NCBI GenBank assembly: GCA_033032865.1
Contig: JAWHQI010000005.1
Span: 4,984,001-5,048,000 of the forward strand
Length of the DNA stretch: 64,000 bases
Direction of reading: 5' to 3'
From: Dactylorhiza incarnata
Taxonomy: Eukaryota; Streptophyta; Magnoliopsida; Asparagales; Orchidaceae
The position numbers and the translations under genes were made by a program. The notes beneath the pieces were generated by a model, which saw nothing but the letters and a program-made list of their open reading frames with translations, was not told where the DNA came from and did not search any database. How positions within the stretch are numbered: the stretch's first letter is position 1; each line of letters opens with the position of its first letter. Positions 1-64,000 of this stretch are shown here, one piece after another.

Positions 1-776
1 GAGCAAAATTTTGCCACGGATTGAAGATCCTGCTGCGCAAAATGTTTCTTAATCAGGGATAGCGCCGGCGGTAGCGCTTGGGCTATAAAAGGACCCCCTC
101 TCCTCTTGTCTTCGTACACCTATTGCATACACCTCAGAGAGAGAGTACTAGAATTCCAGAGGCTTGTCTTAGCCGAAATTTGAGGTCCCAACGAAGCTCT
201 GCCAATTTCTGAAGGAGAATTCCATCACGCCGAATCCAGACGAAGTCCGCTTCAACAAACGCTGATTTTACAACGGATCTTCGTCTCCTACTTCAGAAGT
301 TTATCTTAAGGGAGGTTTTGTTATTTTATTTCTCTTTCTTCATTGCAAACGGTAGTGAAATTGCCTCGTGTTGGCAACTAGGTCTGGGGTAGACTTAGGG
401 ATAAAATTCGCCTCGTGTTGGCGACTAGATCTAGGCTAGTTCTAGGGGGTGCTCGAGGCCACATCCGGGGAAGGATTGGCTAGAGCGGCTTGAGGCCGAA
501 TCTGAGGAGGATAAGTCTAGGGCCACCGGTTCATGGGGAAGCAAGTCGGGATAGAAAACAAAAAGACCCTTTTTATTATTCGCCCCCGATCTCTAGCGTC
601 ATTGAGATCAAGTTTTGTAAAACTTATTTAACATTAATAAAGCTTGTCTCTCTTTATTGTTTTACTTGATTTCTCACTGTATTAATCTTGCAATATTTCA
701 AAGTTTAATAAATATAATCTAAAGTTTTTGAAAACCCTTATTCACCCCCCCTCTAAGGGCACCGACCGATCCAACA
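1..776 (+). mobile_element. Element A: 3' end of a family-B Ty1/copia (SIRE-like) LTR
   Basis: The segment ends CCGATCCAACA, preceded by the C-rich tract and CTCTAAGGGC that close family-B LTRs elsewhere in this window (reverse complements at 46386 and 59419). It shares their internal landmarks: a TATA box, Actgcc-like repeats with AACACGAGGCGAATTT wording, and a C-run before the end. It reads in plus orientation. No primer site follows position 776, so this is a 3' LTR or a solo LTR; its start lies off the left edge. It interrupts the protease start of element B0, so it is younger than B0. Confidence 0.8.
83..90 (+). promoter_or_regulatory. TATA box of the element A LTR
   Basis: CTATAAAA lies in the U3/R part of the LTR, directly downstream of the GC-rich repeats (AGCGCCGGCGGTAGCGC) that mark the family-B promoter. 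The same arrangement is seen in the LTRs of element G. Confidence 0.6.
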
Positions 777-849
777 ATGTGCCGAGAGCACCATTGTCCA
801 AATACCAGATAGGAATTTCGTTGGCCTTTGGACATTCCTGCAAACATGA

Positions 850-3163
850 TCAATACCCCTTAGGAACCCAAACATTTTTGGGCCCTTGGTTCCTTGTTAG
901 TGGAACACCACTTAGAACATTAACATTGCAAGTGGTCGGTCTTGCACTGTTAACTTGTGGAGTTCTTGGCACAGTATGATTGAACCAACAATCAATGGCA
1001 AAATGACCAATTTTGCCACAACACCAGCATTCAAATCTATTGTATCTCTTCTTTGTGTTCTGCTGAGCCTTTTGAGCGGTTGGCTTTGCAGGAGGAGCAA
1101 CCTCGGAGGTAGAAGCCTCGTTGGTGCAACATACACAATTCTTAGGCACAATAGGCTTGACCTGCGGTGCCTTCTTAGCATTTGATCCATGAACGAATGG
1201 TCCATGATGCTTCAATTGAACTTCCTTATAAGGAGCCTTGAGGGAGCTAGATCCAAAGTTTCTGGGTCTGTTCCACACTGAGTTCACCTTGGCAGGCTCA
1301 ACATGGGTTGGTCTGCTGAAGTGACCATACATGCTCTCAAAATCATAGGTGTTTGTAGGAAAAATCACCTTCTTAAAAGTTGGAGCACACTGTGGACCTT
1401 TACCCTTTGCTTTAGCAGCTCTTCTTTTGGCTGACTTACTTAGGCTCTTTTCAGCAACATGGACCAAACCACTACTACATGATAGGCAAAACTGTCTTGG
1501 GCTTAGAGAAGTTCATTGTGATCTTATTTTCAGCCTCAAGCTATTTCGTCAAATCATTGATAATTTCACTCTTCTGAATGCCTGCTGAGGTAGCCTCGGA
1601 GAGAGCAATCTTCAAGGATAAGATTTCATCCCTGAGTAGGTTAGATTCTTCAATCTCCTTTCTCAGGTTTGATTCTTGATCCTTTAGGGATTGAATCTCC
1701 TTTGATTGAGTTTTAACAAGCTTTCGACACTTATTAAACCCCTTCAACATTTCCTCATACTTAGCTGTCAACTCAGAATCCTCTTCCGAATAGTAGTTTT
1801 CATTTGCATCAGATGCCGTTTCTGAACATGAAAGAGGTGTAGAAGATAATACCTGACCGGTGAAAGAAACAACATCTTTGTCATCATCTGACATGGCCAT
1901 TAGACTGTAGAAGCAGTCTTTTGTGAGACCTTTTCCTCTATATTGACCAAATTGGTCTTCTGTATCGGGTTGAGCCATCAATCCAAAGAATGCCTCTTCA
2001 TCTGAGTTAGACTCATTTGTGTCACTATCACTCAGAGTCTAGGACTTCTTGGCAACAAAACTCTTCTCCTCTTTCTTCTTTCCTTTGTAGGACTTCTTTT
2101 CTTCTTTCCTCGAAGATTCCTTCTTCTTGTGTGGGCAATCAGCTATCATGTGCCCTGGCTTTTTACAACAATAACAAACGGGTTCAGTATAATCATGTTT
2201 GTTCGGTTTAGAACCATACCTGTCGTTTCTGTCACGGTGTGATCTCCTGTGATCTCTTGAGGAAGATGAGCCTTTTCTCGTTTGTCTCCTCTTGTTAAGC
2301 AACTTTTTGAATTGCTTGGAGAGGAGGGAGAATTCTCCTTCAGATAGTTCTGATTCTTCAGAAGTTTCTTCATCTTTATCCTCAGAAGACTCATCTCTCA
2401 CAGGGGACAGGGCCCTGCTTCTCCGGGAGCTTTCAGCCTTTAGAGCAATGGGCTTTTCCTTGCCAGAGCTCCTACTGCTTTCCTCTTCTGACTTCTTGAT
2501 ATTCAACTTCAGCTCATGGGAAAGCAGCTCCCCATATAGAATCTGTGGCTCCGTAGTAGCCAACTTACCATATTCTCTGATAGCTATCACCTTGGGGTCC
2601 CATTCCTTAGACAGGGATCTAAGGAATTTATCGTTCAGCTCACCCATGGTGAATTCCCTTCCATAGTTTCTCAAACCATTTACGATCTTGAAGAATTTTT
2701 CGTAAGTGTCAGAAATTGTGTCTTTGCCTTGTTGCATGAAGGCTTCATATTCTTGGTTCAACAAAGATTTCCTGTCATCTCGAACTTCTTCAGTACCTTC
2801 CATTAGAACCACAATAGAATCCCACATCTCTTTTGCAGACTTGCAGTGAATCAGATTTTGTAGCATTGAATCATCAACTGCACCTGCTATGATGTGCTTT
2901 GCTTTCTTGTCCAGAGTGACAAGTGCAATTTCATCCTTTGTCATATCCATTAGTTTCTTTGGCACCTATTTGGTGGGATCAATGGTAGAAGTAACTGTAG
3001 GAATGACGGGACCTTCCTTAACTCTCTGGGAGATTCGGGGATCATTTGCTTCCATGTAGAAGATAACTCTTTCTTTCCACATGGGGAAATTTTCCTTAGT
3101 GCAAACTGGGAGCTTGGAGGAAAACCTTTCCATGCCTCTGTCCATAGAGAGAGATCTTGACAA
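850..3163 (-). pseudogene. gag: gag of element B0 (SIRE-like copia capsid/nucleocapsid), broken
   Basis: Gag would form the particle that packages the element RNA. Reading from 3163, an N-terminal copia gag domain (FPMWKERVIFYM motif near the start) runs into a UBN2-type region (2965-2400), a Ser/Arg-rich stretch, a first CCHC knuckle (C-Y-C-C-K-K-P-G-H-M-I-A-D-C, near 2130-2175), an acidic segment, a coiled coil (1541-1780) and a second CCHC knuckle (C-W-C-C-G-K-I-G-H-F-A-I-D-C, near 1010-1050), ending with W-V-P-K. Two knuckles and a long coiled coil are typical of SIRE-lineage gag. In-frame stops lie just upstream of 2965 and just downstream of 2039, and the frame changes between 1541 and 1467. 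It is not functional as written. Confidence 0.8.
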
Positions 3164-3210
3164 CGAAGAGGGATCTTTAATCTAGGTGTTAACCTCTTAA
3201 AGATAACCTG

Positions 3211-3222
3211 GCTTTGATACCA
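3211..3222 (-). other. Primer-binding site of element B0
   Basis: The reverse complement reads TGGTATCAAAGC. It differs by one base from the usual initiator tRNA-Met complement TGGTATCAGAGC and lies two bases from the LTR end, as expected for copia elements. Confidence 0.8.
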
Positions 3223-3627
3223 ATTGAAAGAAATCGTTGTCTACCTAAATCACCTAAGGGGGGGGGGGGGGGGGGGGGGGGGGTGAATAGGTGATCTCTA
3301 CTGCGATTGTGGAATAAAAAACTGAGTCTTCTTCTTCCTTGAGAACGAAAGCTTGGATCTTCAAAGATTTGGATGAAAGGAAACTCGACAAACCTGATCT
3401 GAATAGGCCATTTAATTTTCTTGAAAAGATCTTCAAAAATATGGAGCAGCAAATAAATCAAAAGCCTTCTTATCTGAGAAATCTCTAACAACACTGAAGA
3501 ACGAGTCTTGAGGGCGCAGAAGTTAGATCTCAGAAAAACTTGTTCAGCGAGCAAGAAGGAAGACGGCTGGGTTCTTCTCTTTCAATCGGGTTGAATAAAA
3601 AATATACTTACCCTAAAAATAAGAGAT

Positions 3628-3635
3628 TATTTATA
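3628..3635 (-). promoter_or_regulatory. TATA box of the element B0 LTR
   Basis: The minus strand reads CCTATAAATAAT. It lies about 115 bp downstream, in the element's sense, of the repeat array at 3752-4076. Confidence 0.55.
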
Positions 3636-3751
3636 GGAAGAACTCCAACGGCTAGGGCGACAGACAGGGAATGATCGACACATGTGCTGCACATGGCGGC
3701 CAACCCTAATTTTCAAAAACGAAACATATTTTTGAAATCCGTCTGTCCGTC

Positions 3752-4076
3752 ATTCGTCGAGACTTCACGTGAACATTCGACGAATTGACTTAGCCATTAA
3801 AAAGATTGAACAACCCATGAAAAGCACCTTCTGTTTTCATTCGTCGGGATTCGTCGGGAGTTCTCGAGAACTTTCGACGAATTGACTTAGCCGCACAATT
3901 TCCTTCACAAAGCTGCCTTTTTGACTTTTGTCAGCATTCGTCGATATTCGTCGGGAGTTCACGAGAACATTCGACGAATGGACTTAGCCACATAAATTTC
4001 TTCTTTCAACTGGAGATTTGGCTTCTGTCTAGATTCGTCGGGAGTCATCGAGACTTCACGTGACATCTCGACGAAT
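3752..4076 (-). repeat. Four-copy inverted-repeat array in the U3 of element B0
   Basis: Four units each begin ATTCGTCG and end CGACGAAT, about 35-45 bp apart, followed by TGACTTAGC or GGACTTAGC. Inner palindromes such as TTCTCGAGAA and TTCACGTGAA lie inside the units. Copies start near 3752, 3849, 3945 and 4033. All lie upstream of the LTR TATA box. Confidence 0.8.
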
Positions 4077-4387
4077 TGACTTAGCAGAAATTCCTTTTCT
4101 TCTGAAAACCTGCTCCACTCCTCAAACTTGAAAGCCTTCAGTTATGAGAAAATGAAGTGCACCCCAAAAGAGAGATTACACATGGACCAACACTTTGTTC
4201 TACACAATGAGGGATTACATTGTCTAGAACTGTGTTTGGTGATCCATTACAACCTGACTTTGGTGTGCACTTAGCATTAATACCTGTCATAACACATATG
4301 AATAGAAATAATCAAATACATACTCAATTCAATTTAGTTCACTAGGGGACATCTTCAAATCCAGGTAATTGTGGATACAATACCCAA

Positions 4388-4835
4388 CAAGACCCCATTC
4401 AAGCTCTCCTACGGGTCCAAGGTCGTGCTTCCCATAAAATTCTAGGTAAAGTCACCCAGGGTGGTGACCGTAGGTGAAAGAGACGAAGAATGATAAGTGG
4501 AGAATGAGGAGGAATAGAGACTATCTTTGGATTTGCTGGAAGAGCTCAGGGACTTGGCCACCATCCGATAGGAGGAGGTCAAGCGACGAATGGCCCGGTA
4601 CTTCGACAAGCATATCCGGGTCAAACAGTTCGAGAAAGGGGACTTGATCCTGAAAAAGGCCGATGCGGCCGGGAGGGGAGCCGCGATGGGAAAGCTCAAA
4701 CCCAACTGGGAAGGTCCTTACATTGTAGAGGAGGCACTCAAGTAGGGAGGGTATCACCTCCATGATGTGGATGGGGTACCCCTCAGCCGAACTTGGAGCA
4801 GTGATGATTTGAAATGTTTCTACCCCTGAATTTAT
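4388..4835 (+). pseudogene. pol: Integrase C-terminal tail of Tat element C, broken
   Basis: In plus-strand frames I read a T-P-F-K-L-S-Y-G-S motif (equivalent of the TPFSLVYGSEAV motif of gypsy integrases), then L-L-E-E-L-R-D, then R-M-A-R-Y-F-D-K-H, F-E-K-G-D-L-I-L-K, a G-P-Y-I-V core and a final D-D-L-K-C-F-Y-P before a stop near 4828. These are the last parts of a gypsy integrase. Several stops and frame changes break it. The upstream pol was separated by the insertion of element B0. Confidence 0.75.
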
Positions 4836-4884
4836 ATGTTGATTTACTAAATTGAAAATTATTGTCTTTCCTGATGTTTGGCCT

Positions 4885-6010
4885 GAGCAAGGTTTCTTGA
4901 GGTGCCGGAGTGCCCCAAATCGATTCCGCTGCCGGGCTCTCACTAGCTAGTGGGTTCAGGTTGATCTCTGGAGAGGCTGGCAAGGTTTCTTGAGGTGCTG
5001 GAGTGCCCCAGATTGATTCCGCTGTTGGGCTCTCACTAGCCGGTGGGTTCAGGTTGATCTTTAGAGAGGTTGACAAGGTTTCTTGAGGTGATGGAGGGCC
5101 CCAGATCGATTCCGCTGCCGGACTCTCACTAGCCAGTGGGTTCAGGTTGATCACTGGAGAGGCTGGCAAGGTTTCTTGAGGTGCTGGAGTGCCCCAGATC
5201 GATTCCGCTGCCGACTTTCACTAGCCGGTGGATTCAGGTTGATCTTTGGAGAGGCTGCCAAGGTTTCTTGAGGTGCTAGAGTGCCCCAGATTGATTCCGC
5301 TGTCGGGCTCTCACTAGCCGGTGGGTTCAGGTTGATATCTCGAGAGGCTGGCAAGGTTTCTTGTGGTGCTGGAGTGCCCCAGATTGATTTCGCTGTCGGG
5401 CTCTCACTAGCCGGTGTGTTTAGGTTGATCTTTGGAGAGGCTGTCAAGGTTTCTTGAGGTGCTGGAGTGCCCATATCGATTCCGCTGCCATGCTCTCACT
5501 AGCCGGTGGGTTCAGGTTGATCTCTGGAGAGGCTGGCAAGGTTTCTTGAGGTGCTGGAGTGCCCCAGATTGATTCCGCTATTGGGCTCTCACTAGCCGGT
5601 GGGTTTAAGTTGATCTCTGGAGAGGCTGACAAGGTTTCTTGAGGTTCTGGAGTGCCCCAGATTGATTCTGCTGCCGGGATCTCACTAGCCGGTGGGTTCA
5701 GGTTGATCTCTGGAGAGGCTGACAAGGTTTCTTGAGGTGCTGGAGTGCCTCAGATCGATTCTGCTGCCGGGCTCTCACTAGCCGTTGGGTTCAGGTCGAT
5801 CTCTGGAAAGGCTGACAAGGTTTTTTAGCATGGTGCTGGAGTGCCCCAGAATCGATTCCGCTGCCGGGCTCTCACTAGCTGGTGGGTTCAGGTTGAACTC
5901 TGGAGAGGCTGGCAAGGTTTCTTAGCATGGTGCTGGAGTGCCCCAGATCGATTCCACTGCCGGGCTCTCACTAGCTGGTGGGTTTAGGTTGATTTATGGA
6001 GAGGCTGACA
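4885..6010. repeat. 93-bp tandem array in element C (about 12 copies)
   Basis: A unit starting AAGGTTTCTTGAGGTGCTGG and containing CTCTCACTAGCCGGTGGGTT repeats about every 93 bp with 5-15% variation. The unit length equals 31 codons, so the minus strand stays open as a repeat of about 31 residues (motifs W-G-T-P-A-P-Q-E-T-L and I-N-L-N-P-P-A-S-E-S). Two right-hand copies have a small insertion (CTTAGCATGG). Arrays between pol and the 3' LTR are common in Tat elements. The open frame may be only a consequence of the unit length. Confidence 0.85.
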
Positions 6011-6540
6011 TGGTCATGCGGTGCGAGAATGGCCCTAGGACAACTCCGCTACCTGGATCTCATTAGACGATGGGACGGGTGGATTCCTAGAGGGGCAGGC
6101 AAGGTAAATTATATGAGCGGGACCATCTCAAGAGGGTCCTGCTACCAGGCTCTCACCTAGTTAGCATGACCATAGGTTTTCGGTGGAAAGAAGGAAAGAA
6201 ATTTTCAAGAAGAGGAAGCCCTAATAACTAGGGTATGTGAGTGGGTCTACCCAAAGTAAGCACTCACTCGGCGAGAGCACCCAGGTGAGAACTTATCAGA
6301 GAGAATACAGAAAAATTGTGATAAGGATCTCGGCCAGCGTATGTGAGTGGGATGAAGAGGCCTTGGCCATCATCCAGGATAAAAGTCGAGGGTGCGCGTC
6401 CGGATAAGTTGCACGAGCGCTAGTAAGCGAGTGCTCAAGCGAAGCGTGGATGCGCGCTGTAAAAGTATGTTGGTTGTTAGCGAGTGGTAACGAGAAAAGC
6501 AAAAGAAAAAGAAAGGAAACTTGGCAAAGTAAAAATTGCT
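6011..6540. other. Decayed spacer between the 93-bp array and the antisense gene
   Basis: The first 150 bases hold worn versions of the array unit (for example GGATCTCATTAGACGATGGG). The rest holds scattered GCGAG and AGCGAG motifs but no reading frame I can support. Confidence 0.5.
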
Positions 6541-6544
6541 TTCA

Positions 6545-6551
6545 TTTTATT
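6545..6551 (-). terminator. Poly(A) signal of the antisense gene in element C
   Basis: The minus strand reads AATAAAA about 70 nt downstream of the stop codon at 6619-6621 of antisense gene 2. It is a good position for a plant near-upstream poly(A) element. Confidence 0.5.
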
Positions 6552-6618
6552 CCAAAAAAGGTTTACACAAAAGGTGGGCGATTCTCGCCTTCCAAAAAAT
6601 TGAATTGAAAAAGTACAT

Positions 6619-8483
6619 TTAAGAATCGCTAGCTGATTGCTCGCTCTCGCTATCGTCGCTAGGAGGAACCGGCTCGAACAGCTCCGGGATGACCTCCTCG
6701 ACGGTGAGTTGCGCCGCTTCGTTAGAAAGAAGCCCCGCCCCCTTTAAGGTATTAAAAATGTGCCTCGCCGCCGTAATCGCATTGTCCCGCATCGCCACTC
6801 TGTGTCCTGGGGTTGCGAGGAGGTGGAGGGAGGGAGGCCCGGACCAACTCTTGGTTCTAGGCCTTCAGCATGGCGACCTATTTCTCTAGGTCAGTCTTGC
6901 GGGAGATAAGCTTTTTCGCGGTATTGGGGTCCTGCGAGTGGCGAATGGGTTAAGAGAAAATATTTTGAAAAGTAGTAAGCGAGTTCTCGACAAAACTTAC
7001 CATCACATCCTTCAGACTAGCGAGGAGGCCCTCGTATACCACTTGCTTCTCCTTCAGGTTGGCGATCTCCTCGGTCGCCTCCTTCAGCTCGTGCTTGAGG
7101 TCCTCAGAGTTCCTCTCCACCTGGAGGCAACGGCGACCAGTCATGTGGACTAGATCTAGAGCGCGAAGCTGTGCTCACGCACTCTCATGCTCGAGCGCCC
7201 AGGAGGTGAGGGCGTCAAAGTCGTCAGCATCCTCCTGGCCGTAGAGACCAAAGGACAAGGCGAAGGCCTGCCCTTCGATGGTCTCCTGCTCCACCTAGGA
7301 GGGGAGAAGGGTGGAGACCGAAACCCTGTTGGACTCCAAGTCCCAATCTAACAGGGGCTCGTCGGCCTCGTCTCGGTGTTTGTTGCCGAGACCAAAATTT
7401 CGGTGGTCCGCCGGGTAGGGTGCGACCGACACATCGGCAGCCACCTCGATGACCTCCACGATTCTCTTGTCGGTGGACGGGGCCACTGGGGGTTCAACCC
7501 CGATCGGGCCTTTAGCGAGTCCCTTCCCCTTTGCAGGGGGGGGGGGGGGCTCTTCTTCTTGCGCGGAGGCGACGGAAGGGACGACCCACGGCTCACGAGT
7601 GCGGGCCATTCCTTGGAGGATGCAGAGGTACTGGGGTCTCTCGGCATGCAGTAGCAGCGACGAAAGCGAGCGGAAGATATTGCTCCCCTGCGAAAGATAA
7701 TGACCATTAGAAAAAGGAAAGGTGAAACGGGAGTCGAACCTGCTCTGAGCGGCACGAGGAGTACTGAGTCGACGTCCCTTCAGAGGTTGGCAACCTCGAA
7801 GTTTGTTGACATGTATTTTAAGAGTGCGGCCTTGTGGCCGCCGAGCACAGGGGGGCGGTAGGTGGATTCATCGCGCTTGATGGGCGAGAAGGGGACGTTG
7901 CCAAAGGGCCCCTTCACGAGCACAAACTTCTGCGGCCAGTAGTGGCTTTTATTGACTATCTCGCAGACTTTTGTGTGTTGGCTCGCGAAGAAGGCAGTCC
8001 CATCCTTGTTCGTACGGAACGAGAACAACTTTTGGAAGACCGGTAAGCTGAACTCGATCCATTCCTCTCGCAGGTAGCATGCAAACCCTACCATGACCAC
8101 GATAGAGTTGTGGGTTATCTGACCCGGGATCACGCCAAAGTATTTGAGCAGCTGATGGGTTCACGGAAAGCAGTTAGAAAGAAATCCTAGGCGAATGCGA
8201 GAAAGGAAAAAGAAGAACGAGCGAGTACCTGGCTAATCTCCGACAAGAAAGGGAGCCGTAGACCCACATCAAATTGGGCCACGGAGATGGCGAGCTCATC
8301 CGGGTGGAGGTCATTGATTGCCTCAGTATTCGTCGGGTGGCAAGCCGAGAACCCCGACGAGATGTAGTTCGTCACAATGGAGTGGTACTCACTCTCTATA
8401 AGCGAGCAATTGAAGAATGAGTGATCGTAGAACATCCACGCGCATTTAGCCCAGCCTTCTGCGTCACGTCCATCGTCTCCCAT
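6619..8483 (-). CDS. Antisense gene 2 of Tat element C (PF04195-like, spliced)
   Basis: It starts at ATG 8483. Exon 1 (8483-8229) ends at CAG|GTACTC and joins in frame to CAG|CTGCTC at 8151; the 77-nt intron, once removed, gives a continuous domain with G-L-R-L-P-F-L, Y-F-G-V-I-P-G-Q-I and a W-P-Q-K-F-V-L-V-K-G motif. This matches my memory of the Pfam family 'putative gypsy type transposon' (PF04195). An in-frame TGA near 7780 follows. Further exons seem to start after CAG at 7688 (a Pro-rich linker, then a coiled coil 7144-7000), after ATG|GTAAGT at 7000 the next begins near 6930, and the last ends with an acidic S-D-D-S-E-S-E tail and TAA at 6619. Later junctions are less certain. Function is unknown; antisense genes of this kind are known in Tat elements. 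Confidence 0.7.
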
Positions 8484-8573
8484 GGTTCTAAAAATGTGGG
8501 AGCGAGAAGGCGCGAGAATGAAAGCGGCAGAGGTCGAGAGCGATAAATGCGGTGGTTAGCTTTGGTAACAAGG

Positions 8574-8584
8574 CCTACTTATAG
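8574..8584 (-). promoter_or_regulatory. TATA box of antisense gene 2
   Basis: The minus strand reads TTCTATAAGTAGG about 90 nt upstream of the ATG at 8483, which would leave a leader of about 60 nt. Confidence 0.55.
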
Positions 8585-8857
8585 AAAACTAAAGGCAATA
8601 TGGAGGAATCTAGGTGTTAGGGGTGCGGTTAGCAGAATCTCGGTGCAATACGCCTCGTTACTTGAACCAACCCACTCCCAGAGAACTCATAGCGATGCAG
8701 CAAGGGCGGTTCGTTGTCAAGCGAGGTGAGTCCCATGCAAGCCACGATAAAAAGGCATTGAATAAAAGAACTAGCTAGTACAATACATACATCAATAACA
8801 TAGAGCGAGTAAAGATAAAGAAAGAAAATCCCGCGATTAGTCGAGAGGCATCGAATT
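8585..8857. other. Upstream region of antisense gene 2
   Basis: No open frame of note. Several GCGAG and GTCGAG motifs occur. The segment ends at GAATT (8853-8857), the target duplication of element D. Confidence 0.5.
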
Positions 8858-10073
8858 TGTAACTTCCCCCAAACAACTAGACCCCCAAGTTGGTTTTGTC
8901 ATGACTAGCTCATGACAAAACCATAGGAAGAGCTCAAGACCATGTGAGTTTGGGTGAGAAAGGAGAAACCCCAAGTGGCCTGCAAATAGTAATTTTCAGA
9001 TACCAAACCTAGGGTTGGAATTAGAGGCCTCTCCTTGAACCTTGACCCCACCATAGTGTCCCTAACCCACTAGGGGCCTCCTTGGAGCACCAGGGACCCA
9101 TTGGGGTCAACAAAAGGGGCCAAATTGACCAAAGTCAACCCTAACCCTAAATTTGTCAAACTAGCTCAATTAGGGATAATTGGCCTCCACCATGCCAAAT
9201 TAACCCTGCCCCTACTCTCATAGGGTCACTAGGGACCTAATGGACCAAAGAGCCCCATCATGGGACCTCTAAATTGGCCAATTTACCCTAAGTCAACCTT
9301 AGCCCTAATTTTGATAAAAGTGCCCTTTAAGGGGCAATTCACCCTCACCTTGCCAAATTGACTCCACCTACACCTTCCTAACCCTTAAGGGAGGCCATTG
9401 GAGCCTAAGCCACCCATTGGGGCAACCCAATTGGTCAATTTGACCAAAGTCAACCTTGTCCTAAATTAGGTCAAAATAACCCAATTTGCCCAAATTAAAC
9501 CCAATTCACTTGAGCTAGACCCAATTGGTGTGGTCCACCACCTCAGGGGGATTGAATGCTGCTGAGTTGGCCATCCAATATGAAGAGGGTCGGCCAGGAG
9601 AGGGAAAATGGAGGTTTCCCCCAAATTGGAGAGAGGGGAAGAACATTCATGGTGATTGAATGCATTGGACCCTTCAATCCCTCCCCAATTGATGAGGATT
9701 CACCTCCCCCCTTCAATTACAAACAGAATCTTGAAGTTCTATGGCCAGGGGAGCTGAATTAGGGGAGAATTAGAGGTGGCCGAAATCTCCATTCAAGGCC
9801 ATTAATGGCAATTGATGCCAAAGCTCCTCCCCTCCCCCAATTGATCTCCTTAACACCCTCAGGGATCAGAGAGGAGTGAAACCCCCTCTTCCCTGAAGAA
9901 ATCAAGCATCAGAAGCTAGGATTGACATGGAGCCGAAAGCTCCACTTCTTGCCATGGCGACTCGCCGGAATATGCGCCACCAAGCCCCCACACAAGTCCG
10001 ATCCACATCCTCTCCCTTAGTGCTAGATCTTATGATAATTTGGGGCTTGATCCAAGCTCAATTGGGCTCGGAT

Positions 10074-11345
10074 TGTGAAAGTTTTCGAATCTTTATGAAG
10101 CGAGCAGGAGTTAGTCAACTTAAAGTTCACAAGCCAAACAACCAGCAGCAAATGGAGGCAAACAAGAAATCTTTATTGATAGCAGTACTTCAATTACAAG
10201 GCAAGGCATGCTTGGCGAGACATGATTTCGCCAGCACAAACACCAAAGAGAAATTACAAAGTTGAAGATAACTTGAGACCGCTCAGACCGCGCGACCTCC
10301 CTGTGACTTGAGCAAGCTGCCAAATCGCAGCGACCTACCGATCACAGAACACCACCAAACCGCACTCCTTCTTCCGAACTCCTGATTCTCCCGAACTCCA
10401 GCACCACAGCTCCAAGCCGCAGATCGCTCGAACACTTTCAGAGGAAGAGGTGATCGCTGCTGCCCACACTATCCGCAGAAGCTGCACAAGAAGAGTTCAA
10501 TCAGCAGACCGCCCGGTCAGACAAAAAGAGACCGCAGGAAAGAAGAGAACTCGGCTTACACTTGGTGTGTCTTTTATTATTGCTGCCGATGGGTCCTATT
10601 TATAGGCATGAGACCTGATCCAGTCACCACCCTATGAGATAGGATCACCACCCTCCAGACCGCGCGACCTGACCGGTCACACCGCGTGATCAGCAACAGT
10701 ACTCCTGCTTCATTTTGGTGAACTTGCCAGCTTCAACATCAACTATGAGAGACCGCCACTCTCACAGCAGATCGCGACTCCAAGAGAGATCGCCAGACCG
10801 CCCGAAGCTGTTCACCCCCTGTGTTCGTCCGAGACCGCAAACACAACCAGTTCGTCATCAACCCGCGAACTCAAGTCCGCATGTCGGTCTCCACCTGAGA
10901 CCGCGAACAACGTCCTGCTTGCATACCAGTCTCCTTCTGAGACCGCAACCTGAGACCGCGCGACTAAGACCCTTAGTCCGCGAACACCACCAGAAAGCCC
11001 GGTCAACCATCAGACTGCATTCTGGAGAAACCTGGGACAAGCTGTGCGATCACACCAGACCGCCACAGCTTTGAGGAAGACAACCCGCCACGCGATCACG
11101 AACAGACCACACACACCAGAAGATGAACAACCCGCCACACGGTTAGAGACAGACCGCGCGGCCTTCACCTTCAGCCGCCTTGGACCCAGATACCAGCGAT
11201 CAAGCCAGGAGACCGCAGCTAGGCTAAGACAAGCAAGACCGCAGAGGCAGACCGCCAAGTCGTGCGGTCATGCCAGACCGCCCGACCTCCTCCCAGACCA
11301 CCCAGGTCCAAAAGTCTCCAAACTTCCACTTCAACAATTTCAACA
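10074..11345 (-). mobile_element. Probable solo LTR inserted in the 5' LTR of element D
   Basis: This 1,272-bp block is absent from the 3' LTR of D. It is flanked by CGGAT at 10069-10073 and 11346-11350 and runs TGTGAAAG to TTTCAACA. A minus-strand TATA box (GCCTATAAATAGG, 10597-10604) with AATAAAAG shortly after suggests minus orientation. At least 15 copies of AGACCGC are scattered through it. I see no primer site or internal region, so a solo LTR is the best reading; a small TRIM is the alternative. Confidence 0.8.
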
Positions 11346-11728
11346 CGGATCGTGCTTCCGAAAGGGCTCGATTCGGGCTCTCTTTCCCCTCCTCTGAACC
11401 CCGATTCCAACCACCTCTGGCCGGCCAACCACCCCTATCGCCGACCACCACCTCAACGGAGGTGGTGGTGGCATTCGCCGACCGGGAAGAGGCACAGGTG
11501 GCCGGGAAATCATCCCGCAAATAAGCCCAGGATGGGCTGTCGCGCGCCGTCCATCCATCGGGGACGATGGCCATGAGCCGTCGAATCAGCCGTGATCAGC
11601 TATTCATAGATTTAAATGATTATGTTATAATGTTATTTCATTTTGAAAGTGAGGCCGTTGCTGAATAGTCGATCTGAGTTCAGAGAAAATAGATAACTGA
11701 TCCTTCAGAGATTGTTAAGCTGGAGAAG

Positions 11729-12036
11729 AAATTCGTCGAGCTGAAGGCTGAGTTCGTCGAACTTAAAGTTGAGTTCGTCGAACTGAATCTGGAGTTCGTC
11801 GAACTGAATTAATTAATCGAACACAATCTGGAGTTCGTCGAACTGAATCTGGAGTTCGTCGAACTAAATCTGGAGTTTGTCGAATCGAATTAATTCGTCA
11901 AATACAATCTGGAGTTCGTCTAACTGAATCTGGAGTTCGTCGAACTGAGAGATAATCTCCCGAACTGGCTGGAGAACTGAATTCGTCGAGCTTAGAAGCA
12001 ATTTCGTCGAACTGAAGCATGGCGTTCGTCGAACGC
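11729..12036 (+). repeat. 21-bp repeat array in the 5' LTR of element D
   Basis: About ten units close to TCTGGAGTTCGTCGAACTGAA, centred on the palindrome TTCGTCGAA, occur here. The matching array in the 3' LTR is at 22163-22491. Confidence 0.8.
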
Positions 12037-15000
12037 AGAGACTTGGAATTTTCCTAAGTTCTATCTACTCAGACACACTTTAAACCTTGACCCTTAGACT
12101 ATACAATGGGGTCAACTTAGTCCTAATCAACAGATAGTGATCCTAGCCCAAATCAGTAATAGGGTTGTTCCGACACATTTTGTCACACTTCCTGCAGTAT
12201 TTTATTTTAATTATTAAAAATACTAGGACCCCTCAAATGAAAAAGTGCCCAACATATTTTTTGTAGCCCTTGGTGTGTAGAGTAAGTGAAAATTTATTTC
12301 AGCCCAATAGGGGCACTATAGCTCCCCGTGGAGTCATTTTTCTAGGACTGGTCCCTTGGGTAGGACAGTCACAAATTCTTGAATATCTTTCTATTGGTAA
12401 ATGTCATGGCCTTTAAATTTAAAACCTAGGCTATTTACACCTACCCACACACCATACCCAAAGATGGGAATTATAGGGGAATCTTTTTCTAAGGTATTGT
12501 AATAATTTCATAAATCAAATATCAATTAATAATTAGGTCAAATGACCTCCAATGCCCTCCGAATTTTGGTGGGTACTTCTTAGGATTATCACATGACCCT
12601 GGTAAAAATCTTAGACCAATTGGGACTGATTTGGTTGGGTAATTTGTCAACCCAAGTTAGGTAAAATTAGGCCAAAATTAGGGCATGATGTTTATCTTGG
12701 GGTATGGTGGTCAAAACTCATCACCATGAGTTGAAACCTTAACCAGTGATTTTGGATCACCTAAAACACCTTCATGAGTAAGATGGGGTGGTGTAGAGGT
12801 GTATATGCCATAAGACCCTAGTTTTACCCCTTGGGGTGCATATAGAACCTTGTGAAGGCCATGTAGTCAAAAGCCCTAAAATGGCCATAAAATTTAGGAG
12901 ATATGTTCATGGGGTGTGATTATGCTCTAGGGAATTTCGAGAGAATTTTAGGAGTACTTATTTCCCCTAAATTTGGCCATAGCCCCTTTAGGGAAGTTTC
13001 TTATAAGAGATATTTACATATTCAAATGGCCTTGGATGGTGATGAAACCTTGGTAGTGCCTTTATAATCATATGATGGACCTCTGGTAATTTTTTTGTAA
13101 TTAATTAGGTGATTTAACCAGCACTTCATTCACAAAGCACTTATTTTACCTTAATCTTAAGAAATATAATTATGGGTCCAAAACTCTCTGGAAAAATATG
13201 CAACTTGGTGATAGGACATTTCAGAGCACTATGAAGCTTTGTAAATTTTTATATAATTTTTGGAGATTTTTATCAGTAGGCTACTTCACAACATGCTCAT
13301 ATTAGGATTTATTTGGAATATTTATTTAGGTGAGAAAATCATTTCCATAAATTGTGAAACTCAGTCAGCAAGCCTTTATGAACATATTGGAGATCTAGTA
13401 TTTCTTTCATAATTTTTGGAATTATTCAACAGTAGGTTCCTTCACAATTTTACCTAGATAGGGTTTCTTTAGAATATTTAATTATGTGGTTAATATGCCT
13501 TTATAAATTCTAAAATTTGACCTGAGAACTTTTCTGATCAATATAAATGTCTGGTAATTTTCCCATAATTTTTGGACTAGTATTTTGGTGGTTGCTTCTT
13601 TAATTTCTAATTTTGGTTAAATATTCAATATTACAATTAGAGGACAATTCGTGATTGTAAAATTGTGACACTCTGTATTTGTTGTTATTTTGGCATGATA
13701 GATTTATTTTAGTTTTATGAGAGTCATATCATAAGAATGCCTTACACTTCGTATTCATATTCATACTTGGCAAATATTGGAGAAATTTAAATAAATGCTA
13801 AAATGTTGAGGAAAACTATGAGTCTTTGGATTTAGTCTTATAATGTCATGATATCCTCCAATAAAAATCTTGTGTCATGTGGATGAATATTTGGAGTACT
13901 TCTAGTAATTAGCTGCATATAGTTAGTTTGGTCTGCGTATAGTAAAAATATGAAACTTGGGTATTTTGGGACCTGCCAAGTGGAAGTGGAATGTAGTTGG
14001 TGTACATGGTCAGGATGAAGAGGATGAGGTCATCAAAAAGGAGTTTAGGAGATAAGAGTGCTAGTGAGCTAAGGGCAAGGTCGTGCTTGGGATTGACGAA
14101 AGATCGTCTTTCCCCTAGCATGTCATAAACCACCTAGGTACAAGTGAAAAGATAAGAGGCTTAGGCATATGGGTAGATACCCATAATATTAAATGCCTTG
14201 AGAAAGGGAGCCTTGGGGTGTCATCCCAGTATAGTTCCTAGTACCGTAGCGAGCCCCTAACAGGGTAATCCCCGGGAAGTCCAAGGTTAACAATAAACTG
14301 TAGGGCTAAGTTGTTATACAAGATTAACTAAGTAATATACTCACTCACACTCCATTGTCACGGGTGCTTTAGTCGGTTTGGTCTTACGAGCGGTAGGCTC
14401 GGTGGTTGTAGCAATAGACTTATTAGTCTGGTGAGTTGTGACTCAACCATGTTTGATGTGCCGGACGGGTTATCCCGGGGAGCTTATGGGTCAGAGATAG
14501 ATGTAAATATGTTTGCATGTGCATAAGGTGGTGGGTCCTTAGTGTTGATGGTCGTTGCACCAACATTAATACTTGGGCTCGGTAAGTGTGGATAACCCTT
14601 TACCAAGACAAGTCTTGTGGTCTAACCAGCAAGAGTACGCAGGAGCTCCGCTGTTGTGTTCTTAGCGTTGAGGCGTACGTTAGGTCTAGGTTAGGTAGTG
14701 CAAATACCAACCTAGAGGTGGGCGAAGCCCCACCCACCGCTTCTGTTTGCCACTACGGAAGTATCCTGGAAGTTTTGCTAGCTCCAAAAAGGGGGAACTA
14801 AAGGTCTGTGCGCATAGAATCGTAGTGTGTGAGTTGCACTTGTGTGAACATAACATTTAACTGCATACTTGCATGCCATAACATCAACATTGCATTTCAA
14901 CCCCTACCCCTATTGTATAAGTTGGTTATGAGACTTCTTATACGATAGGCCTTGCTAAACGACCCCTTGGTCTATAGGTTTGTGTGGGCATTCCTATAAA

Positions 15001-15680
15001 TCAACGGTTAATTTTCTTTACTTACCTTATATATTTGCTCTACTTGTCTACTTTACTTGTTCTTACTCTGCTTTACTTACTACTTCAGTTATGATATATA
15101 TATTGCTTAGTAGTAGACATTCCCTGTAGATTCTATCCCCGTCACCTGCTATTGTTTACACCCCTTGTTGTCCTCCGCTTCATTCATCCCGCTCAGTACC
15201 TAGGAGTCACCGGGGGAGGGGTGGTGGATTGGATTAGTCTTTTGACTAACTGTCGGTGGACCTTATCATTTTAGGGGACCGAGGAGATGCTGCAGCACCA
15301 GAGGCTGTTTCAGTTGGAGACGGGGCAATCTAGTACGGGAGAACCATTGGCAGGGTCCGTGAGCATCGTTTAGCTTTAGTATTTTATGCTTCCGAGAGAG
15401 AAAATGTAGTGAGGAATTGATGTATCGGGCAGGAGCCCTTGTTATTTCTATCTTTTATTTCAGTTACTTCATGTGGACATCTCTTTATGATGATTTATTA
15501 TTTATGTGATGTGGACATGTCTTCTCTAAAGTTTGTTACTCTTACTTTTTCTGTGATCGATAAGGCCGGTAGGATCGGCGTTTTGTAGTGGCGACCTTCC
15601 CGAGTGATGGTGCCACCGCAAAACTACGGTTCTGGGCATAAGACCCGTGTTGCAAAAAGGAAAAAAAGGGTCTTACAAAG

Positions 15681-15692
15681 TGGTATCAGAGG
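15681..15692 (+). other. Primer-binding site of element D
   Basis: TGGTATCAGAGG follows the LTR end by three bases and matches the initiator tRNA-Met complement except the last base. Confidence 0.85.
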
Positions 15693-15874
15693 GAACCTCG
15701 ATCCGGAGAAAAAAAGAAGTCCACAAACCCTGGGCCACCCCGCGCGAGCTTAGTTTGAGGATAAACTAGCAGCGGAAGCAATGGTGTGCCCATAAGGGAA
15801 ATCACATGAAAAGTCCACTTCTAACTGAATATTCTCTAGCTAAGTCCCTTACGAGTGCAATTTTCTTGTGTAGG

Positions 15875-16835
15875 CCGCGACGAACCCTACACCGCAGCAT
15901 GGAGTTCCACCGACTCCAAACGTCATTCCACCACCACCGGCTCCTACTCCGTTCCAGCAGACGAAGATGGGACAAACATTGACAGCCATACTGGAGACAT
16001 TCAGGGCACAGCAGGCACCGACTCCTTAGCAAAACCCTAGGGCCAACTGGCTGAGCGTCTTCCGAGGCCTCTCCCCCATCATATCTCGGGATGGAGGCAG
16101 TTGTGAGGACTGAGGAGTGGTTTGACATCATGGAAGAGATGCTGACAGGGATTCAGTGCCCGGTAGATATGGAGGTGCCACTAGTGGTCTCATGCTTGGA
16201 GTCCCATGCAAAGAGGTGGTGGAAAAGGTTCCTGGACACAGCATATGCAGGGCTGGAGGCTGCGAATGTTTCTTGGGATGAGTTCAAGGCAGCACTGCTG
16301 GAGCATTTTGTGCCACAGTCTGCAAGAGACGAGCTGGAAGACAGGTTCCTGCAGTTGAGGCAGGGGAGCAGGACAGTCCTAGAGTATCACCGGGAGTATA
16401 CCCATCTATCCCGGTTTGCAGTTTCGTATCAGCTGGATGACGCAGGGTACGCAAAGAGGTTCTACAAGGGCCTTCGTGATGAACTGAGGCAGGCCCTCCT
16501 CTTCGTCTCCGACGGCAGTATGACTAAGATCTTGGAGATGGCCCAGAAACTAGAAGCCGACCAACACCTTGTTCGAGGAAGGAAGAGGCATGCAGAATAC
16601 CAGGGATGGGGAGGCAGAAGGGACGAGCCGAGAGGTCGAGATGCTGGAGAAGGAAGGATGGAGGTCCAACCCCGCCAGGAGCAGAGACAGGAGCAGAGGG
16701 AGCCGGTAGTGTAGGCTCCTCAGCCTCTATAGATGCGAGAGATGCCGAGGATTGGAGGAGGTGGGACACCTCTGGAGTGCTACCACTACCGCCAGACTGA
16801 CCACATCCAGAGGAACTGCCCTCAGAGGAATGCAC
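15875..16835 (+). pseudogene. gag: gag of element D (chromovirus), broken
   Basis: This should be the capsid and nucleocapsid protein. A Pro/Gln-rich N-terminus starts near 15875. The retrotransposon gag domain (PF03732 type) is in the frame 16091-16714: W-F-D-I-M-E-E-M near its start, A-K-R-W-W-K-R-F, a W-D-E-F-K motif and R-Q-G-S-R-T-V-L-E-Y-H-R-E-Y. A basic region follows. The zinc knuckle at 16775-16831 reads C-Y-H-Y-R-Q-T-D-H-I-Q-R-N-C, so its second cysteine is tyrosine. Stops near 16040 and 16715 and frame changes break it. Confidence 0.85.
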
Positions 16836-17084
16836 CACCAGCACTACAGGCTGCCCCTCAGGCCCAGCATTTTGGGGGCTGGGGACATGGATGAGGCCGT
16901 GGATATCAGGGAGGATATCAAAGGCAGAACAGGGAGCAGATGTACACCCTGGATCTAGCACAACCCCGAGACCCCGCAAGGGTCATTACAGGTACTTTTG
17001 ATGCCTTTTGTTTTATGATTCATTAGTACATAGTAAACCGTAGATTTACCTTAGCATTAAACCAACCAAACAAAAACCACCTAA

Positions 17085-17705
17085 GTATAGTACTCGTCTG
17101 CGGCAAGCCCGCATACACTTTATTTGATACGGGAGCCTCTCACTCGTTCGTCTTGGAAGAGTTCGTAGATGATCTGTGCCACGTTCAACACTTCGAAGGC
17201 ATCTACAAGAGAGTGCAATTCCTGGATGGATTAGAAGTTTTAACAAATGCAAAGTGTAACATGAATGTAGAGATTGGAGGGAAACTGTTCGAAGCGCCGG
17301 AGACACGCTTGAAGATGAAGGACTTCGATCTGATCTTAGGCATGACCTGGCTGCACTGGAACCATGCAAAGATTGACTGTCCGACAAGGAGGTTCGTTTT
17401 AAAGCATGAAGACGGCGAAGTAATGATCGAAGGTACTAAATCCGCCTCTCGTATCTTTTTATCATCAGTTCAGGCCTTCAAGGCCCAACTGCAGGGAGAC
17501 GAGTTATATCAGGTGCTCTTCGAAGCGACGGAAGTCAAAGACTCGGTGTCAAATATCCCGGTCGTGCGGGATTTTGTCGACATATTTCTGGAGAAGCAAC
17601 CCGGACTACCTCCGCACCGCGAGAAGGATTTCCAAATCCAACCAGTGTCTAAGCTGGTATCTAGGGCCTCCTACCGGATGGCCCCAAAGGAGTTGGTGGA
17701 GTTTT
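17085..17705 (+). pseudogene. pol: Protease region of element D pol, broken
   Basis: It would cleave the gag-pol polyprotein. The catalytic motif L-F-D-T-G-A-S-H-S-F-V is near 17120-17150, followed by F-D-L-I-L-G-M-T-W-L near 17320-17355, both classical for the RVP_2 protease of plant gypsy elements. The frame stays open to a stop at 17707, just before the reverse transcriptase. Confidence 0.85.
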
Positions 17706-18800
17706 AGAGCCAGCTATAGGAGATGGTGGAATTAGGGTTCGTTAGGCCGAGTTCCTCACCTTAGGGAGCCCCGGTGTTGTTTGTGAAGAAGAAGGATGGG
17801 ACGCTCAGATTGTGCATCGACTACAGAGCCCTGAACCGACTGACGGTTCAGAATACGTACCTGTTACTAAGGATCGATGAGCTTTTTGACCACCTGGAGG
17901 GAGCCCACTACTTCTCGAAGCTGGATTTGAGATCAGGGTATTATCAGCTACGGATCTAGGAGGAAGATATCCCGAAGATGGCTTTCAGCAGCCGATATGG
18001 ATTACATGAGTTCATGGTGATGCCTTTCGGACTCACAAATACACCTTCAGCATTTATGAGCCTGATGAACCAGGTGTTCGAGCCTTATCTCGACATCTTT
18101 GTCATCGTGTTCATCGACGACATCCTCATCTATTCAAAGTCGGAGGAGGAGCATGCGCGGCATTTGGCACTAACATTGGAAAAGCTTCGGGAGCATCGTC
18201 TGTATGCAAAGTTTAGCAAGTGCCAGTTTTGGCTGAAGGAGGTGGCCTTCCTAGGCCATATCATCAGTGGAGCTGGCCTAGCAGTAGATCCAGCAAAGAC
18301 CCAGGCAGTGCAGGATTGGACACCGTTGAAGATGGACACCGACGTGAGGAGTTTCTTGGAACTTGCCGGCTACTACCAAAAGTTCGTGCAGGGGTTTTCA
18401 CAGATGGCCCTCCCACTCACATCCCTGACAAAAACGGATGCTGCTTTTACATGGACGCCGCAGTGTGAGGCAACCTTCCAGGAGCTGAAGGGTCGACTTG
18501 CTACGGCCCCCATCCTTGCCCTTCCATTGGGGAGGGAAGGATTTCAGGTGTACACGGATGCGTCATATCAGGGGATGAGTGCCGTTCTGATGCAGAACGA
18601 GAACGTGATAGCATACACCTCCCACCAGTTGAAGAATCACGAACGGAATTACCCGGTGCATGACTTAGAGATGGGAGCAGTTGTGTTCGCTCTCAAGATC
18701 TGGCGACACTATCTCTACGGTGTCCACTGAGACATATTCTCAGATCATAAGAATCTGAAGTACGTAGATACGCAGAAGGAGCTGAACATCCGGCAAAGAC
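17706..18800 (+). pseudogene. pol: Reverse transcriptase and RNase H of element D pol, broken
   Basis: Reverse transcriptase motifs are in order: [13 protein letters not shown] near 17775, L-D-L-R-S-G-Y-Y-Q near 17920, P-F-G-L-T-N near 18020, and the active site V-F-I-D-D-I-L near 18107-18127. RNase H follows with Y-T-D-A-S near 18550 and a later S-D-H-K-N-L-K motif near 18737. In-frame stops lie near 17706, 17719, 17761, 17957 and 18728, mostly CAG/CAA or TGG to stop changes, consistent with C-to-T decay after methylation. Confidence 0.88.
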
Positions 18801-19119
18801 GATGGGTGGAGTTTTTATCGGACTACCAGTACACGATGCATTACCACCCAGGGAAGGCGAATGTAGTAGCGGATGCTCTGAGCAGGAGAGCTACCATGTC
18901 AGGAGCGGAGCCCAAGTTGATGGCCATGGAGCTAGTACGGATGTTCGAGGACATGCAAACCTCTTTAGTATCCGAGGACAATCCGGAACTATACGAGGAG
19001 TATTTAGCGGCGATGGGTACCACTTACGACATTCGAGACCGCATCAGGGATGGGCAGAGGCAGGATGCCAAGATAGAGCCGATTTTCAGAGCCTTGGAGG
19101 CAGGCTTACTGGAGACTAT

Positions 19120-20463
19120 TCGTTGAAGGATGGCCTGTTGAGTTTTAGAGGCCGAGTGTATATACCGACAGGGAGCCAGATTCAGGAGGACATTATGACA
19201 AATGCTCATTGCAGTAGATATTCCGTGCACCCAGGTATCACCAAGATGACGGCGGATCTGAAGAGGACTATGTACTGGCCGGGTATGAAGAAGGACATCA
19301 CCTATTTTGTGACCCACTGCGTGTCTTGCCAACTTGTGAAGGCGGAGTGCCGGAACCCAGCCGGGTTATTGCAGCCGCTCCCGGTACCGGAGTGTAAGTT
19401 CGACGACATGGCTATGGACTTTATATACAGTCTTCCCTGATCTCGTGCGGGAAATGACTCGGTTCGGGTGATCGTCGACAGATTGATGAAGGTTGCCAGG
19501 TTCATTCCAGTCAGGAAGGACGATCCGGTTGGTGCTTTGGTACGGAGGTTCGTAGAGCAGTTTGTTCAATATCATGGTGTGCCGAGGACGATCGTGTCGG
19601 ATTGAGATGGACGATTTACGTCGAGGGAGTGGAGAGCAGTGTAGGCCTACCTAGGCACCCGGTTGACTTTTAGTACGACTTTCCACCCCCAGACAGATGG
19701 GCAAACGGAGCGTACCAACCAGACCCTGGAGGATCTTCTACACCTTTGCATTCTGGACCGCGGGGAGCCATGGGAGAGACTGTTACCATTAGTCGAGTTC
19801 TCATACAACAACAGTCACCAGGCTAGCATAGGTAGGGCACCTTACGAGGCATTATACGGACGGAGGTGCAGGACACCATTGTCTTGGATTCAGGATGAGG
19901 ATCCCAAGGCACTTGGCTCAGAGTTCGTGGAGGACACGGAGGCTCAGGTGAGGCTGATTCGAGATAGGATACTGGAGGCCCAGAGCAGGCATGCCAAGTA
20001 TTACGATGCACGTCATCGTATGGTAGAGTTCCAGGTAGGAGATTGGGTTTTCTAGAAGATACGTCTGATGCATGGAGTCTCGCGGGTTCGTGGGCGGAAG
20101 AAGCTCAGTCCGAGATATATGGGGCCTTACAGGATCCTGGAGCGGATCGGACCCTTGGCTTATAGACTTGAGCTACCACTAGAGTTAGAGGACTGCATGA
20201 TGTTTTCCACGTCTCCTCGCTTAGGAGGGCTCTACTACGACCAGAGCAGCATATATCTACTTCCGAGGGGCCAGTGGCTACTGATCGATCGGTTCGCCTT
20301 GAGCCGGTTCGAATAGATGACACAGAGTTACGAGTCTTGCGACGCAAGAAGGTTCCACTGGTCAAGGTCCTATGGAGGAATCAAGGACAAGAGGAGCATA
20401 CTTGGGAGCCACTAGACTTGACGCAGCAAAAGTACCCGGAGTTCTTTACGACAGGTATAATTT
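19120..20463 (+). pseudogene. pol: Integrase and chromodomain of element D pol, broken
   Basis: The HHCC zinc module is near 19210-19340 (H-P-G-I-T-K-M then H-C-V-S-C-Q). The catalytic core shows M-D-F near 19415, I-V-S-D near 19590 and the conserved H-P-Q-T-D-G-Q-T-E-R around 19685-19715. The C-terminal module has G-P-Y-R-I-L near 20120. The chromodomain lies at about 20316-20463, with V-K-V-L-W-R-N-Q and E-E-H-T-W-E-P. Such domains help plant chromoviruses target chromatin. Stops near 19438 and 19605 and a frame change near 20200-20280 break it. Confidence 0.88.
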
Positions 20464-20572
20464 AATTTTTCTGGGATGTTACATTTTCTTGCTTGTAGTA
20501 GAAACCCCACAGGCTTAACCTGAATTTCGAGAACGAAATTTTTATTTTTATGTATTGGGATTTGTAACATCC
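20464..20572 (+). other. Region between chromodomain and 3' LTR of element D
   Basis: It contains TTTCGAGAACGAAATTTTT, close to the TTCGRGGACGAAATTT wording that often precedes the polypurine tract in Tekay elements. The tract itself is worn (TATGTATTGGGAT). Confidence 0.6.
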
Positions 20573-23500
20573 CCCAAACAACTACACCCCCAAGTTGGTT
20601 TTGTCATGACTAGCTCATGACAAAACCATAGGAAGAGCTCAAGACCATGTGAGTTTGGGTGAGAAAGGAGAAAACCCAAGTGGTCTGCAAATAGTAATTT
20701 TCAGATACCAAACCTATGGTTGGACTTAGAGGCCTCTCCTTGAACCTTGACCCCACCATAGTGTCCCTAACCCACTAGGGGCCTTCTTGGAGCACCAGGG
20801 ACCCATTGGGGTCAACAAAAGGGGCTAAATTGACCAAAGTCAACCCTAACCCTAAATTGGTCAAACTAGTTCCATTAGGGCCAATTGGCGTCCACCATGC
20901 CAAATTGACCCTGCCCCTACCCTCATAGGGTCACTAGGGACCTAATGGACCAAAGATCCCCATCATGGGACCTCTAAATTGGCCAATTTACCTTAAGTCA
21001 ACCTTAGCCCTAATTTTGGTCAAAGTGCCTTATAAAGGGGCAATTCACCCTCACCTTGCCAAATCGACTCCATCTAATCCTTCCTAACCATTAAGGGAGG
21101 CTATTGGAGCCTAAGCCACTCATTGGGGTCAACCTAACTGGTCAATTTGACCAAAGTCAAACTTGTCCTAAATTAGGTGAAAATAACCCAATTTGCCCAA
21201 ATTAAACCCATTTCACTTGAGCTAGACCCAATTGGTGTGGTCCACCACCTCACCGGGATTGAATGCTACTGAGTTGGCCATCCAATTTGAAGAGGGTCGG
21301 CCAGGAGAGGGAAAATGGAGGTTTCCCCCAAATTGGAGAGAGGGGAAGAACATTCATGGTGATTGAATGCATTGGACCCTTCAATCCCTCCCCAATTGAT
21401 GAGCATTCACCTCCCCCCTTCAGTTACAAACAGAATCCTGGAGTTCTATGGCCAGGGGAGCTGAATTAGGGGAGAATTAGAAGTGGCCGAAATCACCATT
21501 CATGGCCATTAATGGCAATTGATGCCAAGGCTCCTCCCCTCCCCCAATTGATCTCCTTAACACCCTCAGGGATCAGAGAGGAGTGAAACCCACCTCTTCC
21601 CTGAAGAAATTGAGCATCAGAAGCTAGGATTGACATGGCGCCAAAAGCTCCACCTCCGGCCATGGCGACTCACCAGAATACGCGCCACCAAGCCCCCACA
21701 CAGGTCCGATCTGCCTCCTCTCCCTTAGTGCTAGATCTTATGATAATTTGGGGCTTGATCCGAGCTCAATTGGGCTCGGATCATGCTTCTGAAAGGGCTC
21801 AATTTGGGCTCTCTTTCCCCTCCTCTAAACCCCAATTCCGACCACCTCCGGCAGGCCAACCACCCCCCATCGCCGGGCACCACCTCTACGGAGGTGGTGG
21901 TGGCATTGGCCGGCCGGGAAGAGGCACAGGTGGCTGGGAAATCATCCCGCAAAGAAGCCCAGGATGGGCTGTCGTGCGCCTTCCATCCATCAGGGACGAT
22001 GACCATGAGCCATCGGATCTGCCGTGATCAGCTATACGCAGATTTAAATGATTTTGTTATAATGTTATTTCATTTTGAAAGTGAGGCCGTTGCTGAATAG
22101 TCTATCTGAGTTCAGAGAAAATAGATAACCGATCCTTCAGAGATTGTTAAGCTAGAGAATAAATTCATCGAGCTGAAGGCTGAGTTCGTCGAACTTAAAG
22201 TTGAGTTCGTCGAACTGAATCTGGAGTTCGTCGAACTGAATTAATTCGTCGAACACAATCTGGAGTTCGTCGAACTGAATCTGGAGTTCGTCGAACTGAA
22301 TTAATTTGTCGAACACAATCTGGAGTTCATCGAACTGAATCTGGAGTTCATCAAACTGAGAGATAATCTGCTGAACTGGCTGAAGAACGGAATTCGTCGA
22401 GCTGAGAAGCAATTTCGTCGAACTGAAGCTTGACGTTAGTCGAATGCAGAACGGATTTTGTCGAACGCAGATTGAAGTTCATCGAACGCAGAGACTTGGA
22501 ATTTTCCTAAGTTCTATCTACTCAGACACACTTTAAACCTTGACCCTTAGACTATACAATGGGGTCAACTTAGTCCTAATCAAAAAATAGTTATCCTGGC
22601 CCAAATCAGTAATAGGGTTGTTCCAACACATTTTGTCACATTTCCTGCAGTATTTTATTTTAATTATTAAAAATACTAGGACCCCTCAAATAAAAAAGTG
22701 CCCAACATATTTTTTGTAGCCCTTGGTGTGTAGAATAAGTGAAAATTTGTTTCAGCCCAATAGGGGCACTATAGCTCCCTGTGGAGTCATTTTTCTAGGA
22801 CTGGGCCCAAGGGTAGGGCAGTCACAAATTCTTGAAAATATTTCAATTGGTAATTGGTATGGCCTTGAAATTTAAAACCTAGGCTATTTACACCTACCCA
22901 CACATCATACCCAAAGATGGGAATTTTAGGGGGACCTTTTTCTAAGGTTTTGTAATAATTTCATAAATCAAATATTAATTAATTATTGGGTCAAATGACC
23001 TCCAATGCCCTCCAAATTTTGGTTGGTACTTCTTAGGGTTATCACATGACCCTGGTTAAAATCTCAGCCCAATTGGGACTGATTTGGTTGAGTAATTTGT
23101 CAACCCAAGTTAGGTCAATTTAAGCCAAAATTAGGGCATGGTGTTTATCTTGGGGTATGGTGGTCAAAACTCATCACCATGAGTTGAAACCTTGGCCACT
23201 GGTTTAGGATCACCTAAAACACCTTCATGAGTAAGATGGGGTGGTGTAGAGGTGGATATGCCCTAGGACCCTAGTTTTACCCCTTGGGGTGCATATAGAA
23301 CCTTGTGAAGGCCATGTGGTCAAAAGCCCTAGAATGGCCATGGAATTTAGGAGATATGTTCATGGGGTTTGATTATGCTCTAGCGAATTTTGAGAGAATT
23401 TTATGAGTACTTATTTCCCCTAAATTAGGCCATAACCCCTTTAGGGAAATTTCTTATATGAGATATTTACATGTTCAAATGTCCTTGGATGGTAATGAAA

Positions 23501-26071
23501 CCTTGATAGTGTATTTATAATCATATGATGGACCTCTGGTAATTTTTGTGTAATTAATTAGGTGATTTAACCAGCACTTCATTGACAAGGCACTTATTTT
23601 ACCTTAATCTAAAGAAATATAATTAAGGGTCCAAAATTCTCTGGAAAAATGTGCAACTTGGTGATAGGACATTTCAGAGCACTAGGAAGCTCCGTAAATA
23701 TTTATATAATTTTTGGAGATTGTTATCAGTAGGCTACTTCACAACATACTCATATTAGGATTTATTTGGAATATTTATTTAGGTGAGAAAATGATTTCCA
23801 TAAATTGTGAAACTCAGTCAACAAGCCTTTATGAACATAGTGGAGATCTAGTATTTCTTTCATAATTTTTGAAATTATTTAACAGTAGGTTCCTACGCAA
23901 TTTTCCCTAGAAAGGGTTTCTTTGGAATATTTAATTATGTGGTTAATATGCCTTTATAAATTCTAAAATTTGGCCTGAGAACTTTTCTGATCAATATAAA
24001 TGTCTGGTAAATTTTCCATAATTTTTGGACAAGTATTTTGGTGGTTGCTTCTTTAATTTCTAATTTTGGTAAAATATTCAATATTATAATTAGAGGACAA
24101 TTCCTGATTGTAAAATTGTGACACTCTATATTTGCTATTATTTTGGCATGATAGATTTATCTTAGTTTTATGAGAGTCATATCATAAGAATACCTTACAC
24201 TTCGTGTTCATATTCATACTTGGCAAATATTTGAGAAATTTAAATAAATGCTAAAATATTGAGGAAAAATATGAGTCTTTGGATTTAGTCTTATAATGCC
24301 ATGATAGTCCTCCAGTAAAAATCTTGTGTCATGTGGATGAATATTTGGAGTACTTCTACTTATTAGCTGCATATAGTTAGTTTGGTCTACGTATAGTAAA
24401 AATGTGAAACTTGGGTATTTTGGGACCTACCAAGTGGAAGTGGCATGTAGTTGGTGTACATAGTCAGGATGAAGAAGATGAGGTCATCAAAAAGGAGTTT
24501 AGGAGATAAGAGTGCTAGGTGAGCTAAGGGTAAGGTCGGGCTTGGGATTGACGAAAGATCGTCTTTCCCCTAGCGTGTCATAAACCACCCAGGGTTAATT
24601 CAAGTAAAAAGATAAGAGACTTAGGCATATGGGTAGATACCCATAATATTAAATGCCATGAGAAAGGGAGCCTTGGGGTGTCATCCCAGTATAGTTCCTA
24701 GTACCATAGCGAGCCCCTAACAGGGTAATCCTCGGGAAGTCCAAGGTTAACCATAAACTGTAGGGCTAAGTTGTTATACAAGATTAACTAAGTAATATAC
24801 TCACTCACACTCTATTGTCACGGGTGCTTTAGTCGATTTGGTCTTACAAGCGGTAGGCTCGGTGGTTGTAGTAATAGACTTATTAGTCTGGTGAGTTGTG
24901 ACTCAACCATGTTTGTTGTGCCAGACGGGTTAGCCCGGGGAGCTTATGGCTCGGAGATAGAGGTAAATATGTTTGCATGTGCATAAGGTGGTGGGTCCTT
25001 AGTGTTGATGGTCGTTGCACCGACATTAATACTTGGGCTCGGTAAGTGTGGATAACCCTTTACCAAGATAAGTTTGGTGGTCTAACCAGCAAGAGTACGC
25101 AGGAGCTCCGCTGTTGTGTTCTTAGCATTGAGGCGTACGTTAGGCCCAGGTTAGGTAGTGCAAATACCATCCTATAGGTGGGCGAGGCCCAACCCACCGC
25201 TTCCGTTTGCCACTACAGAAGTATCCTGGGAGTTTTGTTAGCTCCAAAAAGAGGGAACTAAAGGTCTGTGCGCATAGAGTCATAGTGTGTGAGTTGCACT
25301 TGTGTGAACATAACATTTAACTGCATACTTGCATGTCATAGCATCAACATTGCATTTCAACACCTACCCCTATCGTATAAGTTGGTTATGGGACGTCTTA
25401 TATGATAGGCCTTGCTAAACGACCCCTTGGTCTATAGGTTTGTGTGGGCATTCCTATAAATCAACAGTTACTTTTCTTTACTTACCTTATATATTTTCTC
25501 TACTTGTCTACTTTACTTGTTCTTACTCTGCTTTACTTACTGCTTCCGTTATCATATATATTGCGTAGTAGTAGACATTCCCTGTAGATTCTATCCCTAT
25601 CACCTGCTATTGTGTACACCCCTTATTGTCCTCCACTTCATTCCTCCCGCTCGGTGCCTAGGATTCACCGGGGGAGGGGTGGGGGATTGGCTTAGTCTTT
25701 TGACTAACAGTCGGTGGACCTTATCATTTTAGGGGACCGAGGAGATGCTGTAGCACCAGAGGCCGGTGTAGATGGAGACGGGGTATTATAGTATGAGAGC
25801 ACCATTGGCAGGATCCGCGAGCATCATTTAGCTTTAGTATTTTATGCTTCCGTGAGAGAAAATGTAGTGAGGAATTGATGTATGAGGCAGGAGCCCTTGT
25901 TATTTCTATCTTTTATTTCAGTTACTTCATGTGGACATCTCTTTATGATGATTTACTATTTATGTGATGTAGACTTGTCTTCTCTAAAGTTTGTTACTCT
26001 TACTTTTTCTGTGATTGATAAGGTCGGCAGGATCGGCATTTTGTAGTGCCGACCTTCCCGAGTGATGGTGC
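20573..26071 (+). repeat. 3' LTR of element D, main part
   Basis: It starts TGTAACATCCCCC and is collinear with the 5' LTR at 8858-15610. The last 65 bp lie at 42806-42870, beyond element E. It lacks the 1.27-kb insertion of the 5' copy. It contains the 21-bp array at 22163-22491. Confidence 0.9.
22163..22491 (+). repeat. 21-bp repeat array in the 3' LTR of element D
   Basis: Units resemble those at 11729-12036. On the minus strand the 21-bp period gives seven-residue repeats (I-Q-F-D-E-L-Q), which makes a spurious coiled-coil-like open frame at 22152-22412. Confidence 0.8.
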
Positions 26072-27287
26072 TGTTGGAGCGTGCGTTTCACACTCCTCCG
26101 GTTTGATAATAACAAAGTCCCGTTTGTATTTGATTCTATTTTTATTAATGGTGTGCAGGTAACAGGTATGAGATGTTCACATTTCTGCTGGAGCTAAATT
26201 TGAATGTAGGAAAATTTCACTGTCGGAAAATTCCGACAGCTGATGTTGCCCAGGCGACAGCAGAGAAGTTACAACTACTTCCCTCCACGGCAGCACGACG
26301 AAAGGCAGTTTTGAGCTGTCGGAAATCCGACAGCGATGTCGCCCAGGCGACAGCTCGGAGGTTTCAACAACTGCCCACGACCGGCAGTTTTGCGCTGTCG
26401 GAATTCCGACATCGATGTCGCCCAGGCGACAGCTCGGCGGTTACAGCAACTGCCCGCACGACGGCACTCCAGCGGCAGTTTAGCGCTGTCAGAAAATTCC
26501 GACAGTCGATGTCGCCTGTGCATTCTATGAATTAAAAATTCCAAGTCCCTTCCTGAGTGCATACGAACCAGAGAGCTCCAGAACCTCTTCAACTCCCATT
26601 TGTGCAAAGAAGGATTGAAGATTGAAGACGAGATCGGGCGCGCTTCTACATCAACAATCATCTCGAGGCTTCAACCATCCATTCAGAGATCTGAATTTCT
26701 AGGGAGTTGTTCTTTTCATATTGTATTTTCATTTACACACATTTCATTTTGTATTGGTAGAGAAATCGTCGCTTTGCGTGCGGCGTCTAAGTCCTTGCGT
26801 GGCTTAAGGGAAAATCGCTTCCTTGTGTGGAGCGTCCAAGTCCTTGCGTGGCTTGGTGGGAAATCGTGGCCTTGTGTGCTATGTCTAGATCTTAGGAAGA
26901 TCTAGTGGATAGGCTTGGGCTTGGTCTTGGGAGAGACAAGTGATAGCCTTCCGATCCTTGGGAGAAGGATTGGTAAACCAAAATTATTGTATTTTTTATT
27001 ATCATAATTGTGCCTTGATCTTAAGCATTGTTAAGATCATTTTTTTATTGTATGCAAATTTCATGATAAATATAATTATGCTCTTTTCACTAATTGTAAA
27101 TTTGTTTGCTTAAATCTTTATCTTAGAAATTTGTGTTTGGTTTAATACAAAAATTGCATTGGTTTAAAATTATTTATAAGTAACTTTTTAGAAAAGAAAA
27201 ATCTGTTTAAAAATTATTAAGTAAAAATTTATATTTTTAAACACACCTTTATTCACCCCCCCTCTAAGGGCGTCACACGATCCAACA
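26072..27287 (+). repeat. 5' LTR of element E
   Basis: It runs TGTTGGAGCGTG to CACGATCCAACA and matches 41535-42800. Relative to the 3' copy it lacks short blocks, including the right half of the last palindrome and the TATA box (compare 26510-26523 with 41984-42035). That loss may have silenced this copy's 5' promoter. Confidence 0.9.
26220..26520 (+). promoter_or_regulatory. Paired-palindrome array in the 5' LTR of element E
   Basis: Four modules occur. Palindromes of type CTGTCGG..CCGACAG are at 26220-26239, 26316-26333, 26395-26412 and 26486-26505. Each is followed by TGTCGCCCAGGCGACA or a variant at 26244-26259, 26337-26352 and 26416-26431; the fourth is cut after TGTCGCC. Confidence 0.85.
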
Positions 27288-27289
27288 AG

Positions 27290-27301
27290 TGGTATCAGAG
27301 C
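27290..27301 (+). other. Primer-binding site of element E
   Basis: TGGTATCAGAGC, the exact complement of the initiator tRNA-Met 3' end, lies two bases after the LTR. Confidence 0.9.
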
Positions 27302-27336
27302 GAGGTTACTACAAAACGGTTTTACCATCGGGAGTA

Positions 27337-29268
27337 ATGGCGCACAACGATCACGCGTTCGTTGAGGGGCAAGGAATTAGTAGGCCACCACTTTTTACGG
27401 GCACAGACTATAATTATTGGAAAACACGTATGCGTTGTTTTCTAATTGCGCTAGATATAGAAGTCTGGAATATGGTAGAATCTAGTTACACTTCTCCAAC
27501 ATTTGTTGTAGGAGATGTAACCATGGATAAGCCCCAAGACAAGTGGGATGATAACGATAAATTAAAATGTAAGAACAATGCAAAAGCCATGAATGCTTTA
27601 TTCTGCGCACTAGATCGCACTGAATTTAATAGAGTTTGTGCTTGTAATACTGCATTTGAAATTTGGAATCTGTTAGAAATCACTCATGAAGGTACTTCGC
27701 AGGTAAAGGATTCAAAGCTATTTCAACTGGAGTCTGAATTTGAAAGGTTCAAAATGGAGGTAGATGAAGAGATTGATACGATGTACACACGATTCACAAA
27801 AATCGTGAACGACTCAAAGGTGCTAGGAAAGGTGTTCTCAAATGGAGATTTAGTAAGGAAAATATTAAGATCACTTCCCCCGAAGTTCAATCCTAAAGTG
27901 ACTGCAATTTCCGAGTCACATGATCTTAAGACCTTACAATTGGAGAGCCTCATTGGGAACTTGAAAACTCATGAAGTTGAATTGAAAATTCAACAACAAG
28001 AGTATATGGAGCCAAGGAAGAAGGGATTGGCTCTAAGATCTAAGAAGGAAGAAACTAGTGATTCTGAGGAGGATGAAGAAGATGAGGAAAGTTTATTTGT
28101 TAAAAAATTTAGAAAATTTATGAAAAATCTGGAGAGAAGGAATTCGTTTAAGAAGTATTTTAAGAAGGAGACCTTTAGGAAGAAAAAAGGAAAGGAAGGC
28201 GATGAGGAGGAAGAGAGACCGCCACCGGAGTGCTATCACTGCAAGAAGTTAGGACACATCCGAAGCAAGTGTCCAAAGTACTTGAAAGAACTTAAAGAAA
28301 AGAAGCACAAAGGGTCGAAGAAGGTTTTGAAGGCGGAAACATGGGATGATACTACTTCTGAGGATGCAAGCAGTTCAGACTCAAGTAAAGAAGAGGAGGC
28401 CAACATGTGCTTAATGGGAAAGAGCGTCATATCTGATGACGAATGCAGTGTCCAAAGCGACACTGAGGTAACTCCTCCAACCTATGATGAATTATTTTCT
28501 GAATTTTTAAAAACTTGCAAATTTTTTGAAAAAAGTTTAAAAGATAATGATCTTCTTAAATCTGAAAATGAAATTTTACTTAAAGAAAACAAAAAATTGT
28601 TAAATGAAATTAAGACTATTGGAAAAAGAGATAGTTCTTGCCAAGAGTGTGATCACTTTTTGGGAAGAATTAAAGAACTTGAAGAATCTCTTTCCAAATC
28701 TCATTCTACAATAAAAGTTCTTACTAAAAAGAAGGAGATTTTAGAGAGAGATATGAAATCATCAATTTCCAAAGTCCATGAGGGAAAGAAATCTTTTGAA
28801 CGTAGATGCGTAAATCTAGTATCCGAGAATACAGAAATGAGAAACCAGATTCATGACTTAACACTAGCCATGAAAAAATTTGGAATGGGCCGAAGATCAC
28901 TGGATATGATCTTAGGATACCAACGCCATGGATCTGGAAGGTTTGGACTCGGATACACGTCTGGAAGCTATCGTCCGACGACAACCACTGTCGCCGGCGA
29001 CAGTGAAAAGTCCAGAAAATTTACTTTAAAAAATTCTAAAATTAATGAATTATCAAATACTGCATCCTCATCCAGTAAAAGTCCAGAAAAGTTATACTCT
29101 TCTAAATACGTTACGTGTGCCAAATGCAATAAATTTGGTCACACTACGGACTCTTGCTGGAAGGAAGGAAAAAGTAAAATTAAACAAATCTGGGTGCCTA
29201 AGGCTTCTACCTATACTATGGGTGGAACTACTTGGGTAACCAGATCTTTACTCACCTCTTCTTTCTAG
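27337..29268 (+). CDS. gag: gag of element E (SIRE-like copia), open reading frame
   Basis: I choose ATG 27337 (M-A-H-N-D-H) because it follows the primer site and leader; the frame is also open upstream to 27289. The protein has a copia gag N-terminus (F-T-G-T-D-Y-N-Y-W-K), a UBN2-type domain to about residue 230, an acidic then Lys-rich linker, a CCHC knuckle (C-Y-H-C-K-K-L-G-H-I-R-S-K-C, near 28231-28273), a long coiled coil (about 28500-28870) and a second knuckle (C-A-K-C-N-K-F-G-H-T-T-D-S-C, near 29116-29158), ending with W-V-P-K. It would assemble particles. A UAG at 29266-29268 is the only break between gag and the protease. Confidence 0.88.
   Translation: MAHNDHAFVEGQGISRPPLFTGTDYNYWKTRMRCFLIALDIEVWNMVESSYTSPTFVVGDVTMDKPQDKWDDNDKLKCKNNAKAMNALFCALDRTEFNRVCACNTAFEIWNLLEITHEGTSQVKDSKLFQLESEFERFKMEVDEEIDTMYTRFTKIVNDSKVLGKVFSNGDLVRKILRSLPPKFNPKVTAISESHDLKTLQLESLIGNLKTHEVELKIQQQEYMEPRKKGLALRSKKEETSDSEEDEEDEESLFVKKFRKFMKNLERRNSFKKYFKKETFRKKKGKEGDEEEERPPPECYHCKKLGHIRSKCPKYLKELKEKKHKGSKKVLKAETWDDTTSEDASSSDSSKEEEANMCLMGKSVISDDECSVQSDTEVTPPTYDELFSEFLKTCKFFEKSLKDNDLLKSENEILLKENKKLLNEIKTIGKRDSSCQECDHFLGRIKELEESLSKSHSTIKVLTKKKEILERDMKSSISKVHEGKKSFERRCVNLVSENTEMRNQIHDLTLAMKKFGMGRRSLDMILGYQRHGSGRFGLGYTSGSYRPTTTTVAGDSEKSRKFTLKNSKINELSNTASSSSKSPEKLYSSKYVTCAKCNKFGHTTDSCWKEGKSKIKQIWVPKASTYTMGGTTWVTRSLLTSSF
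28986..29005 (+). repeat. Perfect 20-bp palindrome inside gag of element E
   Basis: CACTGTCGCCGGCGACAGTG is a compact version of the LTR palindrome TGTCGCC..GGCGACA, in the linker region of gag. Confidence 0.8.
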
Positions 29269-30946
29269 GTGTGTTGGCAGGCTAAGGACAAAGAAGACGT
29301 GTGGTACTCGGACTCAGGCTGTTCAAAACACATGACGGGCAATAAAGAGAAGTTCCTTAGCCTAGAGATGAATAAAGGAGGAGTTGTTACTTTCGGAGAC
29401 AATGGAAAAGGAAAAATCATCGGCATCGGAGTTGTGGGTAACGAAAATTTTTCAATTTCAAATGTTCTATTTGTAGAAGGGTGCAAAATTATTAATTCCA
29501 AAACAAAGGAAATTGTTTTTACCGCACCTAGATGTCATAATGTATATATGATTAAATTTGTTGATTTTTCAAATTCTACCTTAAAATATTTTTTATCAAA
29601 AAATGATGAATTAGATTTATGGCATAGGCGACTTGGACATACTAGTGCCAAGTTAATTTCAAAACTTTCAAAAGATAAATTAATTAAAGGTTTACCATTG
29701 TTAAATGGAAATTTATCTTCTTCACTATGTGTGCCTTGCCAAAAAGGAAAATTTTCAAAATCATCTTTAAAAGTAAAAATATTATTTCTACCACTAGGCC
29801 ACTTCAATTAATACATATGGATTTATTTGGGCCAATTGGAATTTCTAGCTTAGGAGGTAGAAAATACACATTTGTATTGATTGATGATTATTCTCTTTTT
29901 TGTTGGACTTTATTTCTAACCTCAAAATCCGATGCATTTTCAGAATTTTCAAAATTATGTTTGCGTATTCAAAATGAATTTGAGTTAAAAATTAAACGCA
30001 TACGATCGGATCATGGAGGAGAATTTGAAAATGAAAAGTTTATTTCTTTTTTTACGGAGTTAGGAATTAAACATGAATTTTCCGCTCCACGCACACCACA
30101 GCAAAATGGTGTAGTGGAGAGGAAAAATAGAACTCTTCAAGAGTTAGCCCGTACGATGTTATCTGAATTTAAATTACCAAAATCCTTTTGTGCTGAAGCG
30201 GTTAATACGGCATGTTATGTAATTAATAGAGTAATGCTTCGCCCTATTTTAAAATTAACTCCTTATGAATTAATTTTTAATAAACAACCAAATGTTTCGT
30301 ATTTCAAAGTTTTTGGTTGTAAATGTTTTATTTTGAATTCTAAAGATTCCTTAGGAAAATTTGATGAAAAATGTGATGAAGGTATTTTTATTGGCTATTC
30401 TTCAACTAGTAAAGCTTATAGGATTTTTAATAAAAGAACAAAAATAGTTGAAGAATCTATTCATGTTAGGTTTGATGAGTTTGCTTCATGTGTAGAAAAG
30501 AAAATTACAGGAAAAGAAGATGAACTCCTTCCCACGGTGGAGAATGATGATGAAGAACTTCGAGAAAATGAAGAAGGAAAAGAAGAAGAAAGAGAAGGAG
30601 AATGAGAAGAAGGAGATAGAGAAGTAGAAGAAAGAGAAGGATATGAGCCTCCAAGTGAATTGAGGTTTTCAAAGGATAATCCAAAGGAGCTTATCATTGG
30701 AGATCCGCAAAAAGGGGTTTGTACTCGTTCATCGCTACATGTTTTATTTTCAAACCTTTGTTTTGTCTCTGAAATAGAACCAAAAGATGTTTCCACCGCT
30801 TTAAATGATGAATTTTGGTTTTTAGCTATGAATGAAGAACTTAATCAATTTGAACGTAATAAGTTTGGAATCTTGTAGAACGACCCAAAAATTGTCCTGT
30901 AGTTGGTGTTAAGTGGATTTTAAAAAATAAAATGGATAATGAATCT
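29269..30946 (+). pseudogene. pol: Protease, integrase and RT start of element E pol, broken
   Basis: It continues in the gag frame after the UAG. The protease motif is W-Y-S-D-S-G-C-S-K-H-M-T near 29301. The GAG-pre-integrase part shows L-W-H-R-R-L-G-H near 29614-29640. After a frameshift near 29783 the integrase core follows: M-D-L-F-G-P near 29817, I-R-S-D-H-G-G-E-F near 30003 and the P-Q-Q-N-G-V-V-E-R-K motif near 30097. A TGA at 30603-30605 and a frame change near 30860 precede the RT start (V-G-V-K-W-I-L-K). The coding sequence is then cut by element F at 30951. Confidence 0.88.
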
Positions 30947-30951
30947 AGAAT

Positions 30952-32118
30952 TGATGTAGGGGTACCGTGACAACGTGTACGTTACGCTAACGGAAAGACA
31001 TTCATCACAGAAATTAAAATAACATAGGAGGGCTCCGACCAAAAGCGAACGAAAAGGGGTCGGTTGGCTCCCAAATCCGATGGAGAAAAAATATGCGGGA
31101 CTCGATACAACGTTCTTAGGACCTACCTCTCCAACAAGCACACAACTCACCGCACCTACACAAGCATCTATTCCATCAATCGATTCATTTCAAAACGCAG
31201 CGACAATATTTTGGAGCGGCGGTGAACATTCAAGCGGCGATAAAGCTTTAGTTGAGATTAACTCCCTTGTTAACGCTAAGTGCGCCAATCTTGGAGAGCA
31301 AACCAAGGCTAGGCCGAGTTTCGCTCCCGCACCGGATCTACCCGATCCGAACAACAAGAGATTCAATAACAACACTATTATTTCAGATCTTGCAAGCGAA
31401 AAGATTTAAGATCGCGGATAAAACGATTCGACAAAACCTCCACAAACTAAAGCGTAGAAAGAATCACTAACAAGGAGAGGGGTTACCCAACCAAGAAGAT
31501 GAACACACAAGATAAGGTGGGAGAATCTCTCTCTCCACGATTCCACCGGCGTCGCACCGAACGGAGAAGCACCCTTTCTTCCTTGGAGTCGCACCACGGA
31601 AGTCTCGCCGGAGTCGCACCGAAGAGGATGGAGGGAGGCGGCCTTGGAGTCACACCAAGAGGGGGGGCGGCGGCTAGGAGGGAGAACTCCTTGTGGCCGA
31701 AATTTCCAAGGGGAAATAGGGTTTGGTTTTTTTGTTCTTCAATTATTTTCATTCCTTCATAAAGACCTCCTTAAATAGGAGTTTACACAAAATCTTAACC
31801 ATCCATGATGGAGATAAAATCTTATCCATCCGTAAGGTTAAATACACACCAAAATAAATAAAGAGTTCAAAATTAAAATTACAACCACTTTAATAAATAT
31901 AAAATTATCATCTAGCATGAAATAATTTTATATTTATTAATATAAAATAAAAGTGCATGAATAAAAGTTAAATTTTCATGGCGGTTTTGGCACGCCGCGG
32001 GCGGAGATTATAACGCGGACTTCCTTCAGCATCAACATGGCACCTCGGATCTTTGTGGCGCAGTGCCTCGGCAGCCGGGTCATCATCATCAAGGAGTGTC
32101 GGAGGGAACGCGCCATCA
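30952..32118 (-). repeat. 3' LTR of element F
   Basis: It is collinear with 35583-36749. The last 151 bases of the element's reading frame lie inside it. GGAGTCGCACC-like motifs repeat four times at about 31549-31660. A possible TATA-like sequence (TATTTAAGG) is near 31770-31782 on the minus strand. Confidence 0.92.
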
Positions 32119-34460
32119 ATCCTCCCCCACTCAAAATCAAGCATCTCCGATGCGTGGTCCGAGAGGTAGCGGCGGAGAAGATCAGCATCCAGTCGTTGAA
32201 GCTCCGTCGCGAGGACCCAAGAATCGTCTGAAGGAGGGCGATCACGCCAACGGATGAGGAAGCGGTAAGTAGCACCCTCTGAGGTAGTATGTGGCTCCGC
32301 AAACAGTATCATGTCCGGAGTGAGAAAAGTCTTCGGAAACCTGGGGAACATATCAGCAGTAGGAATAAAAGTATGCGACTTACCATCCGGTGAAATACCT
32401 GTGGGAACCGATAGAGAGAGGTCATCCGTACTACCACTCCCCAACCCATTAGAAGATTTGGTGGAAGGAGAAGACGTCAAGGAACTCAACTCATGTGGAG
32501 GCGATACGAACATCGTTAAATCCGAGACGTTAAAAATAGGGGAGATTCCCCATTCGGCAGGCAAATCCAAAACAAAAGCGTTGTCACCTATTTTCTCGAT
32601 GATCCGAAAAGGGCCGGCGCGCTTAGGTGCTAACTTTTTAACGGTGCCAGATGGCAAACGCTCGGGAACTAATCGTACTAAAACCAAATCGCCAACCTTG
32701 AAGTGTGACACTCTCCGATGTATATTGGTGTGCGCTTGGTAAGAATCGTATTGAGCAGTCAAGGTAGCTCGTATACGTGCATGTAAGTCATGAATATGTT
32801 GGGCGAAGGATTGTGCGAAATGACTTGTCTTGTTCGTTGGGGGCAACAGAACCAAGTCAAGAGGCACATGGGCCTTGTACCCGTGAACAATCTCGTTCGG
32901 AGACAGACCGGTGGACCGATTTTTGGAATTTAGTTCTATGCGGGATTCTCCAACGGGTGCGGTGACAACAGAGTGAATGGACCCAAGTGGGTCGGTTAAC
33001 ACCAAGTTATCACGTTCGGGTGAGATAAGACTTCTTGGAACACCTGCTAATTCATTATATAATTTTAAATCCAAGGTCATCGTAGGATGGGTAGTCGCAC
33101 GAACTATAGCAGCGGGGTCTTTGGGAGATAAGAATGTTAAAAAGTTCATAACTTCGTTCCCAAGACTAGATTCAAAAATGCTAGCACTCTCAAAGGGAGT
33201 GGTATCGGGAGCACGAAGCCTAGGTCGATCCCAAAATTTATGGTCAACTAGCATCTGAAGGACAACCCAACGAAACCACTCATCTCGTCCCGCGGTGGTA
33301 ACGGGTTCCATACCATACATCAAGGTCGGGACTGAATTAGGGGGGACCCAAGCAATCATAAATGGGTGACGGTTCAACAGGGGAGCTAACACTAGCATAT
33401 GGTCCGCTAGTGCAGAGAATGTGCCCGCACAACTACTACCAACAGATAACGGATTGGACCACTTATCCTCCCCACTAGAAGACACAGGAAACTCACTAGC
33501 CCTAATCCCGCTATCAAGAGTGTGAGGAGCTAATAAGGGTCGCCCCATCTCCTCAGCCTTCTCACCAACATCATCGGAATCACTCGGCTCTATCTCAGAA
33601 TTTTTAACAACCTCCGGAATGATCTCGGGATGACCAACAGGAGGCTCCCTAAAGATAATGGGATCAAGTAAAGGTCGACTAATCAGGGCAACCTCAGTCT
33701 CACATACTAAGCTAAGCGTGGTTGTTTCAGCAGTGGCAATATTGTCCTTAGAAAGGCTTGGATTAATAGGGTCAGCCTCAGCTTTAACGATTAAGCCTAA
33801 TGTGTTCGCTTCGGAGGGGCTAATACAGTCTATAGGCCGATTTTGACTAACAGTGTCAAAATCCTCTTTCGTTGCTAGGCACGGTGGTGTCGACTCAGTA
33901 GAGCTACAAGTACTTCCAGGTGGGACCAAAGGCGTCTTAGGCGGAGTGGACCTAAGAGTGATAAGCTGACCATTATGTTGGAATTCTATCGTGTTGTCAT
34001 GGTCATCGTGGATGACCACATGGTCAGAAAGCCATGGGCGTCCTAGCAATACATGACAATCCTTCATAGGAAGGACATCACACCAAACATGCTCAGAATA
34101 AACTTTGATGGTGAGGGGCACCAAACATCGCCTAGACACTAAAACAGTGCTCTCGTCAGAACACACAAGCTGATAGGGACGGGGGTGCGGCTCGGTGGTC
34201 AAACACATCCTCGTGATAGCATTTTCAGAAATGACATTCATGCGGCAAATACTATCGACAACTAGTTTGCACCACTTCTCACCGTGCTTAAAATTTTTCG
34301 AAAATTTTCTTGTTATGTCACGGTCAAACCTAATCACTCTTGCAACGGTGTCCCACCCTTTATCTAACGCTCGAGGTTTAGTGTTATAACTTTTATTAGT
34401 GGGGTGTGACACTCCATCCTGAGGAATAGTGGTTAGAGTTCGGGGGGTCTCTCTAGTCAT
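31968..34460 (-). CDS. 830-aa polyprotein of element F: protease - unknown segment - integrase tail - chromodomain
   Basis: Residues about 61-170 resemble a chromovirus (CRM-like) protease: V-V-D-S at 67-70 and L-L-G-R-P-W at 138-143. The residue after D-S is Ile, not Gly, so the catalytic turn is altered. Residues about 171-511 match nothing I recognise; 172-350 are Ser/Pro/Glu-rich, while 350-510 look more folded (W-F-R-W-V-V at 395-400). Residues 512-650 are the end of an integrase (H-G-Y-K-A-H-V-P, F-K-V-G-D-L-V, G-P-F-R-I-I). A chromodomain (F-L-I-R-W-R-D, S-W-V) is at about 715-765, then a basic tail. The frame has no stop in 830 codons, unlike neighbouring pol genes. The role is unknown; a retained trans-acting or targeting protein is one guess. 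Confidence 0.85.
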   Translation of the reverse strand: MTRETPRTLTTIPQDGVSHPTNKSYNTKPRALDKGWDTVARVIRFDRDITRKFSKNFKHGEKWCKLVVDSICRMNVISENAITRMCLTTEPHPRPYQLVCSDESTVLVSRRCLVPLTIKVYSEHVWCDVLPMKDCHVLLGRPWLSDHVVIHDDHDNTIEFQHNGQLITLRSTPPKTPLVPPGSTCSSTESTPPCLATKEDFDTVSQNRPIDCISPSEANTLGLIVKAEADPINPSLSKDNIATAETTTLSLVCETEVALISRPLLDPIIFREPPVGHPEIIPEVVKNSEIEPSDSDDVGEKAEEMGRPLLAPHTLDSGIRASEFPVSSSGEDKWSNPLSVGSSCAGTFSALADHMLVLAPLLNRHPFMIAWVPPNSVPTLMYGMEPVTTAGRDEWFRWVVLQMLVDHKFWDRPRLRAPDTTPFESASIFESSLGNEVMNFLTFLSPKDPAAIVRATTHPTMTLDLKLYNELAGVPRSLISPERDNLVLTDPLGSIHSVVTAPVGESRIELNSKNRSTGLSPNEIVHGYKAHVPLDLVLLPPTNKTSHFAQSFAQHIHDLHARIRATLTAQYDSYQAHTNIHRRVSHFKVGDLVLVRLVPERLPSGTVKKLAPKRAGPFRIIEKIGDNAFVLDLPAEWGISPIFNVSDLTMFVSPPHELSSLTSSPSTKSSNGLGSGSTDDLSLSVPTGISPDGKSHTFIPTADMFPRFPKTFLTPDMILFAEPHTTSEGATYRFLIRWRDRPPSDDSWVLATELQRLDADLLRRYLSDHASEMLDFEWGRIDGAFPPTLLDDDDPAAEALRHKDPRCHVDAEGSPRYNLRPRRAKTAMKI
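32119..32131 (-). other. Polypurine tract of element F, inside the coding frame
   Basis: The minus strand reads GAGTGGGGGAGGAT directly before the LTR start TGATGGCG. The same bases encode E-W-G-R-I of the polyprotein. Confidence 0.75.
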
Positions 34461-34502
34461 CCTAAGAGTGTGAACACAATACTAAAATATTTCAGATTTT
34501 AG

Positions 34503-34925
34503 GCCGTTACAAGCATAAATTTGAATTTTGAATTTCAAAAATTTGAATTTTGAATTTGAATTTTGAATTTCAAATTTTGAATTTTGAATTTGAATTTTGA
34601 ATTTCAAAAATTTGAATTTTGAATTTAAATTTTGAATTTCAAAATTTTGAATTTTGAAGTTGAAATTTGAATTTCAAAAATTTGAATTTTGAATTTCAAA
34701 AGTTTGAATTTTGAATTTGAATTTTTGGATTTCAAAAGTTTGAATTTTGAAATTTGAATTTTGAATTTCAAAAATTTGAATTTTGAATTTGAATTTGAAT
34801 TTTGAATTTCCAAAATTTGAATTTTGAATTTCAAAATTTGAATTTTGAATTTGAATTTTCAATTTCAAAATTTGAATTTTGAATTTGAATTTTGAATTTT
34901 AAATTTTGAATTTTCAATTTTGAAT
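34503..34925. repeat. AT-rich simple repeat in the leader of element F
   Basis: About 420 bp built from TTTGAATTTTGAATTTCAAAA-like words, nearly pure A/T with single G and C. It lies between the reading frame and the primer site on the element's strand. Its minus-strand open frames (Lys/Phe/Asn/Ile repeats) are not credible genes. Confidence 0.85.
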
Positions 34926-35567
34926 TCCTAGCTAAGATAAGATATAATTTAGGATTGTGCCAATTAAGTTTTATGCCGCTATTCGCAAGCCCGATTTTGA
35001 AAATTAATTATTTTTGGAAACAAATCGTGCAAGATTAATTAAGATTTGGTTGTTTTGGAAAGGAATCGTGCAAGATTAATTAAGATTTGGTTGTTTTGGA
35101 AAGAAATCGTGCAAGATTGATTATTTGTCGGCGTCCTACGGTAAGAAATAAATTAGGATGGTATCAATTAAGATTAATAATTTTTTTTTTATTTTATTTT
35201 AATGCTGACAATAGAGTGAGGATTGTCCAGAAATTTTTTTTTTTGATTTTCGACAAAAAATTCAGATTTCAGACCGCTATTCGCACTCCACCTGGACAGA
35301 ATTACGACGTTTCTAATTTTCAGGCCGACCTAACGAGGACGAATCGAAAAAGTTTCAGTTTTAATGTTGCTGGAAATACGTGCAGGAAGCTACAGAAAAA
35401 ATTCCAGATTTTTCTGACAAGTTTTAAATTTCTGAGTTTTTACTAAACGCAGACCAATCCGAAATTTTTCAGATTTTGACCGTGCTAACGAACGCACCGA
35501 CTAGAGGACGGATAACCTACCGATCTTAGAGTAAGGATGGTGTCGAGATAGAACTCAACACAACCTA
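34926..35567 (-). other. Leader of element F (where gag would be expected)
   Basis: No gag domain or zinc knuckle could be read in any frame. It contains two tandem copies of a segment with ATCGTGCAAGATTAATTAAG (near 35020-35120). This is likely an untranslated leader left after loss of gag. Confidence 0.6.
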
Positions 35568-35579
35568 GCTCTGATACCA
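35568..35579 (-). other. Primer-binding site of element F
   Basis: The reverse complement is TGGTATCAGAGC, three bases from the end of the 5' LTR. It fixes the element's minus orientation. Confidence 0.9.
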
Positions 35580-35582
35580 AAT

Positions 35583-36749
35583 TGATGTAGGGGTATGGTG
35601 ACAATGTGTACGTTACGCTAACGGAAAGACATTCATCACAGAAATTAAAATAACATAGGAGGGCTCCGACCAAAAGCGAACGAAAAGGGGTCGGTTGGCT
35701 CCCAAATCCGATGGAGAAAAAATATGCGGGACTCGATACAACGTTCTTAGGACCTACCTCTCCAACAAGCACACAACTCACCGCACCTACACAAGCATCT
35801 ATTCCATCAATCGATTCATTTCAAAACGCAGCGATAATATTTTGGAGCGGCGGTGAACATTCAAGCGGCGATAAAGCTTTAGTTGAGATTAACTCCCTTG
35901 TTAACGCTAAGTGCGCCAATCTTGGAGAGCAAACCAAGGCTAGGCCGAGTTTCGCTCCCGCACCGGATCTACCCGATCCGAACAACAAGAGATTCAATAA
36001 CAACACTATTATTTCAGATCTTGCAAGCGAAAAGATTTAAGATCGCGGATAAAACGATTCGACAAAACCTCCACAAACTAAAGCGTAGAAAGAATCACTA
36101 ACAAGGAGAGGGGTTACCCAACCAAGAAGATGAACACACAAGATAAGGTGGGAGAATCTCTCTCTCCACGATTCCACCGGCGTCGCACCGAACGGAGAAG
36201 CACCCTTTCTTCCTTGGAGTCGCACCACGGAAGTCTCGCCGGAGTCGCACCGAAGAGGATGGAGGGAGGCGTCCTTGGAGTCACACCAAGAGGGGGGGCG
36301 GCGGCTAGGAGGGAGAACTCCTTGTGGCCGAAATTTCCAAGGGGAAATAGGGTTTGGTTTTTTTGTTATTCAATTATTTTCATTCCTTCATAAAGACCTC
36401 CTTAAATAGGAGTTTACACAAAATCTTAACCATCCATGATGGAGATAAAATCTTATCCATCCGTAAGGTTAAATACACACCAAAATAAATAAAGAGTTCA
36501 AAATTAAAATTACAACCACTTTAATAAATATAAAATTATCATCTAGCATGAAATAATTTTATATTTATTAATATAAAATAAAAGTGCATGAATAAAAGTT
36601 AAATTTTCATGGCGGTTTTGGCACGCCGCGGGCGGAGATTATAACGCGGACTTCCTTCAGCATCAACATGGCACCTCGGATCTTTGTGGCGCAGTGCCTC
36701 GGCAGCCGGGTCATCATCATCAAGGAGTGTCGGAGGGAACGCGCCATCA
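35583..36749 (-). repeat. 5' LTR of element F
   Basis: It is 1,167 bp, the same length as the 3' copy, with TG..CA ends and AGAAT after it at 36750-36754. Confidence 0.92.
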
Positions 36750-36754
36750 AGAAT

Positions 36755-38076
36755 TGTTAGAAATAAAGCCAGATTAGTTGCAAAAGGTTATGCACAAATT
36801 GAAGGGGTAGATTTTGATGAAACTTTTGCACCCGTAGCAAGATTAGAAGCGGTTAGGATATTTCTTGCATTTGCTTGTTTTAAAAGATTTAAATTATATC
36901 AAATGGATGTCAAAACCGCATTTTAAACGGGTATATAAAAGAAGAGGTTTATGTAGAACAACCCCCTGGCTTTATAAATGAGAAATATCCAAATTATGTT
37001 TATAAATTAGATAAAACGCTTTATGGATTAAAACAGGCGCCTCGTGCTTGGTATGATCGATTAACTCAATATTTGTTAAAGCACGATTATAAAATAGGAA
37101 GTGCTGATTCTACACTCTTCATTAGGCAAATTGATCATGATTTAGTTATTTTGCAAATTTATGTTGATGATATTATTTTTGGAGCCACTAATGAAGAGTT
37201 GTGTAATGAAGTAGTTCAAATTATGAAAAATGAATTTGAAATGAGTATGGTTGGAGAACTTTCATATTTTCTAGGTTTTCAAATTACACAAAAACATGAT
37301 GGTATTTTTATATGTCAAACCAAATATATTCATGATATGTTAAAAAGATTTGGATTTGAAAATCTTAAGCATGCAAACACTCCTATGAGTACTTCACTAA
37401 AATTAGGAAAAGATGAAAGTGGTGTTTCAATTGAACAAACCCTTTATAGAAGTATGATAGGGTCTTTATTGTATTTAACCGCATCTAGACCTGACATTAT
37501 GTTTGCCGTATGTTTATGTGCTAGATTTCAAGCTAATCCTAAAGAATCACATTTAAAAGCGGTGAAACGCATCTTTAGATATTTTATAGGAACATCTAAA
37601 TTAGGATTATGGTATCCTAATAATGATTCCTTTATTTTACATGGTTTTTCGGATTCCGATTATGCGGGATGTTCTTTAGATAGGAAAAGCACTAGTGGCA
37701 CTTATCATTTTATCGGCCCTTCACTTATTTCATGGTCGAGTAGGAAACAGAATTCTGTTGCCCTCTCTACCACCGAGGCCGAATATATTGCACTAGGTAG
37801 TTGTTGTGCCCAAGCTCTTTGGATGTCAAAACGTTAGAAGATTTTGGCATGCAACAAAGTAGTGTAGAATTAAAGTGTGACAATAAAAGTGCTATAAACT
37901 TAACTAACAATCCCGTATTACATTCTAGATCTAAGCATATAGATGTCCGACATCATTTTATAAGGGATCATATTAAGAAGGGTAATATAAAAATCAACTT
38001 TATAGGCACGGAAAATCAACTAGCGGATATATTCACTAAACCGTTACCGGATTCCCGTTTTCTATGCTTAGGCTAG
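36755..38076 (+). pseudogene. pol: Reverse transcriptase and RNase H of element E pol, broken
   Basis: The RT resumes after element F with K-A-R-L-V-A-K-G-Y, then F-A-P-V-A-R and Q-M-D-V-K-T-A-F. A one-base change near 36922 shifts the frame. The active site Y-V-D-D-I-I-F-G is at about 37160-37183. RNase H shows S-D-S-D-Y-A-G near 37652 and S-T-T-E-A-E-Y near 37765; after a further shift near 37830 it ends with D-I-F-T-K-P-L-P before the stop at 38076. The motif set is classical copia. Confidence 0.9.
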
Positions 38077-38397
38077 AATTGGGAATCCTAGACATTTCAC
38101 AATGAATATATCACTACTTAAAACCTATAAAATTTAAAAAAAATCACAAAACCTATACATTTTTTAAAAAAAAGTGAAAAACCTAAATTTTAAAATCAAA
38201 CCATAGAATTTAAAATGACTTAACAAAAATTCACACATCATTAATATTACATCAATATTATTCCATAAAAACAGTAGAAAACAACATAAGTTCAAGTTCA
38301 CTAACAGAAAAGAACATCTGAAGAAGTTCACTGTCGCCCAGGCGACAGTGGATGTCAGAAATTTCCGACATCAGTCAGCAGCAGCAGCCTGATGAAA
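38077..38397. other. AT-rich spacer after RNase H in element E
   Basis: No gene. It contains one palindrome module (38331-38348 and 38351-38372), just past the 3' end of the antisense gene. Confidence 0.6.
38331..38372 (-). promoter_or_regulatory. Palindrome module downstream of the antisense gene in element E
   Basis: CTGTCGCCCAGGCGACAG (38331-38348) is followed two bases on by GATGTCAGAAATTTCCGACATC. Both halves match the LTR modules. Confidence 0.8.
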
Positions 38398-39512
38398 CTA
38401 CTCAGAATCCTCAAAACCAGCCCCGCTGCTCTCTGGACAGTCTTCTGGAGGTCCTCGTCTTACGGCCTTACCACAGCGAGTCCGCCTCACCGATTGGCGT
38501 GGCGGTTCTTCGTCTGGAACTTGCCATTCGGCCTCTTCCTCCGGAGTTGGCTTTAACTTCAGACCTTTCACAAGAAATTTCATGAACTTCTGCATTCTAC
38601 TACGATCCTTCTTCACTTCTTTCTTGTGATCCTCTAGTGAATCACGTAAATCATCAATAGACTCTCGAAGTGATCCTGCCCTAGGCATTGGAGGCTCTCT
38701 AATCTCAATTCCAGGATGGGCCTTTTATGCATCTTCTTCACTTTCATAGTACCCGTATAATATATCTCCGGATAATAATCATCAAAATACGAATCTTGAG
38801 CTATCCATCCATACTTCTTATATAGTATACACTGAATTATCGCCCCCATTGGCAGCGTATGAACCTTCACCCATTTTGGATGCTTTAATCTAAACGCATA
38901 CCGAATCTGGGAGAATATGAAGTCCGCCATATCAAAAGGTTCCTCCTCCATAATAAAGTAAGTAATGAGGGTCAACTGAGCCATGATACTCCTTGTATCT
39001 CCACTCTTTAACATGACTGTGTTCCTTAATATATCTTGAACTAAATATGCATCCGGAGTGAGTGACGTAACTTCAGTGGTTAGGGTCTTCTTTTGACTCC
39101 CATGTAAACTCATGTTTACAAGGGTCTAATCTCTATCTTTTCTATAACTCTCCACTATATCCGGCATATTTTCACTCATCAGTAGTCCGAATTCCTCTCT
39201 TAGATCAACATGTGTTATTTCCACATGTTGACCCTGGATTCTTGATCTAACTCCCCCATCCAATTCAGTGAAATTTGGGTCTTCCAAATGGTTATTAAAT
39301 TCTCGAATCAAAAAGGATGAAAACGAATATGCTGTGATTATTGAAAGTATACCTGCATTCGCAAGCCGATCATAGATATGATCGTGCTTCGGCGAATCAA
39401 ATTCAACATATTTCGCTACTCCAACTATGGCTTTCTCCACCCCAGGAAAAACTTGATACGAACTATGCGCATCTTCAGAGGTACTCCTTCGCGCTTTAGA
39501 ACTGGAAGCCAT
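38398..39512 (-). pseudogene. Antisense gene of element E (plant transposon-protein-like), lightly broken
   Basis: Starting at ATG 39512 the frame runs to a TAG near 39126, continues in the same frame to about 38725, then shifts by one base into a charged C-terminal segment (D-H-K-K-E-V-K-K-D) that stops at 38398. The N-terminal two thirds (I-R-E-F-N-N-H-L, V-D-L-R-E-E-F-G-L, then T-L-P-M-G-A-I-I-Q) resemble, from memory, the 'putative plant transposon protein' family (PF20167). A strong acceptor TTTGCAG lies two bases before the ATG, a donor AAG|GTATGG at 40032, and a TATA box at 40127-40134, so a 519-nt intron in the leader is likely. Function unknown. SIRE elements often carry an extra gene after pol, usually on the sense strand. 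Confidence 0.65.
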
Positions 39513-39563
39513 TCTGCAAATAACATATCAAAAATGGATTAAACATGTGCTGTGCACTAGAAC

Positions 39564-39606
39564 ACTGTCGCCCAGGCGACAGTGACTGTCGGAAAATTCT
39601 GACAGT
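39564..39606 (-). promoter_or_regulatory. Palindrome module in the leader intron of the antisense gene
   Basis: ACTGTCGCCCAGGCGACAGT at 39564-39583 is followed by ACTGTCGG..CTGACAGT at 39585-39606. It lies about 50-90 bases upstream of the antisense ATG, inside the predicted intron. Confidence 0.75.
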
Positions 39607-40126
39607 ACTCCAGTGAACTTCTCTCGAAATTTTGTACATACACTTCCAGATCTACTCAAAATCAAGTTTATTTCAACATCAAGTTTAAAAAAAAAATATT
39701 TTTTTTTCAAATCTACATCTTCTCCATATCCTTTACTATTCATCATCTTCAACCCTCTTCCAAAAGGCAAATCCTCCATTTTGAAAAATAAACTATGTAC
39801 AAATGCAAACCTTCAACCACGAAAATCACAAAATCAAAACATCTTTCACCAAGATCCAACAAGATCCACTTGCTTTAGCCTAGATCTACACTTTTAAAAC
39901 ACAAAACTTCAAAGATCTACACCATTCAACCATAGTAAAATGAAAACCACATTTTCCTTCTTCTCAACTTTCTAAAATAAAAAATCCCTAAAAAATTTTG
40001 AGTCAAAACACTTAAAAATCCAAAAACCATACCTTAGATCTAGGATGTCGCCGAACTCCGACAGCTTCCTCTCGTCCTTAACTCCAGGAAATGATGCACA
40101 ATAGGGTTTGACTCGGTCCAAAGCCG

Positions 40127-40134
40127 TATTTATA
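40127..40134 (-). promoter_or_regulatory. TATA box of the antisense gene in element E
   Basis: The minus strand reads AAAAATATAAATACGG. The nearest palindrome ends 7 nt upstream. The predicted start near 40100 leaves a first exon of about 70 nt before the donor at 40032. Confidence 0.6.
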
Positions 40135-40141
40135 TTTTTGG

Positions 40142-40182
40142 CTGTCGCCCATGCGACAGTGACTGTCGGAAATTTCCGACAG
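40142..40182 (-). promoter_or_regulatory. Palindrome module at the antisense promoter of element E
   Basis: On the minus strand CTGTCGGAAATTTCCGACAG (40182-40163) is followed by CTGTCGCATGGGCGACAG (40159-40142), then 7 nt, then the TATA box. Order and spacing match the last module of the 3' LTR (41960-41999, then 9 nt, then TATAAAT at 42009). Confidence 0.8.
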
Positions 40183-41334
40183 CTCCCGATTTGATTAATC
40201 TTCAGTTTTTGGTCCCTTTGATGCTTTAAAATAGTTGTATGTCCTTATTAATGCTACAACTCATGAATTGATGCCAAACCATGTGCTTTTTATTTTAACA
40301 AATAGCTCTTACATGATAATATGATTTCATTTCCAAGCTATCATCGTAATTGACACTCCTTCTTAGTTGTTTAGAACATTGGAAATTGTTTTCGCATGCC
40401 TCTAAGTATGAGAAATTGTTTATATATCATAATGCACTATCACGTTCACTTCTTTTGATCAATACGTATGTCTTTTTATTTAATATATACATGAATCATA
40501 TTTGCTTTAACATAATAAAATAGCACTTCATAAATACAACTTTCAACCTTGATTTGTTAGCACAACAAAATATACACCATCTTTTGCGATTCAAGTGAAT
40601 TCGGAGATCCTTGGTCAATTAAAAAATTATTAATATCTCAAAATTAAGATATCACAAAATATGTGATAAAAAAAATAAGGTTAAAATTAAAGACAAGGAT
40701 ACTCCACCAAGCACTACTTACCCTCCTGATAAGTCTTAATGAGCATTGTGAGGTTAAGCACCTTGGAAAGAATTGTAAAGTGTCTAGTGCAAAAGAAAAA
40801 TGGTTTGCTATTCTTCTTGTGCTATATCTTCAATGTAAAAGTTGACTTTATATGTTTATATTATATTCTCCATTTCATGATCATGTACATTAAATAACTT
40901 CATATGTTTGATCTAAGTATCACATGTACACATCATTATGTTATATAAACATTCATCTCATGAGAATTGGACCGAAAATATTCCAAATTTCTATCCAGTA
41001 TTGTGTCTTTCTATGATACTTTCAAATGAACTTAATCATGTTTAAGTTATTTTATTTTCTTATTTCATATGGCTATACCGTCTCTTCATGAGTTTATTCA
41101 TACTATGGCATATACCTATTATTTCATGAACTTCAATCATTTCCATCAAAGTGCTTCCGCTTACTCTTCATTTCTACATCCTATATCTTTTCCCTTAAGA
41201 ACTACTCCTTTATCTCATATTACCTTTTGCTAATAGCAAAAGAGGGAGAATTATAGGTATATTCAAGAAATCTCAAATATATTACACCTAAATATTCCAC
41301 CTAACCAATACATCATTTCAACTTACTTTAACAT
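40183..41334. other. AT-rich 3' region of element E
   Basis: No credible gene. A segment near 40690-40830 (with CCTGATAAGTCTTAATGAGC and TTGGAAAGAATTGTAAAGTG) recurs, reversed, in the 3' region of element G near 49450-49640, so the two elements share an old 3' domain. Confidence 0.6.
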
Positions 41335-41416
41335 TTAGGGAGAGCATACATTTAGGGGGAGCATACTTTTAGGGGGAGCATTCATTTAGGGGGAGCTTTC
41401 ATCTAAGGGGAGATTA
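41335..41416 (+). repeat. Repeated polypurine-like motifs before the 3' LTR of element E
   Basis: Five copies of the type TTTAGGGGGAGCA occur within about 80 bp. Another (GCAAAAGAGGGAGAA) is near 41237. The final tract is at 41522-41534. Confidence 0.75.
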
Positions 41417-41521
41417 TTTATTTTAAGAGAAATATATCATGTTATTTCTGTGCACACACCAAATGTTAAAATCAACAATCTAAATAGACATGATTTCTTT
41501 TTATACGGATTTGTTATTATC

Positions 41522-41534
41522 AAAAGGGGGAGAT
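41522..41534 (+). other. Polypurine tract of element E
   Basis: AAAAGGGGGAGAT directly precedes the 3' LTR and would prime plus-strand DNA synthesis. Confidence 0.8.
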
Positions 41535-42800
41535 TATTGGAGCATGTGTTTCGCACTCCTCCGGTTTGATAATAACAAAGTCCCGTTTGTATTTGATTCT
41601 ATTTTTATTAATGGTGTGCAGGTAACAGGTATGAGATGTTCACATTTCTGCTGGAGCTAAATTTGAATGTAGGAAAATTTCACTGTCGGAAAATTCCGAC
41701 AGCTGATGTCGCCCAGGCGACAGCAGAGAAGTTACAACTACTTCCCTCCACGGCAGCACGACGAAAAGCAGTTTTGAGCTGTCGGAAATCCGACAGCGAT
41801 GTCGCCCAGGAGACAGCTCGGAGGTTTCAACAACTGCCCACGACACCACCACGACCGGCAGTTTTGCGCTGTCGGAATTCCGACATCGATGTCGCCCAGG
41901 CGACAGCTCGGCGGTTACAGCAACTGCCCGCACGACGGCACTCCAGCGGCAGTTTAGCGCTGTCGGAAAATTCCGACAGTCGATGTCGCCTACGCGACAG
42001 CGATTTTCTATAAATTGACTCCTTGTGTTCGTGCATTCTATGAATTAAAATTTCCAAGTCCCTTCCTGAGTGCATACGAACCAGAGAGCTCTAGAACCTC
42101 TTCAACTCCCATTTGTGCAAAGAAGGATTGAAGATTGAAGACGAGATCGGGCGCGCTTCTACATCAACAATCATCTCGAGGCTTCAACCATCCATTGAGA
42201 GATCTGAATTTCTAGGGAGTTGTTCTTTTCATATTGTATTTTCATTTACACACATTTCATTTTGTATCGGTAGAGAAATCGTCGTTTTGCGTGCGACGTC
42301 TAAGTCCTTGCGTGGCTTAAGGGAAAATCGCTTCCTTGTGTGGAGCATCCAAGTCCTTACGTGGCTTGGTGGGAAATCGTGGCCTTGTGTGCTACGTCTA
42401 GATCTTGGAAAGATCTAGTGGATAGGCTTGGGCTTGGTCTTGGGAGAGACAAGTGATAGCCTTCCGATCCTTGGGAGAAGGATTGGTAAACCAAAATTAT
42501 TGTATTTTTTATTATCATAATTGTGCCTTGATCTTAAGCATTGTTAAGATCATTTTTTTATTGTATGCAAATTTCATGATAAATATAATTATGCTCTTTT
42601 CACTAATTGCAAATTTGTTTGCTTAAATCTTTATCTTAGAAATTTGTGTTTGGTTTAATACAAAAATTGCATTGGTTTAAAATTATTTATAAGTAACTTT
42701 TTAGAAAAGAAAAATCTGTTTAAAAATTATTAAGTAAAAATTTATATTTTTAAACACACCCTTATTCACCCCCCCTCTAAGGGCGTCACACGATCCAACA
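41535..42800 (+). repeat. 3' LTR of element E
   Basis: It starts TATTGGAGCATG (first dinucleotide TA instead of TG) and ends GATCCAACA before GGTGC. It is 50 bp longer than the 5' copy because it keeps the complete fourth palindrome module and the TATA box. Confidence 0.9.
41683..42015 (+). promoter_or_regulatory. Paired-palindrome promoter of the 3' LTR of element E
   Basis: Four modules: 41683-41702 with 41707-41722, 41779-41796 with 41800-41815, 41869-41886 with 41890-41905, 41960-41979 with 41984-41999. TATAAAT at 42009-42015 follows the last. Copy two has one mismatch (AGGAGACA), and copy four has TA instead of CA at its centre. Confidence 0.85.
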
Positions 42801-42805
42801 GGTGC

Positions 42806-42870
42806 CACCACAAAACGGCGGTTCTGGGCATAAGACCCAGGTTACAAAAAGAAAAAAAAAAGGTCTTACA
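42806..42870 (+). repeat. 3' LTR of element D, last 65 bp
   Basis: It matches 15613-15677 and ends GGTCTTACA, followed by the target duplication GAATT. Confidence 0.85.
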
Positions 42871-43089
42871 GAATTAACATCATAGTTCGTAGATTGTCAA
42901 AGAAAAAAAAAAGAAATTATTACATGGTTCGCAAGGCGGGTGCGAGCGCGAGAAGGATCAATATTGGATCCTCCTCCATCGGCCTCCTCCTCTTACCCCC
43001 GAGCTCAGTGGTATGTGCGAATAATGATATGCGCGGACCGCGTGGAGATCACGTTGTAGCAGGAGGGCTTGGTCCTCCGCCCACTAGAG

Positions 43090-44215
43090 GTGCACCCTGG
43101 GAGAACTGACCTCACGATGGGCGTCCATCTACAACTCAATGAGAAGTCTCGCTAGCTCATCATCAATCATGGCGAACCACTCCTCATAGGTCACTCTGTC
43201 CTCTCGGGCCTTGTTGTACAGGTCCCGCATCATGTGCCCATACTTCTAGAGAACCTCGGTTGTCCGCCTCTTCTTCACTTCGGGGTCCCGGGGATCACAG
43301 AGGAAGTCTGCAATCTTGTCTGGAGAGGGCGGGGTCGACATCTCCTCCTCTCCAAGGTCCAGCTCAGAGGAGGACTCCTGGACACATGAGAGAAGAAAGT
43401 TAGCGAAGAAAGCGAGACACAATCTATCGATAATAATTGACTAACTTGACGGGGCCATGGTCGCTTTACCAGGGCGCTGGTGGGAGGAACTCGGTTGCCC
43501 CTGGAAGGCCTCTGTGCAGGTCATCGTGATGAACTTCCCCAGGCCCGGGGGCGGGGAACGTTGCTCGCGACCCGGATGTCGGCGGGAAGTGAGCTGCCAG
43601 GGCTTTTATGGGCCCAATGACTAAACCAAGGGATGGAGATGGTCACGTCTGGTGGGGGAAACACTCTCAGTGGGGGATGCACTCCTGGTGGGGGCTGCGA
43701 TCCCAGTGGGGGCTACAAACCCAGTGGAGTGGTGCTCCTCCTGGGCATCGCAAGGAGGGTCTCTGTAGGGAACACGAAGAAGTCATTTGAGGAATTCATG
43801 AGAAGGATAATACTAGAATCTCACCAGGTCACGACGAAGGGCACATATTGATGACGTCCACATTGGCGGTCACCAAGTGGTTTCTCCCAGGAGAGGGGAG
43901 GCGAGCACCATCCAGGGTCTCGCTCGCAATGGCTCCCGCCAGGGACGCGCTCTGAAAAAAGATACGTTAGCTCAAAAATATGGGGTAATGATCTGCGAAT
44001 CCAAGTACCTGTTCAGCGGGCGCGAGGTCGAGCAACGGGTCCATGAGTGAGGACCCATCCTCCTCGAGGTGTTGTTTCACCGTCTTCGCCTTATTCAATT
44101 TGGGGAGGGGCGGAGGGGTCCGCCGTGCGGCCCAAGGGGCGCGCCTGGACATGACAAAGTGCTCCTTCTCCCGGGATGCTTCCAGACGTGCTCGGGCTTC
44201 TTCCGAGAGAGGCAT
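43090..44215 (-). pseudogene. Antisense gene 1 of Tat element C (spliced, decayed)
   Basis: ATG 44215 opens a 69-codon exon (M-P-L-S-E-E-A-R-A-R) ending at CAG|GTACTT (44009). A 57-nt intron ends TTTTTTCAG at 43952, and the next exon continues in frame (S-A-S-L-A-G-A-I-A-S-E) to a TGA near 43840. Likely later exons begin after TTCCCTACAG (near 43765; Pro/Thr repeats from an 18-bp unit) and after TGTGTCCAG at 43378, where an acidic then helical segment (M-M-R-D-L-Y-N-K-A-R-E-D) runs to about 43100 with two stops. I do not recognise the protein. In intact form it would lie between the LTR and antisense gene 2. Confidence 0.55.
43640..43735 (-). repeat. 18-bp tandem repeat in antisense gene 1
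   Basis: About four units of the type GGTGGGGGNTGCNATCCCAG occur; on the minus strand they give a six-residue repeat ending A-P-T or S-P-T. Confidence 0.55.
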
Positions 44216-44289
44216 TTTTTGTGAGTACAGTAGCGAGTAGTGGAGGAAAATGAAGAAAGAAAGGGTCACCCATCACCCAAAGATGTTGG

Positions 44290-44298
44290 TATTTATAG
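44290..44298 (-). promoter_or_regulatory. TATA box of antisense gene 1
   Basis: The minus strand reads GTGCTATAAATACC about 75 nt upstream of ATG 44215. A perfect 9-bp inverted repeat (CTTTGCGAG..CTCGCAAAG, about 44372-44400) lies further upstream. Confidence 0.6.
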
Positions 44299-44410
44299 CA
44301 CTGGGGATGGGGCCCACCAAAGATTCCTGCCAGCTCAGCAACCATCCAGCGAACACGGAGGGTTGGATATTTCTTTGCGAGCTTAGGTTAATCTCGCAAA
44401 GAGAGGGGAT

Positions 44411-45181
44411 TGTGTATAACCCAGTGTTTGCCATGGGGGTAAAAAGGGAAATCGACTATAGGTGGGTCCAAGAGTACTCGCCAAATCGCGGCGAGCATTC
44501 GACCAAGGCAAGGTGAGGCAGACCAGGGAGTCCCACTCGCGAGTAGCATACGACGATGACAAGGCATGTTATAAGAACCGCTCTGGGGTTCATTTGGCTA
44601 GAGCAAGTCGAGTGAGGTCTCACAATACCAGCCTGGCGAGGCGAATGGGGGCTCTCCCCCACTCGTGAGAGGAGATCTCGCGAGCCCAACTCGCAGGGAG
44701 ACTGGTGAGTGATGCTTTCACGGGCCACTCGCCTAGTAGGGGTCTACAAGTGAATTTACCCTGATACCCTTGGTGGGCTGCCGATAGCTCTCCAGAACAA
44801 CGGAGTTTGGCTGTTAGCAGACCAATTTGGGGTGCGTATATCAAAACCAAAAGGCTGAGTTGCGCTATTAGCAAATCAGTATTGAAAAGCTATAAATAGA
44901 CCCTGAAGGGCAACTCTGCAGAGCATTCCAGATCTTTTGCTTCTTCTTAGGACGCCTTTGGTTAGCTCCTTCATCTCTCCAAGGTGCCCAACTTCAGTTT
45001 TGGCTTAGGAGGGGAAGCGCTCTAAATATCTTCCGGGTGTGTGGTGGTACCTCCGCACTGTGGCCAAGGGCCAGTTCTTATCTCTAAGTCTTTGTTCAGG
45101 TTCCTCTGTGGGATTAGTAAGTGCTAGTTGCCCCCTTTTAGGGGTCCGAACTCCTCGTTGGGCCGATTCTCAGTTCCAACA
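44411..45181 (+). repeat. 3' LTR of Tat element C
   Basis: It starts TGTGTATAACCC after a polypurine tract and ends GTTCCAACA. It shares blocks, in opposite orientation, with the LTRs of element H (for example GGGGAAGCGCTCTAA and CTTCCGGGTGTGTGGTGG near 45010-45050). TATAAATA is at 44891-44898. The upstream part is rich in CTCGC and GCGAG palindromes. No second copy is in the window, so the ends are approximate. Confidence 0.7.
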
Positions 45182-46385
45182 CAACTTCTTCTATTTGTGC
45201 TCATCTTATACCCATTTGGGAGTACTACCTCCTATTTATCCTTTTGCTAAAGTAGTCGGCACTCTGATATGCACCATAAAGTCCTTGGACAGAAAGGAGT
45301 GCGATGCTCTAGTGTCAATGAGAGGTCTCACCAGATAGTTAAATATTAAGACAAAGCCCAATTGTAAATATGTTATCACATATTAGGAATAAATTATTTT
45401 AAGATACGGAGATAACTAATAACTCATACCTTTCATGAATTCACTTTGCTGAATGACCTTATGTTGGCCAAGGGAATAAACTTTCGGCTGGGTCATTGAA
45501 TATTAGGAAGCGGTCCACTGCTTTCTCTTTACCATGATACCCTCGGCTCTCTATCTTTGGAGGGCCGCTCCAACATGCACAGTCATGTCTCCCAAAACAA
45601 CAAAGGGGGTTGCTTCCGCAAATTTAGATTTCTTCTTATGTCTCTTGAATGCGGACTTCATCTGAGAGGTTTGCGCCTTAAAATATGACTTCCTAGTATT
45701 GAAGCTCTTCTTGATCTGGACTCTATGCATGTCCATTTCCAGAGATCTGACAGTTTGCACTAGGACGTGAAAACCTAACATCATTGGATCCACAAGTAAC
45801 AACCTTAAGTCATCCCATAGCCCTTCAAAAAGTTTGTTGGTTTTAGTTTCCTCATTCACTAACATTGTGCCTGCTTAGCGACCAAGCTTGGTGAACTCAT
45901 GCAGGTACACATCTACCGAGTGATCTCCTTGAGTCAGATATATGAATTGGTTTTGCAATTGGATGCGTTGGGCAGATGGCATATATCTTCAAAAGAACAA
46001 CTCCAAGAAGTTGCCCATCATGATTTTGGTAAGTTCTCGCCCACCATACCTATGCTATGCCTCTTCTACCCACTAATGCCTTGCCTCCCCCCATTCAACA
46101 TGAAGGTAGTCAATGTGGCCTTCTTCAGTTTTACAGTGTCTATTGCCATCAGGGTTTTCTTTACCCATGATAAATTGTCCTCCCCTTCCCCTAGGGATTC
46201 ACCCATGATAAATTGCTGGAAGTTGATGCGGCTACGACAAGAATATTGATGTTGTCAAGTAACAATAAAGCGGGAAGTTACCCCCAGAGTATCGATCTCA
46301 CATGGAATATGGCTGTGTGGAGTTCTCTTATGAGAAAGACTTGAGATTGAAGTCTTTAGTCCGTGTTTTAACGGGGGGAGCGGGG
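45182..46385 (-). mobile_element. Old Ty3/gypsy remnant, left part
   Basis: It contains a worn gag on the minus strand (45551-46120). The part at 46240-46310 (AAGTTACCCCC..GTATCGATCTCACA) resembles text common near the LTR/leader of plant gypsy elements. Element G interrupts it at 46386. The stretch 45182-45550 shows no gene. Confidence 0.5.
45551..46120 (-). pseudogene. gag: gag fragment of the old Ty3/gypsy remnant
   Basis: Reading the minus strand from about 46080, I see M-M-G-N-F-L-E-L-F-F, R-Y-M-P-S-A-Q-R, F-I-Y-L-T-Q-G-D-H-S-V-D-V-Y and then K-L-F-E-G-L-W-D-D-L-R-L-L. These follow the order of the retrotransposon gag domain (PF03732 type): F..Y.P, L.QG..SV..Y..EF, F..GL...LR. A basic tail follows. 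Stops and the lack of a zinc knuckle mark it as a fragment. Confidence 0.65.
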
Positions 46386-47579
46386 CGTTGGATCGGTAGG
46401 CACCCTTAGAGGGGGGAGGGGTGAATATGGGTTTTAAAAACTTATATTATATTTTAAAATACTTGAAAGGTTAGGAGATTAAAATAGTGATTTAGAATGA
46501 AGATATAAATTGTTTTATAATGAAAGAGTAAGAAATAATCAATTTAGAGAAATGAAGAGTAAATCAATTTCATTACAAAAAGAGACGTGATTATTATTGA
46601 TAAAAATTGATTACAAAACTAGATTTCTATGCCGCTAGAAATCAAAGGAGAATAACTGAAAATCCCTTTTTGTTTTCTATTCTGACTCATATCCCCACGA
46701 ACCGATGGATTTAGCCTATCCTTCCCCAGATACGGCCTCAAGTCGCTCTAGCCAATCCTTCCCCGGATATGGCCTCGAGCACCCCCAGAACTAACCTAGA
46801 TCTAGTCACCAACACGAGGCGAATTTCAGCCCTAAGTCCTACCCAGACCTAGTCGCCAACATGAGGTGAATTTACTAAACGATATAAAAGAGATGAAATA
46901 AATAACAATAATATAAAAACTCCTTATATGGATCTCTTGGAGAAGTAGACGAAATCCCTGATGGATCGTGTAGATGCGGCCGTTAGTCACGGTGATGAAG
47001 CGTGTTGAAATCTTCTCCAATGATCTCCTTAAGCCTTCATGGATTTGTGGGAGTATCTCTCTGAATCTTCATCTCTATGCTGTGGCACGAAGCTCTGCAA
47101 TTTACTATCTTAAGAGGATAAATAAGATGGATCCAAGGGTTCCTTTTTATAGCCTTGGAGCTAGCGCCTGCGCTATCACTATCGTCGGCGCTATCCTAGA
47201 TTAGGAAATATTCTCTGCGTGAGAATCCTTCATTTTAAGCAAGCCGTACGCCTTCCTCTATTGCATTGCGCTATCGCCTGCGCTAGTAGATACCGCCTGT
47301 GCTAGGTGCTATCAGTTGCGTTAGATGTTATCGCCTGGCGCTATCTCCTTCTATATCTGCCTCTTGAAATTGCTCTAATTAGAGCTAGCGCCTGCGCCAG
47401 GTGCTACCGTCGGCGCTAGTGAACATGTTGGAATTTTGGCTTCAAACTTTGGGGCAACCTTCATATATTATCCTTGAGTCATATGGCTTTGTTTCCCGCA
47501 CACTTAAACACACAAGATCAAATACACATAGGATTTGTTATTCTCAAACCAAGGAGATGCGGAAGACCATGTTCCAACA
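46386..47579 (-). repeat. 3' LTR of element G
   Basis: On the minus strand it runs TGTTGGAACATGG to CCGATCCAACG. The minus-strand TATA box (GGCTATAAAAAGG) is at about 47141-47154, and the GCGCT-type repeats upstream of it at 47158-47420. Confidence 0.88.
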
Positions 47580-50500
47580 AACTCCCCCTTTTGATAATAA
47601 CAAATCCATTAATGATAAATCAGAGCATTAATATATAAGCATGATGAAACCTACTTGTGTGAGTGTGAGAGTGATGACTTAGGATAATTGTTGATTTTAG
47701 TATTTAGAATTGCTCCCCCTAAATACATGCTCCCCCTATGTGAATGCTCCTTTATATATAAGCTATCATCTTAAGACTTAAATCATGTTGGTTTTTCCAT
47801 TTGATAGCGATTATTATTTATCATGTTAGTTCTCCCTCTTTTGTTATTAGCAAAAGTGGGTAAGGAAGCAATATACATACAAAAGGATTTTTGATTAAAA
47901 AAATAAGACATGATCGAGCTTTATAGAGGAAATGAAATGATAAGGAGTTTTATGCATAATAAGGTAATGATTTCCAAGTAACCAATCTACCTAGATAATA
48001 TGTCTACACCCTAGCCCCGTACAAAGTGGCAGATGGTCATGAGGAGCTGCAAACATGCCGTAGGTTGGGGTGTTAGTCTCATATTCAAACACTAGAAGAT
48101 ACTCAACCTAGCACTCTTTCCCCCCCAGTGCCTCGCAAGGCCCCACTGGAACTCTCCCCGGTTAAGGACAAGACATGACTTAGAGATTAGGTTATCTAAT
48201 GTATACAATCCTACACCCCCGCTATGGTGAGATATGTAATCATGGGATAATAATCATTGTAAACATTAGCATTTGAATCTAATGATTAGTTCATAGCCTA
48301 TGTGTTTATATTTTTATTTGAATTTTTACAGAAAAGCTCACATAGCTAATTTGAAATCCATTAATAAATCAGAGTTTTAGCATTGAGGAAGACTTAACAT
48401 TTTGGAATAAATAAGAACATCCTTTTAGCAATTAGGAACTCAAAACACAATTTGATTTGAAATTCAAGAAGATGTTTTTATAAGCAATATTTCACTTGTT
48501 GGAGGAGTGTTTAGCATAACTTTTTTATAGAAATAGATCAGAGTTTGTAGCATAAAAATGATATTCGTGTTAGACCAACCAATATAAATTCTACCAAGCA
48601 AGTCTACCATTTGTTAAAAAAGGAATTTTTAGATTTAAGACTTTGATATAAGCATGAAAGCGCAAGCTAAAAAATATATGGTGATAATGCGGAAGACTTA
48701 TAGAAATACAAGAAACATCTTTGTATTCAAGATTATTCATTAGAAAAATAGGAGTAAAATTCAAAAGCAGAAGATGTGTTGGAGTTCAAAATATTAAGAG
48801 TTATAGCATAATATTTGAAAGATTTAAAATAAGATAATTAGAGTCTTTATAATAAGAGAAAAGGCTATAAAATTGTTTATAAAAAAACATCTTTTTGGAA
48901 GTCTTAAAGATCATAATAGAAATAAGAGATGTTATGCAATAAAGGTGATGTTGTTTGGATAAAACTAATCTTATATAAACATCCAAGTTTATGATAATAT
49001 TAAAAAAAATTCATAACTAAGTAAGGTTTTTAGTAAAGTTTTCATGGCAATAGGAAAGGTGTTATATCTTTCAAAAAAAAACTATTAAGGCAAGCATGAT
49101 TGCACATATTCTAGAAGATAGTAACTACACTATTATTAATTTTCATTTCAAGTTAGGAAAACATTGTAGAGATCAGACATTGCAATCTAGTGCTTTTACT
49201 AAAGATTTCTAGAGAATTTATGTACAAAAGCATTTGAGTCCAATTCTCATGAGTAGAAGCTTTATGAGAGATAATGATGTGTATAGAAGGTGTTTTGATA
49301 AAAGTATACAAGTGATATAATCCAAAACATATGACTTATATAATGAAGTAGAAACATTATTAAGCATGTAATCTCTTTAACTACTTCTACACATCAATTC
49401 TAGATTTGATACAAAGCACAATAAAAGGTACAACTACCAATGTGCTTTGCCCATAAAATGCTCATTAAGACTTATCAGGGAGCAAAGAAGTGCTTGGGGG
49501 ATCTCATATTTTATTTTCAATACGAGTTATTTGAGATCCGGTGTACAAAATAGAAGTGTATGAAAGTAGTTTACACAAGACACTTTACAATTCTTTCCAA
49601 GGGGCTCAACCTCACAATGCTTATGAAGGCTTATCAGGAGGTTCAAGTAGTGCTTGGTGGAATTATCTTTGTCATTTTATTTTTGTTTTTGAGCAAGGCA
49701 AAGTTCTCCGAATTCACTTATTTTTGCAAACACTTATAATTTTGTAATTTCACTTCTATATGTGCAACAAAGTTTTGAATAATGTATAGGTAATAGAGAT
49801 AGACATCTTAATATTGTAAGCTACTACACTACACAATCATGTAGGGTTAAAAATTATAGGTACAAGTAGTCTATCAAAAAGTGTGAGTGTAAAAACATCA
49901 TTATCTAACATAACACATTACTCATACTTAGAGGCATACAAGTGCAATCCTACACAATTCACTATAGACTTTTTCTTTGCACATAACAAGATTAAAATCA
50001 AAGCATGACAAGCCAAAACAATGTTTAGAGAACTTGAGATTTAAAATTAAACATTTTTAGGCAAATCTAAAAGAACATGCTTTGTCATTTTTCCCAAAGT
50101 AATGAAACATCGAAATCTTGTTATTTTTTTTAAAACTTTGCAGAAACAAATACAAATAAGTAAAGACATATTTTTTTTGCATTTTAGTATTTTTAAAATT
50201 TGTATTTGATTTTTTAAACATCATACAATGGAATTAAGATAAAGATAGATAGTACATATAAAAGAAAATATTTATATTGATTTTTAAAAATTTTAAAAGC
50301 TCAGAAAATTTGAAACTTGAGCTAGCGCGGCAAACAGTACACTATTTTTCAATATTTTGGAAATTCTGATTATTGATCTTGATTAAGTATCCCAAGAGTA
50401 GTTTCATGCAGAAATTTCAGAATTTTTGGAGATGTCTAAATAGTGCAAATTTGCATGAAACGTTAGCGATTTCTTATATGACTTGACAACGCATGATATA

Positions 50501-51062
50501 TATTTTCTTATATCTTCATTTTGATTTTCCCTAAGGCATATATTTATCAATATGATGTAAGTTGAAAATGATAGGAAATGTAAGCACAAGATATCAGTTC
50601 GAATAGGCCAAATAAACATGATTTGAATGTTTAGTACGAGATGATGTTTTTGCAAAGAGTAACATGGATATGCCCTAGATAAGAATATATAAAACCTAAC
50701 ATAGATACTAATATTCTTTAGGTGTCAATGTTTTGAGATTAATGCTATGCCAATGCATGATAGTGTTTCAATTTATAGACCTAGAATGAAATGAAGATTC
50801 AATTTGATTTGATCTTATTGATATCAAGATGATTCTAAGGTCTAAACTTGAAATAAATCACAATACACACATAATACACCAACCATGTTATGTAATTATA
50901 ATATCAATTGTCATCATATAATTCACAAAATAAATATATTGATAATTGGGCTTTCTTTTAGCTCTCGATCTTTCTTTTAAATCATGTTATTTCTCTAATT
51001 TTGTTAATGAAAGCTAAAAAGCTTAATAGCATAATAACTTGATTTAATTTGAAATATCTTAT
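47580..51062. other. AT-rich 3' region of element G
   Basis: No credible gene: frames are short and biased to Phe, Ile and Lys. Polypurine-like copies (reverse complement of GCTCCCCCTAAATACATG) are at about 47710-47750. A segment at 49450-49640 matches element E near 40690-40830 and is itself present twice (around 49450-49500 and 49590-49660). Confidence 0.6.
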
Positions 51063-52272
51063 TGTTGAAACAAATAACTTGGTCACTCGAGGATTTCAGG
51101 CCCTCAACACGTTGGGGGGCGACCAACACTTACTCCTCCCAAGGGAGAGCTCTAGGCTAAGAGGCTAAGGAACTAGAAATGAGACCAAGGGCTTAGCGAG
51201 GAGGTCCCACCACACACCCGGAAGATCTTAGAGCGCTTCCCCTCCCAAGCCAATGCTAAGCTTGGGCACCTTTGGAGGCTCTCTCCACCCACCAAAGAAA
51301 CATGGGGAGAGAGTCGCCAAAAGAGAAGTCCCTCCAAATGGTGCCCCCTTGATCCTATTTATAGGATTTTGAACTTGGTCTGCCAATAGCCACAATCTGG
51401 CCTACGAGATTACAAAAATACCCTCGGATTTGGCCTGCAAATAGCCAAATCCCGCTGTTCTACGACGCTAAACGCAAACCGAACCTCCCTACTGGAGCTG
51501 GGGCGAGGGGAGGCAGGCCTCCCCCTTGCTCGCTTCCTCACTGGGCTGGGCGAGCCGGGGGGTCGCCCCTCCTGGGCTCGCCCCCTGCTGGGGCGGGGGC
51601 GAGAGGGGGCTGGCGCCTCCTACTTTCTCCCCCTTACAAGGGGTGGGGGCGAGAGGGGCGGGGCGCCTCCTCCTCTCACCCCCCTTATAAGGGGCGGGGG
51701 AGTGAGGGGCTGGGCGCCTCCTCCTCTCGCCCCCCTTACAAGTGGCTGGGGCGAGAGGGGATGGGAGCCTCCTCCTCTCACCCCATTACAAGTGGCGGGG
51801 GCGAGAGGGAATGGGAGCCTCCTCCTCTCACCCACCTAATGGGGAGGGGGCGAGACTAGGAGGACGCCCGCCTCGAGTCTCGCCCCCCTTGTTGGGGTGG
51901 GGGCGAGACCAGGAGGCCGCCTGCCTCGGGTCTCGCCCCCCTTGCTGGGGCGGGGCGAGAGGGGCCTGCGGCTCCTCCTCTCGGCCCCTAACTGGGGCGG
52001 GGAAAGAGGGGCATACTGCTCCTCCTCTCGGCCCCTAACTGGGGCGGGGCGAGATGGGCCTGCGGCTCCTCCCCTCGCCCCCTAGCTGGGGCGGGGGCGA
52101 GCCCAGGAGGCCGCACGCCTCCGACTCGCCCCTCTTACGGGCTGGGCGAGCGGGAGGCCTCCGCCTCCACTGCTCACCCCCTCCTTCTTGCCTGGGGTCA
52201 ACGCTCAAAAACTGTTGGGCCTAAAGACATTTTAGGCCCCGGGGACCCACTCGGCAAATACAGGGTTATACA
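51063..52272 (-). repeat. 3' LTR of element H
   Basis: Plus-strand ends are TGTTGAAAC and GGGTTATACA. The part 51480-52200 is an array of GC-rich inverted units of about 50 bp (GGGGCGAGAGGGG..CCTCCTCCTCTCGCCCCC), upstream in element sense of the minus-strand TATA at 51356-51363. Confidence 0.88.
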
Positions 52273-52349
52273 CAATCCCCGTTTTTTTCGAGTGAGGTAC
52301 AAGCTCAGAAAGTAAAGTCCAACCCCTCATATTCGGCGAATGGTGCTGA

Positions 52350-54725
52350 AAACCGCACCATAAGCGGAGCCACCTTGGGGGAAAACACTTAGCCTCCCTA
52401 GGAGGTCAACCTGCCCTGCCGGCTAGAGAGAGCCCGGTCAGCGGAACCATCCGAGGGGGAAAATACTTAGCCTCCCTGGGAGGTCAACCTGCCCTGCCGG
52501 CTAGAGGGAGCCCGGTCAGCGGAACCGCTGAGGGGAAAAATACTTATCCTCCCTGGGAGGTCAACCTGCCCTATCGGCTAGAGAGAGCCCGGTCAGCGGA
52601 ACCATCTGAGGGGAAAAATACTTAACCTCTGTGGGAGGTCAACCTGCCCTACCGGCTAAAGAGAGCCCGGTCAGCGGAACCATCCGAGGGAAAAAATACT
52701 TACCCTCCCTGGGAGGTCAACCTGCCCTACCGGCTAGAGAGAGCCCGGTCAGCGGAACCATCAGAGGGGAAAAATACTTACCCTCCCTGGGAGGTCAACC
52801 TTCCCTGCCGGCTAGAGAGAGCCCGGCCAGCGGAACCATCCGAGGGGAAAAATACTTACCCTCCCAGGGAGGTCAGCCTGCCCTGCCGGCTAGAGGGATC
52901 CCGGTCAGCGGAACCATCCGAGGGAAAAAATACTTACCCTCCCTGGGAGGTCAACCTGCCCTGTCGGCTAGAGAGAGCTCAGTCAGCGGAACCATCCGAG
53001 GGGAAAAATACTTACCCTCCTTGGGAGGTCAACTTGCCCTACCGGCTAGAGAGAGCTCATCCAGCGGAACCATCCGAGGGGAAAAATACTTACCCTCCCT
53101 GGGAGGTCAACCTGCCCCACCGGTTAGAGAGAGCCCGGTCAGCCGAACCATCCGAGGGGAAAAATACTTAGCCTACCTGGGAGGTCAACCTGCCCTGCCA
53201 GCTAGAGAGAGCCCGGCCAGCGGAACCATCTGAGGGGAAAAACACTTACCCTCCCTGGGAGGTCAACCTGCCCTGCTGGCTAGAGAGAGCCAGGTCAGCG
53301 GAACCATCCAAGGGGAAAAATACTTATCCTCCCTGGGAGGTCAACCTGCCCTGCCGGCTAGAGAGAGCCTGGTCAGCGGAACTATCCGAGGGGAAAAATA
53401 CTTACCCTCCCTGGGAGGTCAACCTGCCCTGCGGCTAGAGAGAGCCCGGTCAGCGGAACCATCCGAGGGGAAAAAAACTTACCCTCCCTGGGAGGTCAAC
53501 CTGCCCTGCTGGCTAGAGAGAGCCCGGTCAGTGAAACCATCTGAGGGGAAAAATACTTAACCTCCCTGGGAGGTCAACCTGACCTGCCGTCTAGAGAGAG
53601 CCCGGTCAGCGGAACCATCCGAGGGGAAAAATACTTAGCCTCCCTGGGAGGTCAACCTGCCCTACCGGCTAGAGAGAGCCCGGTCAGCAGAACCATCCGA
53701 GGGGAAAAATACTTACCTTCCCTGGGAGGTCAACCTGCCCTGCCAGCTAGAGAGAGCCCGGTCAGCGGAACCATCCGAGGGGAAAAACACTTACCCTCCC
53801 TGGGAGGTCAACCTGCCCTGCCGGCTAGAGAGAGCCCGGTTAGCGGAACCATCAGAGGGGAAAAATACTTACCCTCCCTGGGAGGTCAACCTGCCCTGCC
53901 GGCTAGAGAGAGCCCGGTCAGCGGAACCATCCAAGGGGAAAAATACTTACATTCCCTGTGAGGTCAACCTGCCCTGCTGGCAAGAGAGAGCCCAGTCAGT
54001 GGAACAATCCGAGGGGAGAAACACTTACCCTCCCTGGGAGGTCAACCTGCCCTGCCGGCTAGAGAGAGCCCGGTTAGTGGAACCATCCAAGGGGAAAAAT
54101 ACTTACCCTCCCTGGGAGTTCAACCTGCCCTGCCGGCTAGAGAGAGCCCGGTCAGCGGAACCATCAGAGGGGAAAAATACTTACCCTCCCTGGGAGGTCA
54201 ACCTGCCCCGCCGGATAGAGAGAGCCCGGCCAGTGGAACCATCTGAGGGGAAAAATACTTACCCTCTCTGGGAGGTCAACCTTCCCTGCCGGCTAGAGAG
54301 AGCCCGGTCAGCGGAACCATCCGAGGGGAAAAATACTTAACCTCCCTGGGAGGTCAACCTGCCCTGCCGGCTAGAGAGATCCCGGTCAGCGGAACCATCC
54401 GAGGGGAAAAATACTTAGCCTCCCTGGGAGGTCAACCTGCCCTGCCAGCTAGAGAGAGCCCGGTCAGCGGAACCATCCAAGGGGAAAAACACTTACCCTC
54501 CCTGGGAAGTCAACCTGCCCTGCCGGCTAGAGAGAGCCCGGTCAGCGGAACCATCCGAGGGGAAAAATACTTACCCTCCCTGGGAGGTCAACCTGCCCTG
54601 CAGGATAGAGAGAGCCCGGTCAGCGGAACCATACGAGGGGAAAAACACTTACCCTCCCTGGGAGGTTAACCTGCCCTGCCGACTAGAGAGAGCCCGGTCA
54701 GCGGAACCATTCGAGGGGAAAGTAT
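52350..54725. repeat. 78-bp tandem array in element H (about 30 copies)
   Basis: The unit GAGGGGAAAAATACTTACCC.. contains GGGAGGTCAACCTGCCCTGC and AGAGAGAGCCCGGTCAGCGG. Period is 78 bp with few changes; some copies have single-base losses. As 78 is 26 codons, long plus-strand frames arise (for example 52631-53233). It lies between gag and the 3' LTR, the usual place for Tat arrays. Confidence 0.95.
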
Positions 54726-54799
54726 ACTTACATTATATTAATCATCATAATACATGCAAGAAAAACCAAGCATGAGAATAAAACATCGCAATACATGGA

Positions 54800-56218
54800 C
54801 TTAAGGGTAAAAAACTAAGTATGAAAACCAATGCTTGGTCTCCTACTCCTAGGCCTGGACCTCCTCAGCCTCTTCCGGTTGATGTTGTTGCTGCCTCGAA
54901 CCCCTTGCCTCCCTCATTTCCAAGAACTCAGGGCAGGCTGACGTCGCGTGACCTTCCTCCTAATGGAAGTCACAGTAAGGTAACTTCACTCGGACGCCCC
55001 CTCTTCCTCCCGTGCGATTTCTTCTTCTTCTTTGGCCGATCGCCATGGTTTGCTGAGGCGGTGGAGGGGGTGTCCTTGGTCCTGGCCTCCACTTTGGGGG
55101 GTCGGGTCTCTCCCCTGGAAGCTATCGTTTTCTTGGTCAAACTTTCCTTCGGGATCCTCCATCTTTCGTCCCTACTGCCTTGCCTCCGGCTCACTAAGCT
55201 TGGCCTACCTTCTTGCGAACTCCGGGTTGGCCTCCTTCCACTCAATTTCTTCCGCCACCCTTTCCATCAATCCTTCGAAGGATAGGGGGGACTTTCGCTT
55301 CAGGCTCATCTTGAAGAACCCCTCCCGCAGCCCCACTGTGAAGGCGAGCTGGTGGGTGAACCCGGGTACCTCTTGGACAAGCAAAACATCTTCCTGGAAC
55401 CTATCCACGTAGTGAGCCAGTGACTCCCTTGGCTCTTGCTTGATCTTGAAGAGTGCTTCGGCATCCTTCTTTCTCTTTCTCAACGTCTAGAAGCGCAACA
55501 GAAAACCTCGACGCAGATCCCCGAAGGCCCAGATAGACCCCACGGGGAGTTGGTGGAACCAATCCCTTGCCTTATCCATTAGAGTGGTGGCAAAGAGCCG
55601 ACACTAGAAGGCATCTGACATTGGATAGATCGAGACCATGTCCTTGAACCACTGCAGGTGCAGGACTGGGTCATCCTTGCCGGAGTAGTAAGACATCTCC
55701 GGCCCCCTGAACCCCTCTAGAACTGGGGCTGAAAGGATCAACTCACAAAAGGGATTTCTCTCGCTCGCCCCCCTCCAGGTCTGTGCGAGTGGGGGTATGA
55801 CACTTCCCCACTCGCCCCCTTCGGGCTGGGCGAGTGGGGGCCTGGTGCCTCCCAAGTTGCCCCCTTGGGGCTGGGCGAGTGGGGGCCTGACACCTCCCCA
55901 CTCGCCCCCTTAGGGCTGTGAGAGTGGGGGCCTGACACCTCCCCACTCGTCCCCTCCTAGGGGTCCGGGCGAGTTGGGGAAGAATGCCTCCCCACTCCCC
56001 CCTGGCACCTCCTTCCTGGATTGCTGGCCGAGAGTGCTCTCGCCCACCTGCTGAGGCGAGACCTCTGGACCACTTCCTCTCCTGCCTTCGCCTAGCGAGG
56101 CGAAAGCTTCCTGCAAGGTCTACAGAACCTCTCGCTTGAAATTTTCAAACATCTCCAACGTCACTCCAACCACTAGGGGCTGCGAGTGGCCTGGGTCGGA
56201 TCCTCCGCCTCCATCCAT
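54800..56218 (-). pseudogene. gag: gag of element H (Tat-like), broken
   Basis: ATG 56218 opens a Gly-rich start, then Pro/Gly repeats encoded by GC-rich DNA (56116-55740). The gag domain follows: F-R-G-P-E-M-S-Y-Y-S-G-K-D-D-P near 55690, W-F-H-Q-L-P near 55560, and I-K-Q-E-P-R-E-S-L-A-H-Y-V-D-R-F near 55400-55450. All of these share one frame from 56218, broken by stops near 55907, 55602 and 55485. A frame change near 55000 leads to a knuckle-like Y-C-D-F-H..G-H-A-T-S-A-C motif at about 54930-54977, as in Tat gag proteins. It is a decayed capsid gene. Confidence 0.8.
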
Positions 56219-56275
56219 GGAGCTCAGCTTGAGAGTTTCTTGAGTTGGTCACGCTCCACGCTCACTGCACCATAA

Positions 56276-57550
56276 TGTTGAAACTAATAACTTGGTCTCT
56301 CGAGGAGTTCGGGCCCTCAACAAGTTGAGAGGCGACCAACACTTACTCCTCCCAAGGGAGAGCTCTAGGCTAAGAGACTAAGGACTAGAAATGAGACCAA
56401 GGGCTTAGAGAGGAGGTCCCACCACACACCCGGAAGATCTTAAAGCGCTTCCCCTCCCAAGCCAATGTTAAGCTTGGGCACCTTTGGAGGCTCTCTCCAC
56501 CCACCAAAGAAACATGGGGAGAGAGTGGCCAAAAGAGAAGTCCCACTAAATGGTGCCCCCTTAGTCCTATTTATAGGATTTTGAACTTGGTCTGCCAATA
56601 TCCACAATATGGCCTATGAGATTACGAAAATATCCCCGGATTTGGCCTGCGAATAGCCAAATCCCACTGTTCTACGATGCTAAACGCAGACTGATCCTCC
56701 CTACTGGAGCTGGGGGGAGGGGAGGCAGGCCTCCCCTTTGCTCGCCCCCCTTACTAGGCTGGGCGAGCCGGGGGGGGGGGGGGGGGGGGGGTGGGGTCGC
56801 CCTCCTGGGCTCGCCCCCAGCCGGGGAGGGGGCGAGAGGGGGTTGACGCCTCCTCCTTTCGCCCCCTTACAAGGGGCGGGGGCGAGAGGGGCTGGGCGCC
56901 TCCTCCTCTCGCCCCCCTTACGAGGGGAAGGGCGAGAGGGGCTAGGCGCCTCCTCCTCTCGCCCCCTTATAAGAGGCGGGGGCGAGAGGGGCTGGGAGCC
57001 TCCTCCTCTCGCCCCCTTACAAGGGGCGGGGGCGAGAAGGTCTGGGAGCCTCCTCCTCTCGCCCCCCTAATGGGGCGGTGACGAGACCAGGAGGCCGCCC
57101 GCCTTGGGTCTCGCCCACCTTGCTGGGGCAGGGGCGAGACCAGGAGTCCGCCTGCCTCGGGTCTTGCCCCCCTTGCTGGGGCGCGGCGAGAGGGGCCTGC
57201 GACTCCTCCTCTCGCCCCCTAACTTGGGCAGGGCGAGAGGGGCCTGCGGCTCCTCCTCTCTCCCCATAACTGGGGCGGGGCAAGAGGGGCTTATGACTCC
57301 TCCTCTCGCCCCCTAACTGGGGCTGGGCGAGAGGGGCCTGCGGCTCCTCCCCTCACCCCCTAGCTGGGGCGGGGGCGAGCCCAGGAGGCCGCATGCCTCC
57401 GGTTCGCCCCTCTTACGGGCTGGGTGAGCGGGAGGCCTCCAAGTCCACCGCTCGCTCCCTCCTTCTTGCCTGGGGTCAGCGCTAAAAAACTGTTGGGCCT
57501 AACGACATTTTAGGCCCCGGGGACCCACTCGGCGAATACGGGGTTGTACA
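56276..57550 (-). repeat. 5' LTR of element H
   Basis: It matches 51063-52272. A GC array at 56700-57480 parallels that of the other copy, with a poly(G) run near 56763-56790. Next to it at 56255-56275 the minus strand reads TTATGGTGCAGTGAGCG, the presumed primer site; I cannot name its tRNA. Confidence 0.88.
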
Positions 57551-57850
57551 CCTATAACAAATTTATAGTTCAATTTATATGAATACTATATGATATATAT
57601 TGGCAATGAATATAAGAAAGATAGATAGGTCATCAAAATAAAAATAAATTTTAATTTTGATCAATTTGATTTATAAACTCATTAAGTTTTAAGAGATAAA
57701 ATCACAACTCTAATAATATATAAGATGACCATTACATGATAGCTTAACAAAAATAAGAAAACAAAAAGAAAAATTAAAAGACATTAAAGCATATCATGAA
57801 GTAGAAATTTGTATATCTCATTTTGGAAATATTCTACTTTATGCATTTGG
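57551..57850. other. AT-rich interior of element G beside element H
   Basis: No gene seen. It lies downstream, in element sense, of the gag end at 57857. Confidence 0.5.
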
Positions 57851-57856
57851 TGATAC

Positions 57857-59369
57857 CTAATGAATATGAGATTTAGGTATCCAAAGGGGACCAAGTGCTG
57901 TGGTTCCTTTGGGTACCCAAATATAACGTGTAGGTTTGTGGGTAGATAGTGATGAATGGGTCCTTTCATGTGAAGTTAATATTTCATTTTTAATTTTGGC
58001 CCTCCATTCAAATCTTGGTTTATTGTTATTCTTATGCATAAAATTTCCATTGCGATTATCGAAGGTATTGCTCATTGGAAATTTTTGCATATTTGAATTT
58101 AATTTGGGAGATACATGATAGTGAATTGGATTTTGATTTACAAACATTTTGTGTTTCTTACTTCCATTATTAGACTTAGTTAAGATATTCATATTCATAT
58201 TCAACTTGCTTTTAGATATTTCTTGATATTGTAAATTTTATTTATAATTTTCATAAGCAAGTTGATTTTTGATTTTAATTCATCATTCTTGATCTTTAGA
58301 TTTTGCCTAGCTTTATTATAAGCTATTGTGCTATTTTTAAGAGTGGAAACAATATAGTCAATATGATTTTGGTAGTCATTTCTAAATTCCTCAAATATTT
58401 CGTCCATCTCCTTGATTTCAATTTTATAATTTTGGCATGTAGCACATGTTCACCATCGGTTCAGCCTGACCACAACTGGTCAACAACAAGCCTGCAGGCC
58501 GTGCACCCCAACCCCTCTCTGGCCCACCACAGGGCCCAGCGGGTTGTTGGAGACATACAGTCTCCCTTCGGTGAGAAGTGAGCCAGTTAAGCGGCGGCAC
58601 GTGGACTTCCCAGGAGGTCACCCATCCCGTGACTACTCAGTGACCCAGATTTATATTTTCAATACAAGTGCAAGGTGGAGAATAATCAAACACATCAATC
58701 TTTGTTTCTACATTAATTTTAGCTTGTAAGTTTTTATTTTCTAAACGTAATTTTGAATTTAAATTTTTTAATTTCTTAATTTTATGCTTAGTAGTTTGTA
58801 GCAATTGTAATGCAGAAATAGAATTGCAAAAGATGGAATTTGATTACCTTACAGTGCGTTTGGACGCGGCGAGATTTGAGCATAGAGTTCCTTTGTTATC
58901 TTCATCTTTTTGGCATTCATCTTCCAAAGATAAGATTTCTTCTTTTCCACTTGATGCGCTCTCCATTGATTCATTATGAGAGGAGCTTTCTTGAACATCT
59001 GTGCAAACTTGTATATTCTCCAATTCTTGCGTTTGTTCCATACCTGTAGATGGAGAATCATACATTTCTTCAAGAAATTTCCATACTTTGTATGCACTAG
59101 AAAAATAATATATTAATTTGAAAACATTTGATAAACCACAAAACAAATAATGTTTGGCTGCATTTAGATGACGTTCCTTTTTATTTGATTCATCATCTGG
59201 TCTTACTATTGCTAGATTCTAAGCCTCAATATCTAATGTTTTAATAAAATTTTCAATTAAAATTTTCCATCCTCTATAATTTGTCCCTTTAAATAAAGGT
59301 GGTGCTAGTGATTTTTCTTGTTCATAAAAAATTTCCCCCACTAATAGAAGCGAGATCATGAGACGCCAT
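57857..59369 (-). pseudogene. gag: gag of element G (SIRE-like copia), broken
   Basis: ATG 59369 follows the primer site. The N-terminus shows A-P-P-L-F-K-G-T-N-Y-R-G-W-K (after a frame change near 59325) and Y-K-V-W-K-F-L-E-E-M. Most of the UBN2 domain is missing: the frame passes from there to an acidic segment (59050-58850) and coiled coils (58790-58680 and 58407-58204). The end has Y-I-W-V-P-K-G. No zinc knuckle is visible. A GC-rich insertion at 58448-58646 breaks the coiled-coil region. It is an internally deleted gag. Confidence 0.7.
58448..58646 (-). mobile_element. Insertion with a 5S rRNA-derived segment
   Basis: About 200 bp of GC-rich sequence interrupts the AT-rich gag. On the minus strand, 58638-58598 reads GAGTAGT..GGGATGGGTGACC and then TCCTGGGAAGTCC..CGTG, matching the 3' third of plant 5S rRNA including internal-promoter-region text. 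The rest is not 5S. 5S-derived sequence of this kind is known in Cassandra TRIM LTRs and in SINE3 elements. I could not find a target duplication. Confidence 0.6.
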
Positions 59370-59404
59370 TATTCCTGGTTGTTAAGCCGATTTGGAATAA
59401 CCTA

Positions 59405-59416
59405 CCTCTGATACCA
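59405..59416 (-). other. Primer-binding site of element G
   Basis: The reverse complement TGGTATCAGAGG lies two bases from the 5' LTR end. Confidence 0.85.
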
Positions 59417-59418
59417 CT

Positions 59419-60614
59419 TGTTGGATCGGTAGGCGCCCTTAGAGGGGTGGGGTGGGGTGAATAAGGGTTTTAAAAACTTATATTATATTTTGAAATACTT
59501 GAAAGGTTAGGAGCTTGAAATAATGATTTAGAATGAAGATCTAAATTGTTTTATAATGAAAGAGTAAGAAATAAACAATTTAGAGAAATGAAGAGTAAAT
59601 CAATTTCATTACAAAAAGAGACATGATAATTATTGATAAAAATTGATTACAAAACTAGATTTCTATGATGCTAGAAATCAAAGGCGAATAAGTGAAAATA
59701 CCTTTTTGTTTTCTATCCCGACTCGTATCCCCACCTTGCTTTAGCCTATCCTTCCCCAGATACGGCCTCAAGCTGCTCTAGCTAATCCTTCCCCGGATAT
59801 GGCCTCGAGCACCCCCTAGACCTAACCTAGATCTAGTCGCCAACACAAGGCAAATTTCACCCCTATGTCCTACCCAGACCTAGTCGCCAACATGAGGCAA
59901 ATTTACTACACGATATAAAAGAGATGAAACAAATAACAACAATATAAAAACTCCCTATATGGATCTCTTAGAGAAGTAGACGAAGACCCACAGAGTATGA
60001 TCGTAGTCGATGCGGTCTTTCATCACGGTGATGAAGCATGCTGAAATCATCTCCAATGATCTCCTTAAGCCTTCATTGATTTGTGGGAGTATCTCTCTGA
60101 ATCTCTCTCTCTATGCTGTGGCATAAAGCTCTGGAATTTAGGATCTTAAGAGGATAAAGAAGACGAATCCAAGGGGTCCTTTTTATAGCCTTGGAGCTAG
60201 CGCCTGCGCTATCGCTACCGCCGATGCTATCCCGGATTAGGAAATATTCTCCGCGTGAGAATCCTTCATTTTAAGCAAGCTGACCGCCTTCCTCTATTGC
60301 ATTATGCTACCGCCTGCGCTAGTAGATACCACCTGCGCTAGGTGCTACTGCCTGCGTTAGATGCTATCGCCCGACGCTATCTCCTTCTATATCTGCCTCC
60401 CAAAATTGCTCTAATCAGAGCTAGCGCCTGCGCTAGGTGCTACCACCGGCGCTAGTGAACTGTTGGAATTTTGGCTTCAAACTTTGGGGTAACCATCATA
60501 TGTTATCCTTGAGTCATATGGATTTGTTTCCTACACACTTAAACACACAAGATCAAATACACATAGGATTTGTTATTCTCAAACCTAGGAGATGCGGAAT
60601 ACCATGTTCCAACA
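59419..60614 (-). repeat. 5' LTR of element G
   Basis: It is close to 46386-47579 in length and sequence. The minus-strand TATA box (GGCTATAAAAAGG) is at about 60178-60190, and the GCGCT array upstream of it at 60193-60460. Confidence 0.88.
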
Positions 60615-62296
60615 GGGGGTTGATTTAGCTATTACTAAAATGATAAAACAAAAAACTAAATTAACTATGTGGGTCATCGGCACCACTTCGCACTTCCGCG
60701 GGTCTCCTTCCTCTGCTTCACACTCACTTTCACCAATGAGGGTCACCTTCACCTCCTCGCTCCTTCTACATAAGAACATCAGATCATCCTAGACCTTGTG
60801 CAAAAAGAAAATAGCAAGGCCTCTAAGCTTATCATTATCCTCCTGAGACTACGAGGTAGCCTCCAAAAAAATCCATCCATGTCATTGGCCATAGGCCTTC
60901 CCAGTCACACTCTCTCCGCGATGTTAGTTAAATCTATTTTTACAAATAAATAGGACTTAAAATTTGGATGAATTGTTAGACTTAAGTTTAAGGTGAGGTG
61001 AATCAAATGATAAACATGTAGGTATCAATCACACTTGAATCAAAATATGAGCTAACATCAAAAATCTGCTTACCAAGGAATCAGAAAGGGAAGTGACACC
61101 CCCATACTTGAATTTTTGCAAATGGGATCACTTCCAAATTAATCAAATACCAACTCTCCTTTTCAAATCAAAATTTTCTTTTTGTTCTCTTTTTAGATTT
61201 TTATTTTTATTTTTCAATAGATCTTTCTTGGAAGCTTTTTCAAAAACACCCAAATTAAAGCTTTTTAAAACACGCACCAAATCACAATAATTTTCCTTAA
61301 AACACAAGTAGAAAAATAGATTTTGATTTTAAGCTCTAATCTAAGTGTGAGATTAGATTAATCTTTTTTCCTTGGTGATTATTAGGTGGAAGTGAAACAA
61401 AAGATGGGTATAAGGCCCAAAGAGTGTATGCAATGGTAGTTCGTATAAGCATGGATGCAACGGCTCAAACTATCCAATAAAAGGCCTACATCATATTTTA
61501 AAAAATAAAACTAACCTAGGCATAAGCTTCGAGAATCGCTAGGGGAAAGTTCTAAACATCGAGAAAGGATGCCCTTTCTCCAAAGTCAGATAATACCCAA
61601 CTAGTAGCTCGCTACACACATTTCTATGCAACTCTACGGACAATAATGTTTTCTAACAAAAAGTGGATATGCATCGTTGATATAAAGTAGACAAGTATAA
61701 ACTATAAAGTATAACAAGAAATTATAGCTAGAATAAAATACTATTACAAACATGTGCACAGAACTAGGAACACTGCATGAGTCAATATATACTCCCATAA
61801 TCATGTTCTAAAGGTAATTTAAGCTAATCTAACACCTACAAAAGAGAACGAGAAAAAAATCATGAATTAACAAGAGATAATGTCCTAAGCGCGTGGGTGT
61901 GGGAAAAATGCAACGTGCAAGAAAATGATTTTCTTTTTGAAAAGTTGGGGCAACATTTTGGAAAAGAGTGTGATCGCAATGCAAATGTGATAGCTGAGCA
62001 TAATGAGTAATGCGACTACCACCCAGACTTAAACATTACATTGACCTAAATGCAAAAAAATATAAAACAAGGGATGAAGATGAGTTACCCAAGGACCGAG
62101 ATGGGGAATTCTGAGATTACTTGAAATTGGAATTTGCCAAAAGGTGCACCCGTACCAAGCTTGGCCAACAAAAATGTATGACCCAGTCGGATCCTGCACA
62201 GGGATTAGCAGCAGCCGTAGAAAGGAAGGATAAATAGTCATACACAAATATCTCCAACATATGCAAAATCATCCAAAGTAATAAAAGAAATTGTAT
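60615..62296 (-). mobile_element. Old Ty3/gypsy remnant, right part
   Basis: It lies across element G from 46385. No frame is convincing. A tract on the minus strand near 62020-62045 (AATGTTTAAGTCTGGGTGG) recalls the region after pol in plant gypsy elements. I cannot define its LTRs. Confidence 0.35.
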
Positions 62297-62791
62297 GTAA
62301 CATCCCAATTTAGGATGAGGAGCCTAGGTGTATTGGCACACCACATCACCTTGAAGACAAAGTTAAAGCCCTTAAATAAAGAGAAAGAGGCATGGTGTGG
62401 ATTTAGGCAAAGTGAACCAAACCAACTCAATTATCCCAACACTTGACTAATTGAGCTAACCACCTTCTTCCTCATGACCTAAGTAAACCAATTCACCTAT
62501 TGACACACCACCTCAACTTGAAGACAAGAGTAAAACCTTAGAAAGAGAGCATGGGATGCATTATCCAAAATAGCTTAACCCACTCAAATCAACCCCTTCT
62601 TGTTCAATTGAGCTAGCCACACCATGACCGATGACCAAGGCTAGCTAAACCCTAAAAAGGTTGACTTTGGTCAACCTAAATTAAGCATGGTCAAACCATG
62701 GTTTAATTAAGGCCTAAACCCACTTTTGAAAATATCTTAACCCCACACTCACCCAAGAGCCCCCAAATTAAACCCTAAACACATTAAGATC
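62297..62791 (+). mobile_element. Possible start of a Tekay-like LTR
   Basis: TGTAACATCCC opens the segment, as in the LTR of element D, and phrases such as TTGACTTTGGTCAACC recur, but it is not a close copy of D. It is cut at 62792 by a family-B LTR. Confidence 0.4.
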
Positions 62792-63227
62792 TGTTGGATC
62801 GGTAGGCGCCCTTAGAGGGGGGGGGGGGGGGGGATGAATAAGGGTTTAAAAAAATATATTATATTTTAAAAAGCTTTGAAATAATGTGCGATTAAGACAA
62901 TGAGAAATCAAGTAAAATAATTGAAACAAAGTAGAGACATGTTTTATTAATATGAAATAAAGTTTTACAAAAGTTGATTTCTATAATGCTAGAAATCAGT
63001 GGCGAATAGTAGTAGACTCTTTTCGTTTTCTATCCCGACTCGCATCCCCACGAACCGGTGGCCCTAGCCTATCCTTCCCGGATTCGCTCCAAGGCTATAA
63101 AAAGGACCCCTTGGATCCGTCTTCTTCATCCTCTTGTGATCCAAAATAGAAAACTAACATAATAAATATAATCTGCTATCAAAATAGAATACTAACCTGT
63201 TTAATTAAGATGATAACTTACATATCT
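62792..63227 (-). mobile_element. Rearranged family-B LTR fragment
   Basis: From 62792 (TGTTGGATCGG) it follows the end of a minus-strand family-B LTR to about 63085, then changes direction: 63090-63155 (GGCTATAAAAAGGACCCC..) is the promoter part of the same family in plus orientation. The piece ends at another family-B LTR. Confidence 0.65.
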
Positions 63228-64000
63228 TGTTGGATCCGTAGGCGCCCTTAGAGGGGGGGGGGGGAGGGGGTGAATGAGGGTTTTAAAAAAATATATTGTA
63301 TTTTGAAATACTTGCTTATGATGAGAGATCAAAATAGTGATTTTGAATAAAGATCTAAATTGTTTTATAATGAAGGAGAGGATAGTAAACAATTTAGAGA
63401 AATGAAGATCAAATCAATTTTATTACACAAAGATAGACATGATTATTATTAATAAAATTGATTACAAAATTAGATTTCAATGACGCTAGAAATCAAAGCG
63501 AAATATGAAAGACTCCTTTTGTTTTCTATACCGACTCGTATCCCCACAAACCGGTTGGCTTTAGCCGTTCCTTCCCCGGATATGGCCTCAAGCCACTCTA
63601 GCCAACCCTTCCCCGGATATGGCCTCGAGCACCCCCTAGACCTACACCGGAGACCTAGTCGCCAACACGACGCGAATTTTTACCCTAAGTCCTACCCAGA
63701 CCTAGTCGCCAACACGAGGCGAATTTACTACATGATTTAAAAGAGATGGATAAATGAAATAACAACAATATAAAAACTCCCTATATGGATCTCTTGGAGA
63801 AGTGGACGAAGGCCCGCAGAGTATGATCGTAGTCGATGCGGTCTTTTGTCACGATGATGACGCATGTTGAAATCTTCTCCAAGGATCTCCTTAAGCCTTT
63901 ATGGATTTGTGGGAGTATCTCTCTGAACCTTCCTCTCTCTGTTGTGGAACGAAGCTCTTGATTTTTGGATCACAAGAGGATGAAGAAGACTGATCGAAGG
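63228..64000 (-). mobile_element. Family-B copia LTR, running off the right edge
   Basis: It starts TGTTGGATCCG on the plus strand and follows 59419-60150 closely, including a G-run near 63254-63272. It stops before the TATA box. No primer site precedes it, so it is not flanked by an interior on the left. Confidence 0.8.

Follow-up and report, generated by a model that had tools for sequence, protein, structure and literature searches.

Why the same pair of palindromes should stand beside the TATA boxes of both the LTR promoter of a retrotransposon and a gene running antisense within it is the question raised by element E, a Ty1/copia element at positions 26072-42800 of the window (the whole 64,000-nucleotide stretch analysed here, from the 3.27-Gb genome of the orchid Dactylorhiza incarnata). 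The LTRs of element E are 94.4% identical and the element is flanked by the 5-bp target duplication GGTGC (26067-26071 and 42801-42805); besides its terminal PPT octamer it has identical octamers at 41354, 41371 and 41388, four in total, and seven other copies examined have four to six exact AGGGGGAG octamers apiece. In a profile search of one copy (L009), rve precedes RVT_2, the copia-type integrase-RT order. Element E is placed in Sirevirus (SIRE lineage) by the position and number of its PPTs and by this domain order.

Both promoters have the arrangement TGTCGG-N6-CCGACA (G-type dyad), 3-4 nt, TGTCGC-N4-GCGACA (C-type dyad), 7-9 nt, TATA. Direct reading of the sequence bears out the first-pass annotation, which had described such a module adjoining each TATA box: the 3' LTR reads CTGTCGGAAAATTCCGACAG (41960-41979), TGTCGCCTACGCGACA (41984-41999), 9 nt and TATAAAT, and the antisense strand reads CTGTCGGAAATTTCCGACAG, 3 nt, CTGTCGCATGGGCGACAG, 7 nt and TATAAATA (Table 1). 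Of the agreement in order and spacing that had been claimed, the order stands and the spacing is less exact; when both gaps to the TATA box are measured from one equivalent base of the dyad, they come to 9 vs. 8 nt, and the spacer between the dyads is 3-4 nt. The surroundings of the two modules do differ, as had been stated, the blastn match between the LTR and the antisense region being 43 nt only; that the dyads alone are shared, and not the DNA around them, counts against mere duplication.

Table 1. Features of element E, in window coordinates.
Feature	Position	Strand	Remarks
5' LTR	26072-27287	+	ends TGTTGG...CCAACA
5' LTR dyads, G-type	26220-26239, 26316-26333, 26395-26412, 26486-26505 (1 change)	+	
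5' LTR dyads, C-type	26243-26260 (1 change), 26336-26353, 26415-26432	+	
C-type dyad pair within gag coding sequence	28969-28983 (decayed here), 28989-29002	+	
G+C module directly past antisense stop codon	38331-38371	-	G dyad with one change here
Antisense gene, broken here	38398-39512	-	pieces 39126-39512, 38634-39125, 38398-38724; weak Transposase_32
Likely 5'UTR intron, antisense gene	39514-40033 (ends approximate)	-	donor AAG/GTATGG, acceptor TTTGCAG/AATG
G+C module near 3' end of likely antisense intron	39565-39605	-	G dyad 39586-39605, one change here
Mixed dyad TGTCGC-N6-CCGACA, presumed antisense 5' exon	40045-40064	-	
Antisense TATA box TATAAATA	40127-40134	-	
Antisense-promoter module	40142-40182	-	G-type 40182-40163, C-type 40159-40142
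Terminal PPT octamer AGGGGGAG	41525-41532	+	begins 10 bp 5' of 3' LTR start (41535)
3' LTR	41535-42800	+	start in this copy TATTGG
3' LTR U3 pairs	41683-41723, 41779-41816 (1 change), 41869-41906, 41960-42000	+	
LTR TATA box TATAAAT	42009-42015	+	9 nt beyond last dyad

The further copies reported by the annotation, two within the element and others in both LTRs, exist as well, several with one arm change; the 3' LTR holds four G+C pairs, and the 5' LTR three pairs and one G dyad. The mixed exon dyad and both gag dyads were missing from that earlier list. Two gag subtypes whose amino acids are unlike each have a pair of dyads, in matching positions and with differing spacers. GC-rich palindromes with arms of at least 8 number eight in 38081-42010 (two overlap), against 0-1 per dinucleotide shuffle (n = 20). 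In 20 fetched stretches together with the element E region, perfect TGTCG-N4..12-CGACA dyads occur 298 times, most commonly as IR6 and IR4, and the 29 other orderings of the five letters of TGTCG occur 0-24 times each; the arms are found in direct orientation 0 times and everted 150 times, the latter because the neighbouring dyads of a pair produce them. Across the whole genome, the G palindrome within 2 mismatches is matched 14,012 times on the forward and 14,179 times on the reverse strand, in all likelihood one set of sites read twice, and a control pattern gives 1 and 2.

Conservation was followed in 29 copies, 17 of them picked by the LTR palindrome (window included) and 12 by the antisense protein. 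The module at the antisense promoter is kept in 28 of the 29 (17/17 palindrome-picked and 11/12 protein-picked copies), and none of its dyads has more than one arm change; in all 12 protein-picked copies a dyad stands 9 nt ahead of the LTR TATA box. The exception, L029, is without the promoter and exon dyads and has internal dyads only in the intron; its PPTs lie about 590 nt closer, and the stretch that would hold the promoter and exon dyads has probably been deleted. The palindromes were also found to be better conserved than their flanks: in 16 aligned copies (L013 was left out, since an insertion breaks the alignment) the arms leave the majority base about nine times less often, with 10 of 800 non-majority cells against 148 of 1344 in the 12-nt flanks; spacers and outer bases gave 46 of 736, and other columns 1778 of 14512. 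Ranking 20-nt windows by raw identity, which puts five dyads in the top 4.5, 6.7, 7.6, 24 and 34%, is indecisive because other linker stretches (around 40362-40423) are also highly conserved, and the arm-versus-flank count is the cleaner measure. A search across the copies for compensating changes in the TGTCG arms yielded none; the arms are fixed, and only the next inner base switches symmetrically between the dyad types (C..G or G..C), which suggests that sequence, more than symmetry, is what is recognised. Internal dyads are present in all gene-bearing copies of both samples (17/17 and 12/12), and in 6/6 relatives that lack the antisense gene none were found between the LTRs when one arm change was allowed, a comparison that amounts to one phylogenetic contrast only. 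Linker dyads thus accompany the extra gene, as expected of a Sirevirus repeated motif (RM; 29 copies with the gene, 6 without). The gene-less relatives (L023-L028) retain their LTR dyads, so that a factor acting in trans, or a host factor, would be needed there.

The antisense gene is an open frame of 371 aa in intact copies, preceded by an intron that is likely from the sequence alone. No stop falls within the match in 94 of 110 scored copies (the best 110 of 8,964 candidates), and dN/dS is 0.10-0.15 in all 17 intact-copy pairs with dS of at least 0.27 (7 copies, 21 pairs); the antisense protein is under selection. With hmmscan, two intact copies matched Transposase_32 (PF20167) at 30.3 bits and E 4.6e-7, below the curated cut-off of 45, so that the protein may be at most a distant relative of that family; the same search returned no DNA-binding domain, hits beyond Transposase_32 having E values of 0.04 or worse. 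Among 1422 candidates from a large protein collection, no homolog reached E of 0.001 or below. The single match to a solved structure (E 0.58) is at chance level, and an AlphaFold2 model, built from six near-identical sequences, is of no use, with a mean pLDDT of 33.6.

The window and the DNA adjoining it hold three copia families with three different motifs; element F bears the dyad TAGCGC-N2-GCGCTA. Element A, in the DNA beside the window, has LTR motifs unlike those of element E and an extra gene in sense orientation that is weakly Transposase_32-like. The hexamer CGTGAA occurs four times in its U3, four times in the 265-nt interval that separates pol from the extra gene, and not at all in its other 9.6 kb; for CG-holding hexamers absent from the rest, a count of four was reached in 0 of 2000 shuffles of the 265-nt stretch and in 0 of 171 other slices, in a test that was framed only after the motif had been noticed and that concerns one copy. 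The copies of CGTGAA ahead of the extra gene are single half-sites; no palindrome of this kind was found in the linker of element A, and its commonest LTR motif, ATTCGTCG, is absent ahead of the extra gene. The comparison of motif and extra gene across families has element A as its single case.

The first-pass annotation had proposed a dimeric factor controlling both promoters, perhaps the antisense protein itself. A common sequence-specific factor that would serve both promoters is well supported, by the retention of the module in 28 of 29 copies and by the conservation of the arms over their flanks; the dimeric part of the proposal fits the symmetry of the sites, and one rigid dimer would sit oddly with TGTCG arms that lie anywhere from 4 to 8 nt apart. 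The antisense protein is a plausible candidate for the factor, at a little short of an even chance; circumstantial support for it has grown, and its role here is still something that we infer. The reading favoured here, tentatively and at somewhat under an even chance, is that the dyads form a reusable Sirevirus promoter module, likely bound by the element's own antisense protein, which would regulate both transcription units. It is supported by the occurrence of the module next to each TATA box, its conservation, the selection on the protein, the gag subtypes, element A and the published association of RM and ENV; the weak Transposase_32 match as sole domain, the gene-less relatives with dyads, the variable spacers, the half-sites of element A and the ENV-bearing Sireviruses that lack RM boxes weigh against it.

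The dyads might instead be bound by a host transcription factor, the second promoter of the element having gained a copy of a host-responsive enhancer, a real if rather doubtful possibility for which the persistence of LTR dyads in relatives without the extra gene speaks. The obvious candidates are auxin response factors (ARFs), with TGTCGG or TGTCGC half-sites, and stress factors with a CCGAC core. Of the ARF half-sites TGTCGG is the best, and TGTCGC reporters express as well (PMC10690724); Sirevirus RMs matched mainly stress-factor sites (Bousios et al., 2010; PMC2829016). ARF pairs favour inverted repeats at spacing 7/8; AtARF5 binds spacings 5, 6 and 9 more weakly, and AtARF1 binds 7/8 only (PMC10690724). 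The TGTCGG half-sites of element E are inverted as in tandem ARF sites, but for a spacing of 7 or 8 the TGTCG arms would have to lie 9 or 10 nt apart, which is so in none of the 298 perfect dyads. CCGAC is the core of the DRE, where the preceding base is A or G, whereas here that base is T. One host factor would also leave unexplained why three copia families carry three motifs.

Function as RNA hairpins, in packaging or small-RNA production, rather than as DNA sites is improbable. In maize Sireviruses, small RNAs are concentrated in the palindrome-rich parts of the LTRs (Bousios, 2016, as reported in PMC10760457 and PMC5311732). Genomic RNA would include all internal and 3' LTR dyads; the arms, however, are without compensating changes, and the location beside TATA boxes is left unexplained. 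A C>T change keeps a G-U pair in the sense RNA and a G>A change breaks the pairing, but no wobble bias appears in the 47 single arm changes among 458 dyads (21 C>T, 19 G>A, 7 other), a weak count from which dyads with a spacer starting in A were dropped and in which the changes are probably mostly post-insertion decay. It is very improbable that no factor is shared and that a piece of the LTR U3 was merely duplicated ahead of the antisense gene and then inherited. Modules have clearly been copied and vary in number (an LTR has as many as four pairs, in L019 five, and C-type dyads stand in tandem arrays with 21-bp steps in L027 and L028); yet the match is limited to the dyads, the arms are still fixed at an antisense-gene dS of 0.3-0.5, and a comparable arrangement occurs in element A with another motif.

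Under the favoured reading, that of a promoter module bound by the antisense protein, a protein reading TGTCG..CGACA, probably as a dimer, would bind the dyad pairs, whose centres lie about two helical turns apart, beside the TATA boxes of the LTR and the antisense gene and also at the intron, 3' end and gag copies. The antisense promoter would yield a trans-acting regulator, most likely the binder, which would return to the scattered dyads and switch on both transcription units, or keep them unsilenced, in the way that VANC proteins act on the VANDAL DNA transposons. We infer that binding takes place, which factor binds and in which direction it acts (activation or anti-silencing rather than repression). 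The most specific version, in which the antisense protein is an element-specific DNA-binding regulator of all dyads of element E, activating or protecting from silencing in a VANC-like self-addressing LTR system, is distinctly doubtful. Were it true, LTR retrotransposons would gain a self-addressed regulator, which to our knowledge is known only from VANDAL DNA transposons; the highly diverse extra ORFs that Sireviruses carry in either orientation would be partners of element-specific palindromes, and gag-only relatives would parasitise the regulator by retaining dyads. The function of the extra ORF and the binder of the LTR palindromes are both open questions in the available portions of Bousios et al. 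(2010; PMC2829016), and an extra protein that reads the palindromes would be a single answer to both.

Dyads in Sirevirus LTRs and ahead of the env-like gene have already been published (Bousios et al., 2010; PMC2829016): RM-bearing Sireviruses with ENV have the RM in both LTR and linker in 9/9 cases, those without ENV have a linker RM in 0/4, RM boxes are missing in six ENV-bearing Sireviruses, and the RM sequence varies from element to element. Element E resembles these in its dyad-symmetric, CpG-rich repeats ahead of the LTR TATA box and again beside the extra gene, in having one motif per element that differs between elements, and in its multiple AGGGGGAG PPTs. It differs, as far as the available text goes, in that its extra gene runs antisense and has a TATA box of its own and a likely intron (the term "antisense" has no match there), and in that its dyads lie also in the intron, 3' end and gag and alternate between two types; the CGG-CCG signature is present in the G-type and absent in the C-type dyads. 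The VANC proteins confer sequence-specific anti-silencing on VANDAL elements, their targets losing DNA methylation, and contain DUF1985/DUF287 (PMC5735166 and PMC10398659). Element E shares with them an element-encoded accessory gene, a short motif repeated upstream and in the gene's own intron (predicted in E), and gain and loss of repeats by tandem duplication; the VANC21 motif YAGTATTAY, however, is not palindromic, and neither DUF was found by hmmscan in the antisense protein of two intact copies. The likeness to VANC anti-silencing is confined to anatomy. Grande, RIRE2 and Retand also have an antisense gene in the interval from pol to the 3' LTR, for which a regulatory role is proposed and which in Grande has its own promoter, but they are Ty3/gypsy elements, the Retand proteins have Transposase_28, and the available portions of the sources make no mention of dyads common to LTR and antisense promoter (PMC7264820; PMC11963269). 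Literature searches, whose coverage largely excludes subscription journals, turned up no title about shared dyads at an antisense copia gene. What is known, then, is the presence of Sirevirus palindromes in the LTR and by the extra gene; what is new is an antisense gene with its own TATA box, the dyads in gag, and the sharing of CGTGAA in element A.

Element E, a Ty1/copia element with 94% identity between its LTRs and a 5-bp target duplication (GGTGC), carries four identical PPT octamers, the last of which lies 10 bp ahead of its 3′ LTR, and its relative L009 holds integrase and RT domains in copia order; these features have been published as marks of Sireviruses. Its LTRs contain the G-type dyad TGTCGG-N6-CCGACA, with N4 and N5 variants, alternating with the C-type dyad TGTCGC-N4-GCGACA. 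The first-pass annotation had placed the same palindrome pair at the LTR promoter and at the promoter of the antisense gene, and direct reading of the sequence bears this out: at both, a G-type dyad is followed after 3–4 nt by a C-type dyad and then by the TATA box, at a distance of 9 nt in the LTR and 7 nt at the antisense promoter. Within a pair, the member centres computed from the positions lie about 20–23 bp apart, roughly two helical turns, and the modules at the promoter, intron and 3′ end of the antisense gene all have the same orientation relative to the gene. At least one younger element seems to be nested inside element E; two direct repeats resemble LTR parts of such an element, and a minus-strand open stretch of 837 aa lies between them.

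Features and coordinates (window positions unless a fetched locus is named)
Feature	Position	Strand	Remarks
Element E	26072-42800		
Direct repeats within E	30949-31248; 35580-35879		99% identical
Open stretch between the repeats	31968-34481	minus	
Linker stretch upstream of antisense promoter	40362-40423		
Dyads of E, 3′ LTR U3			four pairs
Dyads of E, 5′ LTR			three pairs; one unpaired G-type dyad
Dyad of E, antisense 5′ exon			mixed dyad
Dyads of E, inside gag			further pair
Element F	46387-60614	minus	LTRs 46387-47579 and 59420-60614, 90% identical
Element A	~850-4400	minus	left edge; continues in L041/L042 (C2740:4966001-4984000)
C-type array, L027	1320-1399		
C-type array, L028	1183-1283		
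Decayed C-type pairs, L026	275-474		element turned sense

The dyads are not products of chance or drift, as shuffles, letter-order controls, retention in copies and arm-versus-flank counts indicate. Eight GC-rich palindromes with an arm length of 8 or more were present, against 0–1 per shuffle (20 shuffles), and perfect TGTCG..CGACA dyads numbered 298 across the element E region and 20 fetched stretches, where other letter orderings reached at most 24 each. Copies were sampled from one plant genome (3.27 Gb) as sets of 16, 12 and 6 in addition to the window; of eight 3-kb loci, L002 and L004 fall within the 16, and L001, L003 and L005–L008 were left out of the counts. The antisense module, whose conservation in relatives the first-pass annotation had proposed as a check, was kept in 17/17 cases (16 gene-bearing copies chosen by an exact LTR palindrome, and the window), including L013, where an insertion lies between module and gene. 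Among 12 copies chosen by the antisense protein it was kept in 11, and in all 12 the LTR TATA is preceded by a dyad at a distance of 9 nt; the exception, L029, lacks the promoter and exon dyads and has its PPTs ~590 nt closer to the gene, and L034 has a shortened LTR dyad array. The palindromes also proved better conserved than their flanks: in an alignment of 16 copies (L013 dropped), non-majority letters occupied 10/800 arm cells vs. 148/1344 cells in the 12-nt flanks, 46/736 spacer and outer cells, and 1778/14512 other cells, and CpG was kept in 170/176 cells within dyads vs. 90/110 outside. Against this, a ranking of 20-nt stretches by raw identity does not set the dyads apart, as several other parts of the linker are equally conserved. 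The stretch at 40362-40423, which precedes the antisense promoter, equals them in conservation across copies.

A dyad pair also occurs at the same point in two gag subtypes that are 62% identical. The first has two C-type dyads, their TGTCG arms 5 and 4 nt apart, one of which is decayed in the window, L012, L013, L021 and L022 and missing in L017; the second has a G-type dyad with 8 nt and a mixed dyad with 7 nt between the arms. The encoded amino acids differ (CRPATTTVAGDS vs. CRKFPTATVGTGDS) while the TGTCG..CGACA arms stay unchanged, a pattern that would result if selection acted on the DNA or RNA sequence and not on the protein.

The antisense frame is broken in the window and open over 371 aa in seven copies (L009, L010, L012, L014, L015, L018, L019); in a genome search, the match was stop-free in 94 of the 110 scored copies (the best 110 of 8,964 candidates). 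The protein is evidently under strong purifying selection, since among these seven intact copies dN/dS was 0.10–0.15 in each of the 17 pairs with dS of at least 0.27, values slightly biased by the choice of intact copies. A 5′UTR intron is likely, with a putative donor AAG|GTATGG (GT in 15/17 copies, GC in L021, displaced by an insertion in L013) and acceptor TTTGCAG|AATG (CAG|AATG in 17/17). The sole notable Pfam match was Transposase_32, at 30 bits (curated cut-off 45); the C-terminus is basic, then acidic, and the predicted structure was unusable over the full length.

Element A, a copia element with gag, pol (53% identical to that of E) and an interrupted sense extra ORF, weakly Transposase_32-like (E 5e-4, 20 bits), has LTR dyads ATTCGTCG..CGACGAAT with inner TTCACGTGAA-like dyads. 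CGTGAA, the top hexamer common to its U3 and the 265-nt stretch that separates pol from the extra ORF, occurs four times in each and nowhere in the remaining 9.6 kb of A. When hexamers that contain a CG and are missing from that remainder were compared, its count was equalled in 0/2000 shuffles and 0/171 slices, in a test framed after CGTGAA had been seen. Sharing between LTR and extra gene is partial in this single copy, since ATTCGTCG, commoner in A (10 in U3), is absent before the extra ORF, where the CGTGAA copies are single half-sites, not palindromes. Even so, in both E and A, which differ in their motifs, a motif of the LTR is used again at the extra gene. In element F, a relative that has a gag-like match, no pol match and long repetitive frames in its middle, another dyad, TAGCGC-N2-GCGCTA, ends 10 nt before TATA, and most dyads are decayed; at a loose threshold of two mismatches the motif is clustered in F's two LTRs, and window-wide it is neither rarer nor commoner than permuted controls.

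It is very probable that one sequence-specific factor serves both promoters of element E. This factor may be the antisense protein, a tentative identification from sequence that draws on the co-occurrence of motif and extra gene (in E's family, partly in A, and in a published table), on motifs that vary between elements of one genome and recur within an element, and on the strong retention of the protein. A host factor binding the dyads at both promoters is a serious, somewhat less probable rival; an ARF would fit by its half-site but not by its spacing. Six relatives without the gene, L023–L028, bear on the mode of action. Their LTR pieces are 80–93% (mostly at least 85%) identical to those of E, no match to the RT, RNase H or antisense pieces was found, and each has one long forward frame (527–533 aa); the frame of L028, which alone was tested, is weakly gag-like. 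Dyads adjoin TATA in both LTRs, and none were found between the LTRs. In the slot nearest to TATA they have a G-type dyad in place of the C-type, and L027 and L028 have tandem C-type LTR arrays in exact 21-bp steps, so the slots accept either type and the motif is copied in tandem. In L026, decayed C-type pairs lie before the 5′ LTR, repeated after 165 bp. Activation or anti-silencing by the shared factor is tentatively preferred over repression, because gene-less relatives would profit from keeping dyads.

The promoter palindromes of element E are the published Sirevirus RM feature in a new setting. Bousios et al. (2010; PMC2829016) described palindromic CpG-rich repeats upstream of TATA in Sirevirus LTRs and additional linker copies, almost all of which precede the ENV-like gene; linker copies were present in 9/9 motif-bearing elements with that gene and 0/4 without. 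Six ENV-bearing elements lacked the motif, and the authors, who were unable to name one binding factor, put forward stress factors and, within the element, an ENV promoter. Forward extra ORFs were reported by Neumann et al. for 74% of SIRE elements, where they fall into 19 groups that show very little similarity or none, and antisense genes with their own promoter are known for Ty3/gypsy elements such as Grande (PMC7264820). The closest analogue of element E in anatomy, not in family, is the VANC21 system, in which the protein binds a short motif that its own transposon carries in introns as well as upstream regions and that spreads by tandem repeats (PMC5735166).
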